A stretch of DNA of 64,000 nt from Burkholderiaceae bacterium. GTDB taxonomy: Bacteria > Pseudomonadota > Gammaproteobacteria > Burkholderiales > Burkholderiaceae_E. Made by a program: the position numbers and the translations under genes. The notes under the pieces are model-generated. The model saw only the letters and a list, made by a program, of their open reading frames with translations, did no database searches and had not been told where the DNA came from. Where the stretch lies: NCBI GenBank assembly GCA_023954045.1, contig JAMLIR010000022.1:1-64000 (forward strand), given 5' to 3'. Shown one piece after another: positions 1 to 64,000 of the stretch (its first letter is position 1; every line of letters starts with the position of its first letter).

Positions 1-1
1 C

Positions 2-64
2 ACGTCGGCCGCGGCACCGGCGCCCGCGCCCACCAGCGGTGGGTCGTCGGGCAGCGCAAAGTGA
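2..64 (+). CDS. C-terminal tail of a probable FmdB-family zinc-ribbon protein (partial)
   Basis: The window opens inside a reading frame that encodes a low-complexity Ala/Pro/Ser/Gly tail of 20 residues ending GGSSGSAK and a TGA at 62-64. Small FmdB-type regulatory zinc-ribbon proteins in Burkholderiales often end in such an AP/SG-rich tail and often lie directly before the DUF502 gene and aspS, which is the order found here. The zinc-ribbon part would lie outside the window, so this is an inference from composition and neighbours only. Confidence 0.5.
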   Translation, partial: TSAAAPAPAPTSGGSSGSAK

Positions 65-83
65 CGCGAGCCTGGCCTGAACA

Positions 84-761
84 GTGAAGAAGTACTTCAT
101 CACCGGTCTGCTCGTGTGGCTGCCGCTCGCCGTCACGATCTGGGTGCTGCACTCGGTGCTCGGCGTGCTCAACGGCGTGTTCGACGCCGTGCTGTCCGCG
201 ACGCAGGCGCTGTTGCCGGCGGCGGCGAGCGCGCCGATCGAATCGATCCGCCGCATTCCCGGGATCGGGGTGTTGGTCCTGCTCGCCGCCCTGCTGCTGA
301 CGGGCGCGTTTGCCGCCAACATGTTCGGCCAATGGTGGTTGCGCCAGGGCAACCGCGTGCTCAACAAGATCCCGATCGTCAAGTCGATCTACAACTCGGT
401 CAAGCAGGTCTCGGACACCTTGTTTTCGAGCAGTGGCCAGGCCTTTCGCGAGGCCGTGCTGGTGCAGTACCCGCGCCAGGGCGCGTGGACGATCGCCTTC
501 GTGACCGGCAAGCCCAGCGGCGAGGTGGCAAGCCACGTCGGCCCGGACCTGGTGAGCGTCTACGTGCCGACGACGCCGAATCCGACCTCGGGCTTCTTCC
601 TGATGATGCCGCGCGCCGAAGTCGTGACGCTGCGCATGAGCGTCGACGAGGCCTTGAAGTACGTGATCTCGATGGGTGTCGTCGCGCCCGACAATCCGGG
701 CAACGGCGTCGGCGCGGGCGCTGCCGCGGCGCTGGCGACGCCGCGAAATCAGCCCGGTTGA
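84..761 (+). CDS. DUF502 family inner-membrane protein
   Basis: A 225-residue protein starting at GTG 84 with MKKYFITGLLVWLPLAVT, the typical opening of DUF502 proteins. Two hydrophobic membrane segments are visible, at about residues 4-30 and 58-80, followed by the conserved stretch IPIVKSIYNSVKQV near residue 97 and a soluble C-terminal domain containing PTTPNPTSGFFLMMPR. The molecular function of the family is not established. It sits 19 bases after the putative zinc-ribbon gene and before aspS, an arrangement I recall from many betaproteobacteria. The last 25 residues are Gly/Ala-rich and probably unstructured. The GTG start is supported by the family alignment from memory; no strong ribosome-binding site is seen. 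Confidence 0.85.
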   Translation: MKKYFITGLLVWLPLAVTIWVLHSVLGVLNGVFDAVLSATQALLPAAASAPIESIRRIPGIGVLVLLAALLLTGAFAANMFGQWWLRQGNRVLNKIPIVKSIYNSVKQVSDTLFSSSGQAFREAVLVQYPRQGAWTIAFVTGKPSGEVASHVGPDLVSVYVPTTPNPTSGFFLMMPRAEVVTLRMSVDEALKYVISMGVVAPDNPGNGVGAGAAAALATPRNQPG

Positions 762-875
762 CGCCTGGCAAGCGATCAACCCGCGCGGCAGATGCCGCCA
801 CCCAGCGCCCACAAGCCTGTGCCGGCGGATCTCGCATCCGGCCGCCAACCCATGAGTTGAAACGGAGTCGATAGC

Positions 876-2672
<1,797 letters not shown>

Positions 2673-2709
2673 GCGCGAGCGGCGGGCGTAGCGGCACGGA
2701 GACGAGCGC

Positions 2710-3171
2710 GTGGCGGGCACGAAAGTTCCCGAGTCGGTGCTGGTCGTGATCCACACGCCCGACCTGCAGGTGCTGCTGCTCGAGCGCGCCGATCACCCCG
2801 GCTTCTGGCAGTCGGTCACCGGCAGCAAGGCGCGCGTCGACGAGCCGCTCGCCGAAACCTGCCGGCGCGAGGTGCTCGAGGAGACCGGGATCGACACCGC
2901 GCAGCACGCGCTGACCGACTGGGAGCTCGTGAACCGCTACGAGATCTACGTGCACTGGCGGCACCGCTATCCCGAGGGGGTGACCCACAATACCGAGCAC
3001 GTGTTCGGCCTGCTCCTTCCGGAGGCGCAGCCGGTGCGCATCGCCCCGCGCGAGCACCTGCGCTACGAATGGCTGCGCTGGGAGCAGGCGGCCGAGCGCT
3101 GCTTCTCGTGGAGCAACGCCGAGGCGATCCGTCAGCTTCCGCGGCGCGCGGCCCGCGCCACGCGACGATGA
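2710..3171 (+). CDS. nudB: Dihydroneopterin triphosphate diphosphatase (Nudix hydrolase)
   Basis: A 153-residue Nudix protein. The Nudix box is complete: G-x5-E-x7-REVLEETGI, at about residues 38-60 (GSKARVDEPLAETCRREVLEE). NudB removes pyrophosphate from 7,8-dihydroneopterin triphosphate in folate synthesis. The assignment rests on the aspS-nudB neighbourhood known in proteobacteria and on the NudB-like features VLVVIHTPDLQVLLLER at the start and HWRHRYPEGVTHNTEHVF in the second half. The start is GTG 2710. The TGA at 3169-3171 overlaps the ATG of the next gene (ATGA), so the two are probably translationally coupled. A generic Nudix hydrolase is the alternative. Confidence 0.88.
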   Translation: MAGTKVPESVLVVIHTPDLQVLLLERADHPGFWQSVTGSKARVDEPLAETCRREVLEETGIDTAQHALTDWELVNRYEIYVHWRHRYPEGVTHNTEHVFGLLLPEAQPVRIAPREHLRYEWLRWEQAAERCFSWSNAEAIRQLPRRAARATRR

Positions 3172-4193
3172 ACGCGACGGTTCGCCGACCGCAGCCGCCC
3201 GCGGAACGGCCGCGCAACGAGGCCGACGCGCAGCGCGAGGGCCGGCGGTCGAAGCTGGCGAAGCCGCGCCGCGCGGCGCTCCCGCCGAAGCCTGCGGCCC
3301 GGGAGCCGCAGGCCGCAGCGCTGCGGGTGTCCACCTACAACATCCACAAGGGCGTGCTGCGCGAGTTCATGGGACTGCGCAGGGTCACGCGGATCCACGA
3401 GCTGCGGGCGCGCCTGCACGAGCTCGACAGCGACCTGATCTTCCTGCAGGAAGTGCAGGGCCAGCACGAGCGCCACGCGCGTCGCTTCGAGCACTGGCCC
3501 GAGGAACCGCAGGACGTGTTCCTCGCGAAGTCGCCGAAGCTCAGGCAGACCTTCGAGACCGCCTACGGGCGCAACGCCAGCTACCTGCACGGCCACCACG
3601 GCAACGCGCTGCTGTCGCGCTACCCGATCATCGGCCTGGAGAACCGCGACATCTCGGACCACGCGCTCGAGAAGCGGGGCGTGCTGCACTGCGTGGTCAA
3701 GGTCGGCCGGGTCGACGTGCACTGCTTCGTCGTGCACTTCGGCCTGCTCGCGCGCAGCCGCGAGCGCCAGCTGGGCGCGCTGATCGAATGGGTCTCGAAC
3801 GCGGTGTCCGTCGACGCTCCGCTGATCATCGCCGGCGACTTCAACGACTGGCGCAACCAGCTGTCGGATCGGCTGTGCCGCGAGATCGGCGTGGTCGAGG
3901 TGTTCGACGCGCTCAGGCCGCCAGTCGAGCTCGTGCGGCGCGCCGCCTATTTCGCCCGCGACCGGCTGCCCGCGCCCGAGTTGCCCGAGGCGGTGGAGCA
4001 GGGGGGCGCGGCGCGGATGGTGCGCACTGCGCGCACCTTCCCCGCGCTCGTGCCCTGGCTGCGCATGGACCGGATCTACCAGCGCGGTTTCCGCGTGAGC
4101 GCGGCGCGCGTTCTGCGCGGCATCGAGTGGGCGCGCCTGTCGGACCACAGCCCGCTGGTGGCCGACCTCGAGCTGATCGACCCGGGCACCTGA
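3168..4193 (+). CDS. Endonuclease/exonuclease/phosphatase (EEP) family protein
   Basis: 341 residues from the ATG at 3168, which overlaps the nudB stop. The first 45 residues are basic and Pro/Ala-rich and look disordered. The EEP fold follows: STYNIHKGV (about 52-60), IFLQEVQG with the metal-binding Glu (about 91-98), GNALLSRYPI, IAGDFNDW (about 222-229) and the terminal SDHSPLVAD, which together carry the metal-binding and catalytic Asn, Glu, Asp and His residues of the superfamily. The stretch between the GDFNDW motif and the end is longer than usual (PELPEAVEQGG...). It precedes a cardiolipin synthase by only 10 bases, an arrangement seen in many betaproteobacteria, so a link to phospholipid metabolism is plausible. 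The substrate is unknown. Confidence 0.85.
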   Translation: MNATVRRPQPPAERPRNEADAQREGRRSKLAKPRRAALPPKPAAREPQAAALRVSTYNIHKGVLREFMGLRRVTRIHELRARLHELDSDLIFLQEVQGQHERHARRFEHWPEEPQDVFLAKSPKLRQTFETAYGRNASYLHGHHGNALLSRYPIIGLENRDISDHALEKRGVLHCVVKVGRVDVHCFVVHFGLLARSRERQLGALIEWVSNAVSVDAPLIIAGDFNDWRNQLSDRLCREIGVVEVFDALRPPVELVRRAAYFARDRLPAPELPEAVEQGGAARMVRTARTFPALVPWLRMDRIYQRGFRVSAARVLRGIEWARLSDHSPLVADLELIDPGT

Positions 4194-4203
4194 GCGGCTC
4201 CCG

Positions 4204-5463
4204 GTGGACTCCGCACGCGCAGTGGGCGAACGCAGGTACGTTTCGCTGCCCTGGTACGAGAGCCTGAGGCCCAAGCTGCGCGGCGGACACGACGTCGCGC
4301 TGCTCGAGTCGGGTGCCGAGTTCTTCCCGGCGCTCGAGCAGGCGATCGAGGCGGCGCGCACCGGCATCTACCTCGAGACCTACATCTTCGAGGACGACCC
4401 GTCGGGTCGGCGCATCGCCGGCGCGCTGGCGGCGGCGGCGCGCCGCGGCGTCGACGTGCGCCTGGTCGTCGACGGGTTCGGCACTGCGCGCGGCGAGGGC
4501 CAGTGGGCGCGCACGCTGCGCGACGCGGGCGTGCTGCTCGAGACCTTCAGGCCCGAGCGCCGCCGCTTCTCGCTCGACCGGCAGCGGCTGCGCAGGCTGC
4601 ACCGCAAGCTCGCGGTGATCGACGGGCGCACCGCGTTCGTCGGCGGGATCAACATGCTGGACGACCTGTTCGACCCCAAGCACGGCCGGCTCGAGCATCC
4701 GCGGCTCGACTACGCGGTGCGCGTGCGCGGCCCGCTGGTCGCGCAGGTGCACGTCGCCGCCGCGCGCCTGTGGTGGGAGATCTCGGTGGTCAACCGCTCG
4801 CTGGGGCGCGACCCCGACGCGCGCGGCCAGCGCGCGCCGCTGCACCTGCCCGACTCGGTGGCGAGCGAGGTCACGCCGGCCGGGTCGATGCGCGCCGCAT
4901 TCATGCTGCGCGACAACCTCAGGCACCGGCGCACGATCGAGCGCGCCTACCTGCGCGCGATCGGCCGCGCGCGCCGCGAAGTGCTGATCGCCAGCGCGTA
5001 TTTCTTCCCCGGAGTCCGCTTCCGGCGCGCGCTGCTCGCGGCGGTTCGCCGCGGCGTGCGGGTGCGGCTGCTGCTTCAGGGCAAGGTGGAGTACCCGCTG
5101 CCGCACTACGGGTCGCAGGCGCTGTACGACGAACTGCTGCGCGGCGGCGTCGAGATCGTCGAGTACCGGCGAAGCTTCCTGCACGCGAAGGTGGCGGTCA
5201 TCGACGACTGGGCGACCGTCGGCTCGTCGAACATCGATCCGTTCTCGCTGCTGCTGGCGCGCGAGGCGAACGTCGGCGTGCACGACGCGACGTTCGCCCG
5301 CCGGCTGCGCGAGCGGCTCCTCGCCGCCATCGACAGCGGCGGCGTACCGGTCGAGTTGCGCGACCACCAGCGCCGCCCCTGGCCGGTCCGGATGCTCAAC
5401 GCGATCGCGTTCGTCGTGCTGCGCATCGGCGTGGCGATCAGCGGCGTCCCCGGCCGTTACTGA
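4204..5463 (+). CDS. clsB: Cardiolipin synthase ClsB-type (phospholipase D family)
   Basis: 419 residues with two PLD catalytic motifs: HRKLAVIDGRTAFVGGIN (about residues 136-153) and HAKVAVIDDWATVGSSNIDP (about 326-345), both with the full HxKxxxxD core. It lacks the two N-terminal transmembrane helices of ClsA, which fits ClsB. The family joins phosphatidyl groups to make cardiolipin, or modifies related phospholipids, at the inner membrane. A hydrophobic segment near the end (LNAIAFVVLRIGVAISGV) may serve as anchor. The start is GTG 4204, right after the EEP gene, with which it likely forms an operon. The next gene begins 17 bases after its TGA. Confidence 0.9.
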   Translation: MDSARAVGERRYVSLPWYESLRPKLRGGHDVALLESGAEFFPALEQAIEAARTGIYLETYIFEDDPSGRRIAGALAAAARRGVDVRLVVDGFGTARGEGQWARTLRDAGVLLETFRPERRRFSLDRQRLRRLHRKLAVIDGRTAFVGGINMLDDLFDPKHGRLEHPRLDYAVRVRGPLVAQVHVAAARLWWEISVVNRSLGRDPDARGQRAPLHLPDSVASEVTPAGSMRAAFMLRDNLRHRRTIERAYLRAIGRARREVLIASAYFFPGVRFRRALLAAVRRGVRVRLLLQGKVEYPLPHYGSQALYDELLRGGVEIVEYRRSFLHAKVAVIDDWATVGSSNIDPFSLLLAREANVGVHDATFARRLRERLLAAIDSGGVPVELRDHQRRPWPVRMLNAIAFVVLRIGVAISGVPGRY

Positions 5464-5480
5464 CCCGGCAGTCCGAACGC

Positions 5481-6353
5481 GTGCGCACCCTCCTGCACGG
5501 CGTCGATTTCACCAGCGCGCCGTCGCGCCGCAAGCCGATCACGGTGGCCGACGGCCGGATCGAGGCCGGCCGCGAAGGCGCGGTGCTGCGCCTCGAGCGC
5601 ATCGACGCGCTGCCCGAACTCGACGCCTTCGATCGCTGGCTGCGGCGGCCGGGGCCGTGGCTGGCCGCCTGCGACTTCCCGTTCGGGCTTCCGAGGCCGC
5701 TGCTGGCTGCGCTCGGCTGGCCGCACCGCCCCGTGCATGGCGACAGCGCCTGGGCGGCGTCGGTGCGTCACCTCGCCGCCATGTCGCGCGCGCAGATGAT
5801 CGGCCAGTTCCGGGCGTACTGCGACGCGAGACCGGCCCGGTCGAAGTTCGCTCACCGCGCGACCGATCGTCCGGCCGGGTCGAGCCCGTCGATGAAATGG
5901 GTCAATCCGCCGGTGGCGCTGATGCTCCATGCGGGCGCGCCGCGGCTGCTGGCCGCCGGGGTCGACCTGCCCGGCCTGCACCCGGGCGATCCGCTGCGGG
6001 TCGTCCTGGAGGGCTATCCCGGCTACCTGGCGCGCGCGCTGGTCGGGCGACGTTCGTACAAGGCCGACGACCGCGCGCGGCAGACGCCCGAGCGCCGCGA
6101 GGCGCGCCAGTGGATGATCGCGCAACTCGAGCGCGGCGAGCACGGCTTCGGGCCGCCGCTCGCGCTGGACGCGGCGCACCGCCGGGACTGCATCGAGGAT
6201 CCGGCCGGCGACTTGCTCGATGCGGTGCTTTGCCTGGTGCAGGCGGCCTGGGGCTGGCGACGGCGCGCGCGGCGCTACGGCCTGCCGGATTCGATCGACC
6301 CGGTCGAGGGTTGGATCGTGTCGGTGCCGCCCGATCCAGGGGGCGCATCCTGA
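5481..6353 (+). CDS. DUF429 domain-containing protein (RNase H-like fold predicted)
   Basis: 290 residues from a GTG at 5481, the first in-frame start after the clsB stop. The opening LLHGVDFTSAPSRRKPI contains the family's early Gly-Val-Asp motif. Later features are WLAACDFPFGLPR, the conserved VNPPVALMLHAG and EGYPGYLARAL, and RRDCIEDPAGDLLDAVLCLVQAAW, where the conserved Asp residues lie. DUF429 has a predicted RNase H-like fold and no established function. It appears to be the last gene of the plus-strand run. A longer upstream reading frame exists but would lie on top of clsB, so the internal GTG was chosen. Confidence 0.8.
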   Translation: MRTLLHGVDFTSAPSRRKPITVADGRIEAGREGAVLRLERIDALPELDAFDRWLRRPGPWLAACDFPFGLPRPLLAALGWPHRPVHGDSAWAASVRHLAAMSRAQMIGQFRAYCDARPARSKFAHRATDRPAGSSPSMKWVNPPVALMLHAGAPRLLAAGVDLPGLHPGDPLRVVLEGYPGYLARALVGRRSYKADDRARQTPERREARQWMIAQLERGEHGFGPPLALDAAHRRDCIEDPAGDLLDAVLCLVQAAWGWRRRARRYGLPDSIDPVEGWIVSVPPDPGGAS

Positions 6354-6511
6354 AGGCGGGCCGCAGGTCGGCCATTCGCGCCGGGCCGATGCTGGCGGCC
6401 GCCGGTCGCGGACGCTGCACGTCGCGCTCCCCCACGGGCAGCTGTCACGAGCGGGTCATCACGCAGTCCGACACTTCACGCCGGGAGCAAGCCCGACCAT
6501 GGAGGACCGAG

Positions 6512-6679
6512 ATGTCGCCCCAGCTCGCACGCATCCTGCGAATCACCGCCCGGCATTGGTCGCTGCCGCGCTGCGTCGCGACCGTCCCGGCGGGCGCCCC
6601 GGCAATGGGCGCGCCGCTGCGCGTGGCGCCGGTCGCCGTCGCGCCGCGCGGCTGCCGGCGTCTTCGCGGCGCGGCCTGA
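6512..6679 (+). CDS. Possible small basic protein (55 codons)
   Basis: The 333-base gap between the DUF429 gene and the convergent hydrolase contains one ORF with a good ribosome-binding site: GGAGG at 6501-6505, six bases before ATG 6512. The product begins MSPQLARILRITARHW and continues Ala/Pro/Arg-rich. It has no family I recognise, and its second half (RVAPVAVAPRGCRRLRG) has the composition of non-coding GC-rich DNA read in frame. The rest of the gap shows no promoter or hairpin that I can support. It could equally be spurious. Confidence 0.25.
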   Translation: MSPQLARILRITARHWSLPRCVATVPAGAPAMGAPLRVAPVAVAPRGCRRLRGAA

Positions 6680-6686
6680 CCCGTCG

Positions 6687-7481
6687 TCAGCCGCCCTGCG
6701 GTTCGCGCATCCGCTGCGCGGCGGCCAGGAAGTCGAGCACGATCGGCGCGCTGTCGAGCAGGCCCTGGGTCGCGCCGTGGAACTCGGGGTGCCACTGCAC
6801 CCCTGCCGCGTAGCCGGCGCCGCGCCAGCGGATCGCCTCGACGATGCCGTCGGCGCTTGCGCGCGCGTCCACGACGAGGTCGCTGCCGAGTCGGTCGACC
6901 GCCTGGTGGTGGATGCTGGTGACCTGCGCGCGCTCGAGCCCCTCGTACAGGCCGGCCAGGCGCGAGCCCGGCTCGAAGAGGATCTCGTGGTGCAGTTCGT
7001 CGTAGAGGTCGCTGTCGACGTGCCGGATCGCCTGCGGGCACTCGGTCGCGATGTCCTGGAACAGCGTGCCGCCCATGGCGACGTTCATCAGCTGCGCGCC
7101 GCGGCAGATGCCGAGCACCGGCTTGCCCTGCGCCATGAACTCGTGCAGCAGCTCCATCTCGTAGCGGTCGCGCACGATGTCTCCGGCCCAGTCGGCCCGC
7201 ATCGGCTGCTTGCCGTACGAGCGCGGGCTGACGTCGGCGCCGCCCTGCAGCACCAGGCCGTCGAGCTCGCGCACGTAGCTGCGCACCGAGATGCCGCGCC
7301 GGCTCACGCCGGCGTCGGCGCCGAGTGTCGGGATCATCAGCACGATCGCGCCGTGCGACATGATCCAGTGCGCGATCGACTGTTCGAGGTACTGCAGCGT
7401 CTTGCCGCGGAATCCCAGCTCGCTGGGCGGCGCGTGCATCAGCCGCGCCGACAGGCCAATCTTCAGCGGCCGGGGAACCAT
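6687..7481 (-). CDS. Gamma-glutamyl-gamma-aminobutyrate hydrolase family (peptidase C26)
   Basis: 264 residues of a class I glutamine amidotransferase-like fold. The nucleophile is Cys126 in PVLGICRGAQLMNVAMGG, and the partner His lies in GVQWHPEF. HHQAVDRLG is the conserved second-half motif. PuuD-type enzymes hydrolyse gamma-glutamyl-GABA in putrescine breakdown, and relatives act on other gamma-glutamyl amides. It is the last gene of a minus-strand group and lies 6 bases after a YbdK-type ligase that forms glutamyl-cysteine-like amide bonds. The pairing of a gamma-glutamyl hydrolase with such a ligase suggests shared gamma-glutamyl substrates, but no putrescine genes are adjacent. Confidence 0.85.
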   Translation of the reverse strand: MVPRPLKIGLSARLMHAPPSELGFRGKTLQYLEQSIAHWIMSHGAIVLMIPTLGADAGVSRRGISVRSYVRELDGLVLQGGADVSPRSYGKQPMRADWAGDIVRDRYEMELLHEFMAQGKPVLGICRGAQLMNVAMGGTLFQDIATECPQAIRHVDSDLYDELHHEILFEPGSRLAGLYEGLERAQVTSIHHQAVDRLGSDLVVDARASADGIVEAIRWRGAGYAAGVQWHPEFHGATQGLLDSAPIVLDFLAAAQRMREPQGG

Positions 7482-7487
7482 GGCCCG

Positions 7488-8603
7488 TCAGCGGCTCCAG
7501 CGCAGGCACTGCTGCCGGACGACCTCGGGCAGCAGGTGCTCGTGCTCGAAGGTGCTGCGGATCCAGGTCGCGTCGTTGCCCAGCGCGCCGATGTCGTCGC
7601 GCACGCGCCGGCAGGCGTCCTCGGCGCCCAGTTCGATCGCGTGGTGCTCGATCGCGGCGAGCGTCTCGGCGATGTCCTCGCGGATCGTGCGGTGCTCGCC
7701 GGTCTGCGGATCGACGAAGGTGCCGTCGAAACCGAAGCGGCAGGCCTGGAAGCGGTTGAACGTGTAGACCAGGTAGTCGTCCTCGGCCGGCCGGAACGGC
7801 TGCTCGAAGCTCAGCCAGCGCGCCACGCACTGGATGTAGGCGGCCAGCGCGGCCGCCTTTTCGATCGTGAGCGGCGTGTCGAGCACCCGCACCTCGATCG
7901 TTCCGAACTCCGGCTTGGGCCGGATGTCCCAGTAGAAGTCCTTCATGCTCTCGACGACGCCGGTGCGGGTCATCTTGTCGAAGAACCGGGTGAACTCGTC
8001 CCAGGTCAGCGTGAACGGCGCGCGTCCGGACAGCGGGAACGCGAACACCGAGTTCAGCCGGGCCGAGTGAAAGCCCGTGTCGGTGCCCTGCACGAACGGC
8101 GACGACGCCGACAGCGCGATGAAGTGCGGGATGAAGCGCGACAGCCCGTGCAGCAGCACCAGCGCCGCGTCGGGCCCGGGGCAGCCGACGTGCACGTGCT
8201 GGCCGAAGATGGTGAACTGCTTCGACAGGTAGCCGTACAGTTCGGAGAGCATGTGAAAGCGCGGCGTGTCGTAGATCCGGCGCTGGCTCCAGTCCTGGAA
8301 CGGGTGCGTGCCGCCGCCGGACAGGCCGATGTTGAGCTTGCCGGCGCACTCGACCAGCGCGTCGCGCGTCTCGCGCAGGTGCGCGAGGACTTCGGCATAG
8401 TCGGCACAGACGCCGGTCGACAGCTCGATCATGCTGTCGGTCATCTCGGGCTTCACCTCGCCGGGCAGCTTGCGCCGCCCGACCAGGCGCAGCAGGTCGC
8501 GCGCGCCGTTCGCGAGGTCGAAGTCGTGGGTGTTGACGATCTGCAGCTCGAGTTCGACCCCGAGCGTGAGCGCGCGCGATTCGGCGAAGGCTTCCAGCGG
8601 CAT
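7488..8603 (-). CDS. YbdK-type carboxylate-amine ligase (glutamate-cysteine ligase 2 family)
   Basis: 371 residues matching the YbdK/GCS2 family: [12 protein letters not shown] near the start (ATP- and metal-binding Glu residues), the MIELSTGVC segment, [27 protein letters not shown] and [17 protein letters not shown]. The family makes gamma-glutamyl amide bonds with ATP. E. coli YbdK has weak glutamate-cysteine ligase activity, and the natural substrate is not settled. It is placed between an antiporter gene (16 bases upstream) and a gamma-glutamyl hydrolase (6 bases downstream), consistent with one transcript. Confidence 0.88.
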
Positions 8604-8619
8604 GGGTGTCTCCGTCGCT

Positions 8620-9837
8620 TCAGCGGATGTTGTCTTCGTCGACGTAGCGCAGCGCCGCCTGCACCGCGATCGGGCCGACCAGTTCGAGGACCGCCACGGC
8701 GCTGAACACGATGCCGGACAGCTGCGCGGCGAACTCCGGGTAGACCGACTGCAGGTCGGCCATCATGACCAGCGCGGCCCCGGAGATCGGCATCAGCGCG
8801 ACGCCGAGCGCCAGGCCCTGGCGGATCGACAGTCCGCTGGGCCGCCCCAGTGCGACGGTGACCAGCGTCTTCGCGGCGCTTCGCGCGACGATCACCGCGA
8901 AGCCGAGTGCGGCGCCGGCCATCAGCGCGTCCATCGACCAGACCGACCCCGTGATCACGAACAGCAGCAGCACCAGCGCGCCGCCGGCCGTGCCGAAGTG
9001 GCGCGGCCAGATCCAGGGACGCTCGGTGCTGTTGCGCAACATCAGCCCCGCCAGCAGCGGCACCAGCAGCGTCGACAGGTTGGCCATCTTGGTGATCGAC
9101 AGCGCGAGCAGGATCATCCCCAGCAGCAGCAGCGCCGAGTTCTCGTTGCGCAGGTCGAGCCGGCGGGCGATCAGCGACACGCTGAACGCGAGCAGCGCGG
9201 CGACGATCGCCGAGCCGGCAAGCAGGTACAGCGGGTGCGCGATCGAGCGGAACCAGCTGCCCGCGACCTCGGCGTGCAGCCAGCCGACCACGAACTTCGA
9301 CGCGAGCACCGCGTAGAACGTGTTCAGGCCGGTGAGCACGATCATCCGCTCGGTCACCTGCCCCGAAGCGTTGAACTCCGAGGCTACGCGCATCACGACG
9401 GCCGGGGAGGTCGCGACCAGGATCGACGCGACCGCGGCGGCCACGCGAGGCTCGGTGCCCAGGTACACCAGCGTCAGGTGGACCGCGGCGAAGCCGAGCG
9501 CCGCTTCGGCCAGGCTCGTCGCCAGCAGCCAGGGGTTCGTGCGCAGCCAGCGCAGGTTGATCCGGCAGCCGAGCTCGAACAGCAGCAGCGCCAGCGCCAA
9601 ATCGACGATCAGCCGGAAGCCCGGCCGCAGCGTCGTGCCGTCGATCCCGAGCCCCAGGGCCGACACGATCGTGCCGACCGCGGCGTAGCCCACGACCCTC
9701 GGCAGCCTGAAGCGGCGGAACACCAGTTCGCCGAGCAGCCCCGCGACGACGATCGTGAGCGAGACCCAGAGCACGACGTCGGGTGTCGGCGGCCAGGACG
9801 GGAGGAAGAACAGGTCGGAACGGTTGTCGCCGGTCAT
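8620..9837 (-). CDS. CPA2-type cation:proton antiporter (membrane domain only)
   Basis: 405 residues from ATG 9837, preceded by GGAGA. About twelve hydrophobic segments are visible, beginning [18 protein letters not shown]. The line [20 protein letters not shown] and the segment [15 protein letters not shown] are typical of the Na+/H+ exchanger fold. There is no RCK/TrkA-N domain, so this is the short form. It probably exchanges K+ or Na+ for protons. The frame is open for 35 further codons upstream, but that part is Pro/Ala-rich without a Shine-Dalgarno sequence. It sits 52 bases downstream of an MscS channel, so this small group may serve osmotic and ion homeostasis. Confidence 0.85.
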
Positions 9838-9889
9838 CGTCGCAATCTCCGCAGGGGTGCCAGCAATCGGCGCCGGTGGGGCGGGGGGC

Positions 9890-10810
9890 TCACGAAGCCC
9901 TTGCCGCGCGGGCAGGGCGCCCGCCGTCGTCGGAGGCGCCAACCGCCGCAGGCAGCGCGCCGCTCTCGACCATCAGCGTGCGGTGCGGGAACGGGATCGA
10001 GATGTCCTCGCGGTCGAACGCCGTCTTGAGCCGCTTGAGGTACTCGCGTCGCACGCCCCACTGGTCGAGCGGCTGCGTGCGGATGCGCGCCCGGATCACC
10101 ACCGCCGAATCGGCCCACTGGTCGACGCCGGCGATCTCGAGGTCGTCGATGATCTTCGGCCCGAACTCGGGCGACTTCCGCAGCGCGTCGGCGGTCTCGC
10201 GCATCACCGCGTAGACGCGGTCGATGTCCTCGCGATAGGCCACGCCGATGTCGACGACCGCGAACGCGAACTCGGTCGACATGTTCGTCACGGTCGTGAT
10301 CAGGCCGTTCGAGACGTAGTGGACGCTTCCGTCGTAGCTGCGCAGCTTGGTGCGGCGCAGGCTCAGCTGCTCGACGACGCCCGACTTGCCGGCGATCTCG
10401 ACGACGTCGCCGACGCGGATCTGGTTCTCGATCAGCAGGAAGAATCCGGCGAACAGGTCCTTCACCAGGCTCTGCGCACCGAAGCCGACCGCGATGCCGA
10501 CGACGCCGGCCGCACCGAGGATCGGCGCGATCGAGATGCCCAGCTGGTTGAGCATGACCAGCGCGGCGACGACCAGGATCAGTGCCGAGACGGTGTGCCG
10601 CAGCACCTTTCCGACGGTCTCCACGCGCCTGCGCTCCTCGACCGACGGTGCGCGATCGGACACGCCGACGAAGAAGCGGCGCAGCAGCCGGTTGGCGACG
10701 TAGCGCAGCACGAAGGCCATCAGCAGCACGCCGATGATCGAGGCCGCGACGCCCAGCTCGGCCGCGTAAGGGGCGAGCCATGACTTGAGTTCGAGCAGCT
10801 GTTCGCGCAT
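9890..10810 (-). CDS. Small-conductance mechanosensitive channel (MscS family)
   Basis: 306 residues. Three membrane segments: about 14-35 (AELGVAASIIGVLLMAFVLR), 72-95 (VSALILVVAALVMLNQLGI) and the pore helix near 100-125 (LGAAGVVGIAVGFGAQSLVKD), which has the Gly/Ala packing of MscS TM3. The beta domain then reads VGDVVEIAGKSGVVEQLSLRRTKLRSYDG, and GDVV...G is the family signature. It opens under membrane tension and releases solutes. The ATG at 10810 is preceded by AAGGAGA. It is the first gene of the minus-strand group and diverges from the permease gene; the 280-base space between them must hold both promoters. Confidence 0.92.
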   Translation of the reverse strand: MREQLLELKSWLAPYAAELGVAASIIGVLLMAFVLRYVANRLLRRFFVGVSDRAPSVEERRRVETVGKVLRHTVSALILVVAALVMLNQLGISIAPILGAAGVVGIAVGFGAQSLVKDLFAGFFLLIENQIRVGDVVEIAGKSGVVEQLSLRRTKLRSYDGSVHYVSNGLITTVTNMSTEFAFAVVDIGVAYREDIDRVYAVMRETADALRKSPEFGPKIIDDLEIAGVDQWADSAVVIRARIRTQPLDQWGVRREYLKRLKTAFDREDISIPFPHRTLMVESGALPAAVGASDDGGRPARAARAS

Positions 10811-11090
10811 CCTTCGTCGTCTCCTTTCGTCGGGCCGGGGCGGCCCCGGCGGCGCTCGCGCATCCGGGTCGGCGCGCGGGGCGCGTCCACTTGCTGCGGC
10901 CGGCCGGCGCGTCCCCGTGGCACGGCGGAGCGCCTGCGGCGATTCGCGGGGCCGCTGCGTGGCGAATACGAATGCCCGGTGCTGGGATGCCCGCGATCGC
11001 GGGCAGCACGGATTGAGTCGACGGCGTCTCGGGACGCCGAGGTGCGATTATACCTGCAGCCCGTCCCGGCGCGCCCGCTACCATTCGCCG

Positions 11091-12926
11091 ATGCCCGAGT
11101 TGACCCCGCACGCTCTCGCCGCGCTCGTCTTCACGATCGCGGTGTTCGTCCTCTACACGATCCGGCGCGTCCCGGTCGTGGTCACGAGCCTGCTGGTGCT
11201 GGTGGCGCTGCCGCTCGCGTTCGTCGTCTTCCCGTATCGCAGCGGCGAGCGCCTCGTCGATCCGCGCGACTTCTACCTCGGCTTCGGACACGAGGCGCTG
11301 GTCGCGATCTGCGCACTGCTGGTGCTCGGGCAGGGCCTGGTCGAGACCGGCGCGCTGAACCCGGTCACCAGGCGGCTGGCCGCGCTGTGGAAGCGGTTCG
11401 GCGCGCGGGCGGGCATGTTGCTGGTGCTCGTCGTCTGCCTCGCGGCGAGCGGGGTCGTGAACGACACGCCGATCGTCGTGCTGCTGATCCCGGTCCTGGT
11501 CGCGCTCGCGCGGCAGACCGGCGGTTCGGCGTCCCGGCAGCTGATGCCGATGAACTTCGCGGTGCTGATCGGCGGGATGGCGACCACCATCGGAACCTCG
11601 ACCAACCTGCTGGTCGTCGCGATCGCGGCGCGGATGGGCGCGGCGCAATTCGACGTGTTCGACTTCACCCCGCTCGTCGCGCTCGCGGCCCTGGTCGCGC
11701 TGCCTTACCTGTGGCTGGTCGCTCCGCAGCTGTTGCCGGCCGGCGACGACGCCGGCAAGGTTCCGGCCGAGCGCCGGTTCGACGCGGTGCTCCACGTTCC
11801 GGAGGACTCGCCGCTGGACGGTGCCACGCTGGAGGAGCTGCTCGAACGCTCGAAGCGCGAGTTGCGCGTCAAGTCGCTGCACCGCGGCGAGGGCCTGAGC
11901 CTCGCGCGACTGCCCAACGTCAAGCTGGCCGCCGGCGATCGCCTCGTGGTCAGCGACACCGCCGCCAGGCTCAAGGCCTTCGAGCGCGACCTGGGCCTCA
12001 GGCTCTACAACGTCGACGACTCCGAGCACCCGGTCGACGACGAGCATCCGCTGCACGGCGACGACGTGGCGCTGGCCGAGGTGATCCTGCTGCCGACGTC
12101 GAACCTGGTCGGCTGGACGATCCGCGAGCAGCGCTTCGCCGACCGGTACGACGTCGTCGTGCTCGGCGCGTTCCGGTCCACCGGCAGCGCGATGCAGCGG
12201 CAGCGCGACGTCGGCGACATCCGGCTCGCGGCGGGCGACGTGCTGCTGGTGCAGGGGGCGCCCGACAAGGTCGCCGCGTTGCGCGCCGACCGCGGGCTGG
12301 TCGTCGTCGACGGCGCGGTCGACGCAGGGGGCGGCGGCCGGGGTGGCGTCGCCGCGGCGATCATGCTGGCCGTCGTGGCGCTCGCGGCGAGCAAGGTCCT
12401 GCCGATGTACCTGGCCGCACTGGCGGGCGCGCTGGCGATGTTCGCGACCCGCTGCCTGAAGCCCGAGGCCATCGGCCGGGCGCTCAAGGCCGACGTGATC
12501 ATGCTGGTCGCGGCGAGCCTGGCGCTCGGCAAGGCGCTGCTCGACACCGGAGCGGCGAGCGCGCTGGCGCAGGCGTTCAGCGGCCTCGTCGCCGGCTGGC
12601 CCCCGCTCGCGGTGCTCGGCGCGATGATGCTGTTCGTCGCGGTGATCACCAACTTCGTGTCGAACAACGCGGCGGCGGCGATCGGCACGCCGGTCGCGAT
12701 CGAGGCGGCGCGCAGCCTGGGTGCACCGGCGGAGGCCTACGTGCTCGCGATCCTGTTCGGCTGCAACCTGTGTTACGCGACGCCGATCGGCTACCAGACG
12801 AACCTGCTGGTGATGAGCGCGGCGCGCTACCGCTTCGCGGACTTCCTGCGCGTCGGCGGGCCGCTGCTGCTGCTGATGTGGGGCACGCTGACGGCGCTGC
12901 TCGGCTGGCGCTACGCGCTCTGGTAG
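11091..12926 (+). CDS. SLC13/DASS-type permease with two central RCK_C (TrkA-C) domains
   Basis: 611 residues. The N-terminal half has membrane segments starting HALAALVFTIAVFVLYTI, then the conserved SGVVNDTPIVVLLIPV and the GGMATTIGTSTNLLVV motif. The middle, about residues 220-415, is soluble and contains two RCK_C-like modules (LERSKRELRVKSLHRG...GDRLVVSD and LVGWTIREQRFADRYDV...GDVLLVQG). Membrane segments resume and include VITNFVSNNAAAAIGTPVA and NLCYATPIGYQTNLLVM, the matching second half of the inverted repeat. The family carries dicarboxylates, sulfate or other anions with Na+; the substrate here is unknown. The start was placed at ATG 11091 because the upstream in-frame part is not membrane-like; TATACC at 11049-11054 could be a -10 element. 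Confidence 0.9.
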   Translation: MPELTPHALAALVFTIAVFVLYTIRRVPVVVTSLLVLVALPLAFVVFPYRSGERLVDPRDFYLGFGHEALVAICALLVLGQGLVETGALNPVTRRLAALWKRFGARAGMLLVLVVCLAASGVVNDTPIVVLLIPVLVALARQTGGSASRQLMPMNFAVLIGGMATTIGTSTNLLVVAIAARMGAAQFDVFDFTPLVALAALVALPYLWLVAPQLLPAGDDAGKVPAERRFDAVLHVPEDSPLDGATLEELLERSKRELRVKSLHRGEGLSLARLPNVKLAAGDRLVVSDTAARLKAFERDLGLRLYNVDDSEHPVDDEHPLHGDDVALAEVILLPTSNLVGWTIREQRFADRYDVVVLGAFRSTGSAMQRQRDVGDIRLAAGDVLLVQGAPDKVAALRADRGLVVVDGAVDAGGGGRGGVAAAIMLAVVALAASKVLPMYLAALAGALAMFATRCLKPEAIGRALKADVIMLVAASLALGKALLDTGAASALAQAFSGLVAGWPPLAVLGAMMLFVAVITNFVSNNAAAAIGTPVAIEAARSLGAPAEAYVLAILFGCNLCYATPIGYQTNLLVMSAARYRFADFLRVGGPLLLLMWGTLTALLGWRYALW

Positions 12927-12996
12927 GGCCGCGCGGGGCGGCGCGCCGCGCGCCCTGCTAACCTCGTCGCGAGTCGGCGTCACGGAGCGCGAATCG

Positions 12997-13440
12997 ATGG
13001 ATCCGGGAATCCCTGAAGGTTTTGCGATCCTGAGGATCGGCGGCGATTTCATCGCCGCGAACGGCCCGCTCTACCTGCGACACGAGGGTGGACGGGTGCA
13101 ACTCGGCTTTCGCGTCGAGTCGCGCCACACCAATCCGATGGGCATCTGCCACGGCGGCATGATGGCGAGCTTCTGCGACATGCTGCTGCCGCTGGTGGCG
13201 CACCGGCAGGTGCCCGATGTCGCGCGCCGGTTCCTGCCGACGATCAGCCTGCAGATCGACTACCTCGCGCCATCGCCGGCGGGCGCCTGGGTGCAGGGCG
13301 AGGCGCAGGTGCTGCGCACCACGCGCTCGATGGTCTTCGCGCAGGGACTCGTCACCGCCGACGGCGTCCCGGTCGCGCGCGCGAGCGGCATCATGAAGAT
13401 CGGCCCCGAGTTCGGCGGCCCGGAGGAGGCGGTCGGCTGA
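12997..13440 (+). CDS. PaaI-type hotdog thioesterase
   Basis: 147 residues with the hotdog signature NPMGICHGGMMASFCDML at about 46-63, which places the conserved Gly and Asp of acyl-CoA thioesterases of the PaaI group. The later half (TISLQIDYLAPSPAG) fits the long beta strands of the fold. It would hydrolyse an acyl- or aryl-CoA. It precedes a TetR-regulated acyl-CoA oxidation locus on the same strand but is separated from it by 135 bases and a GC hairpin, so it may be a separate transcript. Confidence 0.85.
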   Translation: MDPGIPEGFAILRIGGDFIAANGPLYLRHEGGRVQLGFRVESRHTNPMGICHGGMMASFCDMLLPLVAHRQVPDVARRFLPTISLQIDYLAPSPAGAWVQGEAQVLRTTRSMVFAQGLVTADGVPVARASGIMKIGPEFGGPEEAVG

Positions 13441-13506
13441 AGGGCACCGCTCGGGATGCGGTCGACGGCGTTCGCTGCGCCGCACCATTAGAGCGGCTCC
13501 CCTAAC

Positions 13507-13524
13507 GGCGGCCGTCCGGCCGCC
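13507..13524 (+). terminator. GC-rich hairpin between the thioesterase and tetR (possible weak terminator)
   Basis: GGCGGCCG at 13507-13514 pairs perfectly with CGGCCGCC at 13517-13524. No T-run follows, so an intrinsic terminator is not certain; in DNA this GC-rich the stem could be chance. Confidence 0.25.
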
Positions 13525-13559
13525 CGACGCCGCCCGGATTCGGTTAGGCTCCCAGAAAA

Positions 13560-13573
13560 GCACGATCGTTCGG
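13560..13573 (+). promoter_or_regulatory. Putative TetR operator 1, just before the tetR start codon
   Basis: GCACGATCGTTCGG ends two bases before the tetR ATG at 13576. The same 14-mer with a single change occurs at 14264-14277 ahead of the acyl-CoA dehydrogenase gene. Its centre is a near-palindrome (CGATCGTTCG). Position next to the regulator's own gene suggests autoregulation. Confidence 0.6.
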
Positions 13574-13575
13574 AA

Positions 13576-14298
13576 ATGCCTCCAGTGCCAAGCCATCCAG
13601 CGACCCCGGGCCGCCCGACCGCCGCCACCCGGCGGCGCGCCGCGGGCGCCCCGCGCAAGGGCGAGCAGACGCGCGCAGCCATCGTCGAGGCGGCGCTCGA
13701 GCTCGCCGCCCGCGACGGCCTCGAAGGGCTGACGATCGGCGCGCTCGCCGAGCGGATGCGGATGTCCAAGAGCGGCGTGTTCGCCCACTTCGGGTCGCGC
13801 GAGGACCTCCAGATCGCCGTGCTCAAGGCCTACGAGCGGCGCTTCGTCGACGAGGTGCTGGTGCCGGCGCTCAAGGAAAGGCGCGGCCTGCCGCGCCTGC
13901 GCGCGATCTTCGAGCGCTGGATCGAGCTCGCGGCGATCGAGGCCGCGCGCGGCTGCATCTGGATCTCGGGCGCCACCGAGTACGACGACCGGCCCGGCGC
14001 GGTCCGCGAGGAGCTGGTCGCGATGGTGCGGTCCTGGCAGCGCGAGCTCGCGCGCGCGATCCAGCAGGCGGTCGAGACCGGCGACCTGCCGGCGGACCTC
14101 GACGCGCAGGACCTGCTGTTCCAGCTGTACGGCGTGATCCTGGTGCTGCACCACGACGGCCGGCTGCTGAACAGCCCCGACGCGGTCGCGCGCGCGCGCC
14201 GCAGCTTCGACCGCCTGATCGATTCCTGGCAGCGGGCGGCTCGGCCCGTCCGCGCCCAAAAACGCACGAACGTTCGGTCTGTAAAGGCCGCCCGATGA
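13576..14298 (+). CDS. TetR family transcriptional regulator of the fatty-acid oxidation locus
   Basis: 240 residues. After a disordered basic N-terminus (about 1-30) comes the TetR DNA-binding domain: RAAIVEAALELAARDGLEGL, then the helix-turn-helix TIGALAERMRMSKSGVFAHF at about 55-74. The C-terminal domain (about 95-220) is the ligand- and dimer-forming part. The gene directly precedes an acyl-CoA dehydrogenase and other beta-oxidation genes, and matching operator-like sites lie before both genes. Betaproteobacteria use TetR regulators such as FadP for fatty-acid degradation, so acyl-CoA sensing is a reasonable inference, but I cannot confirm orthology. The ATG at 13576 has no clear Shine-Dalgarno sequence; the operator overlaps where one would lie. 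Confidence 0.88.
   Translation: MPPVPSHPATPGRPTAATRRRAAGAPRKGEQTRAAIVEAALELAARDGLEGLTIGALAERMRMSKSGVFAHFGSREDLQIAVLKAYERRFVDEVLVPALKERRGLPRLRAIFERWIELAAIEAARGCIWISGATEYDDRPGAVREELVAMVRSWQRELARAIQQAVETGDLPADLDAQDLLFQLYGVILVLHHDGRLLNSPDAVARARRSFDRLIDSWQRAARPVRAQKRTNVRSVKAAR
14264..14277 (+). promoter_or_regulatory. Putative TetR operator 2, ahead of the acyl-CoA dehydrogenase gene
   Basis: GCACGAACGTTCGG contains the perfect 10-bp palindrome CGAACGTTCG (14267-14276) and matches operator 1 at 13 of 14 positions. It lies in the last codons of tetR, 70 bases before the acyl-CoA dehydrogenase ATG, a suitable place for repressing a promoter in the tetR 3-prime end. Confidence 0.6.
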
Positions 14299-14347
14299 GT
14301 CCGACCCTTTCGTTCCACCCCATCGCTTCGAAGCTGGAGTAGCAGTC

Positions 14348-16135
14348 ATGGCTCGATACACCCCACCGTTGCGCGACATCCAGTTCGTGATGCACGAGCT
14401 GCTCGACGTCGAGGGCGCCCTGAAGGCGCTGCCGCCATACGCGGAGACCAACCGCGAACTGATCGACCAGGTCGTCGAGGAGGGGGGCAAGTTCTGCGCC
14501 GAGGTGCTGTTCCCGCTGAACCGCAGCGGCGACGAGGAGGGTTGCCAGTGGTCCGAGGGCGGCGTGGTCACGACGCCGAAGGGCTTCAGGCAGGCCTGGG
14601 AGCAGTTCAAGGTGGGCGGCTGGCCGACGCTCACCTGCGATCCGCAGTACGGCGGCCAGGGCCTGCCGGTGGCGGTCGGCATCGCGTTCCAGGAGATGAT
14701 GAACTCGGGCAACCAGGCGTGGTCGATGTACCCGGGCCTGACCCACGGCGCTTACGACTGCCTGCACGCGCACGGCACGCCCGAACAGAAGGCGCTCTAC
14801 ATCCCGAAGCTGGTGTCGGGCGAGTGGACCGGCACGATGTGCCTGACCGAACCGCACAGCGGCACCGACCTCGGGCTGCTGCGCACGAAGGCCGAGCCGC
14901 AGTCGAACGGCAGCTACCGGATCACCGGCACGAAGATCTTCATCTCGTCGGGCGAGCACGACCTGGCCGAGAACATCGTGCACCTGGTGCTCGCGCGGCT
15001 GCCCGATGCGCCGGCGGGCACGAAGGGGATCTCGCTGTTCATCGTGCCGAAGTTCGTCCCGAACGCCGACGGCTCGCTCGGCGCGCGCAACGGCGTCAAG
15101 TGCGCGCGGCTCGAGGAGAAGATGGGCATCCACGCCAACGCGACCTGCGTGATGGACCTCGACGGCGCCTCCGGCTGGCTGGTCGGCGAACCGAACAAGG
15201 GCTTGAACGCAATGTTCGTGATGATGAACGCGGCGCGCATCGGCGTGGGCATGCAGTCGCTCGGCCTGATGGAGGTCGCCTACCAGAACTCGCTCGACTA
15301 CGCGAAGGAGCGGCTGCAGATGCGCTCGCTGTCGGGCCCGAAGGCGCCCGACAAGCCGGCCGACCCGATCATCGTCCACCCGGACGTGCGGCGGATGCTG
15401 CTGACGCAGAAGGCCTATGCCGAGGGTTCGCGCGCGTTCGCCTACTGGACCGCGCTGCAGGCCGACATCGCGCTCACGCACCCCGACGCCGAGGCGCGCA
15501 AGGACGCCGAGGACATGCTGGCGCTGCTCACCCCGGTGGTGAAGGCGTTCATCACCGACAACGGCTTCCTGGCGACGAACCTGGCGATGCAGGTCTACGG
15601 CGGCCACGGGTACATCCGCGAATGGGGGATGGAGCAGTACGTGCGCGACGCCCGGATCAACATGATCTACGAAGGCACCAACACGATCCAGTCTCTCGAC
15701 CTGCTCGGCCGCAAGGTGCTCGGCGACAACGGCGCGAAGCTGCGCAAGTTCGGCAAGCTGGTCACGGCGTTCGTCGAGGCCGAGGGCACGAACGAGGAGA
15801 TGGCCGAGTTCGTCAACCCGCTCGCCGACCTCGGGCAGAAGGTCGAGAAGCTCACGATGGAGATCGGCATGAAGGCGTTCGGCAATGCCGACGAGGCGGG
15901 CGCCGCGGCGGTCGACTACCTGCGCGTGATCGGCCACCTGGTGCTCGGCTACTTCTGGGCGCGGATGGCGCGGATCGCGCTCGATCGCGCCGATTCGGGC
16001 GATCCGGTCTATCGTTCCAAGCTGGCGACCGCGCGGTTCTACTTCGCCAGGCTCTTCCCCGAGACGGCCTCGCTGATCCGCACCGCGCGTGCCGGCGCGG
16101 CGCCGCTGATGAACGTCGACGTCGAGCTGTTCTGA
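14348..16135 (+). CDS. Acyl-CoA dehydrogenase (long form with extra C-terminal domain)
   Basis: 595 residues, longer than the ~390 of short acyl-CoA dehydrogenases, matching the AcdB/FadE-like group with a C-terminal extension (about 460-595). It oxidises acyl-CoA to 2-enoyl-CoA with FAD, passing electrons to ETF. Motifs seen: MCLTEPHSGTDLGLL (about 160-174) and TGTKIFISSGEHD for substrate and flavin binding, then MQVYGGHGYIREWGMEQYVRDARINMIYEGTN near 415-446, which carries the FAD-binding Gly-rich motif and, in YEGTN, the usual catalytic Glu. It is the first structural gene behind the TetR regulator. Fatty-acid chain length cannot be read from sequence. Confidence 0.93.
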   Translation: MARYTPPLRDIQFVMHELLDVEGALKALPPYAETNRELIDQVVEEGGKFCAEVLFPLNRSGDEEGCQWSEGGVVTTPKGFRQAWEQFKVGGWPTLTCDPQYGGQGLPVAVGIAFQEMMNSGNQAWSMYPGLTHGAYDCLHAHGTPEQKALYIPKLVSGEWTGTMCLTEPHSGTDLGLLRTKAEPQSNGSYRITGTKIFISSGEHDLAENIVHLVLARLPDAPAGTKGISLFIVPKFVPNADGSLGARNGVKCARLEEKMGIHANATCVMDLDGASGWLVGEPNKGLNAMFVMMNAARIGVGMQSLGLMEVAYQNSLDYAKERLQMRSLSGPKAPDKPADPIIVHPDVRRMLLTQKAYAEGSRAFAYWTALQADIALTHPDAEARKDAEDMLALLTPVVKAFITDNGFLATNLAMQVYGGHGYIREWGMEQYVRDARINMIYEGTNTIQSLDLLGRKVLGDNGAKLRKFGKLVTAFVEAEGTNEEMAEFVNPLADLGQKVEKLTMEIGMKAFGNADEAGAAAVDYLRVIGHLVLGYFWARMARIALDRADSGDPVYRSKLATARFYFARLFPETASLIRTARAGAAPLMNVDVELF

Positions 16136-16167
16136 CCCCGCATCGAGACGACACGGAGGATTGCAAC

Positions 16168-16644
16168 ATGACGACATCCCGGTTCCCGTTGCGCCGCTTC
16201 GTCGCGCCGGCGCTGGCCGCCGCTGCGCTCGTGCTCGCGACGCCCGCGCTGCGCGCGCAGGCGCCCGACTCGCCGGTCGGCCTGTGGAAGAACATCGACG
16301 ACGAGACGAAGCAGCCGAAGGCGCTGATCCGCATCACCGAGAAGGACGGCGTGATCAGCGGCCGCATCGAGAAGATCCTGACCGAGAAGACCGACGCGGT
16401 CTGCGACAAGTGCACCGACGAGCGCAAGGACAAGCCGGTGCAGGGCATGACGATAGTCCAGGGCATCCGGCGCAACGCCGACGAGAAGGGCCTGTTCGAC
16501 GGCGGGCGCATCCTCGACCCGAACAACGGCAAGGTCTACCGCAGCCAGCTGCGGCTCGTCGAAGGCGGCAGGAAGCTCGAGGTGCGCGGCTACATCGGCG
16601 CGCCGCTGTTCGGGCGCACGCAGACCTGGATCCGGGAAGAGTGA
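16168..16644 (+). CDS. DUF2147 secreted/periplasmic protein
   Basis: 158 residues. Signal peptide: basic start MTTSRFPLRRF, a hydrophobic stretch FVAPALAAAALVLATPA and a cleavage site near ALRAQA. The mature part opens PVGLWKNIDDETKQPKALIRI and has VCDKCTDERKDKPVQGM and GGRILDPNNGKVYRSQLRL, the pattern of DUF2147. Function is unknown; the family often accompanies fatty-acid or polyhydroxyalkanoate genes in Burkholderiales. The ATG at 16168 is preceded by GGAGG (16155-16159). It sits within the beta-oxidation run between the dehydrogenase and the multifunctional enzyme. Confidence 0.85.
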   Translation: MTTSRFPLRRFVAPALAAAALVLATPALRAQAPDSPVGLWKNIDDETKQPKALIRITEKDGVISGRIEKILTEKTDAVCDKCTDERKDKPVQGMTIVQGIRRNADEKGLFDGGRILDPNNGKVYRSQLRLVEGGRKLEVRGYIGAPLFGRTQTWIREE

Positions 16645-16684
16645 ACGGGGCGCGCCGGCGCTCCGCAGACAAGAGGCGAAACAA

Positions 16685-19093
16685 GTGGGCAATTTCATCG
16701 TGAAGAAGGCGGCCGTGCTCGGCGCCGGCGTGATGGGCGCGCAGATCGCCGCGCACCTGGTCAACGCACAGGTCGACGTCGTGCTCTTCGACCTGCCGGC
16801 GAAGGAGGGGCCGAAGAACGGCATCGTCCTTAAGGCGATCGAGGGGCTGAAGAGAATCAACCCGGCGCCGCTCGGCCACCCGGACCTCGCCGCATGCATC
16901 GCGGCGGCCAACTACGACGACGACCTCGAGCTGCTGCGCGGCTGCGACCTCGTCATCGAGGCGATCGCCGAGCGGATGGACTGGAAGCACGACCTGTACC
17001 GCAAGGTCGCGCCGCACCTGGGCCCCGACGCGATCTTCGCCACCAACACCTCGGGCCTGTCGATCGGCAAGCTCGCCGAGGGCTTCGACGCGGGCCTGCG
17101 CAAGCGCTTCTGCGGCGTGCACTTCTTCAACCCGCCGCGCTACATGCACCTGGTCGAGCTGATCGCGACCCCGGACACCGATCCCGCGATCGTCGACCGG
17201 CTCGAGACCTTCATGACGACGACGCTCGGAAAGGGGTGCGTGCGCGCGAAGGACACGCCGAACTTCATCGCCAACCGGATCGGCACCTTCGGGATGTACG
17301 CGACCGTGGCCGAAGCCGCGAAGGCCGGGCTCGGCTTCGACGTGGTCGACGACCTCACCGGCGAGAAGCTGGGCCGCGCGAAGTCGGGCACCTTCCGCAC
17401 CGCGGACCTGGTCGGCCTCGACACGATCGGCCACGTGATGAAGACGATGCAGGACAACCTGAAGGACGACCCGTTCGCGGCGCTGTACGCGACGCCCGCG
17501 TCCTTCGCGACGCTGATCGGCAAGGGCGCGCTCGGCCAGAAGACCGGCGCGGGCTTCTACCGCAAGGACGGCAAGGCGGTGCTGCGCTTCGACCCGGACA
17601 AGGGCGACTACGTGCCCGCCGGCGCGAAGGCCGACGAGACCGTCGTGCGCATCCTGAAGAAGAAGGACCCGGCCGAGCGGCTCAAGCTGCTGCGCGAGTC
17701 GACCAACCCGCAGGCGCAGTTCGTCTGGGCGATCCTGCGCGACTCCTGGCATTACGCCGCCTGCAAGCTCGAGGAGATCGCCGACAACGCGCGCGACGTC
17801 GACCTGGCGATGCGCTTCGGTTTCGCGATGGCGCAAGGGCCGTTCGAGGCCTGGCAGCAGGCGGGCTGGGGACAGGTCGCCGAGTGGATCCAGGCCGACA
17901 TCGACGCCGGCAAGGCGCTCGCGAACGTTCCGCTGCCGAAGTGGGTGTTCGAGGGGCCGGTCGCGCGCCACGGCGGCGTGCACCAGATCGAAGGCTCGTG
18001 GTCGCCGGCGCGCGGCGAGTTCGTGCCGCGCGCGGCGCACCCGGTCTACCAGCGCCAGCTGTTCCCGGTGCGGCTCGCCGGCGAGCACGGCCCCACCGGC
18101 CACAGCGGCGGCAACACGGTGTTCGAGGACGAGTCGATCCGCCTGTGGACGCTCGACGGCCGCGGCGTCGACGACGTGCTGATCGCCTCGATCACGACCA
18201 AGGTGCACGCGATCGGCCCGGGCGTGATCGCCGGCCTGCTCAAGGGCGTCGAGCTCGCCGAGCGCGAGTACAAGGGCCTGGTGGTCTGGTCGCCCGACGA
18301 TCCCTTCTCGTACGGCGCCGACCTGCAGGCGATGCTGCCGGTGTTCATGTCGGGCGGCGTCGGCGCGATCGGCGAGGCCGAGAAGGCGCTGCAGGACGCG
18401 ATGCTGCGCCTGCGCTACGCGCACGTGCCGACGGTGGCCGCCGTGGCCAACATGGCGCTCGGCGGGGGGTGCGAGCTGGCGATGTACTGCGCGCGCCGCG
18501 TCGCGCATCTCGAGAGCTACATCGGGCTGGTCGAAGTCGGCGTGGGCCTGATTCCGGGCGGCGGCGGGCTGGCCTTCGGCGCGCGCCGCGCTGCCGAGGA
18601 GCAGGGTGCCGCGCCCGACGCGAACCTGCTCGACTTCCTGAAGAAGTACGTGCTGGCCGCCGGCACCGCGCAGGTGTCGCGCTCGGCGATCGAGGCGCGC
18701 GCATTGGGCTACCTGCTGCCCGAGGACCGCATCGTGTTCCACCGCCAGGAGCTGCTGTATGCGGCGATCCGCGAGGCGAAGGCGATGAGCGACGCCGGCT
18801 ACCGGCCGCCGCGCAAGTCGATGATCAAGGTCGCGGGACGCACAGGCGTCGCGACCGTCAGCTCGCAGATGCTGAACATGCGCGACGGCGGATTCATCTC
18901 GGCGCACGACTATCACCTGGGCCGCACGATCGCCGAGGTGATGTGTGGCGGCGACGTGGAACCGGGATCGGTGGTCGACGAGGAGTGGCTGATGGCGCTG
19001 GAGCGCAAGGCGTTCACCAGCCTGCTCACGCATCCGAAGACCCAGGAACGGATCATGGGGATGATGCAGACCGGGAAGCCGGTGCGCAATTGA
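16685..19093 (+). CDS. Bifunctional 3-hydroxyacyl-CoA dehydrogenase / enoyl-CoA hydratase
   Basis: 802 residues. The N-terminal half is the 3-hydroxyacyl-CoA dehydrogenase: NAD-binding AAVLGAGVMGAQIAAHLV at about 10-27, FCGVHFFNPPRYMHLVELI near 140 with the catalytic His, and DTPNFIANRIGTF with the conserved Asn. The C-terminal part (about 500-720) is a crotonase: VAAVANMALGGGCELAMYC and YIGLVEVGVGLIPGGGG form the oxyanion hole and a catalytic Glu region. The domain order, dehydrogenase then hydratase, is the reverse of E. coli FadB but usual for this ~800-residue betaproteobacterial family. It hydrates enoyl-CoA and oxidises the hydroxyacyl-CoA. The start is GTG 16685, and a thiolase gene follows 49 bases downstream. 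Confidence 0.93.
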   Translation: MGNFIVKKAAVLGAGVMGAQIAAHLVNAQVDVVLFDLPAKEGPKNGIVLKAIEGLKRINPAPLGHPDLAACIAAANYDDDLELLRGCDLVIEAIAERMDWKHDLYRKVAPHLGPDAIFATNTSGLSIGKLAEGFDAGLRKRFCGVHFFNPPRYMHLVELIATPDTDPAIVDRLETFMTTTLGKGCVRAKDTPNFIANRIGTFGMYATVAEAAKAGLGFDVVDDLTGEKLGRAKSGTFRTADLVGLDTIGHVMKTMQDNLKDDPFAALYATPASFATLIGKGALGQKTGAGFYRKDGKAVLRFDPDKGDYVPAGAKADETVVRILKKKDPAERLKLLRESTNPQAQFVWAILRDSWHYAACKLEEIADNARDVDLAMRFGFAMAQGPFEAWQQAGWGQVAEWIQADIDAGKALANVPLPKWVFEGPVARHGGVHQIEGSWSPARGEFVPRAAHPVYQRQLFPVRLAGEHGPTGHSGGNTVFEDESIRLWTLDGRGVDDVLIASITTKVHAIGPGVIAGLLKGVELAEREYKGLVVWSPDDPFSYGADLQAMLPVFMSGGVGAIGEAEKALQDAMLRLRYAHVPTVAAVANMALGGGCELAMYCARRVAHLESYIGLVEVGVGLIPGGGGLAFGARRAAEEQGAAPDANLLDFLKKYVLAAGTAQVSRSAIEARALGYLLPEDRIVFHRQELLYAAIREAKAMSDAGYRPPRKSMIKVAGRTGVATVSSQMLNMRDGGFISAHDYHLGRTIAEVMCGGDVEPGSVVDEEWLMALERKAFTSLLTHPKTQERIMGMMQTGKPVRN

Positions 19094-19142
19094 GCCGCAC
19101 GCAACCGGGTAACGCCGTCCCGAGGAATTTCAGGAGTCGAAG

Positions 19143-20372
19143 ATGAGCAAGCAAGTGCAGGATGCCTACATCGTCGCGGCCACGCGCACGCCGGTCGGCA
19201 AGGCGCCGAGGGGCGTGTTCCGCAACGTCCGGCCCGACGACCTGCTGGTCCATGCGATCCGCTCGGCGCTCGCGCAGGTGCCGGCGCTCGATCCGAAGAC
19301 GATCGAGGATGCGATCGTCGGCTGCGCGATCCCCGAGGCCGAGCAGGGCCTGAACGTCGCGCGCATCGGCGCGCTGCTGTCCGGCCTGCCCGACACGGTC
19401 GGCGGCGTGACCGTCAACCGCTTCTGCGCGTCGGGCCTGACGGCGATCGCGATGGCCGCCGACCGGATCCGCGTCGGCGAGGCCGAGGTGATGATCGCGG
19501 CGGGCACCGAGTCGATGAGCATGGTGCCGATGATGGGCAACAAGCCGTCGATCAATCCGCGCGTGTTCGAAGGCGACGAGAACCTCGGCATCGCCTACGG
19601 CATGGGGCTGACCGCCGAGAAGGTCGCGCAGCAGTGGAAGGTGACGCGCGAAGCGCAGGACGCGTTCGCGCTCGCCTCGCACCAGAAGGCGATCGCCGCG
19701 CAGCGCGCCGGCGAGTTCGCCGACGAGATCAGCCCGATCGACGTCGTCGAGCGCTTCCCGAACCTCGCCAGCCGCGAAGTCGACGTGCGCACCCGCCGCG
19801 TCGAGCTCGACGAGGGGCCGCGCGCCGACACCACGCTCGAGGCGCTGGCGAAGCTTCGAGCGGTGTTCGCCGCGCCGCGCGACCCCGGTGGCAAGCCCAC
19901 CGGCATGGGCAGCGTCACCGCAGGCAACAGCTCGCAGACCTCGGACGGCGCGGGCGCGCTGATCCTGGTCTCGGAACGCGTCCTGAAGCAGTTCGGGCTC
20001 GTGCCGCTGGCGCGCTTCGTGTCGTTCTCGGTGCGCGGCGTCCCGCCGAAGATCATGGGCATCGGGCCGAAGGAGGCGATCCCCGCCGCGCTGAAGGTCG
20101 CCGGGCTGAAGCTCGACGACATGGGCTGGATCGAGCTGAACGAGGCGTTCGCCGCGCAGTCGCTGGCGGTGATCCAGGACCTCGGCCTGAACCCCGAGGT
20201 GGTCAACCCGATGGGGGGCGCGATCGCGCTCGGGCATCCGCTGGGCGCCACCGGGGCGGTCCGCGCGGCGACCGTCGTGCACGCGCTGCGCCGGCGCCAG
20301 CTGAAGTACGGGATGGTGACGATGTGCGTGGGCACCGGGATGGGTGCGGCGGGGATTTTCGAGCGCGTCTGA
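19143..20372 (+). CDS. fadA: Acetyl-CoA C-acyltransferase (thiolase)
   Basis: 409 residues of a degradative-type thiolase that cleaves 3-ketoacyl-CoA with CoA at the end of the beta-oxidation cycle. Active-site Cys95 lies in TVNRFCASGLTAIAMAA, the His in ALGHPLGATGAVRA, and the second Cys in MVTMCVGTGMGAAGIF near the end. The segment NEAFAAQSLAVIQDLGL is also characteristic. It follows the dehydrogenase/hydratase fusion and probably forms its partner complex. ATG 19143 is preceded by AGGAG (19131-19135). The symbol is by role; biosynthetic thiolases have similar motifs, but the context is degradative. Confidence 0.93.
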   Translation: MSKQVQDAYIVAATRTPVGKAPRGVFRNVRPDDLLVHAIRSALAQVPALDPKTIEDAIVGCAIPEAEQGLNVARIGALLSGLPDTVGGVTVNRFCASGLTAIAMAADRIRVGEAEVMIAAGTESMSMVPMMGNKPSINPRVFEGDENLGIAYGMGLTAEKVAQQWKVTREAQDAFALASHQKAIAAQRAGEFADEISPIDVVERFPNLASREVDVRTRRVELDEGPRADTTLEALAKLRAVFAAPRDPGGKPTGMGSVTAGNSSQTSDGAGALILVSERVLKQFGLVPLARFVSFSVRGVPPKIMGIGPKEAIPAALKVAGLKLDDMGWIELNEAFAAQSLAVIQDLGLNPEVVNPMGGAIALGHPLGATGAVRAATVVHALRRRQLKYGMVTMCVGTGMGAAGIFERV

Positions 20373-20379
20373 CCAGGAC

Positions 20380-20414
20380 GGAGAAGGGAGAAAGGAGAAG
20401 GGAGAAGGGGGAAG
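20380..20414 (+). repeat. Five tandem polypurine heptamers (GGAGAAG type)
   Basis: Five consecutive 7-bp units, GGAGAAG, GGAGAAA, GGAGAAG, GGAGAAG and GGGGAAG, start 7 bases after the thiolase stop and end 8 bases before the hydrolase ATG. Every unit contains a Shine-Dalgarno-like GGAG or GGGG. Confidence 0.9.
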
Positions 20415-20422
20415 CGGGCGTC

Positions 20423-21352
20423 ATGGTTGCCGGGGCAGTGGACGCGGGGGCGGTGGATTCGGGTGCGGGCGGTAGCGGCCCGGCCGGGGCCGGCGGCTCG
20501 AGGTTCGAGTTGGCGACCGGGGACGGAGCGGTGCTGGTGGCGCACCGGTTCGCGGCGCCACGGGCGCGCGCCTCGGTCGTCATCGCGCCCGCGATGGGAG
20601 TGCCGCAGGCGTTCTATCGCGACTTCGCGGCATGGCTCGCGCAGCGCGGCTTCGATGCGCTGACCTTCGACTACCGCGGGATCGGGCAGTCGGCGCCGCG
20701 CTCGCTCAGGCGCTATCGCGCGTCGATCGACCAATGGATCCGTTACGACTACGAGGCGGCGATCCGCGAGGCGCGCGCTCGCGCCGGGGCGACGCCGGTG
20801 TTCGTCGTGGGCCACAGCCTGGGCGCGCAACTGCTCGCGCTCCTGCCTTCGGCGGCCGAGGTCAGCGCGCTGGTGGCGGTGGCCGGCGGCAGCGGCTACT
20901 GGGGCGGCTTTCCGGCGCGGCTGCGGCCGATGATGCTGCTGATGCTGCACGGCGCGGCGCCGCTCGCGATTCCGCTCGCCGGCTACTTTCCCGGCCGGCG
21001 GCTGCGGATGATCGGCGACCTGCCCGGCGACGTGATGCGCCAGTGGCGCCGCTGGTGCCTGAACCGCGACTACCTCGTCGGCGTCGAGCCGGGCGCCCGC
21101 GAGGCCTACGCGCGGGCGCGCTTCGACCTGCTGTCGCTCACCTTCACCGACGACACGATGATGCCGCAGGGCAACGTCGACGCGCTGCACTCGCACCTGC
21201 GCGGCGTGAAGCGCGAGTCGCGGCGCCTCTCGCCGGCCGACGCCGGCGGGCCGATCGGCCACGTCGGTTTCTTTCGGCGGCGGTATCGCGATACGCTGTG
21301 GCCCGTCGCGGCGGACTGGCTCGACGCGCGCTCGGGCGAGCAGGCGCGCTGA
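20423..21352 (+). CDS. Alpha/beta hydrolase (probable esterase/lipase-like)
   Basis: 309 residues. After a Gly/Ala-rich start (1-27) comes an alpha/beta-hydrolase fold: VVIAPAMGVPQAFYRDFAAWLA, then DALTFDYRGIGQSAP (about 87-101) and the nucleophile elbow VVGHSLGAQLLALLP with Ser near 134. GPIGHVGFFRRRYRD near the C-terminus probably supplies the catalytic His. The family commonly hydrolyses short acyl esters or thioesters. It lies between a thiolase and an enoyl-CoA hydratase gene on the same strand. The exact start is uncertain, because the N-terminal Gly/Ala stretch could be untranslated; ATG 20423 was chosen because the polypurine heptamer array stands directly before it. Confidence 0.82.
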   Translation: MVAGAVDAGAVDSGAGGSGPAGAGGSRFELATGDGAVLVAHRFAAPRARASVVIAPAMGVPQAFYRDFAAWLAQRGFDALTFDYRGIGQSAPRSLRRYRASIDQWIRYDYEAAIREARARAGATPVFVVGHSLGAQLLALLPSAAEVSALVAVAGGSGYWGGFPARLRPMMLLMLHGAAPLAIPLAGYFPGRRLRMIGDLPGDVMRQWRRWCLNRDYLVGVEPGAREAYARARFDLLSLTFTDDTMMPQGNVDALHSHLRGVKRESRRLSPADAGGPIGHVGFFRRRYRDTLWPVAADWLDARSGEQAR

Positions 21353-21400
21353 GGAAACGGCGTCCCGGACCCCCGCGCCGCCACCCCAGGAGAACGGACG

Positions 21401-22165
21401 ATGGACGTACTGACGAAAGTCGCCGACGGCGTCGCGACGATCGTGCTGAACCGGCCGGCGAAGAAGAACGCGCTGACCGCCCCGATGTACCAGGCGATGG
21501 CCGACGCGCTGCGCGCGGCCGAGGCGGATGCGGCGGTGCGCTGCATCGTGATCCACGGCAGCGCCGAGGCCTTCACTGCCGGCAACGACCTCGAGGACTT
21601 CCTGAACGACCCGCCGCTCGGCGACGACGCTCCGGTGTTCCGGTTCCTGACCGCGTTGCCCGCCTGCACCAAGCCGCTGGTGGCGGCGGTCGCCGGCCCG
21701 GCGATCGGAGTGGGCACGACGATGTTGCTGCACTGCGACCTGGTCTACGCCGGCGAGAACGCCCGCTTCGCGCTGCCGTTCGCCCAACTCGGCCTGTGTC
21801 CGGAGGCCGCGTCGAGCCTGCTGCTGCCGATGGCCGTGGGGCACCTGCGTGCGGCCGAGAAGCTGCTGCTCGGCGAGCCGTTCGGCGCCGAGGAAGCGCG
21901 CGAGATGGGGCTGGTGAACAAGGTCCTGCCGGCGGGCGAGGTGGTCGATCACGCGCTCGCCCAGGCCGGCAAGCTCGCGCGGTTGCCGGCCTCGTCGCTG
22001 CGGGCCACCAAGAGGCTGATGCGGGCCGGGCTGGACGCCGCGATCGTGCAGCGCATGCACGAGGAAGGCGCCGAGTTCCGCGCGATGCTCACCGCGCCGG
22101 CGGCGCGCGAGGCGTTCAGCGCGTTCCTGGGCAAGCGCAAGCCGGACTTCACGAAGCTGGCTTGA
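21401..22165 (+). CDS. Enoyl-CoA hydratase/isomerase family protein
   Basis: 254 residues of the crotonase superfamily. VATIVLNRPAKKNALTAPMYQAM opens the fold. The oxyanion-hole segments are GSAEAFTAGNDLEDFL (about 57-72) and VAAVAGPAIGVGTTMLLHCD (about 92-111); FALPFAQLGLCPEAASSLLLP follows. The position that holds Glu164 in rat hydratase appears as PEAAS, retaining a Glu, so hydratase or isomerase activity is possible. It could act alongside the large fusion enzyme on other chain lengths or double-bond positions. ATG 21401 follows AGGAG (21388-21392). Confidence 0.9.
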   Translation: MDVLTKVADGVATIVLNRPAKKNALTAPMYQAMADALRAAEADAAVRCIVIHGSAEAFTAGNDLEDFLNDPPLGDDAPVFRFLTALPACTKPLVAAVAGPAIGVGTTMLLHCDLVYAGENARFALPFAQLGLCPEAASSLLLPMAVGHLRAAEKLLLGEPFGAEEAREMGLVNKVLPAGEVVDHALAQAGKLARLPASSLRATKRLMRAGLDAAIVQRMHEEGAEFRAMLTAPAAREAFSAFLGKRKPDFTKLA

Positions 22166-22242
22166 GCGGGAAGGACCGGAACGGTCGACCGGGCGACGCC
22201 GCGCGCGCGGCGCGGGCGTCGCGCACGCGGTCGCGCAGCGGG

Positions 22243-22641
22243 TCAGTCCGGGGGCAGCGGCCGCGGGCGGCGCTCGTCGTCGGTCGCCACGTAGGTGAGC
22301 GTCGCCTCGGTGACCTTGACGATCTCGTCGACCATCTGGTTGCGCTGCGCGTAGACATCGACGAAGACGGTGATCGAAGTGCGGCCGACGCGCACCACTT
22401 CGGCGTAGAAGCTGAGCACGTCGCCGACGAACACCGGATGCTTGAACAGGAACGAGTTGACCGCGATCGTGGCGACGCGGCCGTTGGCGCGGCGGATCGC
22501 CGGCAGCGCGCCGGCCATGTCGACCTGAGCCATGATCCAGCCGCCGAAGACGTCACCGTGGACGTTGGCGTCGGCGGGCATCGGCACCACGCGGAGTTCG
22601 GGGATGCGGCCTGGGGGCAGCTTCGTCGGCGTGGTTTCCAT
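22243..22641 (-). CDS. Acyl-CoA thioesterase (YciA/hotdog family)
   Basis: 132 residues. VPMPADANVHGDVFGGWIMAQVDMAGA at about 19-45 is the YciA-type hotdog signature with the conserved Asn/His-Gly-Asp arrangement; FLFKHPVFVGDVLSFYAEV and RNQMVDEIVKVTEATLTYVA complete the fold. YciA-type enzymes hydrolyse a range of acyl-CoA esters in the cytoplasm. The start METTPTKLPPGRIP at 22641 was chosen because upstream in-frame codons run into the divergent ABC exporter promoter region. The gene stands convergent to the enoyl-CoA hydratase and divergent from the exporter. Confidence 0.9.
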   Translation of the reverse strand: METTPTKLPPGRIPELRVVPMPADANVHGDVFGGWIMAQVDMAGALPAIRRANGRVATIAVNSFLFKHPVFVGDVLSFYAEVVRVGRTSITVFVDVYAQRNQMVDEIVKVTEATLTYVATDDERRPRPLPPD

Positions 22642-22702
22642 GGTCGTGGGGACAGGATGGCGAAGTTGGGCCCAGAATAACGGTTTGCCTGCGAAACGCA
22701 CA

Positions 22703-24598
22703 ATGCGCCGAGCCACCGTCCTCGATGCTCCTGCGGCGCCGGGCGCCCCTGCGGTGCGCGGCGACTGGCACACGATCGCGCGACTTCTGCCCTACCTGTG
22801 GGCCTATCGCTGGCGCGTGGGCCTGGCGCTCGCCAGCCTGGTCGCCGCGAAGTTCGCCAACGTGGGCGTGCCGCTGGTGCTCAAGCAGATCGTCGACGCG
22901 CTCGACCTGAAGCCGGGCGATGCGCGCGCCGCGCTGGTGGTCCCGGTGGCGCTGCTGGTCGCCTACGGGCTGCTGCGGGTCGGCGTCACCCTGTTCACCG
23001 AGCTGCGCGAGGTCATCTTCGCACGCGTCACCCACGACGCGTCGCGCACGATCACGCTGCAGGTGTTCCGGCACCTGCTGTCGCTGTCGCTGCGCTTTCA
23101 CCTCGAGCGCCAGATGGGTGGCATGTCGCGCGACATCGAGCGGGGCTCGCAGGGCATCTCCAGCCTGATTTCCTACACGCTCTACAGCATCCTGCCGACG
23201 CTGGTGGAGATCGCGCTCGTCATCGGCTACCTGGTCGTCCACTACGAGGGCTCTTTCGCGGGGATCGCGCTTGCGGCGCTGGCGCTCTACGTCGCCTATA
23301 CCGTCCGGGTCACCGAGTGGCGCACCAAGTACCGGCGGCAGGTGAACGAACAGGATTCGCGCGCCAACACGCGGGCGATCGACGCGCTGATCAACTACGA
23401 GACGGTCAAGTACTTCGGCAACGAGGAGTTCGAGGCGCGCCGCTACAACGAGAACCTCGTTGCCCGGATGCGCGCGGCCATTCGCGCACAGACCTCGCTG
23501 TCGGTGCTCAACCTCGGCCAGAGCCTGATCATCGCGACCGCGGTGACGCTGCTGATCTGGCGTGCGACCGCCGGCGTGGTCGCAGGCACGATGAGCCTCG
23601 GCGACCTGGTGCTGGTGAACGCCTTCATGATCCAGCTCTACGTCCCGCTCAATTTCCTCGGCGTGCTGTACCGCGAGATCAAGCAGGCGCTCACCGACAT
23701 GGAGCGGATGTTCCGCCTGATGGGCGAGCATCGCGAGGTCGCCGACGCGCCCGGCGCGCCGGCGCTCGCGCTGCAGCCGCGTCGCGCGCCGCTGATACGC
23801 TTCGAGCGCGTCTCGTTCGCCTACGATCCGGCGCGCCCGATCCTGCACGAGGTCGATTTCGCGATGGCGCCGGGGACCACCACCGCGGTGGTCGGCGCCA
23901 GCGGCGCAGGCAAGTCGACGCTGGCGCGGCTGCTGTACCGCTTCTACGACGTGGGATCGGGGCGCATTGCCATCGACGGCCAGGACCTGCGCGAGGTCAC
24001 GCAGGCGAGCCTGCGCGCGGCGATCGGCATCGTTCCGCAGGATACGGTGCTGTTCAACGACACGATCCGCTACAACATCGGCTACGGGCGTCCCGGGGCG
24101 GAGCAGCCGGAGATCGAGGCGGCCGCGCGCGCCGCGCAGTTGCACGACTTCATCTCGGGGTTGCCGCTGGGCTACGACAGCAACGTCGGCGAGCGCGGGC
24201 TGAAACTCTCGGGCGGCGAGAAGCAGCGGGTGGCGATCGCGCGCACGCTGCTGAAGGATCCGCCGATCCTGATTCTCGACGAGGCGACGTCGGCCCTCGA
24301 CAGCCGCAACGAGCAGGCGATCCAGGACGCGTTGCGGCGCGTCGCTGTCGACCGAACCACGCTGGTGATCGCCCATCGGCTGTCGACGATCGTCGACGCA
24401 GACCAGATCCTGGTGATGTCCGGCGGGCGCGTGGTCGAGCGCGGCAACCACGAGTCGCTTTTGCGCGCGGGCGGCGAATATGCGCGGCTCTGGGCGATGC
24501 AGCAGGCCGACGACGCATCGCCTGCCGGCGAATTGCCCGGAGCCGGCGACGAAGCGGGCGCGCGAACCGGCGCGGTGAAGCTCAGCGCGAGGGCTTGA
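22703..24598 (+). CDS. Atm1/HMT1-like ABC exporter (fused permease and ATPase)
   Basis: 631 residues with one membrane domain (six segments, about residues 25-330) and one nucleotide-binding domain (about 365-600). The line ALINYETVKYFGNEEFEARRYNE near 232 is the hallmark of the Atm1/HMT1 subfamily, which moves glutathione-linked or metal-thiol conjugates. In the ATPase: Walker A GASGAGKSTLARLLYRF, Q-loop GIVPQDTVLFND, signature LSGGEKQRVAIA, Walker B ILILDEATSAL and the H-loop in LVIAHRLSTI, all intact. The protein probably works as a homodimer in the inner membrane. The start is ATG 22703; only 61 bases separate it from the divergent thioesterase. Confidence 0.92.
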   Translation: MRRATVLDAPAAPGAPAVRGDWHTIARLLPYLWAYRWRVGLALASLVAAKFANVGVPLVLKQIVDALDLKPGDARAALVVPVALLVAYGLLRVGVTLFTELREVIFARVTHDASRTITLQVFRHLLSLSLRFHLERQMGGMSRDIERGSQGISSLISYTLYSILPTLVEIALVIGYLVVHYEGSFAGIALAALALYVAYTVRVTEWRTKYRRQVNEQDSRANTRAIDALINYETVKYFGNEEFEARRYNENLVARMRAAIRAQTSLSVLNLGQSLIIATAVTLLIWRATAGVVAGTMSLGDLVLVNAFMIQLYVPLNFLGVLYREIKQALTDMERMFRLMGEHREVADAPGAPALALQPRRAPLIRFERVSFAYDPARPILHEVDFAMAPGTTTAVVGASGAGKSTLARLLYRFYDVGSGRIAIDGQDLREVTQASLRAAIGIVPQDTVLFNDTIRYNIGYGRPGAEQPEIEAAARAAQLHDFISGLPLGYDSNVGERGLKLSGGEKQRVAIARTLLKDPPILILDEATSALDSRNEQAIQDALRRVAVDRTTLVIAHRLSTIVDADQILVMSGGRVVERGNHESLLRAGGEYARLWAMQQADDASPAGELPGAGDEAGARTGAVKLSARA

Positions 24599-25148
24599 GC
24601 GGACCGGGAGCGCGCGGCGATGGCAGCGGGCGCCCTCCCGGCGGCGGCGGCCGGTGGGGCCCGGCCCCCGGCGCGGGCAGGCGGCGGTGGTGGTCGTAGC
24701 CGCCGTACCACCAGAGGCCGAAGGTCATCGGCACCCATGGATACCAGCCGTAGTAGTAGCCGGGCACCACGGTGACCGGCGGCGCTGCGACGACCCCCGC
24801 GGCGGGCGGCGCCGCCCTCAACATGTCTTCGGATTCGTCGCGGACCGCGTCGACCAGCTCGCTGCCGGCACCTTCGCGCAGCAGCAGGTCGATGTCGGCG
24901 CCGCGGGCCGGCGCGAGCAGGCCGCGCTCGCGGATGTCGGCGGCCAGGTCGGCCTGCGGGCGGCCGGCGCGCAGTTCGGCGACGATCTCGCCGACGCTCA
25001 GCGGCGCGGGCACTGGCGCATAGGCGCCGGGGATCGCAGTGACTTCGCCGTAGCGCACGCCTTGCGAAACGGCGCATCCGCCCAGGGCAAGGACGATTGC
25101 CGTTGCCGCCGCCACGCCGCCGACCCGCGAGCTTGCAGTCCGATCCAT
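24582..25148 (-). CDS. Putative lipoprotein with a Tyr/Trp/Gly-rich middle and Pro-rich tail
   Basis: 188 residues. It starts MDRTASSRVGGVAAATAIVLALGGCAVSQ, a lipoprotein signal with the lipobox LGGC near residue 25. The mature part has a helical stretch LSVGEIVAELRAGRPQADL (about 51-69) and DIDLLLREGAGSELVDAV, then an aromatic segment PGYYYGWYPWVPMTFGLWWYGGYDHH near 128-153 and a Pro/Arg-rich end. I do not recognise the family. The pattern of an aromatic Gly/Tyr patch before a proline tail recalls small outer-membrane lipoproteins of betaproteobacteria. Its 3-prime end overlaps the convergent exporter gene by 17 bases. Confidence 0.75.
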   Translation of the reverse strand: MDRTASSRVGGVAAATAIVLALGGCAVSQGVRYGEVTAIPGAYAPVPAPLSVGEIVAELRAGRPQADLAADIRERGLLAPARGADIDLLLREGAGSELVDAVRDESEDMLRAAPPAAGVVAAPPVTVVPGYYYGWYPWVPMTFGLWWYGGYDHHRRLPAPGAGPHRPPPPGGRPLPSPRAPGPLKPSR

Positions 25149-25221
25149 CTGTGGACTAACGGGCGGGCTGTCCGCAGGTTGACCGGATGCCGCCGCGAGG
25201 TGCGACCGCGGGGCAGGGCGC

Positions 25222-25920
25222 TCAATGCGCGAACTCGCGAACGACGATCCGCCGGGCAGCGCCTTCGTGGACGACGCAGGCCTTGTGCAGATCGTCGATC
25301 TCGAGGTCGGCGAAGCGCCAGCGGCGGCCGGTCCCGCCCGGGCTGCGATCGTAGGCGAGCGCCGGCTCGCCGTGGCTGCCGGAAACGATGCCGATGTCGG
25401 GCAGCGAACGGCTCAAGCCTTCGCCGAGCGCCTTGACGTAGGCCTCCTTGCGAACCCACACCGTGGCGAGCGCGGCGGCGCGGCAGGGTTCCGGCGCGGA
25501 CAGCACCAGCCTGCGCTCTTCGGGCGACAGGACCCAGAGGAAATCGTCGATCCTGGCGAAGTCCGGGCGCACCCGTTCCACGTCGACGCCCACCTCGACG
25601 TCGGCGACGACGTGCAGCACCCATCGGCCGGAGTGGCTGGAGTTGAAGTGCGGGAGCCGGGGGTGCGCGCCCGGCCGCAGCGCGGGCTTGCCGTGCCGGC
25701 CCTCGACGAAGGCCAGCGTCCCGGCATCGACGCCGAGTCGCCTGGCCAGCAGCAGCCGGCGAGTGCTCCGGCCGACGACGAAGCGCTCGCGGTCCTCGTC
25801 GCGATGGAAGCGCGCGGCGCGCGCCGCCTCGTCCGCGGTCAGCCTCGCGAGATGCGCGTCGAAGCGGCCGACTTCGACGGCGACGTCGACCTTCCAGACT
25901 TCAGGCATCGGCCCCGGCAT
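25222..25920 (-). CDS. Sfp-type 4'-phosphopantetheinyl transferase
   Basis: 232 residues. It moves 4'-phosphopantetheine from CoA to the serine of carrier domains, here presumably the four T domains of the upstream NRPS. Motifs: HFNSSHSGRWVLHVV (about 91-105), GVDVERVRPD with the Mg2+-binding Asp/Glu (111-120), and WVRKEAYVKALGEGL (155-169), the WxxKEAxxK signature. The length fits the Sfp class rather than AcpS. The annotated ATG 25920 overlaps the end of the 50-codon ORF by 20 bases; an internal ATG at 25908 (MPEVWK) overlaps it by 8 and may be the true start. Coupling to the preceding ORFs puts it in the NRPS operon. Confidence 0.92.
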   Translation of the reverse strand: MPGPMPEVWKVDVAVEVGRFDAHLARLTADEAARAARFHRDEDRERFVVGRSTRRLLLARRLGVDAGTLAFVEGRHGKPALRPGAHPRLPHFNSSHSGRWVLHVVADVEVGVDVERVRPDFARIDDFLWVLSPEERRLVLSAPEPCRAAALATVWVRKEAYVKALGEGLSRSLPDIGIVSGSHGEPALAYDRSPGGTGRRWRFADLEIDDLHKACVVHEGAARRIVVREFAH

Positions 25921-26053
25921 GCGCCTGCCTCGTCCCGGCGGCCTCGGGGTTCAGCCGCACGCAGGTGGCCGGGCGCGTCGCGGCCAGGGTCGCCGGCACG
26001 GTTTGCGCGTCGGGTATCGCCGGGATGTTCTGCGGATGCGTCTGGATCGTCAT
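25901..26053 (-). CDS. 50-codon ORF embedded between the NRPS and the phosphopantetheinyl transferase
   Basis: The ATG at 26053-26051 overlaps the NRPS stop codon as ATGA, and the ORF ends at 25901, inside the start region of the transferase gene. An AGGGA lies seven bases before the ATG. The product begins MTIQTHPQNIPAIPDAQTV, is rich in Pro, Ala and Thr, and has one Cys near residue 31. It is not an MbtH-like protein (no Trp residues, no NxExQxS motif, and shorter than the usual ~70) and matches no family I know. Reading-frame continuity at both ends argues that it is translated; a spurious ORF in a 130-base linker remains possible. A peptide substrate, a carrier accessory or merely a coupling spacer are all open. 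Confidence 0.5.
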   Translation of the reverse strand: MTIQTHPQNIPAIPDAQTVPATLAATRPATCVRLNPEAAGTRQAHAGADA

Positions 26054-29000
26054 CCGGACGTCCCTACGCCGTGCAGTGATCGTGGCGCGCCGCCGGCTGC
26101 GCGATCCAGCCTGCGTCCCTCGACGCGCCCCGGCTGCGAGGCGCCGGGAGCTTCGTCGCCCCCGATGGCCTCGGCGAGGATCCGGGCGAGCTCCGCCACG
26201 TGCGGGGTATGCAGCATGCGGTTGTGCAGGCAGTACATCGAGCGCAAGTCGACGCCGTCGCCGCTGAGGGCGCCCCAGCCGTAGGTCGGATCGGAATCCG
26301 GTACCACTCCGACGAGGGGCGCCCGCTCCTCGGCGCGGATGAGCAGCACCCGCCCCGGATAGTGGTGCGGCTGGTAGGAGCGCCAGGCGGAGAACACGGC
26401 GCGGGCCGATTGCTCCATGGCGAGCGTGACCGCGGTGCGCTCGACCTCCTCGCCGTCGAACAAGCCGCGGTCGCGCCCGAGCAGGTGGCGCAGCATCCAG
26501 CGGGCGCGGCCCCCGAGGTAGGCGAGCATCTGCGCCGGGCGCATGCGCAGCGCTTCGCGCAGGTGCAGCAGCACACGCACGGGGGCGGAGCGGCGCTGTG
26601 TCCAGCCGGACACGCTGGTATCGAGGATCGCCAGCACCGCGACGCGTTCGCCGCTGCGGTGCAACTGCTGCGCGATCTCGTGGACGATCTTGCCGCCCAT
26701 CGAATAGCCGGCGAGCCGGTAGGGGCCGGTCGGCTGGGCCCGGCGCAGGTCCTCGACCATGCGGGCGGCGATCGCTTCCACGGTCAGGCCGGATTCGTCG
26801 GCCCCGAACACACCGGTGTCGAGCACGTGCAGCGTCTGGTGCGGCCCGAACGCCTTGGCGAGGTCGTTCAGGATGATCAGCTGCCCGCCCCATCCCGACA
26901 CGAAGAACAGCGGCCGGGTTCCATCGCCGCCCTGGACGGTGACCACGCACGACGGGCGCGCGAGGGCCGCGGACTCGTCGCGCAGCAGCGCCGCGAAGCG
27001 GCGGATGGTCGGCGCCTCGAAGAACGACGCGGTGCGCAGCTGCCGGCCCATGCGCCGGTCGACTTCGGCGAGCACGCGCACGGCGAGCATCGAGTGTCCG
27101 CCCAGCTCGAAGAAGTCGGCGTCCAGCGAAATTCCCCGGACGTTCAGTACCGACTCCCAGATCTCGCGGAGCTCGCGCTCCACGGCGTCGGCCGGCGCGT
27201 CGTCGGCCGGTAACGCAGCGGCCGGCGGCGCCGGCAGCGCCCGGCGGTCGAGCTTGCCGTTGGCGGTGAGGGGCAGGGCGTCGAGCGCGACGAACGCCGC
27301 CGGGATCATGAACGAGGGCAGGCGTTCGGCGAGCGCGACGCGCAGTTGCGCGAGCGACAGCCTCGGCGCGCCGACAGACCAGACGAGGTACGCGACCAGG
27401 CGGTGTTCGCCAGGGCGGTCCTCGCGCATGAGCAAGGCCGACTGCGCGACGCCGGGCAGTGCGGCGAGCGCAGCGCGCACCTCGCCGAGTTCGATGCGGA
27501 AGCCGCGCAGCTTCACCTGCTCGTCGTTGCGGCCGAGGAACACGATATTGCCGTCGGCCAGACGGCGCACGCGGTCGCCGCTGCGGTACAAGCGCTGCCC
27601 CGCCGCGAAGGGATCGGGCACGAAGCGCTCGGCGGTGAGCTCGGGGCGCTCGAGGTAGCCTCGTGCCAGACCCGGACCGCCGATATAGAGCTCTCCGGGC
27701 GCGCCGATGGGCACCGGCTGCATCGTCTCGTCGAGCACGTGGCAGGTGGTGTTGGCGATCGGCCGGCCGATGGGAACGGTGTCCGGGGCCCTGTCGCGTG
27801 CCGGCTGGCGCGGCACTTCGTACCAGGTGGCGAAGGTCGTGGTCTCGGTGGGGCCGTACACGTGCAGCAGGCGCTGCGGGGGCCGGTTGCGCAGGACGCG
27901 GGCGACCGCTTCCGGGTCCACCGCCTCGCCGCCGAACAGCAGTTCGCGCAGGCCGTGGAAGACCCCGGGTGCACGAGCCGCGTGCTCGTTGAACAGCGCC
28001 GTGGTCACGAACATCGTGGTAATGCGGTCGCGGGCGATCTGACGCTCGAGGGCGGCTGCGGAGAGCAGGGTCTCGGTGGAGACGACGGCCACCCGGGCGC
28101 CGTTGAGCAGCGCGCCCCAGATCTCGAAGGTGGCGGCGTCGAACGACGCGTTCGAGGCCTGCCCGATGCAGTCGTCGGGCCCGAGGCTCACGTAGTCGGT
28201 GTGGCACACCAGGCGCACGACCGCGCGGTGCGGGACCATCACGCCCTTCGGCCTGCCGGTCGAGCCCGAGGTGTAGACGAGGTAAGCGAGGTGTTCGGGT
28301 CGGCACGTCGCGACGGGGTTGTCGACCGGCTCGGCCCGCAATGACGGGTCGTCGTCGAGGCAGAGCAGCCGCGAGGCGACCCCGGCCAGGCGCGGCGCCA
28401 GCGACTTCCCGACGATCGTGACCGCGGCGGCCGAGTCGGCCAGCATGAAGGCGACGCGCTCGAGCGGGTAGTCGACGTCGATGGGCACGTAGGCGCCACC
28501 GGCCTTCAGGATGCCGAGCATCGCAACGATCATGTCGGGGCCGCGCCGCAGGAACATGCCCACCGGCGCGTCCGGACCCACGCCGAGCCGGCGCAGCCGG
28601 TGCGCGAGCCGGTTGGCGCGGCGGTTCAGCGTCGCGTAGTCGAGCCGTTCGTCTTCGCAGACGATCGCGACGGCCTGCGGCGTGCGCGCGACCTGCTCCT
28701 CGAAGAGCTGCGGCAGGCTCGCCCCTTCGGGATAGGCGCGGGTGCTGTCGTTGAACCCGGCGACGAGGCGCTCGCGTTCCGCGGCGTCGAGCATCGGGAT
28801 TGCGGAGAGCCGGGCCTGCGGCGCGGCGACGACCGCGTCGAGCAGGTTGCGCAGGTGCGCGCCCATGCGCTCGACGGTGGCGTGGTCGAACAGGTCGCGG
28901 TTGTAGGCAAAGTGCAGCGCGAGGCGATCGCCGCGCAGGGTCGCCGATAGCGACAGGTCGAACTTGGCCCGGCTCGAGCCGATCGGTACGCGTTCGGCCT

Positions 29001-32000
29001 GCAATCCGGACAGCGGCCGCGGGGCCTCGTCGCCAGCCTCCATCGCGAAGGTCACCTGGAAGAGCGGACTGCGTCCCGGCTCGCGCGGCGGGTTCACCGC
29101 GGCGACGATGCGCTCGAAGGACACGTCGCGGTTGGCCCAGGCGTCGAGCGTGTCGCGGCGCACCCGCGCGAGCAGTTCGACGAAGGTCGGATCGTCCGCG
29201 AGGCTCGAGCGCATCGGCTGCATGGCGACGAAGTAGCCGACCAGGCCCTCGAGCTCGGCGCGGTCGCGCCCGCCGTTCGGCGTCCCGACGACGACGTCGC
29301 CGCCCGCGCCGTAGCGCGCCAGCAGGACTCGCAGCGTCGACATCAGCACCATGTAGGGCGTCGCGCCGTTGCGCCGCGCCAGGGACGCGAGGGAACGGGT
29401 GGTGTCCGGGAGGATCGCGACCGTGTGTCCGGCTGCGCCGAGTCTCGCGGTCGCGGGGCGGGGCCGATCGAACGGCAGGTCGTGGTCCGGCGCGCCCGAC
29501 AGGTGCGAGACCCAGTACTGCAACTGTCGCTGGAACCGCGGCCCGCTGCATTTCGCCCGGCTCCAGATCGCGTAGTCGAGAAAGCTGACCGGCAGCGGCG
29601 GCAGCACCGCGTCGAGCCTGGCACCCGAGAGCGCAGCCTCGTACAGGACCCCGAGTTCCCGCTCGACGATCGCCGTGGACAGGCCGTCCGTGACGATGTG
29701 GTGGGCGACCAGCAGCAGCACATGATCGTTCGGCGACCTGCGCAGCAGTTTCGCGCGCAGCGGGCGGCCGGCGGCGAGGTCGAACGGCTCGTGCGCCGCC
29801 AGTTTCAGTCGTGGCATGGCCGGATAGAGTCCGCCGGCAGCGGCGCTCCCCGTCCCGATGTCTACGACCTCGAAGTCGGGCTCATCGTCGTCGAGCACGA
29901 ATTGTGCAGGTACGCCGTCGACTTCGCGAAACGCGGTGCGAAGCGCGGCGTGCCGTCGCACCAGTGCGCTCAGCGCGGCCTGCAGCGCCGCTACCTGCAG
30001 CGGTCCTTGCAGGCGCAGCGCGAAGGGCACGTTGTACCGGCTGCCATTGTCGCCGTCGACCTGCTCGACGATCCACAGCGCTTCCTGGGCGGAGCTCAGG
30101 GGGCCGGAGAGGGCACCGGTGGGGACGAGGGGCGCGACCGGCTCGGCGGCGCCGGCGCGTTGGCCGGGGTCGAGCGACTCGACGTGGGCGGCCAGACCGG
30201 CGATGGTGGGCGCTTCGAAGAGCACGCGCAGGGGCAGCTCGACGCCGAGCAGGCGGCGGGTGCGCGCCATGACCTGGGTGGCCGAGAGGGAGTGGCCGCC
30301 GAGTTCGAAGAAGTCGTCGTGCACGCCCACGCGCTCGCGCCCGAGGACCTCGGCCCAGATGGCGGCGAGGGCTTCCTCGAGAGGGGTGCGCGGGGCCGCG
30401 AAGGAGGCGGTCGCGGCGGCGTCCTCGAGCGGTGCGGGCAGCGACTTGCGGTCGAGCTTGTCGTTGGGCAGGCGCGGCAGTGAGGGCAGGGCCACGACGA
30501 CGGCGGGCACCATGAACTCCGGCAGGCGCGATTTCAGGGCGGCCTTGAGGGTGGCCGCTTCGAGGTTGTCGCCCTCGACGTAGGCGACCAGGCGGCGCTC
30601 GCCGGGGCGGTCCTCGCGGGCGAGCACGACGCTCAGGCGCACGCCCTCGCAGGCGTTCAGCGCGGATTCGATTTCGCCCAGTTCGATGCGAAAGCCGCGG
30701 ATCTTGATCTGGTCGTCGGTGCGGCCGACGAAGGCGACGATGCCGTCGGGGCGCCAGCGCACGAGGTCGCCGGTGCGGTAGAGGCGATCGCCGGCGACGA
30801 AGGGGCTGTGCAGGAAGCGCTCGGCGGTGAGCTCGGGCCGGCTGAGGTAGCCGCGCCCGACGCCGGCGCCGCCGACGTAGAGCTCACCGGCCGCGCCCAC
30901 GGGTACGGGCTGCATGTGCGCATCGAGAACGTAGAGCCGGGCGTTGGCGATGGGGCGGCCGATGGGCACGGGGCCGGGGCCCTCGGCGAGTTCGGCGACG
31001 TCGACGCTGGTGGCATCGACGCTGGCCTCGGTCGGCCCGTAGAAGTTCCCCAGCGTCGCTCGCGGGAGGCAGCGCGAGAAACCGCGCGCGGTTTCCGGGT
31101 CGAGGGCTTCGCCGCCGGCAATGACGTAGCGCAGGCTGGTGCACGAGTTCAGCGCGGGCTCGAGCAGCAGCGCGCGCAGTGCCGAGGGCACGACCTGCAG
31201 CAGGGTGACGCCGTGGGCGGCGATGGCCTGCGCGAGGTATTCGGGGTCCTTCTCGCCGCCGGGGCGGGCGAGCACCACACTGGCACCGACCGACAGTGGC
31301 GGGAATATCTCCACCAGTGAGGCATCGAAGCTGATCGAGGTCTTCTGAAGCACGCGGTCGCGGGTGCTCATGCCGAGGCGTTCGGCAACCCACAAGGTGT
31401 GGTTGACCACGCCGCGGTGCGGGATCATCACGCCCTTGGGTCGACCGGTGGAGCCGGAGGTGTAGATCACGTACGCGAGGTGCTCGGGGCGCGCCAGCGG
31501 CGGGAGGTTGCCCCGAGGCTCGTCGTCCAGGGTGGGATCGTCGTCTACGCACAGCGTCGTCGACAGTGCGGACGGCATGCGCGGGGCGAGCACTCTCTGC
31601 GTGAGGATGACCGGCGCGTTGCTGTCGGCGAGCATGAACGCGATGCGTTCGGCGGGGTAATCCGCATCGATGGGTACGTAGGCGCCGCCGGCCTTGAGGA
31701 TGGCCAGCATTCCGACGATCATCGCGACGCTGCGCTCCATGCACAGGCCGACCAGGACGTCGGGTCCGACGCCCGAGCGGCGCAGGCGGTGAGCGAGCTG
31801 GTTGGCCCGGCAGTTCAGCGCGTCGTAATCCAGGCGCTGGTCGTCGCCGACGACAGCGGTGGCCCCGGGCGTGCGCTCGGCCTGCTGCTCGAAGAGCTGG
31901 TGCAGCGTCAGGTGCAGCGGGTAGTCACGTGCGGTGTCGTTCCAGCGCACCAACAGGCGTTCGCGCTCGGCGGCATCCATCAGCGGCAGCTGCGAGAGTC

Positions 32001-35000
32001 GCGCCTGCGGGTCGGCGATCATGCCCTCGACCAGGTTGCACAGGTGCCCCGCCATCCGCTCGATCGTCGCCTCGTCGAACAGGTCGGCCGCGTACTCGAG
32101 GGATCCGTCGAGGCCCGTGCTGCGCTCGACGAAGGTCAGCGAAAGGTCGAACTTGGCGCTGGCGGCATCGCTCCCGACGGAAGCCGCGTCGAGCCCGGGA
32201 AGCGCCAGAGTGGTGGGTGGCACGTTCCACAGCGCGAACGACACCTGGAACAGCGGGTTGCGGTTGACTTCCCGCTGGGGATTGAGCTCGGCGACGATGC
32301 GCTCGAAGGGCAGCTCCTGGTGGGCGTAGGCCTCGAGGGCGGTGGCGCGGGTGCGCTCCAGCAGCTCGACGAAGGTGGGATCACCGTCGAGGTCGGTGCG
32401 CATGACCAGCATGTTGACGAACATGCCGAAGACGCCTTCGAGCTCGGGGCGTCCGCGCCCGGCAACGGGGGTGCCCACACCGAAGTCGCGCTGCCCGGTG
32501 TACCGCATCAGCAGGGTCTGGAACGCGGCAAGCAGCACCATGTGCAGCGTGGCGCGGCGCGCGCGTGCGAGCGACTTGAGGGCGGCCAGCGTGCGTGGAC
32601 CCAGCGAGAACTCCAGGCGTCGACCGCGTAGCGACCCGGTGCGCGGGCGCGGACGGTCGTTGGGCAACTCGATGGGCTCCAGGCCGGCGAGTCGCTCCCT
32701 CCAGTAGGCGAGCGCGGCCTGCGCGGCGCCGCCGGCCAGGCGGCGGCGCTCCCACAGCGCGTAGTCGGCGAACTCGAGCCGGGGCGCCCCCGCGGGCAGG
32801 GCGAGCGGTTCGCCGCGCAGCGCGCGTCCGTAGAGCAGCGGCAGCTCGCGCGCGAGGATGCCCATCGACCAGCCGTCCGCAACGATGTGGTGCACGACGA
32901 ACATCAGCACGTGGTCGCGCTCCGAAACACGCAGCAGCTGCACCCTGAACAGCGGTGCGCGTGCCAGGTCGAAGGGCTCGGCGAAGAGTCGCTGCAGGTG
33001 CACGTCGATGGCGGCCTGGATCGACTCGCCGGCGCCTGGGTCCGGTTCGATCACGGGCAATTGCACCTCGACTTGCGCGAGCACGCGCTGCACCGGTGCC
33101 CCGTCGACGTCCTCGAAGGCGGTTCGCAGGGCGGCATGCCGCTCGACGAACGCCTCGAGCGCGCTGCGCAGCGCGGCGACGTCGAGCTCGCCAGTGAAGC
33201 GGGCGGCCGACGCGATGTTGTACACCCCGCTGGGGCCGGCGAGCTGCTCGATGGCCCATAGCGCTTCCTGCGCCGCGGATGCCGGCGCGAACTGCGCCTC
33301 GGCCGCGGCACCGGCCACCAGCGGCACCTCGTCCTCGCCCTGACCGACTCCGGCCCGCGGCAGGATTGGCGGGGCGGCCTCGGGTTCCGAGGGAAGGATT
33401 TCCGGCGCCGTCGTGGTGGCGTCGTCTGCGGTGGGGTGCGTGGAGCAGGTCGCTTCGATGCGAGCTGCGAGTTCGGCGACCGTGGGGGCTTCGAACAGGG
33501 CGCGCAGGGCAACGTTCGCTCCGAGCGCGGCGTTGGCGCGGGCGAGCGCGCGCGTGGCGGCCAGCGAGTCTCCGCCCAGGTCGAAGAAGTCGTCGTGGAC
33601 GCCGATGAGCGGCAGGTCGAGGATCTCGCGCCAGATCGCGGCGAGCGATCGTTCGAGCTCCGACCTCGGCTCGACGTAGTCGCTCTCCTGCGACGACCAG
33701 TCAGGGGCCGGCAGCGCTTTGCGGTCGACCTTGCCGTTGGGCAGCAGAGGCAACGCGTCGAGCAGACACCAGGCACCCGGAACCATGGGCCGCATGACTC
33801 GTTGCCTGAGGAATCGGCGCAGTTCGAGCGCATCCGGCGGGTTGTTGCCGCTGGACGTGTAGTAGGCCACCAGCGCCGGTTCTCCGCGCGGGTTCGGGCG
33901 CGCCACGACCGCACACTCCCGAACGCGATCGTGCCGCGCGAGCGTCGCCGCGACTTCGCCGGGTTCGACCCGCACGCCGCGGATCTTGACCTGATCGTCG
34001 AGCCGGCCGCAGATCTCGAGCAAGCCGTCCGGGCGGTAACGCCCGCGGTCGCCGGTGAAGTAGACCAGGTCCGAGGGGTCGCTGCCGAAGGGGTTCGGCC
34101 GGAAGCGGCGCCGGTTCTCCTCGGGGAGATTCAGGTACCCGAGCGTCGAGTAGGCCGTTCGCAGCGCAATCTCGCCGGGTTCGCCGATGCCGCACAGCCC
34201 GCCGCCGGCGTCGATCACCAGGGCCTGGCTCTGCGGAATCGGCGCGCCGATCGGCTGGATGCCGGGCTCCACGTCGTCCGGCACGTCGTATACGCACCGG
34301 ATCATCGTGGTTTCGGTGGGGCCGTAGAAGTTGGCCATCCTGCTCGTGCGGCCGGGGCCGCTGCGCCACTTCCCGACCAGCGCGTCGTTGAGCGGCTCGC
34401 CCGAGAGGAACAGCCAGCGCAGGTCGACCAGGGCGTCGTGCGCAGCAGGCCGGGCGAGCCACGACTGCACCACCGCGGGCGTCGAATGCACGAGCGTCAC
34501 CCGTTCGCGCCGCAGCCAGGCGATCGGGTCGGGCAGGTCGGCGGCCTCGGGCAGGCACAGGGTCGCGCCGCTGGTGAGCGGCAGGAACACGTCGCGCAGC
34601 AGCGGGTCGAACGACAGGCCGATCAGCTGCGAAACCCGGTCGTCGGCGCCGACTTCGTAGCGCCGTCTCTGCCACGCCAGGAAGTGCGCGAGGCTCTTGT
34701 GGCGGCCGAGGACCGCCTTCGGCGTGCCGGTGCTGCCGGAGGTGAAGAAGACGTAGGCGGGATCGTCGCCGTCGACGCCGCACGCGTCGTCTGCCGGATA
34801 CTCGTCCGGTCGCTCCGCTCGCCACGCCTCGCCCAGGCGCACGACCTCGAGGTGGGGGTACTCCGCCGGCACGTCGTAGCCGTCGGGGGCGAGCAGCAGC
34901 CGCGCTGCGCACTCCCGCACCATCGTGCGCCGGCGCTCCAGAGGAAGGGTCGGGTCGAGCACGAGGAACGCCGCGCCGCTCATCAGCACCGCCAGCATCG

Positions 35001-38000
35001 CCTGCACGAGCGCCGGGCTCGAAGGAACCTGGATCGCGACGATGTCGCCGCGGCCGACGGCCCGCTCGCGAAGCAGCGATGCGGTCGCCGAGGAGCGGGC
35101 CGCGAGTTCGGCGTAGGTCTGGTGTCCGTCGCCGCGGTCCAGTGCGATTCGCCCGGGTGCGCGCCGCGCGTGCTCCAGGAAGGCCTCGTGCACCGGCACC
35201 TGCGGTTCGACCTGCATCCGGCACACGGGATCGGGGAGCATTCGTCGCGCCGCGTCGGTGACGAGCGAATAGGCGTGCACTCGCGCGTCGGGCTCGGCAA
35301 CGATCTGCCCGAGCAGGGCCACGTACTGCCGCAGCATCTCCTCGGCGCGCGCCGACGAGAACAGGTCGCTCCGGCAGGTCAGGGTGAGGTGCAGCTCCGC
35401 CTGGCGGAGCTCTGCGTAGAGCGTCATCGCGAACTTCGGCCGCGCCCACCACCGCTCCACGCTCTGGCAGTCCAGCCCCGGCAATTCGAGCGCGCCGAAG
35501 TCGCCGTCCATGAAATTGATCATCACGTCGAACAGCGGATTGCGGTCGGCGTGGCGCTCGGGGGCCAGTTCGCTGACCAACCGTTCGAACGGGACCTGCT
35601 GGTGCTCGAAAGCGTCGAGCATCGTCTGCAGCGAGCGGCCGAGCAATTGCCGGAACGGCGGGTTGCCCGACAGGTCGGTGCGCACGACCAGCGGATTCAC
35701 GAAGTACCCGACCACGTCCTCGAGCTCGCTTCGCGGGCGCCCGGTCACCGGTGTGCCGACAGCGAAGTCCTCACGGCCGGACAGGCGCATCACCAGGACC
35801 TGGTACGCGGCGAGCATGACCGTGAAGAGCGTCGCGCGTTCGCGCTGCGCCAGCGCCTTGAGCGGCATCACCAGCGACGCCGGCAGCACCGCTCGCGGCG
35901 TGCGCGCGGGCGTCCCGATGCGGCCGTGCGCAGGCCGGTCGCGTGGCAGCTCCAGCGGTTCGAGGCCCGCCAGTTGCTCGCGCCAGTAGGCCAGGTCGCG
36001 CGCTCCCTCGGGCGAGTCGAGGCGCCGGCGCTGCGCCGCCGCGTGATCGATGTACTGCGCGACCGGTGCAGGCAGCGATGGCTCGCGTCCCGAGGACAGC
36101 GCTGCGTACAGCGTGCGCAGATCGCGCGCGACGATCCCTGCCGACCAGCCGTCGGTGACGATGTGGTGCGTCACCATCAGGAGCACGTGATCGTCGGGGG
36201 TCATGCGCACGAGGAGGGCGCGCAGCAGCGGCGGTCGGCTCAGGTCGAACGGCTGCGTCGCTGCGGCCGCAAGCAGATCGTGGAGCGACCGCTCGCGCTC
36301 GTCGGCGGTGCGGCCAGCGGCTTCGACGACCTCGAGACCGGCTTGCGCCGCCGGCTCCACGACCTGGACAATGCCGTCGACGGTCTCCCGCAAGGCGGTG
36401 CGAAGGCAGGGGTGGCGCGCCACGAGGGTGTCGAGGCTGCGGGCAAGCGCGTCGACGTTCAATTCTCCGCGAATGCGGACGAGTTGCGGCAGGTGGTACA
36501 GGTCGCTCCGGCCGTTCAGCCGCTCGGTGATCCACAGCGCTTCCTGGGCGGGACTCAGCGGTCCGGACAGAGCGCTGGCGGGGGCGAGGGGCGCAACGCC
36601 GGCGGCGGCGTGGGCGCACTGCGCGGGGTCGAGCGCTCCGATGCGTGCAGCCAGTTCAGCGACATTGGGGGCTTCCACCAGGGCACGCAGGGGTAGCTCG
36701 ACACCCAGGATGCGGCGGGTGCGCGCGATGATCCGGGTGGCGCCGAGCGAGTGCCCGCCGAGGTCGAAGAAGTTCTCGTGCACACCCACGCGCGCACACC
36801 CCAGCACGTCGGCCCAGATGTCCGCCAGGGTCTGCTCCAGCGGCGTGCGCGGGGCCACGAACGCCTGCGCTTCGCCCAGCGCGCCCGCCTCGGGCGCCGG
36901 CAGCGCGTTGCGATCGACCTTGCCGTTGGGCGTCAGCGGCAGCGCCTGCATCGGCACGAAGTACTGCGGCACCATGTAATCGGGCAGGGTGTGCCTCAGG
37001 CTCCTGCGCAGCTCCGCGCCCGACACCGACTGCCCGGCCAGCGGCACCAGGTACGCCACCAGCGCCGCTGCTCCCGTGTGATCCGCGCGGGCGTCGACCA
37101 CCGTCTGGGCGATTCCCGCGCAGGCCGTCAGCGCCGCCTCGATCTCCCCCAACTCGATCCGGAACCCGCGGATCTTCACCTGATGATCCAACCGTCCCAG
37201 GTGTACGACGTCCCCGTCGGCCCGGTAGCGCGCCAGATCCCCGGTCCGGTACAACCGTGCCCCGGGCTGATCCGAAAACGGATCCGCGATGAACTTCTCG
37301 GCCGTCAGCTCGGGTCGCCCGCGGTAGCCCCGCGCCAATCCGTCACCGCCGATCAGCAACTCGCCGGCCACGCCGATCGGCACCGGCTGCAGCGCCTTGT
37401 CCACGACGTGGAACGTCGTGTTGGCGATCGGCCGGCCCACCGTGATCTGCTCGGCCGCACTGCGCACGCGCTTCACCGACGACCAGATCGTCGTCTCCGT
37501 TGGGCCGTACAGGTTCCATAGCGCCCTCGTGCGCTCCAGCAGCGGCTGCACCAGCCCGGGCGGCAGCGGCTCGCCTCCGATCAGCGCCGTCAGCCCCTGG
37601 CTGCCCGTCCATCCGGCATCGATCAACATCCGCCAGGTCGCCGGCGTTGCCTGCAACAGCGTGGGATTCACTTGCTCGATGCGCTCGCGCAGCAACTGGC
37701 CGTCGGTGGCGGCTTCCCGGCTCACCAACTCCACTCGCGCACCGGTGATCAGCGGCAGGTACAGTTCCAGCCCCGCGATGTCGAACGACAGCGTGGTCAC
37801 CGCCAGCAACACGTCACGCTCGTCGCATCCGGGTTGCGTGCGCATCGAGCACAGGAAGTTCGTCAGCGCCCGGTGCGTGATCTCGACACCCTTGGGCTTG
37901 CCTGTCGAGCCCGACGTGTACAGCACGTACGCCAGGTCGTCCGGCCCTGCTGCGGGCGGCAGATCCTCCCCGTCCACGAGATCGCCCGGTGCGAGGTGGT

Positions 38001-39738
38001 CCAGGTCCACCACCCGGACCGCGCCCACCGGCAGCAATCCCGCCAGACTGGTCTGCGTCAGCAGCACCGAGGCCTGCGAGTCTTCCAGCATGAACGCCAG
38101 CCGCTGCGCCGGGAAGACCGGGTCGAGCGGCACATAGGCGCCACCGGCCTTCAGCGTCGCCAGCAGCCCCACCATCATCTGCAGCGAGCGCTCGAGGCAA
38201 AGGCCCACCAGGGCGCCGGGGCGTACCCCGAGTGCGCGCAGGCGTACCGCCAGCGCGTTCGCGCGCGCGTTCAACTCCCGGTAGCTCAGCGACTCCCCGG
38301 CATGCGTCACCGCCACCGCATCCGGAAGCCGTGCCGCCTGCTCCTCGAACAACTGCACGACCGTGCGATCCCGCGGGTAATCGACCCGCGTGCCGTTCCA
38401 TGCGTTCAGAAGGCTTCTTTCGCCCTCGTCGAGGAGCATGATGGTCCGGACAGGACGAGCCGGATCCTCGAGGCACGCATCCAGGACGTTCTCGAAGTGG
38501 CGAACGACTCGCGGCCGGTCCTCGGGCGCAAAGACGTCGCAATTCAGGTCGAACTCGACGGCGAAAGCCCCAGTTCCGCCAAGGCTGTGAACCTGGAGCG
38601 CCATGCTCCCTTCACCGACCCTGGAGTGATGGATCGATGTCCTCACGGCCATTCCGGCAAAGCTGCCGAGGGACTGAGTCTGGAAATTCAGCACCACGCT
38701 GTACAGCTTTCCGCCCGGATTTCCCACCGCGTACGGAACGTGCTGCCTGACCTCCAGCGCTTCCTCCTGGACCTTGCGCACGACCGCCTCGAACGTTTCG
38801 TCCGGGCCAATCGATACCGTGAACGGCGCCTGCACCATCAGCAGCCCCGCCGTATCTGCAAACCGACGCGGGCGGTTGCGCCACGGAACCCCGATCGTCA
38901 CGCGGTCGCTGCCGGAGATGCGGTGCAGGTAGACGAACAGGGCTGCGGCGAACACACTGAAAACGGCCATTTGCTCAGAGGCTGCACCCGCGCCGGACCG
39001 GCGAGCCAGTTGCCTGATCGCTTCCGAGCGGTCCGTTCCCAATTCGTGGTGAATTCGCTCCTGGGCCTTGCTGCTCAGAAACGTCTCGGCAGATACGCCG
39101 TAGAAAGTGAGCGGTCCCCGAGCCCCTTCGGTCTTGCGAGTCCAGAACTGCTCATCCTCGGTGAACTCGCTCGTTCCCCGGTACTGCCGCTCGAACTCCA
39201 GGTACTCGAGAAAACCCGGGTACGCAGTTCCGGACGCGGGCTCTCCCTCCAGCAGCCGTGCATAGCAGTCGGCGACACGCTGGAACAGGATGCCGTTGGA
39301 GGTGGCGTCCGTGAGGATGTGGTGCTGCACGAAATACCAGGCATAGCGGTCTTCGGCGAGCTTGATCAGCGCCGTCTCGTACCAGCGTTGCGCCAGGTCG
39401 AACGCGATCCCCGCGTGGCCCGTGACCCAGTCCTCGAGAGCCCGATCCGGATCGACTTCCTGCGACAGGTCCACGAAAGCCGGCGAGTGCGCCACGTGAT
39501 CCCGGACCCGCAGGAACGGAACCCCGTCGCGTTCCTCGATCACCATGCGAAGGACATCGGTGCGATCCGCGACCACCTGGAAGGCCCTGTCGAAATGCTG
39601 CCGCTCGACCGGACCGTCTATGACGAACACGGCGACTTCGTTGTATATCGGCAGCCCCGGCCACAGCCGGTGGCCAGTCCAGATGAGCAGCTGATTCCGC
39701 GTGAGGTTGCTGCCCAGGTGCGTAGCGCTGGCCGTCAT
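26050..39738 (-). CDS. Four-module nonribosomal peptide synthetase with starter C domain and terminal thioesterase
   Basis: 4562 residues from ATG 39738 (AGGA five bases upstream), order C-A-T, C-A-T, C-A-T, C-A-T-TE. Approximate landmarks: C1 HHILTDA at 139; A1 TSGSTGKPKG near 606, T1 Ser997; C2 HHIVTDG at 1191; A2 TSGSTGTPKA near 1664, T2 Ser2058; C3 HHIVADG at 2283; A3 TSGSTGRPKG near 2757, T3 Ser3150; C4 HHIVTDG at 3346; A4 near 3822, T4 Ser4216; TE elbow GYSMGG, Ser4346. No epimerisation, methylation or cyclisation domain was seen. Pocket residues read by eye: A1 DILQLGLIWK (as for Gly), A2 DPRHFSFMIK (unassigned), A3 DAVQIGFVDK (perhaps Gln/Glu-like), A4 DAFFLGVTFK (Ile/Val-like). A leading C domain suggests N-acylation, so an acyl-tetrapeptide is the working inference. 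No acyl ligase is adjacent. It should act in the cytoplasm after activation by the downstream transferase. Confidence 0.97.
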   Translation of the reverse strand: MTASATHLGSNLTRNQLLIWTGHRLWPGLPIYNEVAVFVIDGPVERQHFDRAFQVVADRTDVLRMVIEERDGVPFLRVRDHVAHSPAFVDLSQEVDPDRALEDWVTGHAGIAFDLAQRWYETALIKLAEDRYAWYFVQHHILTDATSNGILFQRVADCYARLLEGEPASGTAYPGFLEYLEFERQYRGTSEFTEDEQFWTRKTEGARGPLTFYGVSAETFLSSKAQERIHHELGTDRSEAIRQLARRSGAGAASEQMAVFSVFAAALFVYLHRISGSDRVTIGVPWRNRPRRFADTAGLLMVQAPFTVSIGPDETFEAVVRKVQEEALEVRQHVPYAVGNPGGKLYSVVLNFQTQSLGSFAGMAVRTSIHHSRVGEGSMALQVHSLGGTGAFAVEFDLNCDVFAPEDRPRVVRHFENVLDACLEDPARPVRTIMLLDEGERSLLNAWNGTRVDYPRDRTVVQLFEEQAARLPDAVAVTHAGESLSYRELNARANALAVRLRALGVRPGALVGLCLERSLQMMVGLLATLKAGGAYVPLDPVFPAQRLAFMLEDSQASVLLTQTSLAGLLPVGAVRVVDLDHLAPGDLVDGEDLPPAAGPDDLAYVLYTSGSTGKPKGVEITHRALTNFLCSMRTQPGCDERDVLLAVTTLSFDIAGLELYLPLITGARVELVSREAATDGQLLRERIEQVNPTLLQATPATWRMLIDAGWTGSQGLTALIGGEPLPPGLVQPLLERTRALWNLYGPTETTIWSSVKRVRSAAEQITVGRPIANTTFHVVDKALQPVPIGVAGELLIGGDGLARGYRGRPELTAEKFIADPFSDQPGARLYRTGDLARYRADGDVVHLGRLDHQVKIRGFRIELGEIEAALTACAGIAQTVVDARADHTGAAALVAYLVPLAGQSVSGAELRRSLRHTLPDYMVPQYFVPMQALPLTPNGKVDRNALPAPEAGALGEAQAFVAPRTPLEQTLADIWADVLGCARVGVHENFFDLGGHSLGATRIIARTRRILGVELPLRALVEAPNVAELAARIGALDPAQCAHAAAGVAPLAPASALSGPLSPAQEALWITERLNGRSDLYHLPQLVRIRGELNVDALARSLDTLVARHPCLRTALRETVDGIVQVVEPAAQAGLEVVEAAGRTADERERSLHDLLAAAATQPFDLSRPPLLRALLVRMTPDDHVLLMVTHHIVTDGWSAGIVARDLRTLYAALSSGREPSLPAPVAQYIDHAAAQRRRLDSPEGARDLAYWREQLAGLEPLELPRDRPAHGRIGTPARTPRAVLPASLVMPLKALAQRERATLFTVMLAAYQVLVMRLSGREDFAVGTPVTGRPRSELEDVVGYFVNPLVVRTDLSGNPPFRQLLGRSLQTMLDAFEHQQVPFERLVSELAPERHADRNPLFDVMINFMDGDFGALELPGLDCQSVERWWARPKFAMTLYAELRQAELHLTLTCRSDLFSSARAEEMLRQYVALLGQIVAEPDARVHAYSLVTDAARRMLPDPVCRMQVEPQVPVHEAFLEHARRAPGRIALDRGDGHQTYAELAARSSATASLLRERAVGRGDIVAIQVPSSPALVQAMLAVLMSGAAFLVLDPTLPLERRRTMVRECAARLLLAPDGYDVPAEYPHLEVVRLGEAWRAERPDEYPADDACGVDGDDPAYVFFTSGSTGTPKAVLGRHKSLAHFLAWQRRRYEVGADDRVSQLIGLSFDPLLRDVFLPLTSGATLCLPEAADLPDPIAWLRRERVTLVHSTPAVVQSWLARPAAHDALVDLRWLFLSGEPLNDALVGKWRSGPGRTSRMANFYGPTETTMIRCVYDVPDDVEPGIQPIGAPIPQSQALVIDAGGGLCGIGEPGEIALRTAYSTLGYLNLPEENRRRFRPNPFGSDPSDLVYFTGDRGRYRPDGLLEICGRLDDQVKIRGVRVEPGEVAATLARHDRVRECAVVARPNPRGEPALVAYYTSSGNNPPDALELRRFLRQRVMRPMVPGAWCLLDALPLLPNGKVDRKALPAPDWSSQESDYVEPRSELERSLAAIWREILDLPLIGVHDDFFDLGGDSLAATRALARANAALGANVALRALFEAPTVAELAARIEATCSTHPTADDATTTAPEILPSEPEAAPPILPRAGVGQGEDEVPLVAGAAAEAQFAPASAAQEALWAIEQLAGPSGVYNIASAARFTGELDVAALRSALEAFVERHAALRTAFEDVDGAPVQRVLAQVEVQLPVIEPDPGAGESIQAAIDVHLQRLFAEPFDLARAPLFRVQLLRVSERDHVLMFVVHHIVADGWSMGILARELPLLYGRALRGEPLALPAGAPRLEFADYALWERRRLAGGAAQAALAYWRERLAGLEPIELPNDRPRPRTGSLRGRRLEFSLGPRTLAALKSLARARRATLHMVLLAAFQTLLMRYTGQRDFGVGTPVAGRGRPELEGVFGMFVNMLVMRTDLDGDPTFVELLERTRATALEAYAHQELPFERIVAELNPQREVNRNPLFQVSFALWNVPPTTLALPGLDAASVGSDAASAKFDLSLTFVERSTGLDGSLEYAADLFDEATIERMAGHLCNLVEGMIADPQARLSQLPLMDAAERERLLVRWNDTARDYPLHLTLHQLFEQQAERTPGATAVVGDDQRLDYDALNCRANQLAHRLRRSGVGPDVLVGLCMERSVAMIVGMLAILKAGGAYVPIDADYPAERIAFMLADSNAPVILTQRVLAPRMPSALSTTLCVDDDPTLDDEPRGNLPPLARPEHLAYVIYTSGSTGRPKGVMIPHRGVVNHTLWVAERLGMSTRDRVLQKTSISFDASLVEIFPPLSVGASVVLARPGGEKDPEYLAQAIAAHGVTLLQVVPSALRALLLEPALNSCTSLRYVIAGGEALDPETARGFSRCLPRATLGNFYGPTEASVDATSVDVAELAEGPGPVPIGRPIANARLYVLDAHMQPVPVGAAGELYVGGAGVGRGYLSRPELTAERFLHSPFVAGDRLYRTGDLVRWRPDGIVAFVGRTDDQIKIRGFRIELGEIESALNACEGVRLSVVLAREDRPGERRLVAYVEGDNLEAATLKAALKSRLPEFMVPAVVVALPSLPRLPNDKLDRKSLPAPLEDAAATASFAAPRTPLEEALAAIWAEVLGRERVGVHDDFFELGGHSLSATQVMARTRRLLGVELPLRVLFEAPTIAGLAAHVESLDPGQRAGAAEPVAPLVPTGALSGPLSSAQEALWIVEQVDGDNGSRYNVPFALRLQGPLQVAALQAALSALVRRHAALRTAFREVDGVPAQFVLDDDEPDFEVVDIGTGSAAAGGLYPAMPRLKLAAHEPFDLAAGRPLRAKLLRRSPNDHVLLLVAHHIVTDGLSTAIVERELGVLYEAALSGARLDAVLPPLPVSFLDYAIWSRAKCSGPRFQRQLQYWVSHLSGAPDHDLPFDRPRPATARLGAAGHTVAILPDTTRSLASLARRNGATPYMVLMSTLRVLLARYGAGGDVVVGTPNGGRDRAELEGLVGYFVAMQPMRSSLADDPTFVELLARVRRDTLDAWANRDVSFERIVAAVNPPREPGRSPLFQVTFAMEAGDEAPRPLSGLQAERVPIGSSRAKFDLSLSATLRGDRLALHFAYNRDLFDHATVERMGAHLRNLLDAVVAAPQARLSAIPMLDAAERERLVAGFNDSTRAYPEGASLPQLFEEQVARTPQAVAIVCEDERLDYATLNRRANRLAHRLRRLGVGPDAPVGMFLRRGPDMIVAMLGILKAGGAYVPIDVDYPLERVAFMLADSAAAVTIVGKSLAPRLAGVASRLLCLDDDPSLRAEPVDNPVATCRPEHLAYLVYTSGSTGRPKGVMVPHRAVVRLVCHTDYVSLGPDDCIGQASNASFDAATFEIWGALLNGARVAVVSTETLLSAAALERQIARDRITTMFVTTALFNEHAARAPGVFHGLRELLFGGEAVDPEAVARVLRNRPPQRLLHVYGPTETTTFATWYEVPRQPARDRAPDTVPIGRPIANTTCHVLDETMQPVPIGAPGELYIGGPGLARGYLERPELTAERFVPDPFAAGQRLYRSGDRVRRLADGNIVFLGRNDEQVKLRGFRIELGEVRAALAALPGVAQSALLMREDRPGEHRLVAYLVWSVGAPRLSLAQLRVALAERLPSFMIPAAFVALDALPLTANGKLDRRALPAPPAAALPADDAPADAVERELREIWESVLNVRGISLDADFFELGGHSMLAVRVLAEVDRRMGRQLRTASFFEAPTIRRFAALLRDESAALARPSCVVTVQGGDGTRPLFFVSGWGGQLIILNDLAKAFGPHQTLHVLDTGVFGADESGLTVEAIAARMVEDLRRAQPTGPYRLAGYSMGGKIVHEIAQQLHRSGERVAVLAILDTSVSGWTQRRSAPVRVLLHLREALRMRPAQMLAYLGGRARWMLRHLLGRDRGLFDGEEVERTAVTLAMEQSARAVFSAWRSYQPHHYPGRVLLIRAEERAPLVGVVPDSDPTYGWGALSGDGVDLRSMYCLHNRMLHTPHVAELARILAEAIGGDEAPGASQPGRVEGRRLDRAAGGAPRSLHGVGTSG

Positions 39739-40034
39739 GGAGGTCCTGCTCGCGTCCGAATCCGTGTCGTCGGCGCAACGGCGCGCAAGGTCTCGTCGCC
39801 CGGAAGGTCGCGGCTCCGGTTCTCTCGCGTCGCGTTGTTCGTCTTCTTGTGTGCCGTCGCCCGTGGCGACCACGCAAGAATTGCCCGAGTCTGCCATCGC
39901 GGTCTGTGACCGACTTCCCGTCGCAGGGCAATCGGTCCGTACGGTTCGACCGGCGGTGCGCCACAATGCGATTTTCGCGCAGGAAGCAGAATGCGCTGTT
40001 CAGGAGCGGGAATGCTTGCGGAGGGGATTCGCGG
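39739..40034. promoter_or_regulatory. Intergenic region between the NRPS and the divergent flippase gene
   Basis: This 296-base stretch should hold the divergent promoters. A GGAGGGG at 40020-40026 serves the flippase. It is less GC-rich in places (around 39830-39900 and 39965-39990) than the neighbouring genes, as expected for promoters, but I could not identify a convincing -35/-10 pair or a palindromic operator. The NRPS frame stays open upstream of the chosen start to 39966, with Arg/Asp-rich residues lacking any domain similarity. Confidence 0.4.
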
Positions 40035-41516
40035 GTGAGGCCGGGCAGGCTCATGGGGGGCGCCATCTGGAGCGCGGCCGGCCGGTTCTTCGAGTTCGCG
40101 GTGGGACTCGCCGCGGTGGCGCTGATCGCGCGCTGGGTCGGTCCGGCCGCCTACGGCGTGTTCGCGTTGTCGTACGTCGTCGTCGGCCTCGTGGAGATCC
40201 TGGTGTCCGACGGCCCTGGCGACGCGCTGGCGCAGCGCCGCGAGTTGCGGGGCGGACACTGCAATGCGACCCTCGCCGGCGCCCTCGCCGCCGCGCTCGC
40301 CGCTTGGGCGGTCATTGCGGTCGGTGCCGGGGGAATCGCCCGGTGGCTCGGCGGCGGCGAGGCGCTGGCGGAGATCCTGCCGCTGCGAGCGGCGACCTTG
40401 CCGCTCGCGGCGCTGGCGGTCGTGCCGGCGGCGTTGCTGCTACGGGAGCAGCGCCTGAAGGCGCTTGCGGGTGCAGGAGCCACGGCCGGCGCGCTGGCCA
40501 GTCTCGTCGGGATCGGCGCCGCGTGGTGGGGCGCGGGCCTGTGGAGCCTCGTCGCGATGGAACTTGCGCGGCACCTGGTGCGGACGGTGCTGGTGCTGCG
40601 TCTCGCCCGCTGGCGTCCCGGCGTGCGCGCGAGCCGGCGCGACGCGGTCGACCTGCTCGGCTACAACGCCAGCACCTGGGGCGCGTTCGGCCTGGCCTAC
40701 GCCAACGTCCAGCTGCCGCGACTGCTGATCGCGTCGGCGCTCGGTACCGAAGCGCTGGGGCTCTATGCGCTTGCCGAGCGGGTCTACGATCAGGTCTTCT
40801 CGGTGCTGATGGCACCGATGTACCAGGTGCTGATGCCGGGCATCGCGAGGGTGCAGGCCGACCGCGAGGCGGCGCGGCAACTCGCGGCGTCGATGATGCG
40901 CGTCGCGGCGTCCGTCGCAAGCCCGCTCTATCTCGGCCTGGCGGCGGTGGCCGGGCTGCTGGTTCCGCTCGTGTTCGGCCAGGCCTGGGCCGCGGCGGTG
41001 CCGATCGTCCAGTTGATGATGTTGCTCGGTCTCAGGTCCTCGATGTCGATCGTGCAGCTCTCGGTGGTGCGCGGCATGGGCCGTCCGAATTGGCACCTCG
41101 GGGCCAACGCGGTGGCACTGGCGTTGACGGTCGTGCTGGTGAACGCGGCGCTTCCGTACGGCCTGCTCGCAGTGACGGCGGCGATCGTGGTCCGGTCGGT
41201 CCTGATGTGGCTGCCGTATGCCTGGTTCGTCCGCCAGCTGACCGGCCTGACGGCCTGGCAGCAGGGCCGTGCGGTGTCCGGGCCCGCGTTCGCGGCGTTG
41301 GGGATGGCCGCGGTCACGGCCGGCTACGTTGCCTGGCTCGGAACCTCCATTCCTGCAGCAGCCGCGCTCGCCGCTGCGGTGCTGCTCGGCATGACCGTCT
41401 ATTATTCGCTGCTTCCGTTGTTCGCGCCGGACGCCGCGGCCTTCGCGAGGTCCGTGATCGGCATGCTCGTCCGCCGCGACGTCGATTCGGTGCGCAGGCT
41501 GTTCGCGAGCGGCTGA
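40035..41516 (+). CDS. Wzx/MVF-superfamily polysaccharide flippase-like membrane protein
   Basis: 493 residues from GTG 40035, chosen because GGAGGGG (40020-40026) stands eight bases ahead. About twelve to fourteen hydrophobic segments run through the protein, beginning GGAIWSAAGRFFEFAVGLAAVALIARWVGPAAYGVFAL, the classic N-terminus of O-antigen and oligosaccharide flippases (RxxGxxxYG). AERVYDQVFSVLMAPMYQVLMPGIAR in the middle is also typical. The family flips lipid-linked sugars across the inner membrane. No glycosyltransferases are adjacent, and it is divergent from the NRPS, so export of a lipopeptide or an unrelated glycolipid are both possible. It is 42 bases before the tartrate dehydrogenase gene. 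Confidence 0.88.
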   Translation: MRPGRLMGGAIWSAAGRFFEFAVGLAAVALIARWVGPAAYGVFALSYVVVGLVEILVSDGPGDALAQRRELRGGHCNATLAGALAAALAAWAVIAVGAGGIARWLGGGEALAEILPLRAATLPLAALAVVPAALLLREQRLKALAGAGATAGALASLVGIGAAWWGAGLWSLVAMELARHLVRTVLVLRLARWRPGVRASRRDAVDLLGYNASTWGAFGLAYANVQLPRLLIASALGTEALGLYALAERVYDQVFSVLMAPMYQVLMPGIARVQADREAARQLAASMMRVAASVASPLYLGLAAVAGLLVPLVFGQAWAAAVPIVQLMMLLGLRSSMSIVQLSVVRGMGRPNWHLGANAVALALTVVLVNAALPYGLLAVTAAIVVRSVLMWLPYAWFVRQLTGLTAWQQGRAVSGPAFAALGMAAVTAGYVAWLGTSIPAAAALAAAVLLGMTVYYSLLPLFAPDAAAFARSVIGMLVRRDVDSVRRLFASG

Positions 41517-41558
41517 GTCCCGGGCCGGGCCGGGTCGACGCGTCCCCAGGAGGCTTCG

Positions 41559-42632
41559 ATGAGCGTGCATCGTATCGCGGTGATTCCCGGCGACGGGATC
41601 GGCAAGGAAGTGGTGCCCGAGGGAGTGCGCGTGCTCGAAGCGGCCGCACGCAAGTTCGGCATCGCGCTGAAGTTCGATCACTTCGACTTCGCCAGTTGCG
41701 ACTACTACGCGAAGCACGGCACGATGATGCCGGACGACTGGAAGGAGCGGATCGGCGGCCACGACGCGATCTATTACGGCGCAGTGGGCTGGCCGGCGAC
41801 GGTGCCCGACCACGTGTCGCTCTGGGGTTCGCTGCTGCTGATGCGACGCGAGTTCGACCAGTACATCAACCTGCGGCCAGTCCGGCTGATGCCGGGCGTC
41901 CCGTGCCCGCTGGCCAACCGCAAGCCCGGCGACATCGACTTCTACGTGGTCCGCGAGAACACCGAGGGCGAGTACTCGTCGGTCGGCGGCAGGATGTTCG
42001 CCGGCACCGAGCGCGAGTTCGTCCTGCAGGAGTCGATCTTCACGCGCACCGGCGTCGACCGGGTGCTGCGCTACGCGTTCGAACTGGCACGCCGCCGCCC
42101 GGCGCGGCACCTCACGTCCGCGACGAAGTCGAACGGCATCTTCATCTCGATGCCGTACTGGGACGAGCGCGTGGCCGAGATGCAGAAGCAGTATCCGGAC
42201 GTCCGGGTCGACAAGTTCCACATCGACATCCTGACTGCGCATTTCGTGCGCAACCCGCAGTGGTTCGACGTCGTCGTGGCGAGCAACCTGTTCGGCGACA
42301 TCCTGTCCGACCTGGGGCCTGCCTGCACCGGCACGATCGGCATTGCGCCGTCGGCCAACATCAATCCGGAGCGCAGGTTTCCGTCGCTGTTCGAGCCGGT
42401 GCACGGCTCGGCCCCGGACATTGCGGGGCAGGGAATCGCCAACCCGATCGGGCAGATCTGGTGCGGCGCGATGATGCTCGAGCACCTGGGCCATCCGCAG
42501 GCGCACGACGCGATCCTCGCGGCGATCGAGCGGGTCACCGCGAACGGGCCGCGCACCCGCGACATGGGCGGACAGGCCTCCACCGCCGAGGTCGGCCGCG
42601 CGGTCGGCGAGGCGCTCGAGCGGGCGGCATGA
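41559..42632 (+). CDS. ttuC: Tartrate dehydrogenase/decarboxylase (isopropylmalate dehydrogenase superfamily)
   Basis: 357 residues. It opens [22 protein letters not shown] and carries the tartrate-dehydrogenase type substrate loop [24 protein letters not shown] and the segment [22 protein letters not shown]; catalytic Lys and Asp residues are in [14 protein letters not shown] and [13 protein letters not shown], and the NAD site is [23 protein letters not shown]. These features favour tartrate dehydrogenase over leucine-pathway LeuB. The enzyme turns tartrate into oxaloglycolate or D-glycerate, or D-malate into pyruvate. It lies directly before glycerate kinase, which supports the D-glycerate route. 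ATG 41559 follows AGGAGG (41548-41553). Confidence 0.9.
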
Positions 42633-42658
42633 GCCGAGTGCGGTAAAGTCGGCGCGCC

Positions 42659-43957
42659 ATGGATGCGCGCCAGCTCCTCGTCGACAGCTTTCGTGCCGCG
42701 GTGGCTGCGGCCGACCCGCTGCGCGTGCTCGCGCCGGCGCTTCCCGATCGTGCGGACATCGCGCGCGTGCGCCGCACGCTGGCCGTGGGCGCGGGCAAGG
42801 CAGCCGCCAGCATGGCGATGGCGGTCGAGCGGCACTGGCCGTCCGACGCGCCGCTCGAGGGGCTGGTAGTCACCCGCTACGCGCACGGGCTGCCGTGCCG
42901 GCGCATCGAGGTAGTCGAGGCCGGGCACCCGGTTCCCGATGCAGCCGGAGAGCGCGCCGCCGCGCGGATCCTCGAGCGCGCCGAGGCGCTGGGCGACGAG
43001 GACCTGCTGCTCGCGCTGGTGTCGGGCGGCGGCTCGAGCCTGCTCGCGCTGCCGGTCGACGCGGTGCCGATGGCCGACCTGAAGGCGGTGACCCGGGCGC
43101 TGCTGGCCAGCGGCGCCCCGATCCAGGAGATGAACGTGGTGCGCAAGCACCTGTCGCGCATCCAGGGCGGTCGACTGGCGCAGCGCACCCGTGCGCGCGT
43201 GCTCGCGCTGATGATCTCCGACGTCGCGGGCGACGACCCTTCCTCGATCGCCAGCGGCCCGTGCTCGCCCGATCCGGGCACCTACGCCGACGCGCTGGCG
43301 ATCCTCGCGCGCTGGCGCGTGGATGCGCCCGCAAGCGTGCGCGCGCACCTCGAGCGCGGCGCGCGCGGCGAGGTCGACGAGACGCCCAAGCCGGGGGATC
43401 CCCTGTTCGCGCGCGTCGAGGCGCGTATGGTGGCCACCGCGCACCGCAGCCTGGAAGCGGCCGCCGCGCTGTTCGCGCAGGCCGGCGTCCGGCCGGTGGT
43501 GCTCGGCGACACGGTGACCGGCGAGGCGCGCGAGGTCGCCCAGGTGATGGCCGCGATCGCGCGCGAGATCGTCCGCTACGACCAGCCGTTCGCGCGCCCG
43601 GTGGCGCTGATCTCGGGCGGCGAGTGCACGGTGACGATCCGCGGTCGCGGCCGGGGGGGACGCTGCACCGAGTTCCTGCTCGCGCTGGCGCGCGAACTCG
43701 ACCGCGTGCCCGGCGCCTGGGCGATCGCGGCCGACACCGACGGCATCGACGGCTCCGAGGGCAACGCCGGCGCGATCGTCGCGCCCGACACGATGGCGCG
43801 GGCCTCGGCCGCCGGACTCGACGCGCGCGCCATGCTCGACGACAACGACGCCTGGGGGTTTTTCGACGCGCTCGGCGACCTGGTGACGACCGGGCCCACG
43901 CGCACCAACGTCAACGATTTCCGCGCGCTGGTGCTGATGCCGGCGCGCGCCGACTGA
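42659..43957 (+). CDS. ttuD: Glycerate 2-kinase (MOFRL/GCK type)
   Basis: 432 residues, length typical for the GckA/TtuD family. The N-terminal domain (about 1-240) includes [28 protein letters not shown] and [15 protein letters not shown], the glycine loop for phosphate. The middle carries [15 protein letters not shown] and [19 protein letters not shown]. The C-terminal MOFRL domain (about 305-430) includes [16 protein letters not shown] and [17 protein letters not shown]. It phosphorylates D-glycerate to 2-phosphoglycerate, passing tartrate-derived carbon into glycolysis. It begins 26 bases after ttuC. Confidence 0.92.
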
Positions 43958-43986
43958 AGCTGCCTGCCGCAGCACCGGAGCCGCAC

Positions 43987-45021
43987 GTGGACTCGATCTC
44001 CCTGACCCGCCCCGACGACTGGCACCTGCACCTGCGCGACGGCGACGCGCTGCGCGCAGTGGTCGGGGCGAGCGCCGCGCAGTTCGCGCGCGCGATCGTG
44101 ATGCCGAACCTGCGGCCGCCGGTGGCCACCGTCGAGCAGGCCCTGGCGTACCGGAAGCGCATCGTCGATGCGCTGCCGCCAGGCGCCGATTTCCAGCCGC
44201 TGATGACGCTGTACCTGACGGATCTCACCTCCCCCGACGAGATCCGGCGCGCGCGCGACAGCGGCCGCGTCGCGGCGATCAAGCTGTATCCGGCCGGGGC
44301 GACGACGAACTCGGAGGCCGGCGTCACCGACCTGAGGCGCACCTGGCCGGTGCTCGAAGCGATGCAGCGCTGCGGCATGCCGCTGCTGGTGCACGGCGAG
44401 GTCACCGATCCGCAGGTCGACGTGTTCGACCGCGAGGCGGTCTTCATCGACACGGTGCTCGAGCCGCTGCGACGCGACTTCCCCGGCCTGCGCGTCGTGT
44501 TCGAGCACATCACCACGCGCCAGGCCGCGCAGTACGTCGCGCAGGCCGGCGACGACCTCGGCGCGACGATCACCGCGCACCACCTGCTGTACAACCGCAA
44601 TGCGATCTTCGCCGGGGGCCTGCGCCCGCACTGGTACTGCCTGCCGGTGCTCAAGCGCGAAGAGCACCGGCGCGCATTGCTCGAGGCGGCCACCGGCGGC
44701 AACGCGCGCTTCTTCCTCGGCACCGACAGCGCGCCGCACGCGGCGCGGCTGAAGGAACACGCCGCGGCCTGCGCGGGCTGCTACACGGCGCCGCACGCGA
44801 TCGAGCTCTATGCGACCGCGTTCGAGCAGGCGGGCGCGCTCGACCGGCTCGAGGCGTTCGCGAGCTTCAACGGCCCGGACTTCTACCGCTTGCCTCGCAA
44901 CGCGACGCGGATCACGTTGCGGCGGCAGGACTGGACGATTCCCGAATCGCTCCCGTTCGGCGCCGACCGCATCGTGCCGCTCGCGGGAGGCGAGACGATC
45001 GGATGGAAGCTGGCGGCCTGA
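43987..45021 (+). CDS. pyrC: Dihydroorotase (class II, PyrC type)
   Basis: 344 residues starting at GTG 43987. Zinc ligands: HLHLRDG (His13, His15), the carboxylated Lys in [17 protein letters not shown], and His residues in LLVHGEVTD and [38 protein letters not shown] and [16 protein letters not shown] (catalytic Asp) complete the pattern of E. coli-type PyrC. It cyclises N-carbamoyl-aspartate in pyrimidine synthesis. The next gene starts inside its last codons (19-base overlap), so the two are co-translated. There is no other pyrimidine gene beside it. Confidence 0.96.
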
Positions 45022-45875
45022 GCCGCCCCGCCGGCTCCCGCTCCGCGGGCGCGGCGGGCTGCGACCTCGATGCGCCGTGGTTCGAGCCGCTGCGGCCCTG
45101 GGCATCGCGCAGCGATCCTCGAGCGGCGGGCCGCAACGACCTGGACCTGCTGAACCGGTTCGCGGACGAGCGCGGGCTGCACGTCGAGGACGGTCCGCCG
45201 ATCCGCTTCGTCGACGCGAGCGGTGCGCCGGCCGGCGCCTACGAGCGCGTAGTCCGGGAAACAGGGATCGTGCCGACCCGGGTCGAGGGCGCGGGCATGC
45301 TGCACGACTGGTTCAACGCGCTCGCCTGGCTCGCGTTCCCGCGGACCAAGGCACGGTTGAACCGGCTGCACGCCGATGCGCTCGCTGCGCAGCCGGATCC
45401 CGGCCCGGACGCAGGCGCCTCGAATCCGGGGTCGGCCAGGGGCCGCGGCGCGCTTCGCGACGCGGCGACGCTGTTCGACGAGAGCGGCGCGGTGTTCGCC
45501 TGCCGCGACCCGGCGTTGGCGGCGGCGCTGCGCCGCCTGGACTGGCAGGCGTTGTTCGTCGACGGCCGCGAGCGCTTCGGGGCCGGCGTGGGCGTGCGGG
45601 TCGTGGGCCACGGCGTGCTCGAGAAACTGCTCGCGCCGTACAAGGGGCTGTGCGCGCACGCCTGGGTCGTCGATGCAGCATCGACCCCGGCGGCCGGGGA
45701 GCCCGACGACGCGCTCGACGCGTGCTGCGCGGCGTCGCTGCAGCCACAGACTCTGCGCGCGGCGTCGCTGTGCCCGCTGCCGCTTCTCGGTGTGCCCGGA
45801 TGGTGGCCGGCCAACGAGGATCCGCGCTTCTACGCGGACCGCGACGCCTTCAGGACGAGCCGGCGCACGCGATGA
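45003..45875 (+). CDS. DUF3025 domain-containing protein
   Basis: 290 residues. The stretch [12 protein letters not shown] near the start and [10 protein letters not shown]...[21 protein letters not shown] (about 94-120), followed by [45 protein letters not shown] and the end [26 protein letters not shown], match the DUF3025 family of proteobacteria. The function is unknown. It overlaps pyrC by 19 bases and is the last gene of the plus-strand run; its stop codon shares sequence with the hairpin that terminates the convergent adhesin gene. Confidence 0.88.
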
Positions 45876-45908
45876 AAAAAGCCCGCCGGCACTCGCGTGG
45901 CGGCGGGC
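45875..45908 (-). terminator. Intrinsic terminator of the adhesin gene (minus strand)
   Basis: GCCCGCCG at 45881-45888 pairs with CGGCGGGC at 45901-45908 (8 perfect bp, 12-base loop). On the minus strand the stem is followed by six T (A-run 45875-45880 on the plus strand), the form of a rho-independent terminator 40-70 bases after the adhesin stop. On the plus strand no T-run follows, so it is mainly for the minus strand. Confidence 0.85.
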
Positions 45909-45950
45909 TCGGTGCGCGCGCCGGGGATGCCGGCGCGGCCCGATTCGAGA

Positions 45951-48557
45951 TCAGACGATCGGCGCGGCCGGGTTGAAACCGTCCATCGTCGCGACCAGCA
46001 CGCCGCCGGTGAACAGTTCTTCGACCGTGTCGTACTGCCCGGCCCCGGCGCCGAATTCCGTACCTTCGAGCACGACCGACCCGAGCGCGGTCGCCGCGCC
46101 CGTGCTGTCCTGGCCGAAGAAGGTCAGCTTCACCGAGCCCGAGCCATCGTCGGTCACCGTCAGGTACTGCCCGGCGCTGTCGGCCTGCACGAAGTCGCGG
46201 AAAGTGAGGTTCGCGTCGGAATTGTTCACGAACGGCGTGCCGTTGTCCGGGTTCTCGAACGGCGGGATGCCAGAGTCGGTCGTGTACGTATCGAGCGAGT
46301 CGACCAGGTAGATGCGGTCGACGCCGACCTTGAAGTCCTTGATCACGTCGTTGCCGTTGTCCGCGCGCATCGAGTAGACGAAGGCGTCGGCCACCCCGTC
46401 GGCCGTCGCGGCGACGTCACCCAGCGCACCGCCGTACAGCGTGTCGTTCCCGGCCTGGCCGAACAGCAGGTCGGATCCCGCACCTCCCGCCATCGTCTCG
46501 GCGCCGTCCGGCGTGACTGCGTCGAGCGTGACGCGGTCGATCATCATGCCCTGGCCGTCGTCGGCGGTCGTCGAGTAGGCGCGAACCTCGAGTGTCGTCG
46601 TCGGGTCGGCGCTGCCTTCGACCGTCCAGCTCCAGGTCTTGCGGCTGCCGGTGAGATCCGTCTCGGTCGGCGCGGTGCCGCTCCAGGAGTCGGTCACGCC
46701 GTCGTAGAGGCCTACCAGCGTGCCTCCCCAGTACACGCCCAGCGAGGTGTCGTAGTCGTTGTCCGACACCTGCATCGACAGCGTGTACTCGGTGCCCTCG
46801 CCGGTGGCGATCGCCTGCGAGATCGTCGTGCCGCCCGAGGTCGGGTTGCGCACGGTGTCGAACGCGTAGCGCGCGCCGCCGCCGGTGTCGTCCTCGACGC
46901 CGACGCCCGCGTCCTGGCGCACCAGGTTCATCCCGGCGTTCACGCCTCCGCCGGTGAACTGCTCGACGGCAGTGCCTCCCGGGTCGGCGACGATCGACGT
47001 CGTGTCGCTGACGATCGTCCAGCCGGTCGACGCGGACGGGCTGAACGTGACCAGCGAGCCGCCGCCCTGGTTGTACAGGACGTCACCGGCATCGGTCGCG
47101 TTCCAGTACTCGAACTGGTAATTGCGCACGCCGCCGCCTGCGCCGCCGATCAGGATGTCGCTCCCGGCGCCGCCGCCGACGAACCCGAGGTCGCCGCCCA
47201 GGATCGTGTCGGCACCCGCGGTGCCCAGCGTGTAGGTCCCCGCCGTCACGTCCGTGCCGCTGCCGGCGTTGCCGGCCGCGTCGGTGGCGGTCACCGAGCC
47301 GGTCGCGCCCGAGGCCAGCGTGCCGGCGGCGAACTGATAGTTGCCCGAGCCATCGGCGGTCGTCTCGGCGGCGCCGAGCTTCACCGTGCTGTTGGCTTCC
47401 GCCGTGCCGGACACCGAGCCGTCGAGGCCGGCGACCGCGCTCGGCGCGGCCGGCAGCGTCTTGTCGACGGCGACGTCGAGCGGTCCCGAGGCGCTGCTGG
47501 CGTTGCCCGCGGCATCGGTGGCGGTGGCGCTGATCTGCGTGGCACCGTCGGCCGGCACCTCGCCGGAGGCGAAGTTCGCGCTCCAGTTGCCCGAGCCGTC
47601 GGCGGTCGCGGTCTTGGTGGTCGAGCCCCAGGTCACCTCGACGGTCGAGCCGGCCTCGGCGGTGCCCGAGACGGCCACGCCGGCCGTCGCCTCCGCGGCG
47701 TTGACGACGTTGTCACCGGCGACGTTCGCGACCGTCGGCGCTGACGGCGCGCCGGTGTCGACGGCGACCGCCAGCGTGCCGGCCGCGCTGGTGTTGCCCG
47801 CGGCGTCACGCGCCGTCGCGCTGATGGTCGTGTTCCCGTCGGCCGGCACCTCGCCGGAGGCGAAATTCGCGCTCCAGTTGCCCGAGCCGTCGGCAGTCGC
47901 GGTCTTGGTGGTCGAGCCCCAGGTCACGGTCACGGTCGAGCCCGCCTCGGCGGTGCCCGAGACGGCCACGCCGGCCGCGGCCTCCGCGGCGCTGACGACG
48001 TTGTCGCCGGCGACACTGGCCACGACCGGCGAGTTCGGCGCGGTCGTGTCCGGCGGGGGTGTCGAGGAGCCACCGCCACCGCCGCCGCCACCACCGCCGG
48101 CCGCCGCCGCAACGCCCAGCAGCGCGAGGCCGCCGAGGAGTGCGCCGGTCGGGATGCCGCTCGACGCGGCGGGCGCCGGCGCGGCGGCAGCTGCGTCGGA
48201 CGTCGGTCCGTACATCAGCGCCTGGTTGTCGGGCAGCGCAGCGATCGGCTGCGAGGTCTGCGTGATCGGCACGGCCTGGCCGCCGTCGGCGGGGTCGATC
48301 ACCACGGAGCAGGGCGCATTGGGCGAGCAATCGGTGTAGAACTTCGTCACCTCGACCTTCTTGCCCTCGGGAAGGCCGTCGACGATCAGCGAGTCGCCGA
48401 CCTTCGTCGCCGTGATGTCGGGCGGCGACTTGCCGGTGGCGCTGTCGATGACGCGCACCTTGCCGCCTGGCCACGCGCCGACCTTCGTCGTCTGGTTCTG
48501 AAGCGCGGTACGGGCGACCGTTCCGTCTGCCTTGGTGATCTCGAGAATCAACGCCAT
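45951..48557 (-). CDS. Type I-secreted Ig-repeat adhesin-like protein with RTX motifs
   Basis: 868 residues from ATG 48557 (GAGGA upstream). Residues 1-130 resemble the N-terminal retention or anchoring domain of BapA/LapA-like adhesins. A hydrophobic stretch GALLGGLALLGVAAAAGG leads into a run of ten Gly and a Pro-rich linker (near 140-172). Two almost identical Ig-like domains follow (about 170-365), then a shorter one ending GTAEANSTVKLG. The centre (about 440-650) is a beta-rich domain preceded by GGDLGFVGGGAGSDILIGG. The end (about 650-868) has RTX-type nonapeptides (AGSDLLFGQAGNDTLYGG) and a type I secretion C-terminal domain with VYSMRADNGNDVIKDFKVGVDRI. No secretion ABC transporter is adjacent. 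A role in surface attachment is inference. Confidence 0.85.
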   Translation of the reverse strand: MALILEITKADGTVARTALQNQTTKVGAWPGGKVRVIDSATGKSPPDITATKVGDSLIVDGLPEGKKVEVTKFYTDCSPNAPCSVVIDPADGGQAVPITQTSQPIAALPDNQALMYGPTSDAAAAAPAPAASSGIPTGALLGGLALLGVAAAAGGGGGGGGGGSSTPPPDTTAPNSPVVASVAGDNVVSAAEAAAGVAVSGTAEAGSTVTVTWGSTTKTATADGSGNWSANFASGEVPADGNTTISATARDAAGNTSAAGTLAVAVDTGAPSAPTVANVAGDNVVNAAEATAGVAVSGTAEAGSTVEVTWGSTTKTATADGSGNWSANFASGEVPADGATQISATATDAAGNASSASGPLDVAVDKTLPAAPSAVAGLDGSVSGTAEANSTVKLGAAETTADGSGNYQFAAGTLASGATGSVTATDAAGNAGSGTDVTAGTYTLGTAGADTILGGDLGFVGGGAGSDILIGGAGGGVRNYQFEYWNATDAGDVLYNQGGGSLVTFSPSASTGWTIVSDTTSIVADPGGTAVEQFTGGGVNAGMNLVRQDAGVGVEDDTGGGARYAFDTVRNPTSGGTTISQAIATGEGTEYTLSMQVSDNDYDTSLGVYWGGTLVGLYDGVTDSWSGTAPTETDLTGSRKTWSWTVEGSADPTTTLEVRAYSTTADDGQGMMIDRVTLDAVTPDGAETMAGGAGSDLLFGQAGNDTLYGGALGDVAATADGVADAFVYSMRADNGNDVIKDFKVGVDRIYLVDSLDTYTTDSGIPPFENPDNGTPFVNNSDANLTFRDFVQADSAGQYLTVTDDGSGSVKLTFFGQDSTGAATALGSVVLEGTEFGAGAGQYDTVEELFTGGVLVATMDGFNPAAPIV
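47466..48050 (-). repeat. Two tandem 97-98-residue Ig-like coding repeats
   Basis: Units at about 47760-48050 and 47466-47759 are 291 bp apart at matching positions and nearly identical in nucleotide sequence over the GVAVSGTAEAGSTV and SANFASGEVPADG parts. Such identity suggests recent duplication or repeated conversion, and the unit number may vary between strains. Confidence 0.88.
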
Positions 48558-48715
48558 TGCCGGTGTCCTCTAAGTGCTGTGGTCAAGCCCGGTGGGTGGG
48601 GGTGGAAGTCGTGTCGCGACGCGGTGGGCGCAGCGACCCGGGTCGGATTCGATCATCACAGGCTCTGCCTCGCGACGCAGTATGTCACAGGGCGCCCGAC
48701 GGTCGGCTCCTGTCA

Positions 48716-48744
48716 TTCGATGGCTGGCCCGGGTGTCGTAAAAT
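48716..48744 (+). promoter_or_regulatory. Probable sigma-70 promoter of rnpB
   Basis: TAAAAT (48739-48744) is a good -10 element seven bases before the first base of the RNA helix P1. TTCGAT (48716-48721) at 17-base spacing is a partial -35 match. Confidence 0.6.
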
Positions 48745-48750
48745 GCACGC

Positions 48751-49165
48751 TGGAGCGGGTCGGACGATCGCTGGCCGCGGCGCGCAGGCGCCGTCGCTGG
48801 AGGAAGGTCCGGACTCCACAGGGCAGGATGCTGGCTAACGGCCAGGCGCAGCAAGCCGCAAGGCCCAAGGCGACGGAAAGTGGAACAGAAAGCACACCGC
48901 CCAAGCGGCGCCGGCTCGCCGGCGTCGACGGCAAGGGTGAAAAGGTGAGGTAAGAGCTCACCGCGGACGTGGCGACACGGACGGCACGCCAAACCCCATC
49001 CGGAGCAACATCCAATAGGCACGCGCGCGGTCTGCGGACCGCACAGGGCGGCCCGCCCGAGCGTGCGGGTAGATGGCTCGAGCGGCCGGGCAACCGGCCG
49101 CCCAGACGAATGATCGTCGCGCCGGTTCGCCGGCGAACAGAATCCGGCCTACAGACCCGCTCCAC
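48751..49165 (+). ncRNA. rnpB: RNase P RNA, bacterial class A
   Basis: About 415 nucleotides. The 5-prime arm GGAGCGGGTC (48752-48761) pairs with GACCCGCTCC (49154-49163) as helix P1. Between them are the near-universal landmarks: GGAGGAAGGTCCGGACTCC near 48798-48816, GGATGCTGGCTAACGGCCAG, GGAAAGTGGAACAGAAA, the AAGGGTGAAAAGGTGAGGTAAGAGC stretch near 48931-48955, GGGCAACCGG and the conserved ACGAATGATCG before CAGAATCCGGCCTACAGAC near the 3-prime end. This is the catalytic RNA that removes tRNA 5-prime leaders. It starts just after a promoter-like element and is divergent from the adhesin gene. The 3-prime end is estimated from P1 pairing. Confidence 0.97.
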
Positions 49166-49207
49166 TTCCTTTCGGGACCGCGCGCACGATCTCGGCGTGA
49201 ACCGGCG

Positions 49208-50695
49208 CTAGTAGGCCGCCCAGAGATACAGGAACAGCGTGTCGTTGTCGCGGGCGTCGCGTCCAAACCCGTCGTAGTTGCGCGATGCGCCGTTGAAGCG
49301 GCTGTAGGCCGTGTACTGCGCGCCCACGCGCAGGTTCGGCACCGGCGTCCAGAAGATCTCGTACGTCAGGCCGCGCGTGCCGGGGTTTCCGGACAGGTTG
49401 CCGTCGACCGGCACGGAGGCGGCCTGCGCGGACGGGTCGGAGACGATCGACAGCGTGCCCGGATCGTAGCCCGAGGTCTGCAGCGCCGTGTCGGTGCTGC
49501 CGGTCAGATCGAAGAGGCCGACGCTGCCGCCGTAGTGCGCGTGGTAGACGTAGGTCAGCTTCGCGCGAAGCAGGTTCGTGTCGTCGACGGCATTCGTGCC
49601 GGGCAGCGGGTTGCCCAGCGCGTCGACGAACGCCGCCGGCTGCGCGGCGAGGAAATCAGGGTAGCGATGACGGCTGTGCTCGTAGACGAGTTGCGCGGTG
49701 AGCGCATTCGCATCGGCGAGGTACTGGTACTGCCCGTCGACGCTCCAGTCGGTGAAGCGGTGCACCGTCGAGGGGTCCGAAGTCGCGATCGGATCGTCGT
49801 AGATCCTGCTCGACATGCGCGCCGCGCCGAGCATCAGGCTGTGTGCGCCCCAGTCGTGGTTCCACGCCACGCGCAGGTACGGACTCACGCCGCTGAACTG
49901 GGTCGTGTCTTCGGGGGCCAGTCCTGCGCTCGTGAACGACCAGAGTCCCCGGGACGTGCCGTAGGCGCCGAGCTCCGCATAGAGCGTGTCGTTCCAGAAC
50001 GCGTACGCGGACAGGCCGGCGACGTTGCCTCCGGCGGCGAAGCCCGGATAGGGCGCATTGCCGTCGACGAACCGGCTGCTGGTGGGACTCGGAACCGGGA
50101 CGTACTGCATCCATGCGGCCGCCGTGTTCCACGGATCGGCGACCGACGGATTGTTGTTCAGGCTCAGTCCGAAGATGAGGTTTCGATCTGCGTCGCCGAA
50201 GGTGTTCGCGTAGCGAAGGTCGATGTTGTCGGCGTTGCTGTGCCCGTGGAAGCTGCCGTCGGCGCCGCGCGACGCGTACGGGTCGTAGGTCACCTGCGCG
50301 AAGCCTCCGACGTGGTCGGTGAGCTTGCCACCCAGGAACAGGCTCGCGGTGGCGAAGATCGGCGAACCGTCCTTCTGGAAGTCCTCGTGCGGATCGGGGC
50401 TCTTCGAGGTGTTCGCGACCCGCGAGATCGAGCCCAGTGCCATGACCGACAGCGGAATCGTGCGCTGCCCTGGTGTAAAGCCCAGCAGCTTGAACAGCCG
50501 GCCATAGGGCGTGAGTTCCGGGAACTGTCCGCCGGCGTGGCAGGCCGAGCAGTCCTGGCCCGTCTGCCGCTTGAACAGCGGCAGTGCCTGCGCGGGGTCG
50601 GCCGCTGCGGCGAGCAGCGCGAGGGCTGCGCCGAGCGCCATCAGGCGCAGCCGCTTGCGCGCGGCGCCGCCGACATCGATTGACGATCGCTTCAT
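49208..50695 (-). CDS. Predicted outer-membrane protein with a single c-type haem motif
   Basis: 495 residues from ATG 50695, with GGAGG seven bases upstream. A signal peptide (RLRLMALGAALALLAAAADPAQA) is followed at once by LPLFKRQTGQDCSACHAGGQFPELTPYGRLFKLLG, one CxxCH haem-binding motif (Cys-Ser-Ala-Cys-His, near residue 44). The remainder is rich in alternating aromatic and polar segments and ends DNDTLFLYLWAAY, whose aromatic last residue suits a beta-barrel outer-membrane protein. Such one-haem barrels are found in betaproteobacteria, where they are annotated only as cytochrome c; the electron partner is unknown. The 338-base region upstream up to mraZ holds its promoter but none was clearly visible. 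Confidence 0.85.
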   Translation of the reverse strand: MKRSSIDVGGAARKRLRLMALGAALALLAAAADPAQALPLFKRQTGQDCSACHAGGQFPELTPYGRLFKLLGFTPGQRTIPLSVMALGSISRVANTSKSPDPHEDFQKDGSPIFATASLFLGGKLTDHVGGFAQVTYDPYASRGADGSFHGHSNADNIDLRYANTFGDADRNLIFGLSLNNNPSVADPWNTAAAWMQYVPVPSPTSSRFVDGNAPYPGFAAGGNVAGLSAYAFWNDTLYAELGAYGTSRGLWSFTSAGLAPEDTTQFSGVSPYLRVAWNHDWGAHSLMLGAARMSSRIYDDPIATSDPSTVHRFTDWSVDGQYQYLADANALTAQLVYEHSRHRYPDFLAAQPAAFVDALGNPLPGTNAVDDTNLLRAKLTYVYHAHYGGSVGLFDLTGSTDTALQTSGYDPGTLSIVSDPSAQAASVPVDGNLSGNPGTRGLTYEIFWTPVPNLRVGAQYTAYSRFNGASRNYDGFGRDARDNDTLFLYLWAAY

Positions 50696-51034
50696 CGCAC
50701 GACCTCCTCGATCCCGAAGTCGGCAGTGTGCGCCGAATCGGGCGCCGACCTCGGCACGCGTGCCTGCGGCGCCGTCGTGCGTTCGGCATGTTTCATGTAT
50801 CACCTGCGATAGTCTCGCCAAGTGACTCATTCAGCGAAGAAAAGCGTCCGAGAATCCCGCGCTTGAACAACGGCGGCTAAGTCCCTGTTACGACAAGGAA
50901 AAAACCCTTCACGCGACTTGCCATGCCCGGCGCTTTTCCGTACAGTGCAGATTCGTGTAGAAAAGTGCAATTTTGTGGGGCAAACCTCCGCTCAGGCGGG
51001 GCGCTTGCCCCCTTCGAGGGCGGATCGGAAAGGC
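50696..51034. promoter_or_regulatory. Intergenic region with the probable promoter of the division and cell wall cluster
   Basis: A plus-strand promoter candidate is TTGCCA (50918-50923), 17 bases, then TACAGT (50941-50946), about 90 bases before the mraZ ATG. Downstream of it the leader contains TGGGG (50976-50980) and CGGGG (50997-51001); MraZ binds short G-rich direct repeats, but the spacing here does not clearly fit. The stretch 50870-50980 is visibly more AT-rich than the genes around it. Confidence 0.5.
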
Positions 51035-51463
51035 ATGTTCCAGGGGAGTTCTGCGCTGTTGCTCGACGCGAAGGGTCGGATGACGATCCCGGCGCGGCAT
51101 CGCGACGCGCTCTCCAAGCAATGTGAGGGCCTACTCACATTGACCCGCCACCCGGACGGCTGCCTGCTGCTGTTCCCGCGGCCGGTGTGGGAGGTGCACC
51201 GCGAGCGCCTGGCGGCGATGCCGATCGCCGCTCGTGCCTGGGCGCGGATCTTCCTCGGCAATGCGGTCGACGTCGACATGGACGCCACGGGCCGCATCCT
51301 GATTTCGCCCGAGCTGCGCTCGGCCGTGTCGCTGAACCGCGAAGTGATGCTGCTCGGGATGGGCAGTCACTTCGAGATCTGGGATACCGGGACGCTGGCC
51401 GCGAAGGAGCGCGAGACGCTCGCCGCCGGCATGCCCGAGGCGATCGCGAACTTCAACTTCTGA
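51035..51463 (+). CDS. mraZ: Transcriptional regulator MraZ
   Basis: 142 residues, the usual length, containing two AbrB-like halves: [26 protein letters not shown] (1-26) and [22 protein letters not shown] (78-99), each with the DxxGR motif. It forms ring oligomers that bind upstream of the cluster and repress it. The longer in-frame start at 50918 was rejected because it precedes the known family start by 39 residues with no similarity; GGAAAGG (51027-51033) precedes ATG 51035. First gene of the mra/mur/fts cluster. Confidence 0.96.
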
Positions 51464-51466
51464 CCG

Positions 51467-52459
51467 GTGGCAGCAGACAGTGAGCCGCGGGGAAATCAGG
51501 GCGCCGACCGATTCGGGCACCGACCGGTCCTGCTCGACGAGGCGATCGAGGCGCTCGCGATCCGCGCCGACGGTCGCTACGTCGATTGCACCTTCGGCCG
51601 CGGCGGGCACAGCGGCGCAATCCTCGCGCGCCTCGGTCCCCAGGGGCGGCTGCTCGCGATCGACCGCGACCCCGACGCGGTGGCCGTCGGGCGCGGCTGG
51701 CGCGACCCGCGCTTCGCGATCGAGCATGCCCGCTTCTCCGAGCTCGACGCGGTGCTCGACGCGCACGGCTTCGACCGCGTCGACGGCGTGCTGCTCGACC
51801 TGGGTGTTTCCTCGCCGCAGCTGGACGACCCGGCGCGTGGCTTCAGCTTTCGTGAGGACGGCCCGCTCGACATGCGGATGGATCCGACGCGCGGAATCTC
51901 CGCACGCGAGTGGCTGCTGCGTGCAACCGAGAACGACATCGCGAAGGTGGTGAAAGACTATGGGGAAGAACGGCTTGCTGTTCAGATTGCAAAGGCGATT
52001 GTTGCTCGCCGCGGGGACGCCGGCGAGCAGGCACTTCGCACGACCGGAGAGCTTGCCGCACTCGTGGCGGGCGTCGTCAGGCGCCGCGGGGGGAGGGCGG
52101 AGGTGGGCAAGGACCCGGCCACTCGCACCTTTCAGGCTCTACGGATTCACGTCAATCAGGAGCTTGAGGAGCTCGCGCTAGTCCTCGGGAAGGCCGTCGC
52201 GCGCCTGGCAACGGGCGGGCGGCTGGTCGTCATCAGTTTTCACTCGCTGGAAGACCGGATGGTCAAGCAGTTCATCGCGCACGAAGCCGGACGCGACGCC
52301 CCCCGCGATCCCGTCACGGGCGCGGTGCGGCGCGCGCAGGCGCCGCGCCTGCGCGCGATCGCGCGGGTGCTGCCGGGCGCGCCGCGTGCGAAGGGTCGTG
52401 CCCGGCCCGCCAATCCGCGCGAGCGCTCGGCGGTGATGCGCGTGGCCGAGCGCACCTGA
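51467..52459 (+). CDS. rsmH: 16S rRNA (cytosine-1402-N4) methyltransferase
   Basis: 330 residues starting at GTG 51467, three bases after mraZ. SAM-binding site: [17 protein letters not shown] and [20 protein letters not shown], then [46 protein letters not shown] and [19 protein letters not shown] are family signatures, and [16 protein letters not shown] is near the C-terminus. It methylates C1402 of 16S rRNA. Between about 51955 and 52200 the codons change to T/A-ending forms (TAT, GAA, CTT, GCT, GTT, ATT, GCA), unlike either flank, although the protein remains intact. Confidence 0.96.
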
Positions 52460-52491
52460 GGCTTCGTCCGACGCAGACCGAGGAGACGACC

Positions 52492-52851
52492 ATGACCCGC
52501 GCGAACATCCTGCTGTCTGCCCTGCTCGTCGCTTGCGCGCTCGGCCTGGTGAGCTCGCAGTACCGGGCCCGCAAGCTGTTCGTCGACGTCGAGCGCGCGC
52601 AGGCGCAGGCCGCGCAGCTCGAAGTGGGCTGGAACCAGCTGCAGGTCGAGCAGACCGCGCTCGCGAAGGCTTCGCTGATCGACACGAAGGCCCGCCGCGA
52701 GTTGACGATGCAGTCGATCTCGCAGGACCGCACGCTGCACCTGGTGGTCGACCCGGTCGATCGCGTCGTCCGGCTGGGCTCGCCGCTGCCGGACCTGGCT
52801 GCGGTCGGCGGCAAGTCTCAACGGCGCGGCAAGCCGGCCGGAGCGCGTTGA
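52492..52851 (+). CDS. ftsL: Cell division protein FtsL
   Basis: 119 residues with one membrane segment near residues 4-22 (ILLSALLVACALGLVSSQY), followed by a coiled-coil-like region (RKLFVDVERAQAQAAQLEVGWNQLQVEQTAL) and a short tail. The small bitopic layout and position between rsmH and ftsI identify FtsL, which joins FtsB and FtsQ in the divisome at the inner membrane. Its TGA overlaps the ftsI ATG (TGATG). GGAG (52482-52485) precedes ATG 52492. Confidence 0.93.
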   Translation: MTRANILLSALLVACALGLVSSQYRARKLFVDVERAQAQAAQLEVGWNQLQVEQTALAKASLIDTKARRELTMQSISQDRTLHLVVDPVDRVVRLGSPLPDLAAVGGKSQRRGKPAGAR

Positions 52852-54596
52852 TGGCGCGCAGATCCAGTCGCAACGTCCCGTTCGCGTCGAACCCGCTGCT
52901 GCGGGTCAGGCTGCCGGCCTGGCGCTCGCAGGTGGTCATGCTGATGATCGCGATCGCGTTCGTCGCGCTGGCCGCCCGGGCCGTCTGGCTGCAGGTGTTC
53001 TCGCAGAACTTCCTGCAGAAGCAGGGCGAAATGCGCTATTCGAAGACGATCGAGCTGCCGGCTTCGCGCGGCAAGATCTTCGACCGCAACGGCGTCGTGC
53101 TCGCGTCGAGCCTGCCCGCGCGGGCGGTCTGGGCGATTCCGGAGCACGTCGATGCGACGCCGAAGCAGATCGCGTCGCTCGCGAAGCTGCTCGACATGAG
53201 CGAGCGCGAGTTGCGCCGCAAGCTCTCCGAGGAGGACCGCAGTTTCGTCTACCTGAAGCGCCAGGTCGACGCGGCAGTCGCGGAACGCGTCGCCGCGCTG
53301 AAGATCGCCGGCATCCACCAGCAGGGCGAGTACAAGCGCTACTACCCGCAGGGCGAGACCTTCGCCCACGTCGTAGGCTTCACCAACGTCGAGGACATCG
53401 GGCAGGAGGGCGTCGAGCTCGCCCGCAATCCCGAGCTCGCCGGGCGGCCCGGGAGCCGGCGCGTGATCCGCGACCGCCTCGGCCGCGTGATCGAGGACGT
53501 CGGCGCGGTGCGCGAGCCGCACAACGGCCGCGACCTCGCGCTGTCGATCGACAGCAAGATCCAGTTCCTCGCCTTCGACGCGCTGCGCGAGGCGGTGCAG
53601 GCGAACAAGGCCCGGGCGGGCGCCGCGGTGGTGATCGACGCGCGCACCGGCGAGGTGCTCGCGCTGGCCAACTGGCCGACCTACAACCCGAACCAGCGCG
53701 GGCAGCTCTCGGGCGCGCAGCTGCGCAACCGGGCGATCACCGACACGTTCGAGCCGGGCTCGACGATGAAGCCGTTCACGATCGCGCTGGCGCTCGAGCT
53801 CGGCGAGGTGACGCCCGCCACCGTGATCCAGACCGCGCCGGGGCGGCTGACGATCGGGCCGAACACGATCGGCGACGCGCACGCGCACGGCCCGCTGACG
53901 GTCGAGCAGGTCGTGCAGAAGTCGTCCAACGTCGGCACCGCGAAGATCGCGCTCGGCATGCCGGCGCAGAAGATGTGGGAGATGTACGCCGAGCTCGGCT
54001 TCGGACAGGCCCCGCGGATCGGATTTCCCGGCGCGGTCGCCGGCCGCGTGCGACCGTACCGCAGCTGGCGCCCGATCGAGCAGGCGACCATGTCGTACGG
54101 CTACGGCCTCTCGGTGTCGCTGCTGCAGCTGGCGCGCGCCTACACGGTGTTCGCCAACGACGGCGAGCTGCTGCCGCTGTCGATGTTCAAGGTCGACGAG
54201 CGCCCGGCCGGCCAGCGCGTGGTCACCGCGAAGACCGCTCGCGCCGTCAGGCACATGCTCGAGATGGCCGCCGGCCCCGGCGGCACGGCGCCCCAGGCGC
54301 AGATCTCCGGATACCGGGTCGCCGGCAAGACCGGCACCGCGCACAAGCGCGATGGCGGCAGGTACGTCAACAAGTACCTGGCTTCGTTCGTCGGGCTCGC
54401 CCCGGCGTCCGACCCGCGCGTGATCGTCGCGGTCATGGTCGACGAGCCGAGTGCCGGAAAATATTACGGAGGACAGGTGGCGGCGCCGGTGTTCGCGCGG
54501 ATCGTCGGCGACTCGCTGCGCACGCTGCGCGTGCCGCCCGATGCGCCGATGGCGCAGCTCGCGGTGCCGACCGAGGCGGTGAAGGAGAGCATGTGA
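52851..54596 (+). CDS. ftsI: Penicillin-binding protein 3 (septal transpeptidase FtsI)
   Basis: 581 residues from ATG 52851. A short cytoplasmic start is followed by a membrane anchor (QVVMLMIAIAFVALAARAVWLQV, about 24-46). The pedestal domain runs to about 240, and the transpeptidase domain carries all three active-site motifs: STMK (Ser304), SSN in VQKSSNVGTAKIAL and KTG in GKTGTAHKRDG. SRGKIFDRNGVVLASS near 70 is the class B hallmark. It crosslinks septal peptidoglycan. Start and end overlap ftsL and murE. Confidence 0.96.
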   Translation: MARRSSRNVPFASNPLLRVRLPAWRSQVVMLMIAIAFVALAARAVWLQVFSQNFLQKQGEMRYSKTIELPASRGKIFDRNGVVLASSLPARAVWAIPEHVDATPKQIASLAKLLDMSERELRRKLSEEDRSFVYLKRQVDAAVAERVAALKIAGIHQQGEYKRYYPQGETFAHVVGFTNVEDIGQEGVELARNPELAGRPGSRRVIRDRLGRVIEDVGAVREPHNGRDLALSIDSKIQFLAFDALREAVQANKARAGAAVVIDARTGEVLALANWPTYNPNQRGQLSGAQLRNRAITDTFEPGSTMKPFTIALALELGEVTPATVIQTAPGRLTIGPNTIGDAHAHGPLTVEQVVQKSSNVGTAKIALGMPAQKMWEMYAELGFGQAPRIGFPGAVAGRVRPYRSWRPIEQATMSYGYGLSVSLLQLARAYTVFANDGELLPLSMFKVDERPAGQRVVTAKTARAVRHMLEMAAGPGGTAPQAQISGYRVAGKTGTAHKRDGGRYVNKYLASFVGLAPASDPRVIVAVMVDEPSAGKYYGGQVAAPVFARIVGDSLRTLRVPPDAPMAQLAVPTEAVKESM

Positions 54597-56122
54597 TCGA
54601 CGAGACCGGGCAGCAGGCGACGCTGGCTGCCTCGCTCGGACAGTGGTTGCGCGAGGCGCTCGCCCCGGGCGCCGCACTGGTGGCCGACAGCCGCGCGGTG
54701 CGCCCCGGCGACGCGTTCCTCGCCTGGCGCGGCGCGAGCCACGACGGCCGCGACTACATCGGCCAGGCGATTGCCCGCGGCGCGGCAGCGGTGCTCTACG
54801 AGAGCGACGCGTCGATCGCGACCGGCTCGGTGGCGAGCCGCGCGGTGCCGGGCCTGAAGGAGCTGGCCGGACCGGTCGCCGCCGACTTCTACGGGCATCC
54901 CAGCGAGCGCCTCGAGGTCGTCGCGGTGACCGGCACCAATGGCAAGACGAGCTGCACGCAGTGGATCGCGCGCGGCCTCGCGCGGGCCGGCCGGCGCGCG
55001 GCGGTGATCGGCACGCTGGGCAGCGGCATCGTGCCGTCCGACGAGAGCGCGCCCGTGCTCGATTCCTTCGGCCTCACGACGCCCGACGCGGTCGCGCTGC
55101 AGCGGATGCTCGCCGGGTTCGTCGATCGCGGCGTCGAGGTCGTCGCGGTGGAGGCGTCGTCGATCGGCCTGGACCAGGGCCGGCTCGACGGCACGCGGAT
55201 CGGCACCGCGGTGTTCACGAACCTGTCGCGCGACCACCTCGACTACCACGAGACCGAGGAGGCCTACCTCGAGGCGAAGGCCCGCCTGTTCGACTGGCCC
55301 GGCCTGCGGACCGCGATCGTCAATGGCGACGACCCGGCCGCGCCGCGGATCCTCGAGCGCCTTCCGGAGTCGGTGCAGACGGTGGCGTTCGGGCAGCTGC
55401 CGGGCGAGCACGGCTGGCGCGCGCGCCGCAAGCTCTCGGCCTACCAGATCGTGGAGGAGCGCGACGGCACCCAGGTGTCGGTCGGCGGTGACTGGGGGCG
55501 CGCCCAGATCCGGCTGCACGTGATCGGCCAGTTCAACGTCGTCAACGCGATGGCGGTCGCCGCCGTCTGGATCAGCCTCGGCGACTCGTTCGAGGCCGCG
55601 ATGCAGCGCCTGGAGTGGCTGCGGCCGCTGCCGGGCCGGATGGAGCAGGTCGTCGTCGACGGCGGACCGCTGATCGTCGTCGACTACGCGCACTCGCCGG
55701 ACGCGCTGATCAGCGTGCTGCAGGCGCTGCGGCCGATCGCCGAGGCGCGCGGCGGCGCGCTGTGGTGCGTGTTCGGCGCGGGCGGCGACCGCGACGCGGG
55801 CAAGCGGCCGATCATGGGCATGGTCGCCGAGCGCTTCGCCGATCGCGTCGTCGTGACCAGCGACAACCCGCGCAGCGAGACGCCGTTCCGGATCGCCTCG
55901 GACATCCGGGCCGGGTTCACGCGCGAGCCGTGGCTCACCGAACTCGATCGCGAGAAGGCGATCCGCAGCGCGCTCGACAGCGCCGGCCCCGACGACGTCG
56001 TGCTGATCGCCGGCAAGGGCCACGAGGCCTGGCAGGAGGTCGCCGGCCGGCGCATCCCGTTCTCGGACGTCGAGGTCGCCCGCCGCTGCCTGCGGCAGCG
56101 ACTGGAGGCGGTGCGTGTTTGA
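54593..56122 (+). CDS. murE: UDP-MurNAc-L-Ala-D-Glu : meso-diaminopimelate ligase
   Basis: 509 residues from GTG 54593, overlapping the ftsI TGA. ATP site [21 protein letters not shown] (about 109-129), DHLDYHETEEAYLEAKARLF with the conserved carbamylated-Lys region, PLIVVDYAHSPDAL, and the DNPRSE motif in VTSDNPRSETPF that selects meso-diaminopimelate over lysine. The family total is about 495, so the length fits. It adds the third stem residue in the cytoplasm. It overlaps murF by 8 bases. Confidence 0.96.
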   Translation: MIDETGQQATLAASLGQWLREALAPGAALVADSRAVRPGDAFLAWRGASHDGRDYIGQAIARGAAAVLYESDASIATGSVASRAVPGLKELAGPVAADFYGHPSERLEVVAVTGTNGKTSCTQWIARGLARAGRRAAVIGTLGSGIVPSDESAPVLDSFGLTTPDAVALQRMLAGFVDRGVEVVAVEASSIGLDQGRLDGTRIGTAVFTNLSRDHLDYHETEEAYLEAKARLFDWPGLRTAIVNGDDPAAPRILERLPESVQTVAFGQLPGEHGWRARRKLSAYQIVEERDGTQVSVGGDWGRAQIRLHVIGQFNVVNAMAVAAVWISLGDSFEAAMQRLEWLRPLPGRMEQVVVDGGPLIVVDYAHSPDALISVLQALRPIAEARGGALWCVFGAGGDRDAGKRPIMGMVAERFADRVVVTSDNPRSETPFRIASDIRAGFTREPWLTELDREKAIRSALDSAGPDDVVLIAGKGHEAWQEVAGRRIPFSDVEVARRCLRQRLEAVRV

Positions 56123-57491
56123 GCTACGCGAGGCGTTCGGCTGGCTGTCCTCGGGGTGCCTGTACGGAGACGGCGCGATCCGCATCGGTGGCGTCTCGAC
56201 CGACACGCGCAGCATCGCCGCCGGCGACCTCTTCGTCGCGCTGCGCGGCGAGCGCTTCGACGCGCACGACTTCCTCGGGCAGGCGCAGGCGAGCGGCGCC
56301 GCGGCCGTCGTGTTCGAGCGCTGGGTGCCGGGCATCCGCGTCGCCGCGATCCGCGTCCCCGATTCGCGCCGTGCGCTCGGCGAGGTCGCGCGCGGCTGGC
56401 GCGGACGCTTCGACCTGCCGCTGGTCACGGTCGCCGGTGCCAACGGGAAGACGACCGTGAAGGAAATGGTCTCGGCGATCCTCGCGGGGCACTTCGGCGA
56501 GGCGCAGCGGCTCGCCACCCGCGGCAACCTGAACAACGACGTCGGGGTGCCCCTGACCTTGCTGCGCCTGCGCGCGACGCACCGCGCCGCCGTGGTCGAG
56601 GTCGGCACCAACCATCCGGGCGAGATCGCCTGGCTCGCCTCGGTGGCCCGGCCCACGGTCGCGCTGGTGACCAATGCCCAGCGCGAGCACCAGGAGTTCC
56701 TGCACGGCGTCGAGGGCTCGGCGCGCGAGAACGGCGCGTCGATCGCCGTTCTGGGCGCCGACGGCGTCGCGGTGTTCCCCGGTGACGATACGCAGGCGCC
56801 GATCTGGCGCGAACTCGCAGGCGCCCGACGCTGCGTCGAGTTCGGGCTCGACGACGGTGCCGTCGCGCGCTATCCGGTGCGCGCCGCCCCGGGCGCGCGT
56901 CCGGACTGCTTCGTGCTCGAAGTCGCGGGCCGGCAGGTCGAGGTGCGGCTCGCGATCGACGGGGCGCACAACGTGCGCAACGCGCTGGCTGCCGCGGCCT
57001 GCGGACACGCGCTGGGCATCGACGCGGACGCGATCGCCGCCGGGCTGGCCCGGTTCCGCCCGGCGATGGGCAGGCTCGCGCGGCTGCGCGGCGCCGGCGG
57101 CGCGGCGCTGATCGACGACAGCTACAACGCGAATCCCGACTCGGTGCGCGCCGCGATCGACGCGCTCGCCGCCTGCGAGGGGCACCGGGTGCTGGTCCTC
57201 GGCGACATGGGCGAGGTCGGCGAGCAGGGACCGCTCTACCACCGCGAGGTCGGCGCCTACGCCCGCGAGCGCGGCGTCGAACGGCTGCTTGCGCTCGGCG
57301 AGGCGACCCGCGACAGCGTCGACGCGTTCGGCCCCGGCGCCGAGCACTTCGGCGCGATCGAGCCGCTGGTCGAGCGCGCCCGCGCGCTGTGCGAGCCGGG
57401 CGCGACCGTGCTGGTCAAGGGGTCGCGGTTCATGGCGATGGAACGGGTGGTCGCCGCGCTCGCAGGCGCGCCGTCGCGGGGGCATCACTGA
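56115..57491 (+). CDS. murF: UDP-MurNAc-tripeptide : D-alanyl-D-alanine ligase
   Basis: 458 residues from GTG 56115. [29 protein letters not shown] (about 24-52) is the MurE/MurF N-terminal domain, then [21 protein letters not shown] for [38 protein letters not shown] and [20 protein letters not shown] near 336, all MurF-specific. It attaches D-Ala-D-Ala to complete the pentapeptide. The TGA overlaps the mraY ATG (TGATG). Confidence 0.96.
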
Positions 57492-58660
57492 TGCTGCTCG
57501 AGCTCGCGCAATGGCTGGCCAGGGACGTCCGGGCGTTCTCGGTGTTCGGCTACATCACGCTGCGCGCGGTGCTCGCGACGCTGACCGCGCTGGCCATCGG
57601 GTTGATCTTCGGCCCGGCGCTGATCCGCAAGCTGACCGCCATGAAGATCGGCCAGGCGGTGCGCAGCGACGGTCCGCAGACCCACCTGGCGAAATCGGGC
57701 ACGCCGACGATGGGTGGCGCGCTGATCCTGATCTCGATCGCGACCGCGACGCTCCTGTGGGCGGACCTGTCGAACCGCTTCGTCTGGATCGTGCTCGTCG
57801 TCACGCTCGGTTTCGGCTGGATCGGGTGGATCGACGACTACCGCAAGGTCGTCCACCGCGACCCGAAGGGAATGTCGGCGAAGGAGAAGTACTTCTGGCA
57901 GTCGGCGATCGGCCTCGCCGCGGCGATCGCGCTCGCCTTCGCGGTACCGGCGCAGACGAACGAGCAGGCCTGGGCGCTGTTCACCGACTGGGTGTTCAGC
58001 GGCTTTCACACGGCGCTGCCTGCGCAGGCCGACCTGATCGTCCCGTTCTTCAAGCACATCGCCTATCCGCTCGGCGTGTTCGGCTTCATCGTCCTGACCT
58101 ACCTGGTCATCGTCGGCACCAGCAACGCGGTGAACCTCACCGACGGCGCCGACGGCCTGGCGATCATGCCCTCGGTACTGGTCGGCTCGGCACTGGGCAT
58201 CTTCGCGTACGCCGCAGGCAACGCGGTGTTCGCGCGCTACCTGCTGATTCCGCACATTCCCGGGGCCGGAGAGCTGACCGTCTTCTGCGCCGCGATCGCC
58301 GGAGCCGGCCTCGCGTTCCTCTGGTACAACGCCTACCCCGCGCAGGTCTTCATGGGCGACGTGGGCGCGCTCGCGCTCGGCGCGGCGCTCGGAACGATCG
58401 CGGTGATCGTCCGGCAGGAGATCGTGCTGTTCATCATGGGCGGCGTGTTCGTCGTCGAGACCCTCTCGGTGATGATCCAGGTCGGCTACTACAAGTACAC
58501 GAGGCGGCGCTACGGCGAGGGCCGGCGCATCTTCAGGATGGCGCCGCTGCACCACCACTTCGAGGTCGGGGGCGTCAAGGAGAGCCAGGTCGTCGTGCGG
58601 TTCTGGATCGTGACGATGATGCTGGTGCTGTTCGGCCTGTCGACACTGAAGCTGCGCTAG
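57491..58660 (+). CDS. mraY: Phospho-MurNAc-pentapeptide transferase (lipid I synthesis)
   Basis: 389 residues from ATG 57491 and about ten membrane segments. Typical sequences: [52 protein letters not shown] with the metal-binding Asp pair, [14 protein letters not shown] and [23 protein letters not shown], and [16 protein letters not shown] near the end. It links phospho-MurNAc-pentapeptide to undecaprenyl phosphate on the inner membrane. The murD ATG follows eight bases after its TAG. Confidence 0.97.
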
Positions 58661-58668
58661 GACGTGCG

Positions 58669-60264
58669 ATGAGCGAAGCCTTCGACACCGCGCAGCTCCA
58701 CCTGTTCGACCTGAAGGGCCGCAGCGTCCTCGTGCTCGGGCTCGGCGACTCGGGCGTCGCGATGGCCCGGTGGGCGTCGCGCCAGGGTGCGCGCGTTCGC
58801 GTGGCCGACACGCGCAGCGCCGACGGGACCGACCTGCCGCAGCTGCAGGGGCTGCGCGCGCAGGCCGGCGCGATCGACTACGCGAGTGGACCGGCCTGGA
58901 GCGAGCGCTGGCTCGACGGCGTAGACCTGGTCGCCTGGAGTCCGGGCCTGTCGATCGAGCTCGGTGAGTCGGCGCGCTTCTACGCCCTCGCGCGCGAGCG
59001 CGGCATCGCGGTCGCCGGCGAGCTCGAGCTGTTCGCGCAGGCGCTCGCCGATCTGCGCGAATCCGGCTACCGGCCGAAGGTGATCGCGGTGACCGGGACG
59101 AACGGCAAGACGACGACCACCGCGCTGGCCGCGCACCTGTGCCGCGGCGGGGGCCTGGAGACCGTCGCCGCCGGCAACATCCGCCCGGCGATGCTCGACG
59201 CGCTGGCCGCGGCGACCGACGCCGGCGCGCTGCCGCAGGCCTGGGTCGTCGAGCTGTCGAGCTTCCAGCTTGCGCTGGCGCAGGGCTTCGCGCCGGACGC
59301 CGCGGCGATCCTCAACGTCAGCGAGGATCACCTCGACTGGCACGCGTCGATGGACAGCTACGTCGCCGCCAAGCAGCGCATCTACGCGTCGGGCACGGTC
59401 GCCGTCTTCGACCGCGGCGACCCGGCCACCGCGCCGCGCCGCCCGAGCGCGGTGCCGCCGACCCGCGGGACCGCGGGCGCTCGCGCCGGCGGCGACGCGC
59501 GCACCGCAGCCGTGGCGCCGCCGCAGGTCGCATTCGGTGCCGACGCGCCCCAGGCCGCCGGCGAGTTCGGGCTGGTGCGCGAGGGCTCGCTCGCCTGGCT
59601 CGCGCAGGCGGTCGCCGACGACGACGCCGGCAGCGCCCGCCGGCGTCGCGAACCGGCGCCGTTCAGCGTGAGGCGGCTGATGCCGGCCGACGCGCTGCGG
59701 ATCCGCGGCGTGCACAACCAGCTCAACGCACTCGCGGCGCTCGCGCTATGCAGCGCGATCGGCGTGCCGATGGCGAAGATGCTCCACGCGCTGCGCGACT
59801 ACGAGGGTGAACCGCACCGCTGCCAGCTGCTGGCGGTGATCGATGGCGTCGAGTACTACGACGACAGCAAGGGCACCAACGTCGGCGCGACGGCCGCCGC
59901 GCTGCGCGGGCTCGGCCGGCGCTGCCGCCTGATCGCCGGCGGCGACGGCAAGGGGCAGGACTTCACGCCGCTCGCCGGGCCGGTGCGCGAGCACGCCGCC
60001 GCCGTCTACCTGATCGGCCGCGACGCGGCACGGCTGCGCGCGGCGTTCGCCGACACCGGCGTGGCGCTGGTCGACTGCGCGAGCCTCGAGCAGGCGGTCG
60101 AGCGCGCCGCCGGCGACGCGAGCCCGGGCGAGGCGGTGCTGCTGTCGCCCGCCTGCGCGAGCCTGGACATGTTCCGCAACTACGAGCACCGCGCACAGGC
60201 GTTCGCGGCTGCCGTGCGCGAGCGCGCCGAAGCGCGCGGCGTCGCGATGGAGGGGCCATGCTGA
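58669..60264 (+). CDS. murD: UDP-MurNAc-L-alanine : D-glutamate ligase, enlarged
   Basis: 531 residues from ATG 58669; E. coli MurD has 438. Domain 1: [16 protein letters not shown], then WSPGLSI. Domain 2: [20 protein letters not shown] (ATP), [30 protein letters not shown]. Domain 3: [30 protein letters not shown] and [12 protein letters not shown]. The extra length lies mainly in an Ala/Arg/Pro-rich stretch at about residues 245-340 ([17 protein letters not shown]... and [13 protein letters not shown]), between the ATPase and third domains. It adds D-Glu. It overlaps ftsW by 7 bases. Confidence 0.95.
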
Positions 60265-61475
60265 GCCTGCGCCTTCCCGGCCGCGGGTCCCGCGAAGCGC
60301 AGGCGCTGCGGCGCGCAGGCGCGCGGCCCCTGCCACCGGCGAGCGCGCAGAGCGTCGACTTCACGATGCTCTGGGTCGTCGCGGCATTGCTGCTGACGGG
60401 GCTGGTCATGGTCTACTCGGCCTCGATCGCGCTGCCCGAGTCGCCGCGCTTCGCGAACTACGCGTCGACGCACTTCCTGGTGCGCCACCTGACGGCGCTC
60501 GCGATCGGCGTCGCCGCGGCGCTGGTCGCGTTCGCCGTTCCGGTGCGCGAGTGGCAGGCCTGGTCGAAGTGGCTGTTCCTGATCGGCCTCGTGCTGCTGG
60601 TGATCGTCCTGATTCCCGGGGTCGGCAAGTCGGTCTACGGCGCGCGTCGCTGGCTGTCGCTGTACGTGTTCAACCTGCAGCCGTCGGAGCTGATGAAGCT
60701 GTTCGTCGTGCTCTACGCGGCCGACTACACGGTGCGCAAGCAGGACTCGATGCAGAGCGTGCGCAAGGGCTTCCTGCCGATGGGGGCGGCGGTGGCGCTT
60801 GTGGGCCTGCTTCTGCTGCTGGAGCCCGACATGGGCGCCTTCGTCGTCATCGCGGCGATCGCGATGGGGCTGCTGTACCTCGGCGGGGTCAACGGCAGGC
60901 TGTTCGCCGCGCTGGTGGTGATCGCCGGCACCACGTTCTCGTTGCTGATCTGGCTGTCGCCGTGGCGGCGCGAGCGAATCTTCGCCTACCTCGATCCGTT
61001 CGACGACGCCAACACGCTGGGCAAGGGCTACCAGCTCTCGCACTCGCTGATCGCGTTCGGCCGCGGCGAGCTGTTCGGCGTCGGCCTCGGCGGATCGGTC
61101 GAGAAGCTGCACTACCTGCCCGAAGCGCACACCGACTTCCTGCTCGCGGTCATCGGCGAGGAGCTCGGCCTCGCGGGCGTGATGGTGATCGTCGCGTTGT
61201 TCTTCTGGCTGACCCGGCGCGCCTTCGAGATCGGCCGGCAGTCGATCAAGCTCGAGCGCACCTTCGCCGGGCTGGTCGCGAAGGGCATCGGGCTCTGGAT
61301 CGGCCTGCAGGCGTTCATCAACATGGGGGTGAACACCGGCCTGCTGCCCACCAAGGGACTGACGCTGCCGCTGATGAGCTACGGCGGCAGCGGCGTGCTC
61401 GTCAACTGCGTGGCGATCGCCGTCCTGATGCGCGTCGATTACGAAAACAGGCAACTCATGCGGGGTGCCGCATGA
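60258..61475 (+). CDS. ftsW: Septal peptidoglycan polymerase / flippase-like protein FtsW
   Basis: 405 residues with ten hydrophobic segments of the SEDS family. Landmarks: [54 protein letters not shown] (about 130-160), [12 protein letters not shown] with the conserved Asp, [26 protein letters not shown] and [13 protein letters not shown], and [21 protein letters not shown] near the end. It polymerises septal glycan with FtsI. The last codons (MRGAA, stop) lie within a long inverted repeat and begin the duplicated junction described below. Confidence 0.97.
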
Positions 61476-61486
61476 GTTGCCTGTTT
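61445..61486. repeat. 19-bp perfect inverted repeat around the ftsW stop codon
   Basis: Left arm 61445-61463 and right arm 61468-61486 are exact reverse complements, separated by GGTG. The ftsW TGA (61473-61475) lies in the right arm. As RNA this would be a very stable hairpin covering the ftsW stop and the start of the downstream ORF. Confidence 0.95.
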
Positions 61487-61678
61487 CGGCGCAGGCTGAC
61501 TTCGCGCAGCGAAGTCAAGCGAGCGGCAGCGAGCGGCCGGAGCCAAAACGATCCGGGTCATGCGGGGTGCCGCATGAGTTGCCTGTTTCGGCGCAGGCTG
61601 ACTTCGCGCAGCGAAGTCAAGCGAGCGGCAGCGAGCGGCCGGAGCCAAAACGGTTCGGTGATGCGGGGCGCCGCATGA
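61458..61678 (+). repeat. Tandem duplication of a 101-102-bp unit at the ftsW-murG junction
   Basis: Unit 1 (61458-61559) and unit 2 (61560-61660) are nearly identical for about 90 bases, and a third partial copy of the unit start (61661-61678) forms the murG start. Each unit opens with ATGCGGGGTGCCGCATGAG, which contains the ATGA junction, and has the internal hairpin GACTTCGC-GCA-GCGAAGTC. Confidence 0.95.
61472..61678 (+). CDS. 68-codon ORF made of two 34-residue repeats, between ftsW and murG
   Basis: ATG 61472 overlaps the ftsW TGA (ATGA), and the stop TGA 61676-61678 overlaps the murG ATG in the same manner. The product is two copies of a 34-residue unit beginning [19 protein letters not shown], very basic and Ser-rich, ending MRGAA like FtsW. 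It matches nothing I recognise. The sequence could simply be a by-product of the duplicated DNA that keeps ribosomes moving from ftsW into murG, or a genuine small protein. Because it contains no Shine-Dalgarno sequence, translation would depend on coupling to ftsW. Confidence 0.4.
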
Positions 61679-62741
61679 GCGGGCGCACGATCATGATCAT
61701 GGCCGGCGGCACCGGCGGCCACGTGATGCCGGGGCTGGCGGTCGCCGCCGAGATGCGCGCGCGCGACTGGCGCGTCGTCTGGCTCGGCAACCCGTCGGGC
61801 ATGGAGGCGACGCTGGTGCCGAAGCACGGCATCGCGATGCAGTGGGTGCGGATGGGCGGGGTGCGCGGCAAGGGCCTTGCGACCAAGCTGCTGCTGCCGC
61901 TGCGGCTGCTCGCGGCGTTGCGCGACAGCATGCGCGCGCTGCGGGCGACCCGGCCGGCGGTCGTGCTCGGCATGGGCGGCTACGTCGCGTTTCCGGGCGG
62001 CGTGATGGCTTCGCTGCTGCGGCGGCCGCTGGTGGTCCACGAGCAGAACTCGGTCGCCGGGTTGACCAACCGGCTGCTCGCGCGCGTGGCCGATCGCGTG
62101 CTCGAGGCGTTCCCGGGGACGCTGCCCGGCGCGCAGTGCACCGGAAACCCGCTGCGCGCCGAAATGCTGCGCGACGAGCCGCCGCAGGCGCGCTACGCGC
62201 GGCGCACCGGGCCGCTTCGGTTGCTCGTCGTCGGCGGAAGCCTCGGCGCTCAGGCGCTCAACGAGGTGGTGCCCGCGGCGCTCGCGCTGATGCCGCCCGG
62301 GGCGCGTCCGGACGTGGTGCACCAGAGCGGGCGCGGCCGGCGCGAGGCGCTCGAGGCGCGCTACCGCGAGCTCGGCGTCGAGGCGACGGTGCTCGAGTTC
62401 ATCGACGACATGGCCGGCGCCTACGAGCAGGCCGACCTGCTGGTCTGCCGATCCGGCGCGATGACCGTCGCCGAGATCGCCGCGATCGGGGTCGCGAGCG
62501 TGCTCGTGCCGTTCCCGCACGCGGTCGACGACCACCAGACGGGCAACGCGCGCTTCCTCTCGGAGCACGGCGCGGCCGTGCTGGTGCCCCAGCCCGAACT
62601 GACGCCGCAGCGGCTGGTGTCGCTGCTGGAGGGCCTCGACCGGCCGGACCTCGCGGCGATGGCCGGGCGCGCCCGCGCGCTCGCGCGGCCGGATGCCGCG
62701 CGGCGCGTCGCCGACGTTTGCGAAGAGGCGGCTCGGGCGCC

Positions 62742-62745
<4 letters not shown>
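61675..62745 (+). CDS. murG: UDP-GlcNAc:lipid I N-acetylglucosaminyltransferase
   Basis: 356 residues from ATG 61675. [22 protein letters not shown] (about 5-26) is the MurG glycine loop, [21 protein letters not shown] follows, and [27 protein letters not shown] is highly conserved. The C-terminal UDP-GlcNAc domain has [53 protein letters not shown] and [17 protein letters not shown]. It makes lipid II. Its frame stays open upstream through both repeat units; ATG 61675 was chosen because it matches the family start. Its TGA overlaps the murC ATG. Confidence 0.97.

Positions 62746-64000
<1,255 letters not shown>

Follow-up and report, generated by a model that had tools for sequence, protein, structure and literature searches.

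A single-gene, predicted tetrapeptide synthetase headed by a putative starter condensation domain at a variable site of a Burkholderiaceae genus

Introduction

A condensation (C) domain at the very beginning of a nonribosomal peptide synthetase (NRPS) raises the question of what is joined to the first amino acid, and from where this partner is taken. The locus considered here lies in a window of 64,000 nucleotides (the whole stretch of DNA that was analysed) from a Burkholderiaceae bacterium and poses the question in a compact form, with one NRPS gene of four modules and its leading C domain, C1. An earlier interpretation, hereafter the sequence-only reading, had taken C1 for a starter C that acylates the first residue. 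The answer favoured here, with a probability of roughly two in three, is a stand-alone NRPS which, as judged from its sequence, would make an N-acylated or otherwise N-capped tetrapeptide by starter-C initiation, at a variable NRPS site of the genus. The literature drawn on comprised parts of PMC7804268 and of PMC11546977.

The synthetase gene and its assembly

The NRPS locus is real and single, probably complete, and of a known kind. The gene (26050..39738, minus strand) encodes 4562 amino acids with the order (C-A-T)x4-TE, in which Pfam counts four Condensation, four AMP-binding, four AMP-binding_C, four PP-binding domains and one Thioesterase; the architecture given in the sequence-only reading, four C-A-T modules and a TE in one protein, is thus borne out by both ORF and Pfam. 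The frame runs without internal stop over 26050-39966, with a TTG at 39966 and an ATG at 39738, the latter yielding the 4562 residues and being the likelier start, since the longer version runs into the divergent ORF of a flippase (Polysacc_synt_3; PF13440, PF01943; 39849..41516, plus strand). At the C-terminus, the TE (26188..26784, minus strand; PF00975) carries the GxSxG motif as GYSMGG, is of type I, and shares 84% identity with a TE of the congeneric genome G014, while an epimerization (E) domain was absent from the NRPS protein according to Pfam.

The assembly amounts to 4.02 Mb in 50 contigs and is 97.16% complete. Its search with PF00668 returned four matches, every one inside the NRPS gene, and therefore no second NRPS is seen; the N-terminal C domain has no upstream module in the assembly as searched, and a module encoded elsewhere, looked for among these C domains, was discarded as a candidate. 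Among eight PP-binding matches four lie within the NRPS gene, and of the others one is a 117-aa frame, one is an AMP-binding/acyltransferase fusion, and two are weaker, at 26-30 bits. On contig C49 (L077:3485-6319), a 944-aa protein fuses carrier, AMP-binding and acyltransferase domains. MbtH gave no match in the assembly, and a Pfam scan of 20 flanking ORFs bears out the statement that neither an acyl ligase nor an MbtH gene lies next to the NRPS gene. What the sequence-only reading had overlooked, besides the variable nature of the site, is the gene directly downstream, an Sfp/AASDHPPT-type 4'-phosphopantetheinyl transferase (PPTase; 25222..25920, minus strand; PF01648, PF22624), which follows the NRPS gene after 129 bp on the same strand; PF01648 has one further match in the assembly.

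Adenylation codes and the predicted peptide

The codes of the adenylation (A) domains were read by motif, with the last Lys taken from the alignment and position 278 by eye. This position is weak: the aligned column gave A, S, V and V for A1 to A4, and a one-residue shift was applied on the ground that it brings A1 and A4 into line with the Gly and Ile codes. All domains of the assembly line are on the minus strand. Module 1 consists of C1 (38401..39738), A1 (36862..38400; DIL-(Q)-LGLIWK, in full DILQLGLIWK) and carrier T1 (36640..36834; LGGHS, PF00550); module 2 of C2 (35236..36561; nearest to the single module of G003, 56%), A2 (33697..35235; DPR-(H)-FSFMIK, DPRHFSFMIK) and T2 (33457..33648; LGGDS, PF00550); module 3 of C3 (31951..33297; nearest in G004, 62%), A3 (30412..31950; DAV-(Q)-IGFVDK, DAVQIGFVDK) and T3 (30181..30375; LGGHS, PF00550); and module 4 of C4 (28765..30102; 76% to the last module of a G014 NRPS), A4 (27217..28764; DAF-(F)-LGVTFK, DAFFLGVTFK) and T4 (26983..27174; LGGHS, PF00550). 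The A1 code we take to be of the Gly type and that of A4 of the Ile/Val type, in agreement with the Gly at position 1 and Ile/Val at position 4 proposed before, one position having been read by eye. The odd code of A2 presumably resembles an aminoadipate-type code at its start only, and its eight motif-read positions and the Lys are identical in the A domain of G003 (67% identity overall). PDB searches with A1, A2 and A3 listed linear gramicidin synthetase entries first and gave no substrate clue, and the literature text searched held no paper combining DPRHF with 'adenylation domain' and none with DILQLGLIWK. A dual or DCL type was considered for C2 to C4 and set aside, all three falling outside the clade of the three DCL rows of the tree described below.

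The assembly line would operate as follows. The neighbouring PPTase would arm the four carrier domains; A1 would load Gly, and C1 would cap it with a carboxylic acid from a CoA (or carrier) thioester of metabolism, the donor probably being an acyl-CoA. C2 to C4 would then add a residue X selected by A2, a residue Y selected by A3 and Ile/Val selected by A4, and the TE would hydrolyse or cyclise the product, for which the flanking flippase or the ABC transporter may serve as exporter. The predicted peptide is cap-Gly-X-Y-Ile/Val, its chiral residues in L configuration, which the TE would set free as an acid, an ester or a ring.

The first condensation domain

In a phmmer search of the PDB with C1, 38 distinct sequences passed, with the starter C (Cs) domain of RzmA first (1.6e-32), followed by CDA C1 (7.8e-20), ObiF1 (3.7e-19) and PvdL (4.8e-15), and the remaining C domains lower; C3, in contrast, had Txo2 and Txo1 at the top of its list, with RzmA no better than 9.5e-19. 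CDA is the product of a large multi-gene pathway, unlike that of the single NRPS gene here. The CDA synthetase C1 (PDB 4jn3, 5du9), the first C of its synthetase and the PDB match next after RzmA, shares 20-22% identity with the window C1. The rhizomide synthetase RzmA (PDB 7c1h/7c1l), in which a starter C heads the NRPS, is the best match in fold as well: with an AlphaFold model of C1 (four-row alignment, pLDDT 71.5, pTM 0.69), the first seven Foldseek ranks went to RzmA Cs structures and the eighth to CDA C1. The identity between RzmA and C1 is about 22-26%, and HHIMMDG in RzmA is HHILTDA in C1, such that both His and the Asp of the HHxxxDG motif are kept and Gly is changed to Ala. In the motif alignment made in this analysis, Asn occupies the place of RzmA Arg148. 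The parts of PMC7804268 drawn on describe that Arg148 gates acyl length, with shorter side chains admitting longer acyls, that excised Cs domains, RzmA Cs included, use acyl-CoA, and that the first residue of RzmA is Leu, as compared with the Gly-like one of the window. An Asn at the gate position of C1 would, on this sequence comparison, impose no restriction to acetyl.

Relatives of C1 are distant. Close orthologs were found neither in 73 other genomes of the family (next best 27%, 1.6e-26) nor in 398 other genomes of the order (next best 1.2e-32), a sample drawn evenly with at most four candidates scored per genome. A pattern search of genome contigs yielded two relatives at 23 and 26%, and a plasmid search 439 records, all under 60%, with 25-29% for the 25 rows among the matches listed. 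A class-wide sample (369 genomes, own included) provided three other relatives at 34-37% (G611, G672, G752), hereafter the kin, which belong to other families of the class and carry the C1-like domain at the N-terminus.

For phylogeny, 98 C domains of at least 380 aa were assembled, namely the four of the window, RzmA, and 93 from 30 loci, labelled by position. This reference set is biased, as its rows came from loci found with C1 itself, but it nonetheless includes 55 internal C domains from those loci. Among the 97 other domains, the 12 best BLAST matches of C1 comprised RzmA and 11 domains from N-termini. In a careful maximum-likelihood tree, C1 fell into a 19-row set (support 100/99) made up of RzmA, C1 and 17 N-terminal domains; for 16 of these 17 the stretch fetched showed no NRPS gene upstream, and for one it did. 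C1 forms a long branch, and before the kin were added a tree with the other 18 starters as a clade of their own fitted about equally (p-AU 0.583). With the kin included, a 96-row tree, obtained from 115 rows of which nine were dropped and 10 near-copies thinned, placed C1 in a four-row clade (100/100) that is itself nested within 22 starter rows (100/99); forcing C1 and its kin to the LCL side cost 16.1 log units (p-AU 0.0455, a borderline rejection). These results support C1 as a starter-type condensation domain in a separate subfamily. The starter-C proposal of the sequence-only reading is upheld by the grouping of C1 with 18 N-terminal C domains, the RzmA crystal structure among them, a grouping that stayed the same with the kin; its suggested check among starter, LCL and DCL classes came down on the starter side, while the LCL-side placement that would speak against it was rejected at the borderline level given above.

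The nature of the cap

Fatty acyl groups are the default donor of Cs domains. A non-fatty cap is, however, possible in the window, because the nearest kin of C1 adjoin proline-oxidising genes rather than genes of fatty-acid metabolism. An acyl-CoA-dehydrogenase-family gene stands near the C1-like gene in all three kin. In G611, genes of the ornithine-cyclodeaminase family, of a prolyl-carrier-dehydrogenase-like protein and of a stand-alone A protein stand immediately ahead of the C1-like gene, in the same orientation. The G611 dehydrogenase has the prolyl-ACP dehydrogenase 4irn as its best PDB match (1.5e-113), and the stand-alone A protein matches, behind five gramicidin synthetase entries and one further entry, the prolyl-carrier ligase 6o6e (1.3e-89). 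In G672, dehydrogenase and A genes are divergent from a C-A-T-C gene whose last C is E-type by motif, and a related dehydrogenase, 43% identical to the G611 one, is encoded close by in G752. For both dehydrogenases scanned, those of G611 and G672, the NCBIfam PigA and RedW-type prolyl-carrier models were best, both below their cut-offs. By motif reading, the C1-like domain is followed by an E-type domain in two of the three kin, the third ending at a contig end. In the C1-like C-A-T-C(E-type) protein of G672 (L090:7004-11737), the A domain reads approximately DLTKIGEVGK by eye, which we take to be close to an Asn code; this suggests a start with an N-capped D-Asn in that protein.

It could accordingly be asked whether C1 accepts a heteroaromatic or aryl cap, e.g. 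a thioester of the pyrrole-2-carboxyl or benzoyl type, instead of a fatty acid. This is suggested by the dehydrogenase genes of the kin with their prolyl-type families, by the proline-ligase-like and ornithine-cyclodeaminase-family genes of G611, and by a C domain of a DHB siderophore NRPS within the same large starter clade as C1. Yet proline-oxidising or ligase genes of the kin type were not seen at the window site, the PP-binding matches of the assembly outside the NRPS are confined to the four described above, and the genes of the kin may supply another building block; we regard such a cap as unlikely. The uptake of acyl-CoA from the cell pool, as put forward in the sequence-only reading, stays plausible, there being no loader at the site and only 50% identity in the best match of the own assembly to one (see below); a fatty acyl group is one possible donor.

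A still less probable explanation is that C1 is ordinary or idle, with an upstream module or loader hidden in an assembly gap, or with a dead C1 and a free N-terminus. The incomplete and fragmented assembly leaves some room for it, as do the Ala for the motif Gly and the borderline AU test; a single contig, however, spans the intact site and its two flanks, the four C domains of the assembly are all in the NRPS gene, both motif His residues are retained, and the Ala is common to two of the three kin.

A variable site in the genus

The PPTase and NRPS genes of the window lie between two conserved flanks, an ABC exporter (22532..24598, plus strand) and an Iso_dh family dehydrogenase (41559..42632, plus strand), with a small putative lipoprotein gene (24582..25148, minus strand; no Pfam match) at the flank of the site. 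A survey of 18 genomes of the genus, own included, was carried out with the ABC exporter, the Iso_dh protein and the PPTase. The PPTase (51-100% identity) adjoins the exporter in seven (G000, G003, G004, G005, G008, G011, G014), and eight have an empty site with exporter and Iso_dh 0.6-1.1 kb apart on one contig (G001, G002, G007, G009, G010, G013, G016, G017); the site state was not resolvable in G006, G012 and G015, and a weak PPTase-like match in G006 (32%, on another contig) was not counted. Occupancy of the site varies among close relatives, since the nearest genome by flank identity, G013 (flanks 94 and 96%), is empty, with the small lipoprotein gene alone there (L082), and G005 (92 and 94%) is occupied. 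Just before the site of the window, a beta-oxidation run (14348-22165, plus strand) comprises acyl-CoA dehydrogenase, 3HCDH/ECH, thiolase and ECH genes, the dehydrogenase being only 27% identical to the prolyl-type one of G611. Outside the site on the other side, an 868-aa Ig-like protein (45951-48557, minus strand; Big_6, Big_13) shows an RTX repeat match, and a protein with the same domains is found inside the site interval in G011 (L069:3854-6835).

All six occupied relatives have NRPS domains at the site. There is one module in G003, two each in G008 and G011, and a broken one in G005, while the NRPS of G014 and G004 is in pieces on several contigs, those of G014 representing ends or starts of at least two NRPS genes. 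A flippase gene neighbours the NRPS here as well as in G011, in G014 and, as two frames, in G008; the stretches fetched of G003 (L073) and G005 (L074, L085) yielded none. The G008 synthetase (L068:4234-11772) has the order C-A-T-T-C-A-T-TE, with tandem carriers after module 1 and three PP-binding stretches in Pfam. The site of G011 (G011:C6:31130-83935) extends over about 53 kb and contains two loader-like genes as well as genes for a lytic-transglycosylase-like protein and another ABC exporter. In G005 (L074, L085), two loader-like genes accompany an NRPS split into short frames by decay or assembly indels.

Two ways of starting the chain

The congeneric loci share with the window the site, the PPTase, the TE and related modules, and differ from it in their start. 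Five of the six occupied relatives (G003, G005, G008, G011, G014) carry, together with the NRPS, an AMP-binding plus carrier (A-T) didomain gene, which was checked with Pfam in G003 and G008; that of G014 is on a contig with NRPS modules unlinked to the flanks, and none was found in the fragmentary G004. A FadD7-like acyl-CoA ligase model is the best NCBIfam match of five such proteins, below its cut-off, and oxalate-CoA ligase the best PDB match of the G008 loader (2.6e-108). The loaders probably load a carboxylic acid, because the amino-acid-binding Asp is missing in the four that were aligned (His in three, Gly in one). Such a loader is absent at the window site. The best match to the G008 loader in the own assembly, on contig C4, reaches 50% over query residues 6-544 of 639 and continues past a stop; it was rejected as a displaced loader, being a paralog with copies at 50-51% in G005, G008 and G014, which have the loader too.

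This difference is paralleled in the C domains. The relatives' first C domains (G003, G005, G008, G011 and both G014 genes) fall with C2 to C4 into a 14-row clade (SH-aLRT 100), from which C1, lacking any close match in these loci, stands apart; the one genus row outside that clade is the second C of G008, an identity taken from a long-branch notice. The two ways of starting therefore match two kinds of first C domain, i.e. an ordinary one behind an A-T loader, and the starter-type C1 of the window.

A break at module 1

The body of the window synthetase from T1 to TE is nearest to loci of the genus and is mosaic, with the closest A-domain matches of A4 in G014 (83%), of A2 in G003 and of A3 in G011 (65%), and it is set off by a break at module 1. 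When 120-aa stretches were compared, those starting at residues 77-437 had no genus match above 35%; the stretch at 707, in the substrate core of A1, gave 31% in the genus versus 55% elsewhere. By bit score, genus matches lead in all stretches from residue 977 and in none before, the non-genus set being the larger one. The base composition changes as well: C1 has 63.8% GC and a GC3 of 0.789, the other domains 70.1-72.9% and 0.850-0.922, and one 75-codon piece of A1 has 65.3% GC. These observations fit a native body to which a C1-A1 block of origin beyond the genus has been joined, although the A1-core part need not come from far, as its best non-genus match lies in the same family (L024, G022).

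These data can be rationalized, tentatively and as a possibility somewhat short of being favoured, by a natural switch in which loading through a ligase and carrier, combined with an ordinary C domain, gave way to a ligase-free starter C that draws on the CoA pool, the native T1-to-TE body having received a C1-A1 block of non-genus origin as a graft; C1 would represent a starter subfamily of its own, some kin of which may handle proline-derived caps. The converse, that the ancestor had the starter C, the relatives gained their loaders later and the window retains the old state, is compatible with occupied and empty sites both occurring among close relatives, yet it is improbable in view of the lower GC of C1 and its lack of a close genus match, which T1 to TE does have.

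Implications

With the C1 subfamily, starter C domains span a broader range of sequences. Sister species appear to initiate synthesis differently at this shared chromosomal position, and should the swap prove real, the junction close to where A1 ends would be a naturally selected place of exchange for NRPS initiation modules, of the kind sought by engineers. Because they range from one to four modules at a common site, the loci of this genus may offer a direct test of module exchange versus product.
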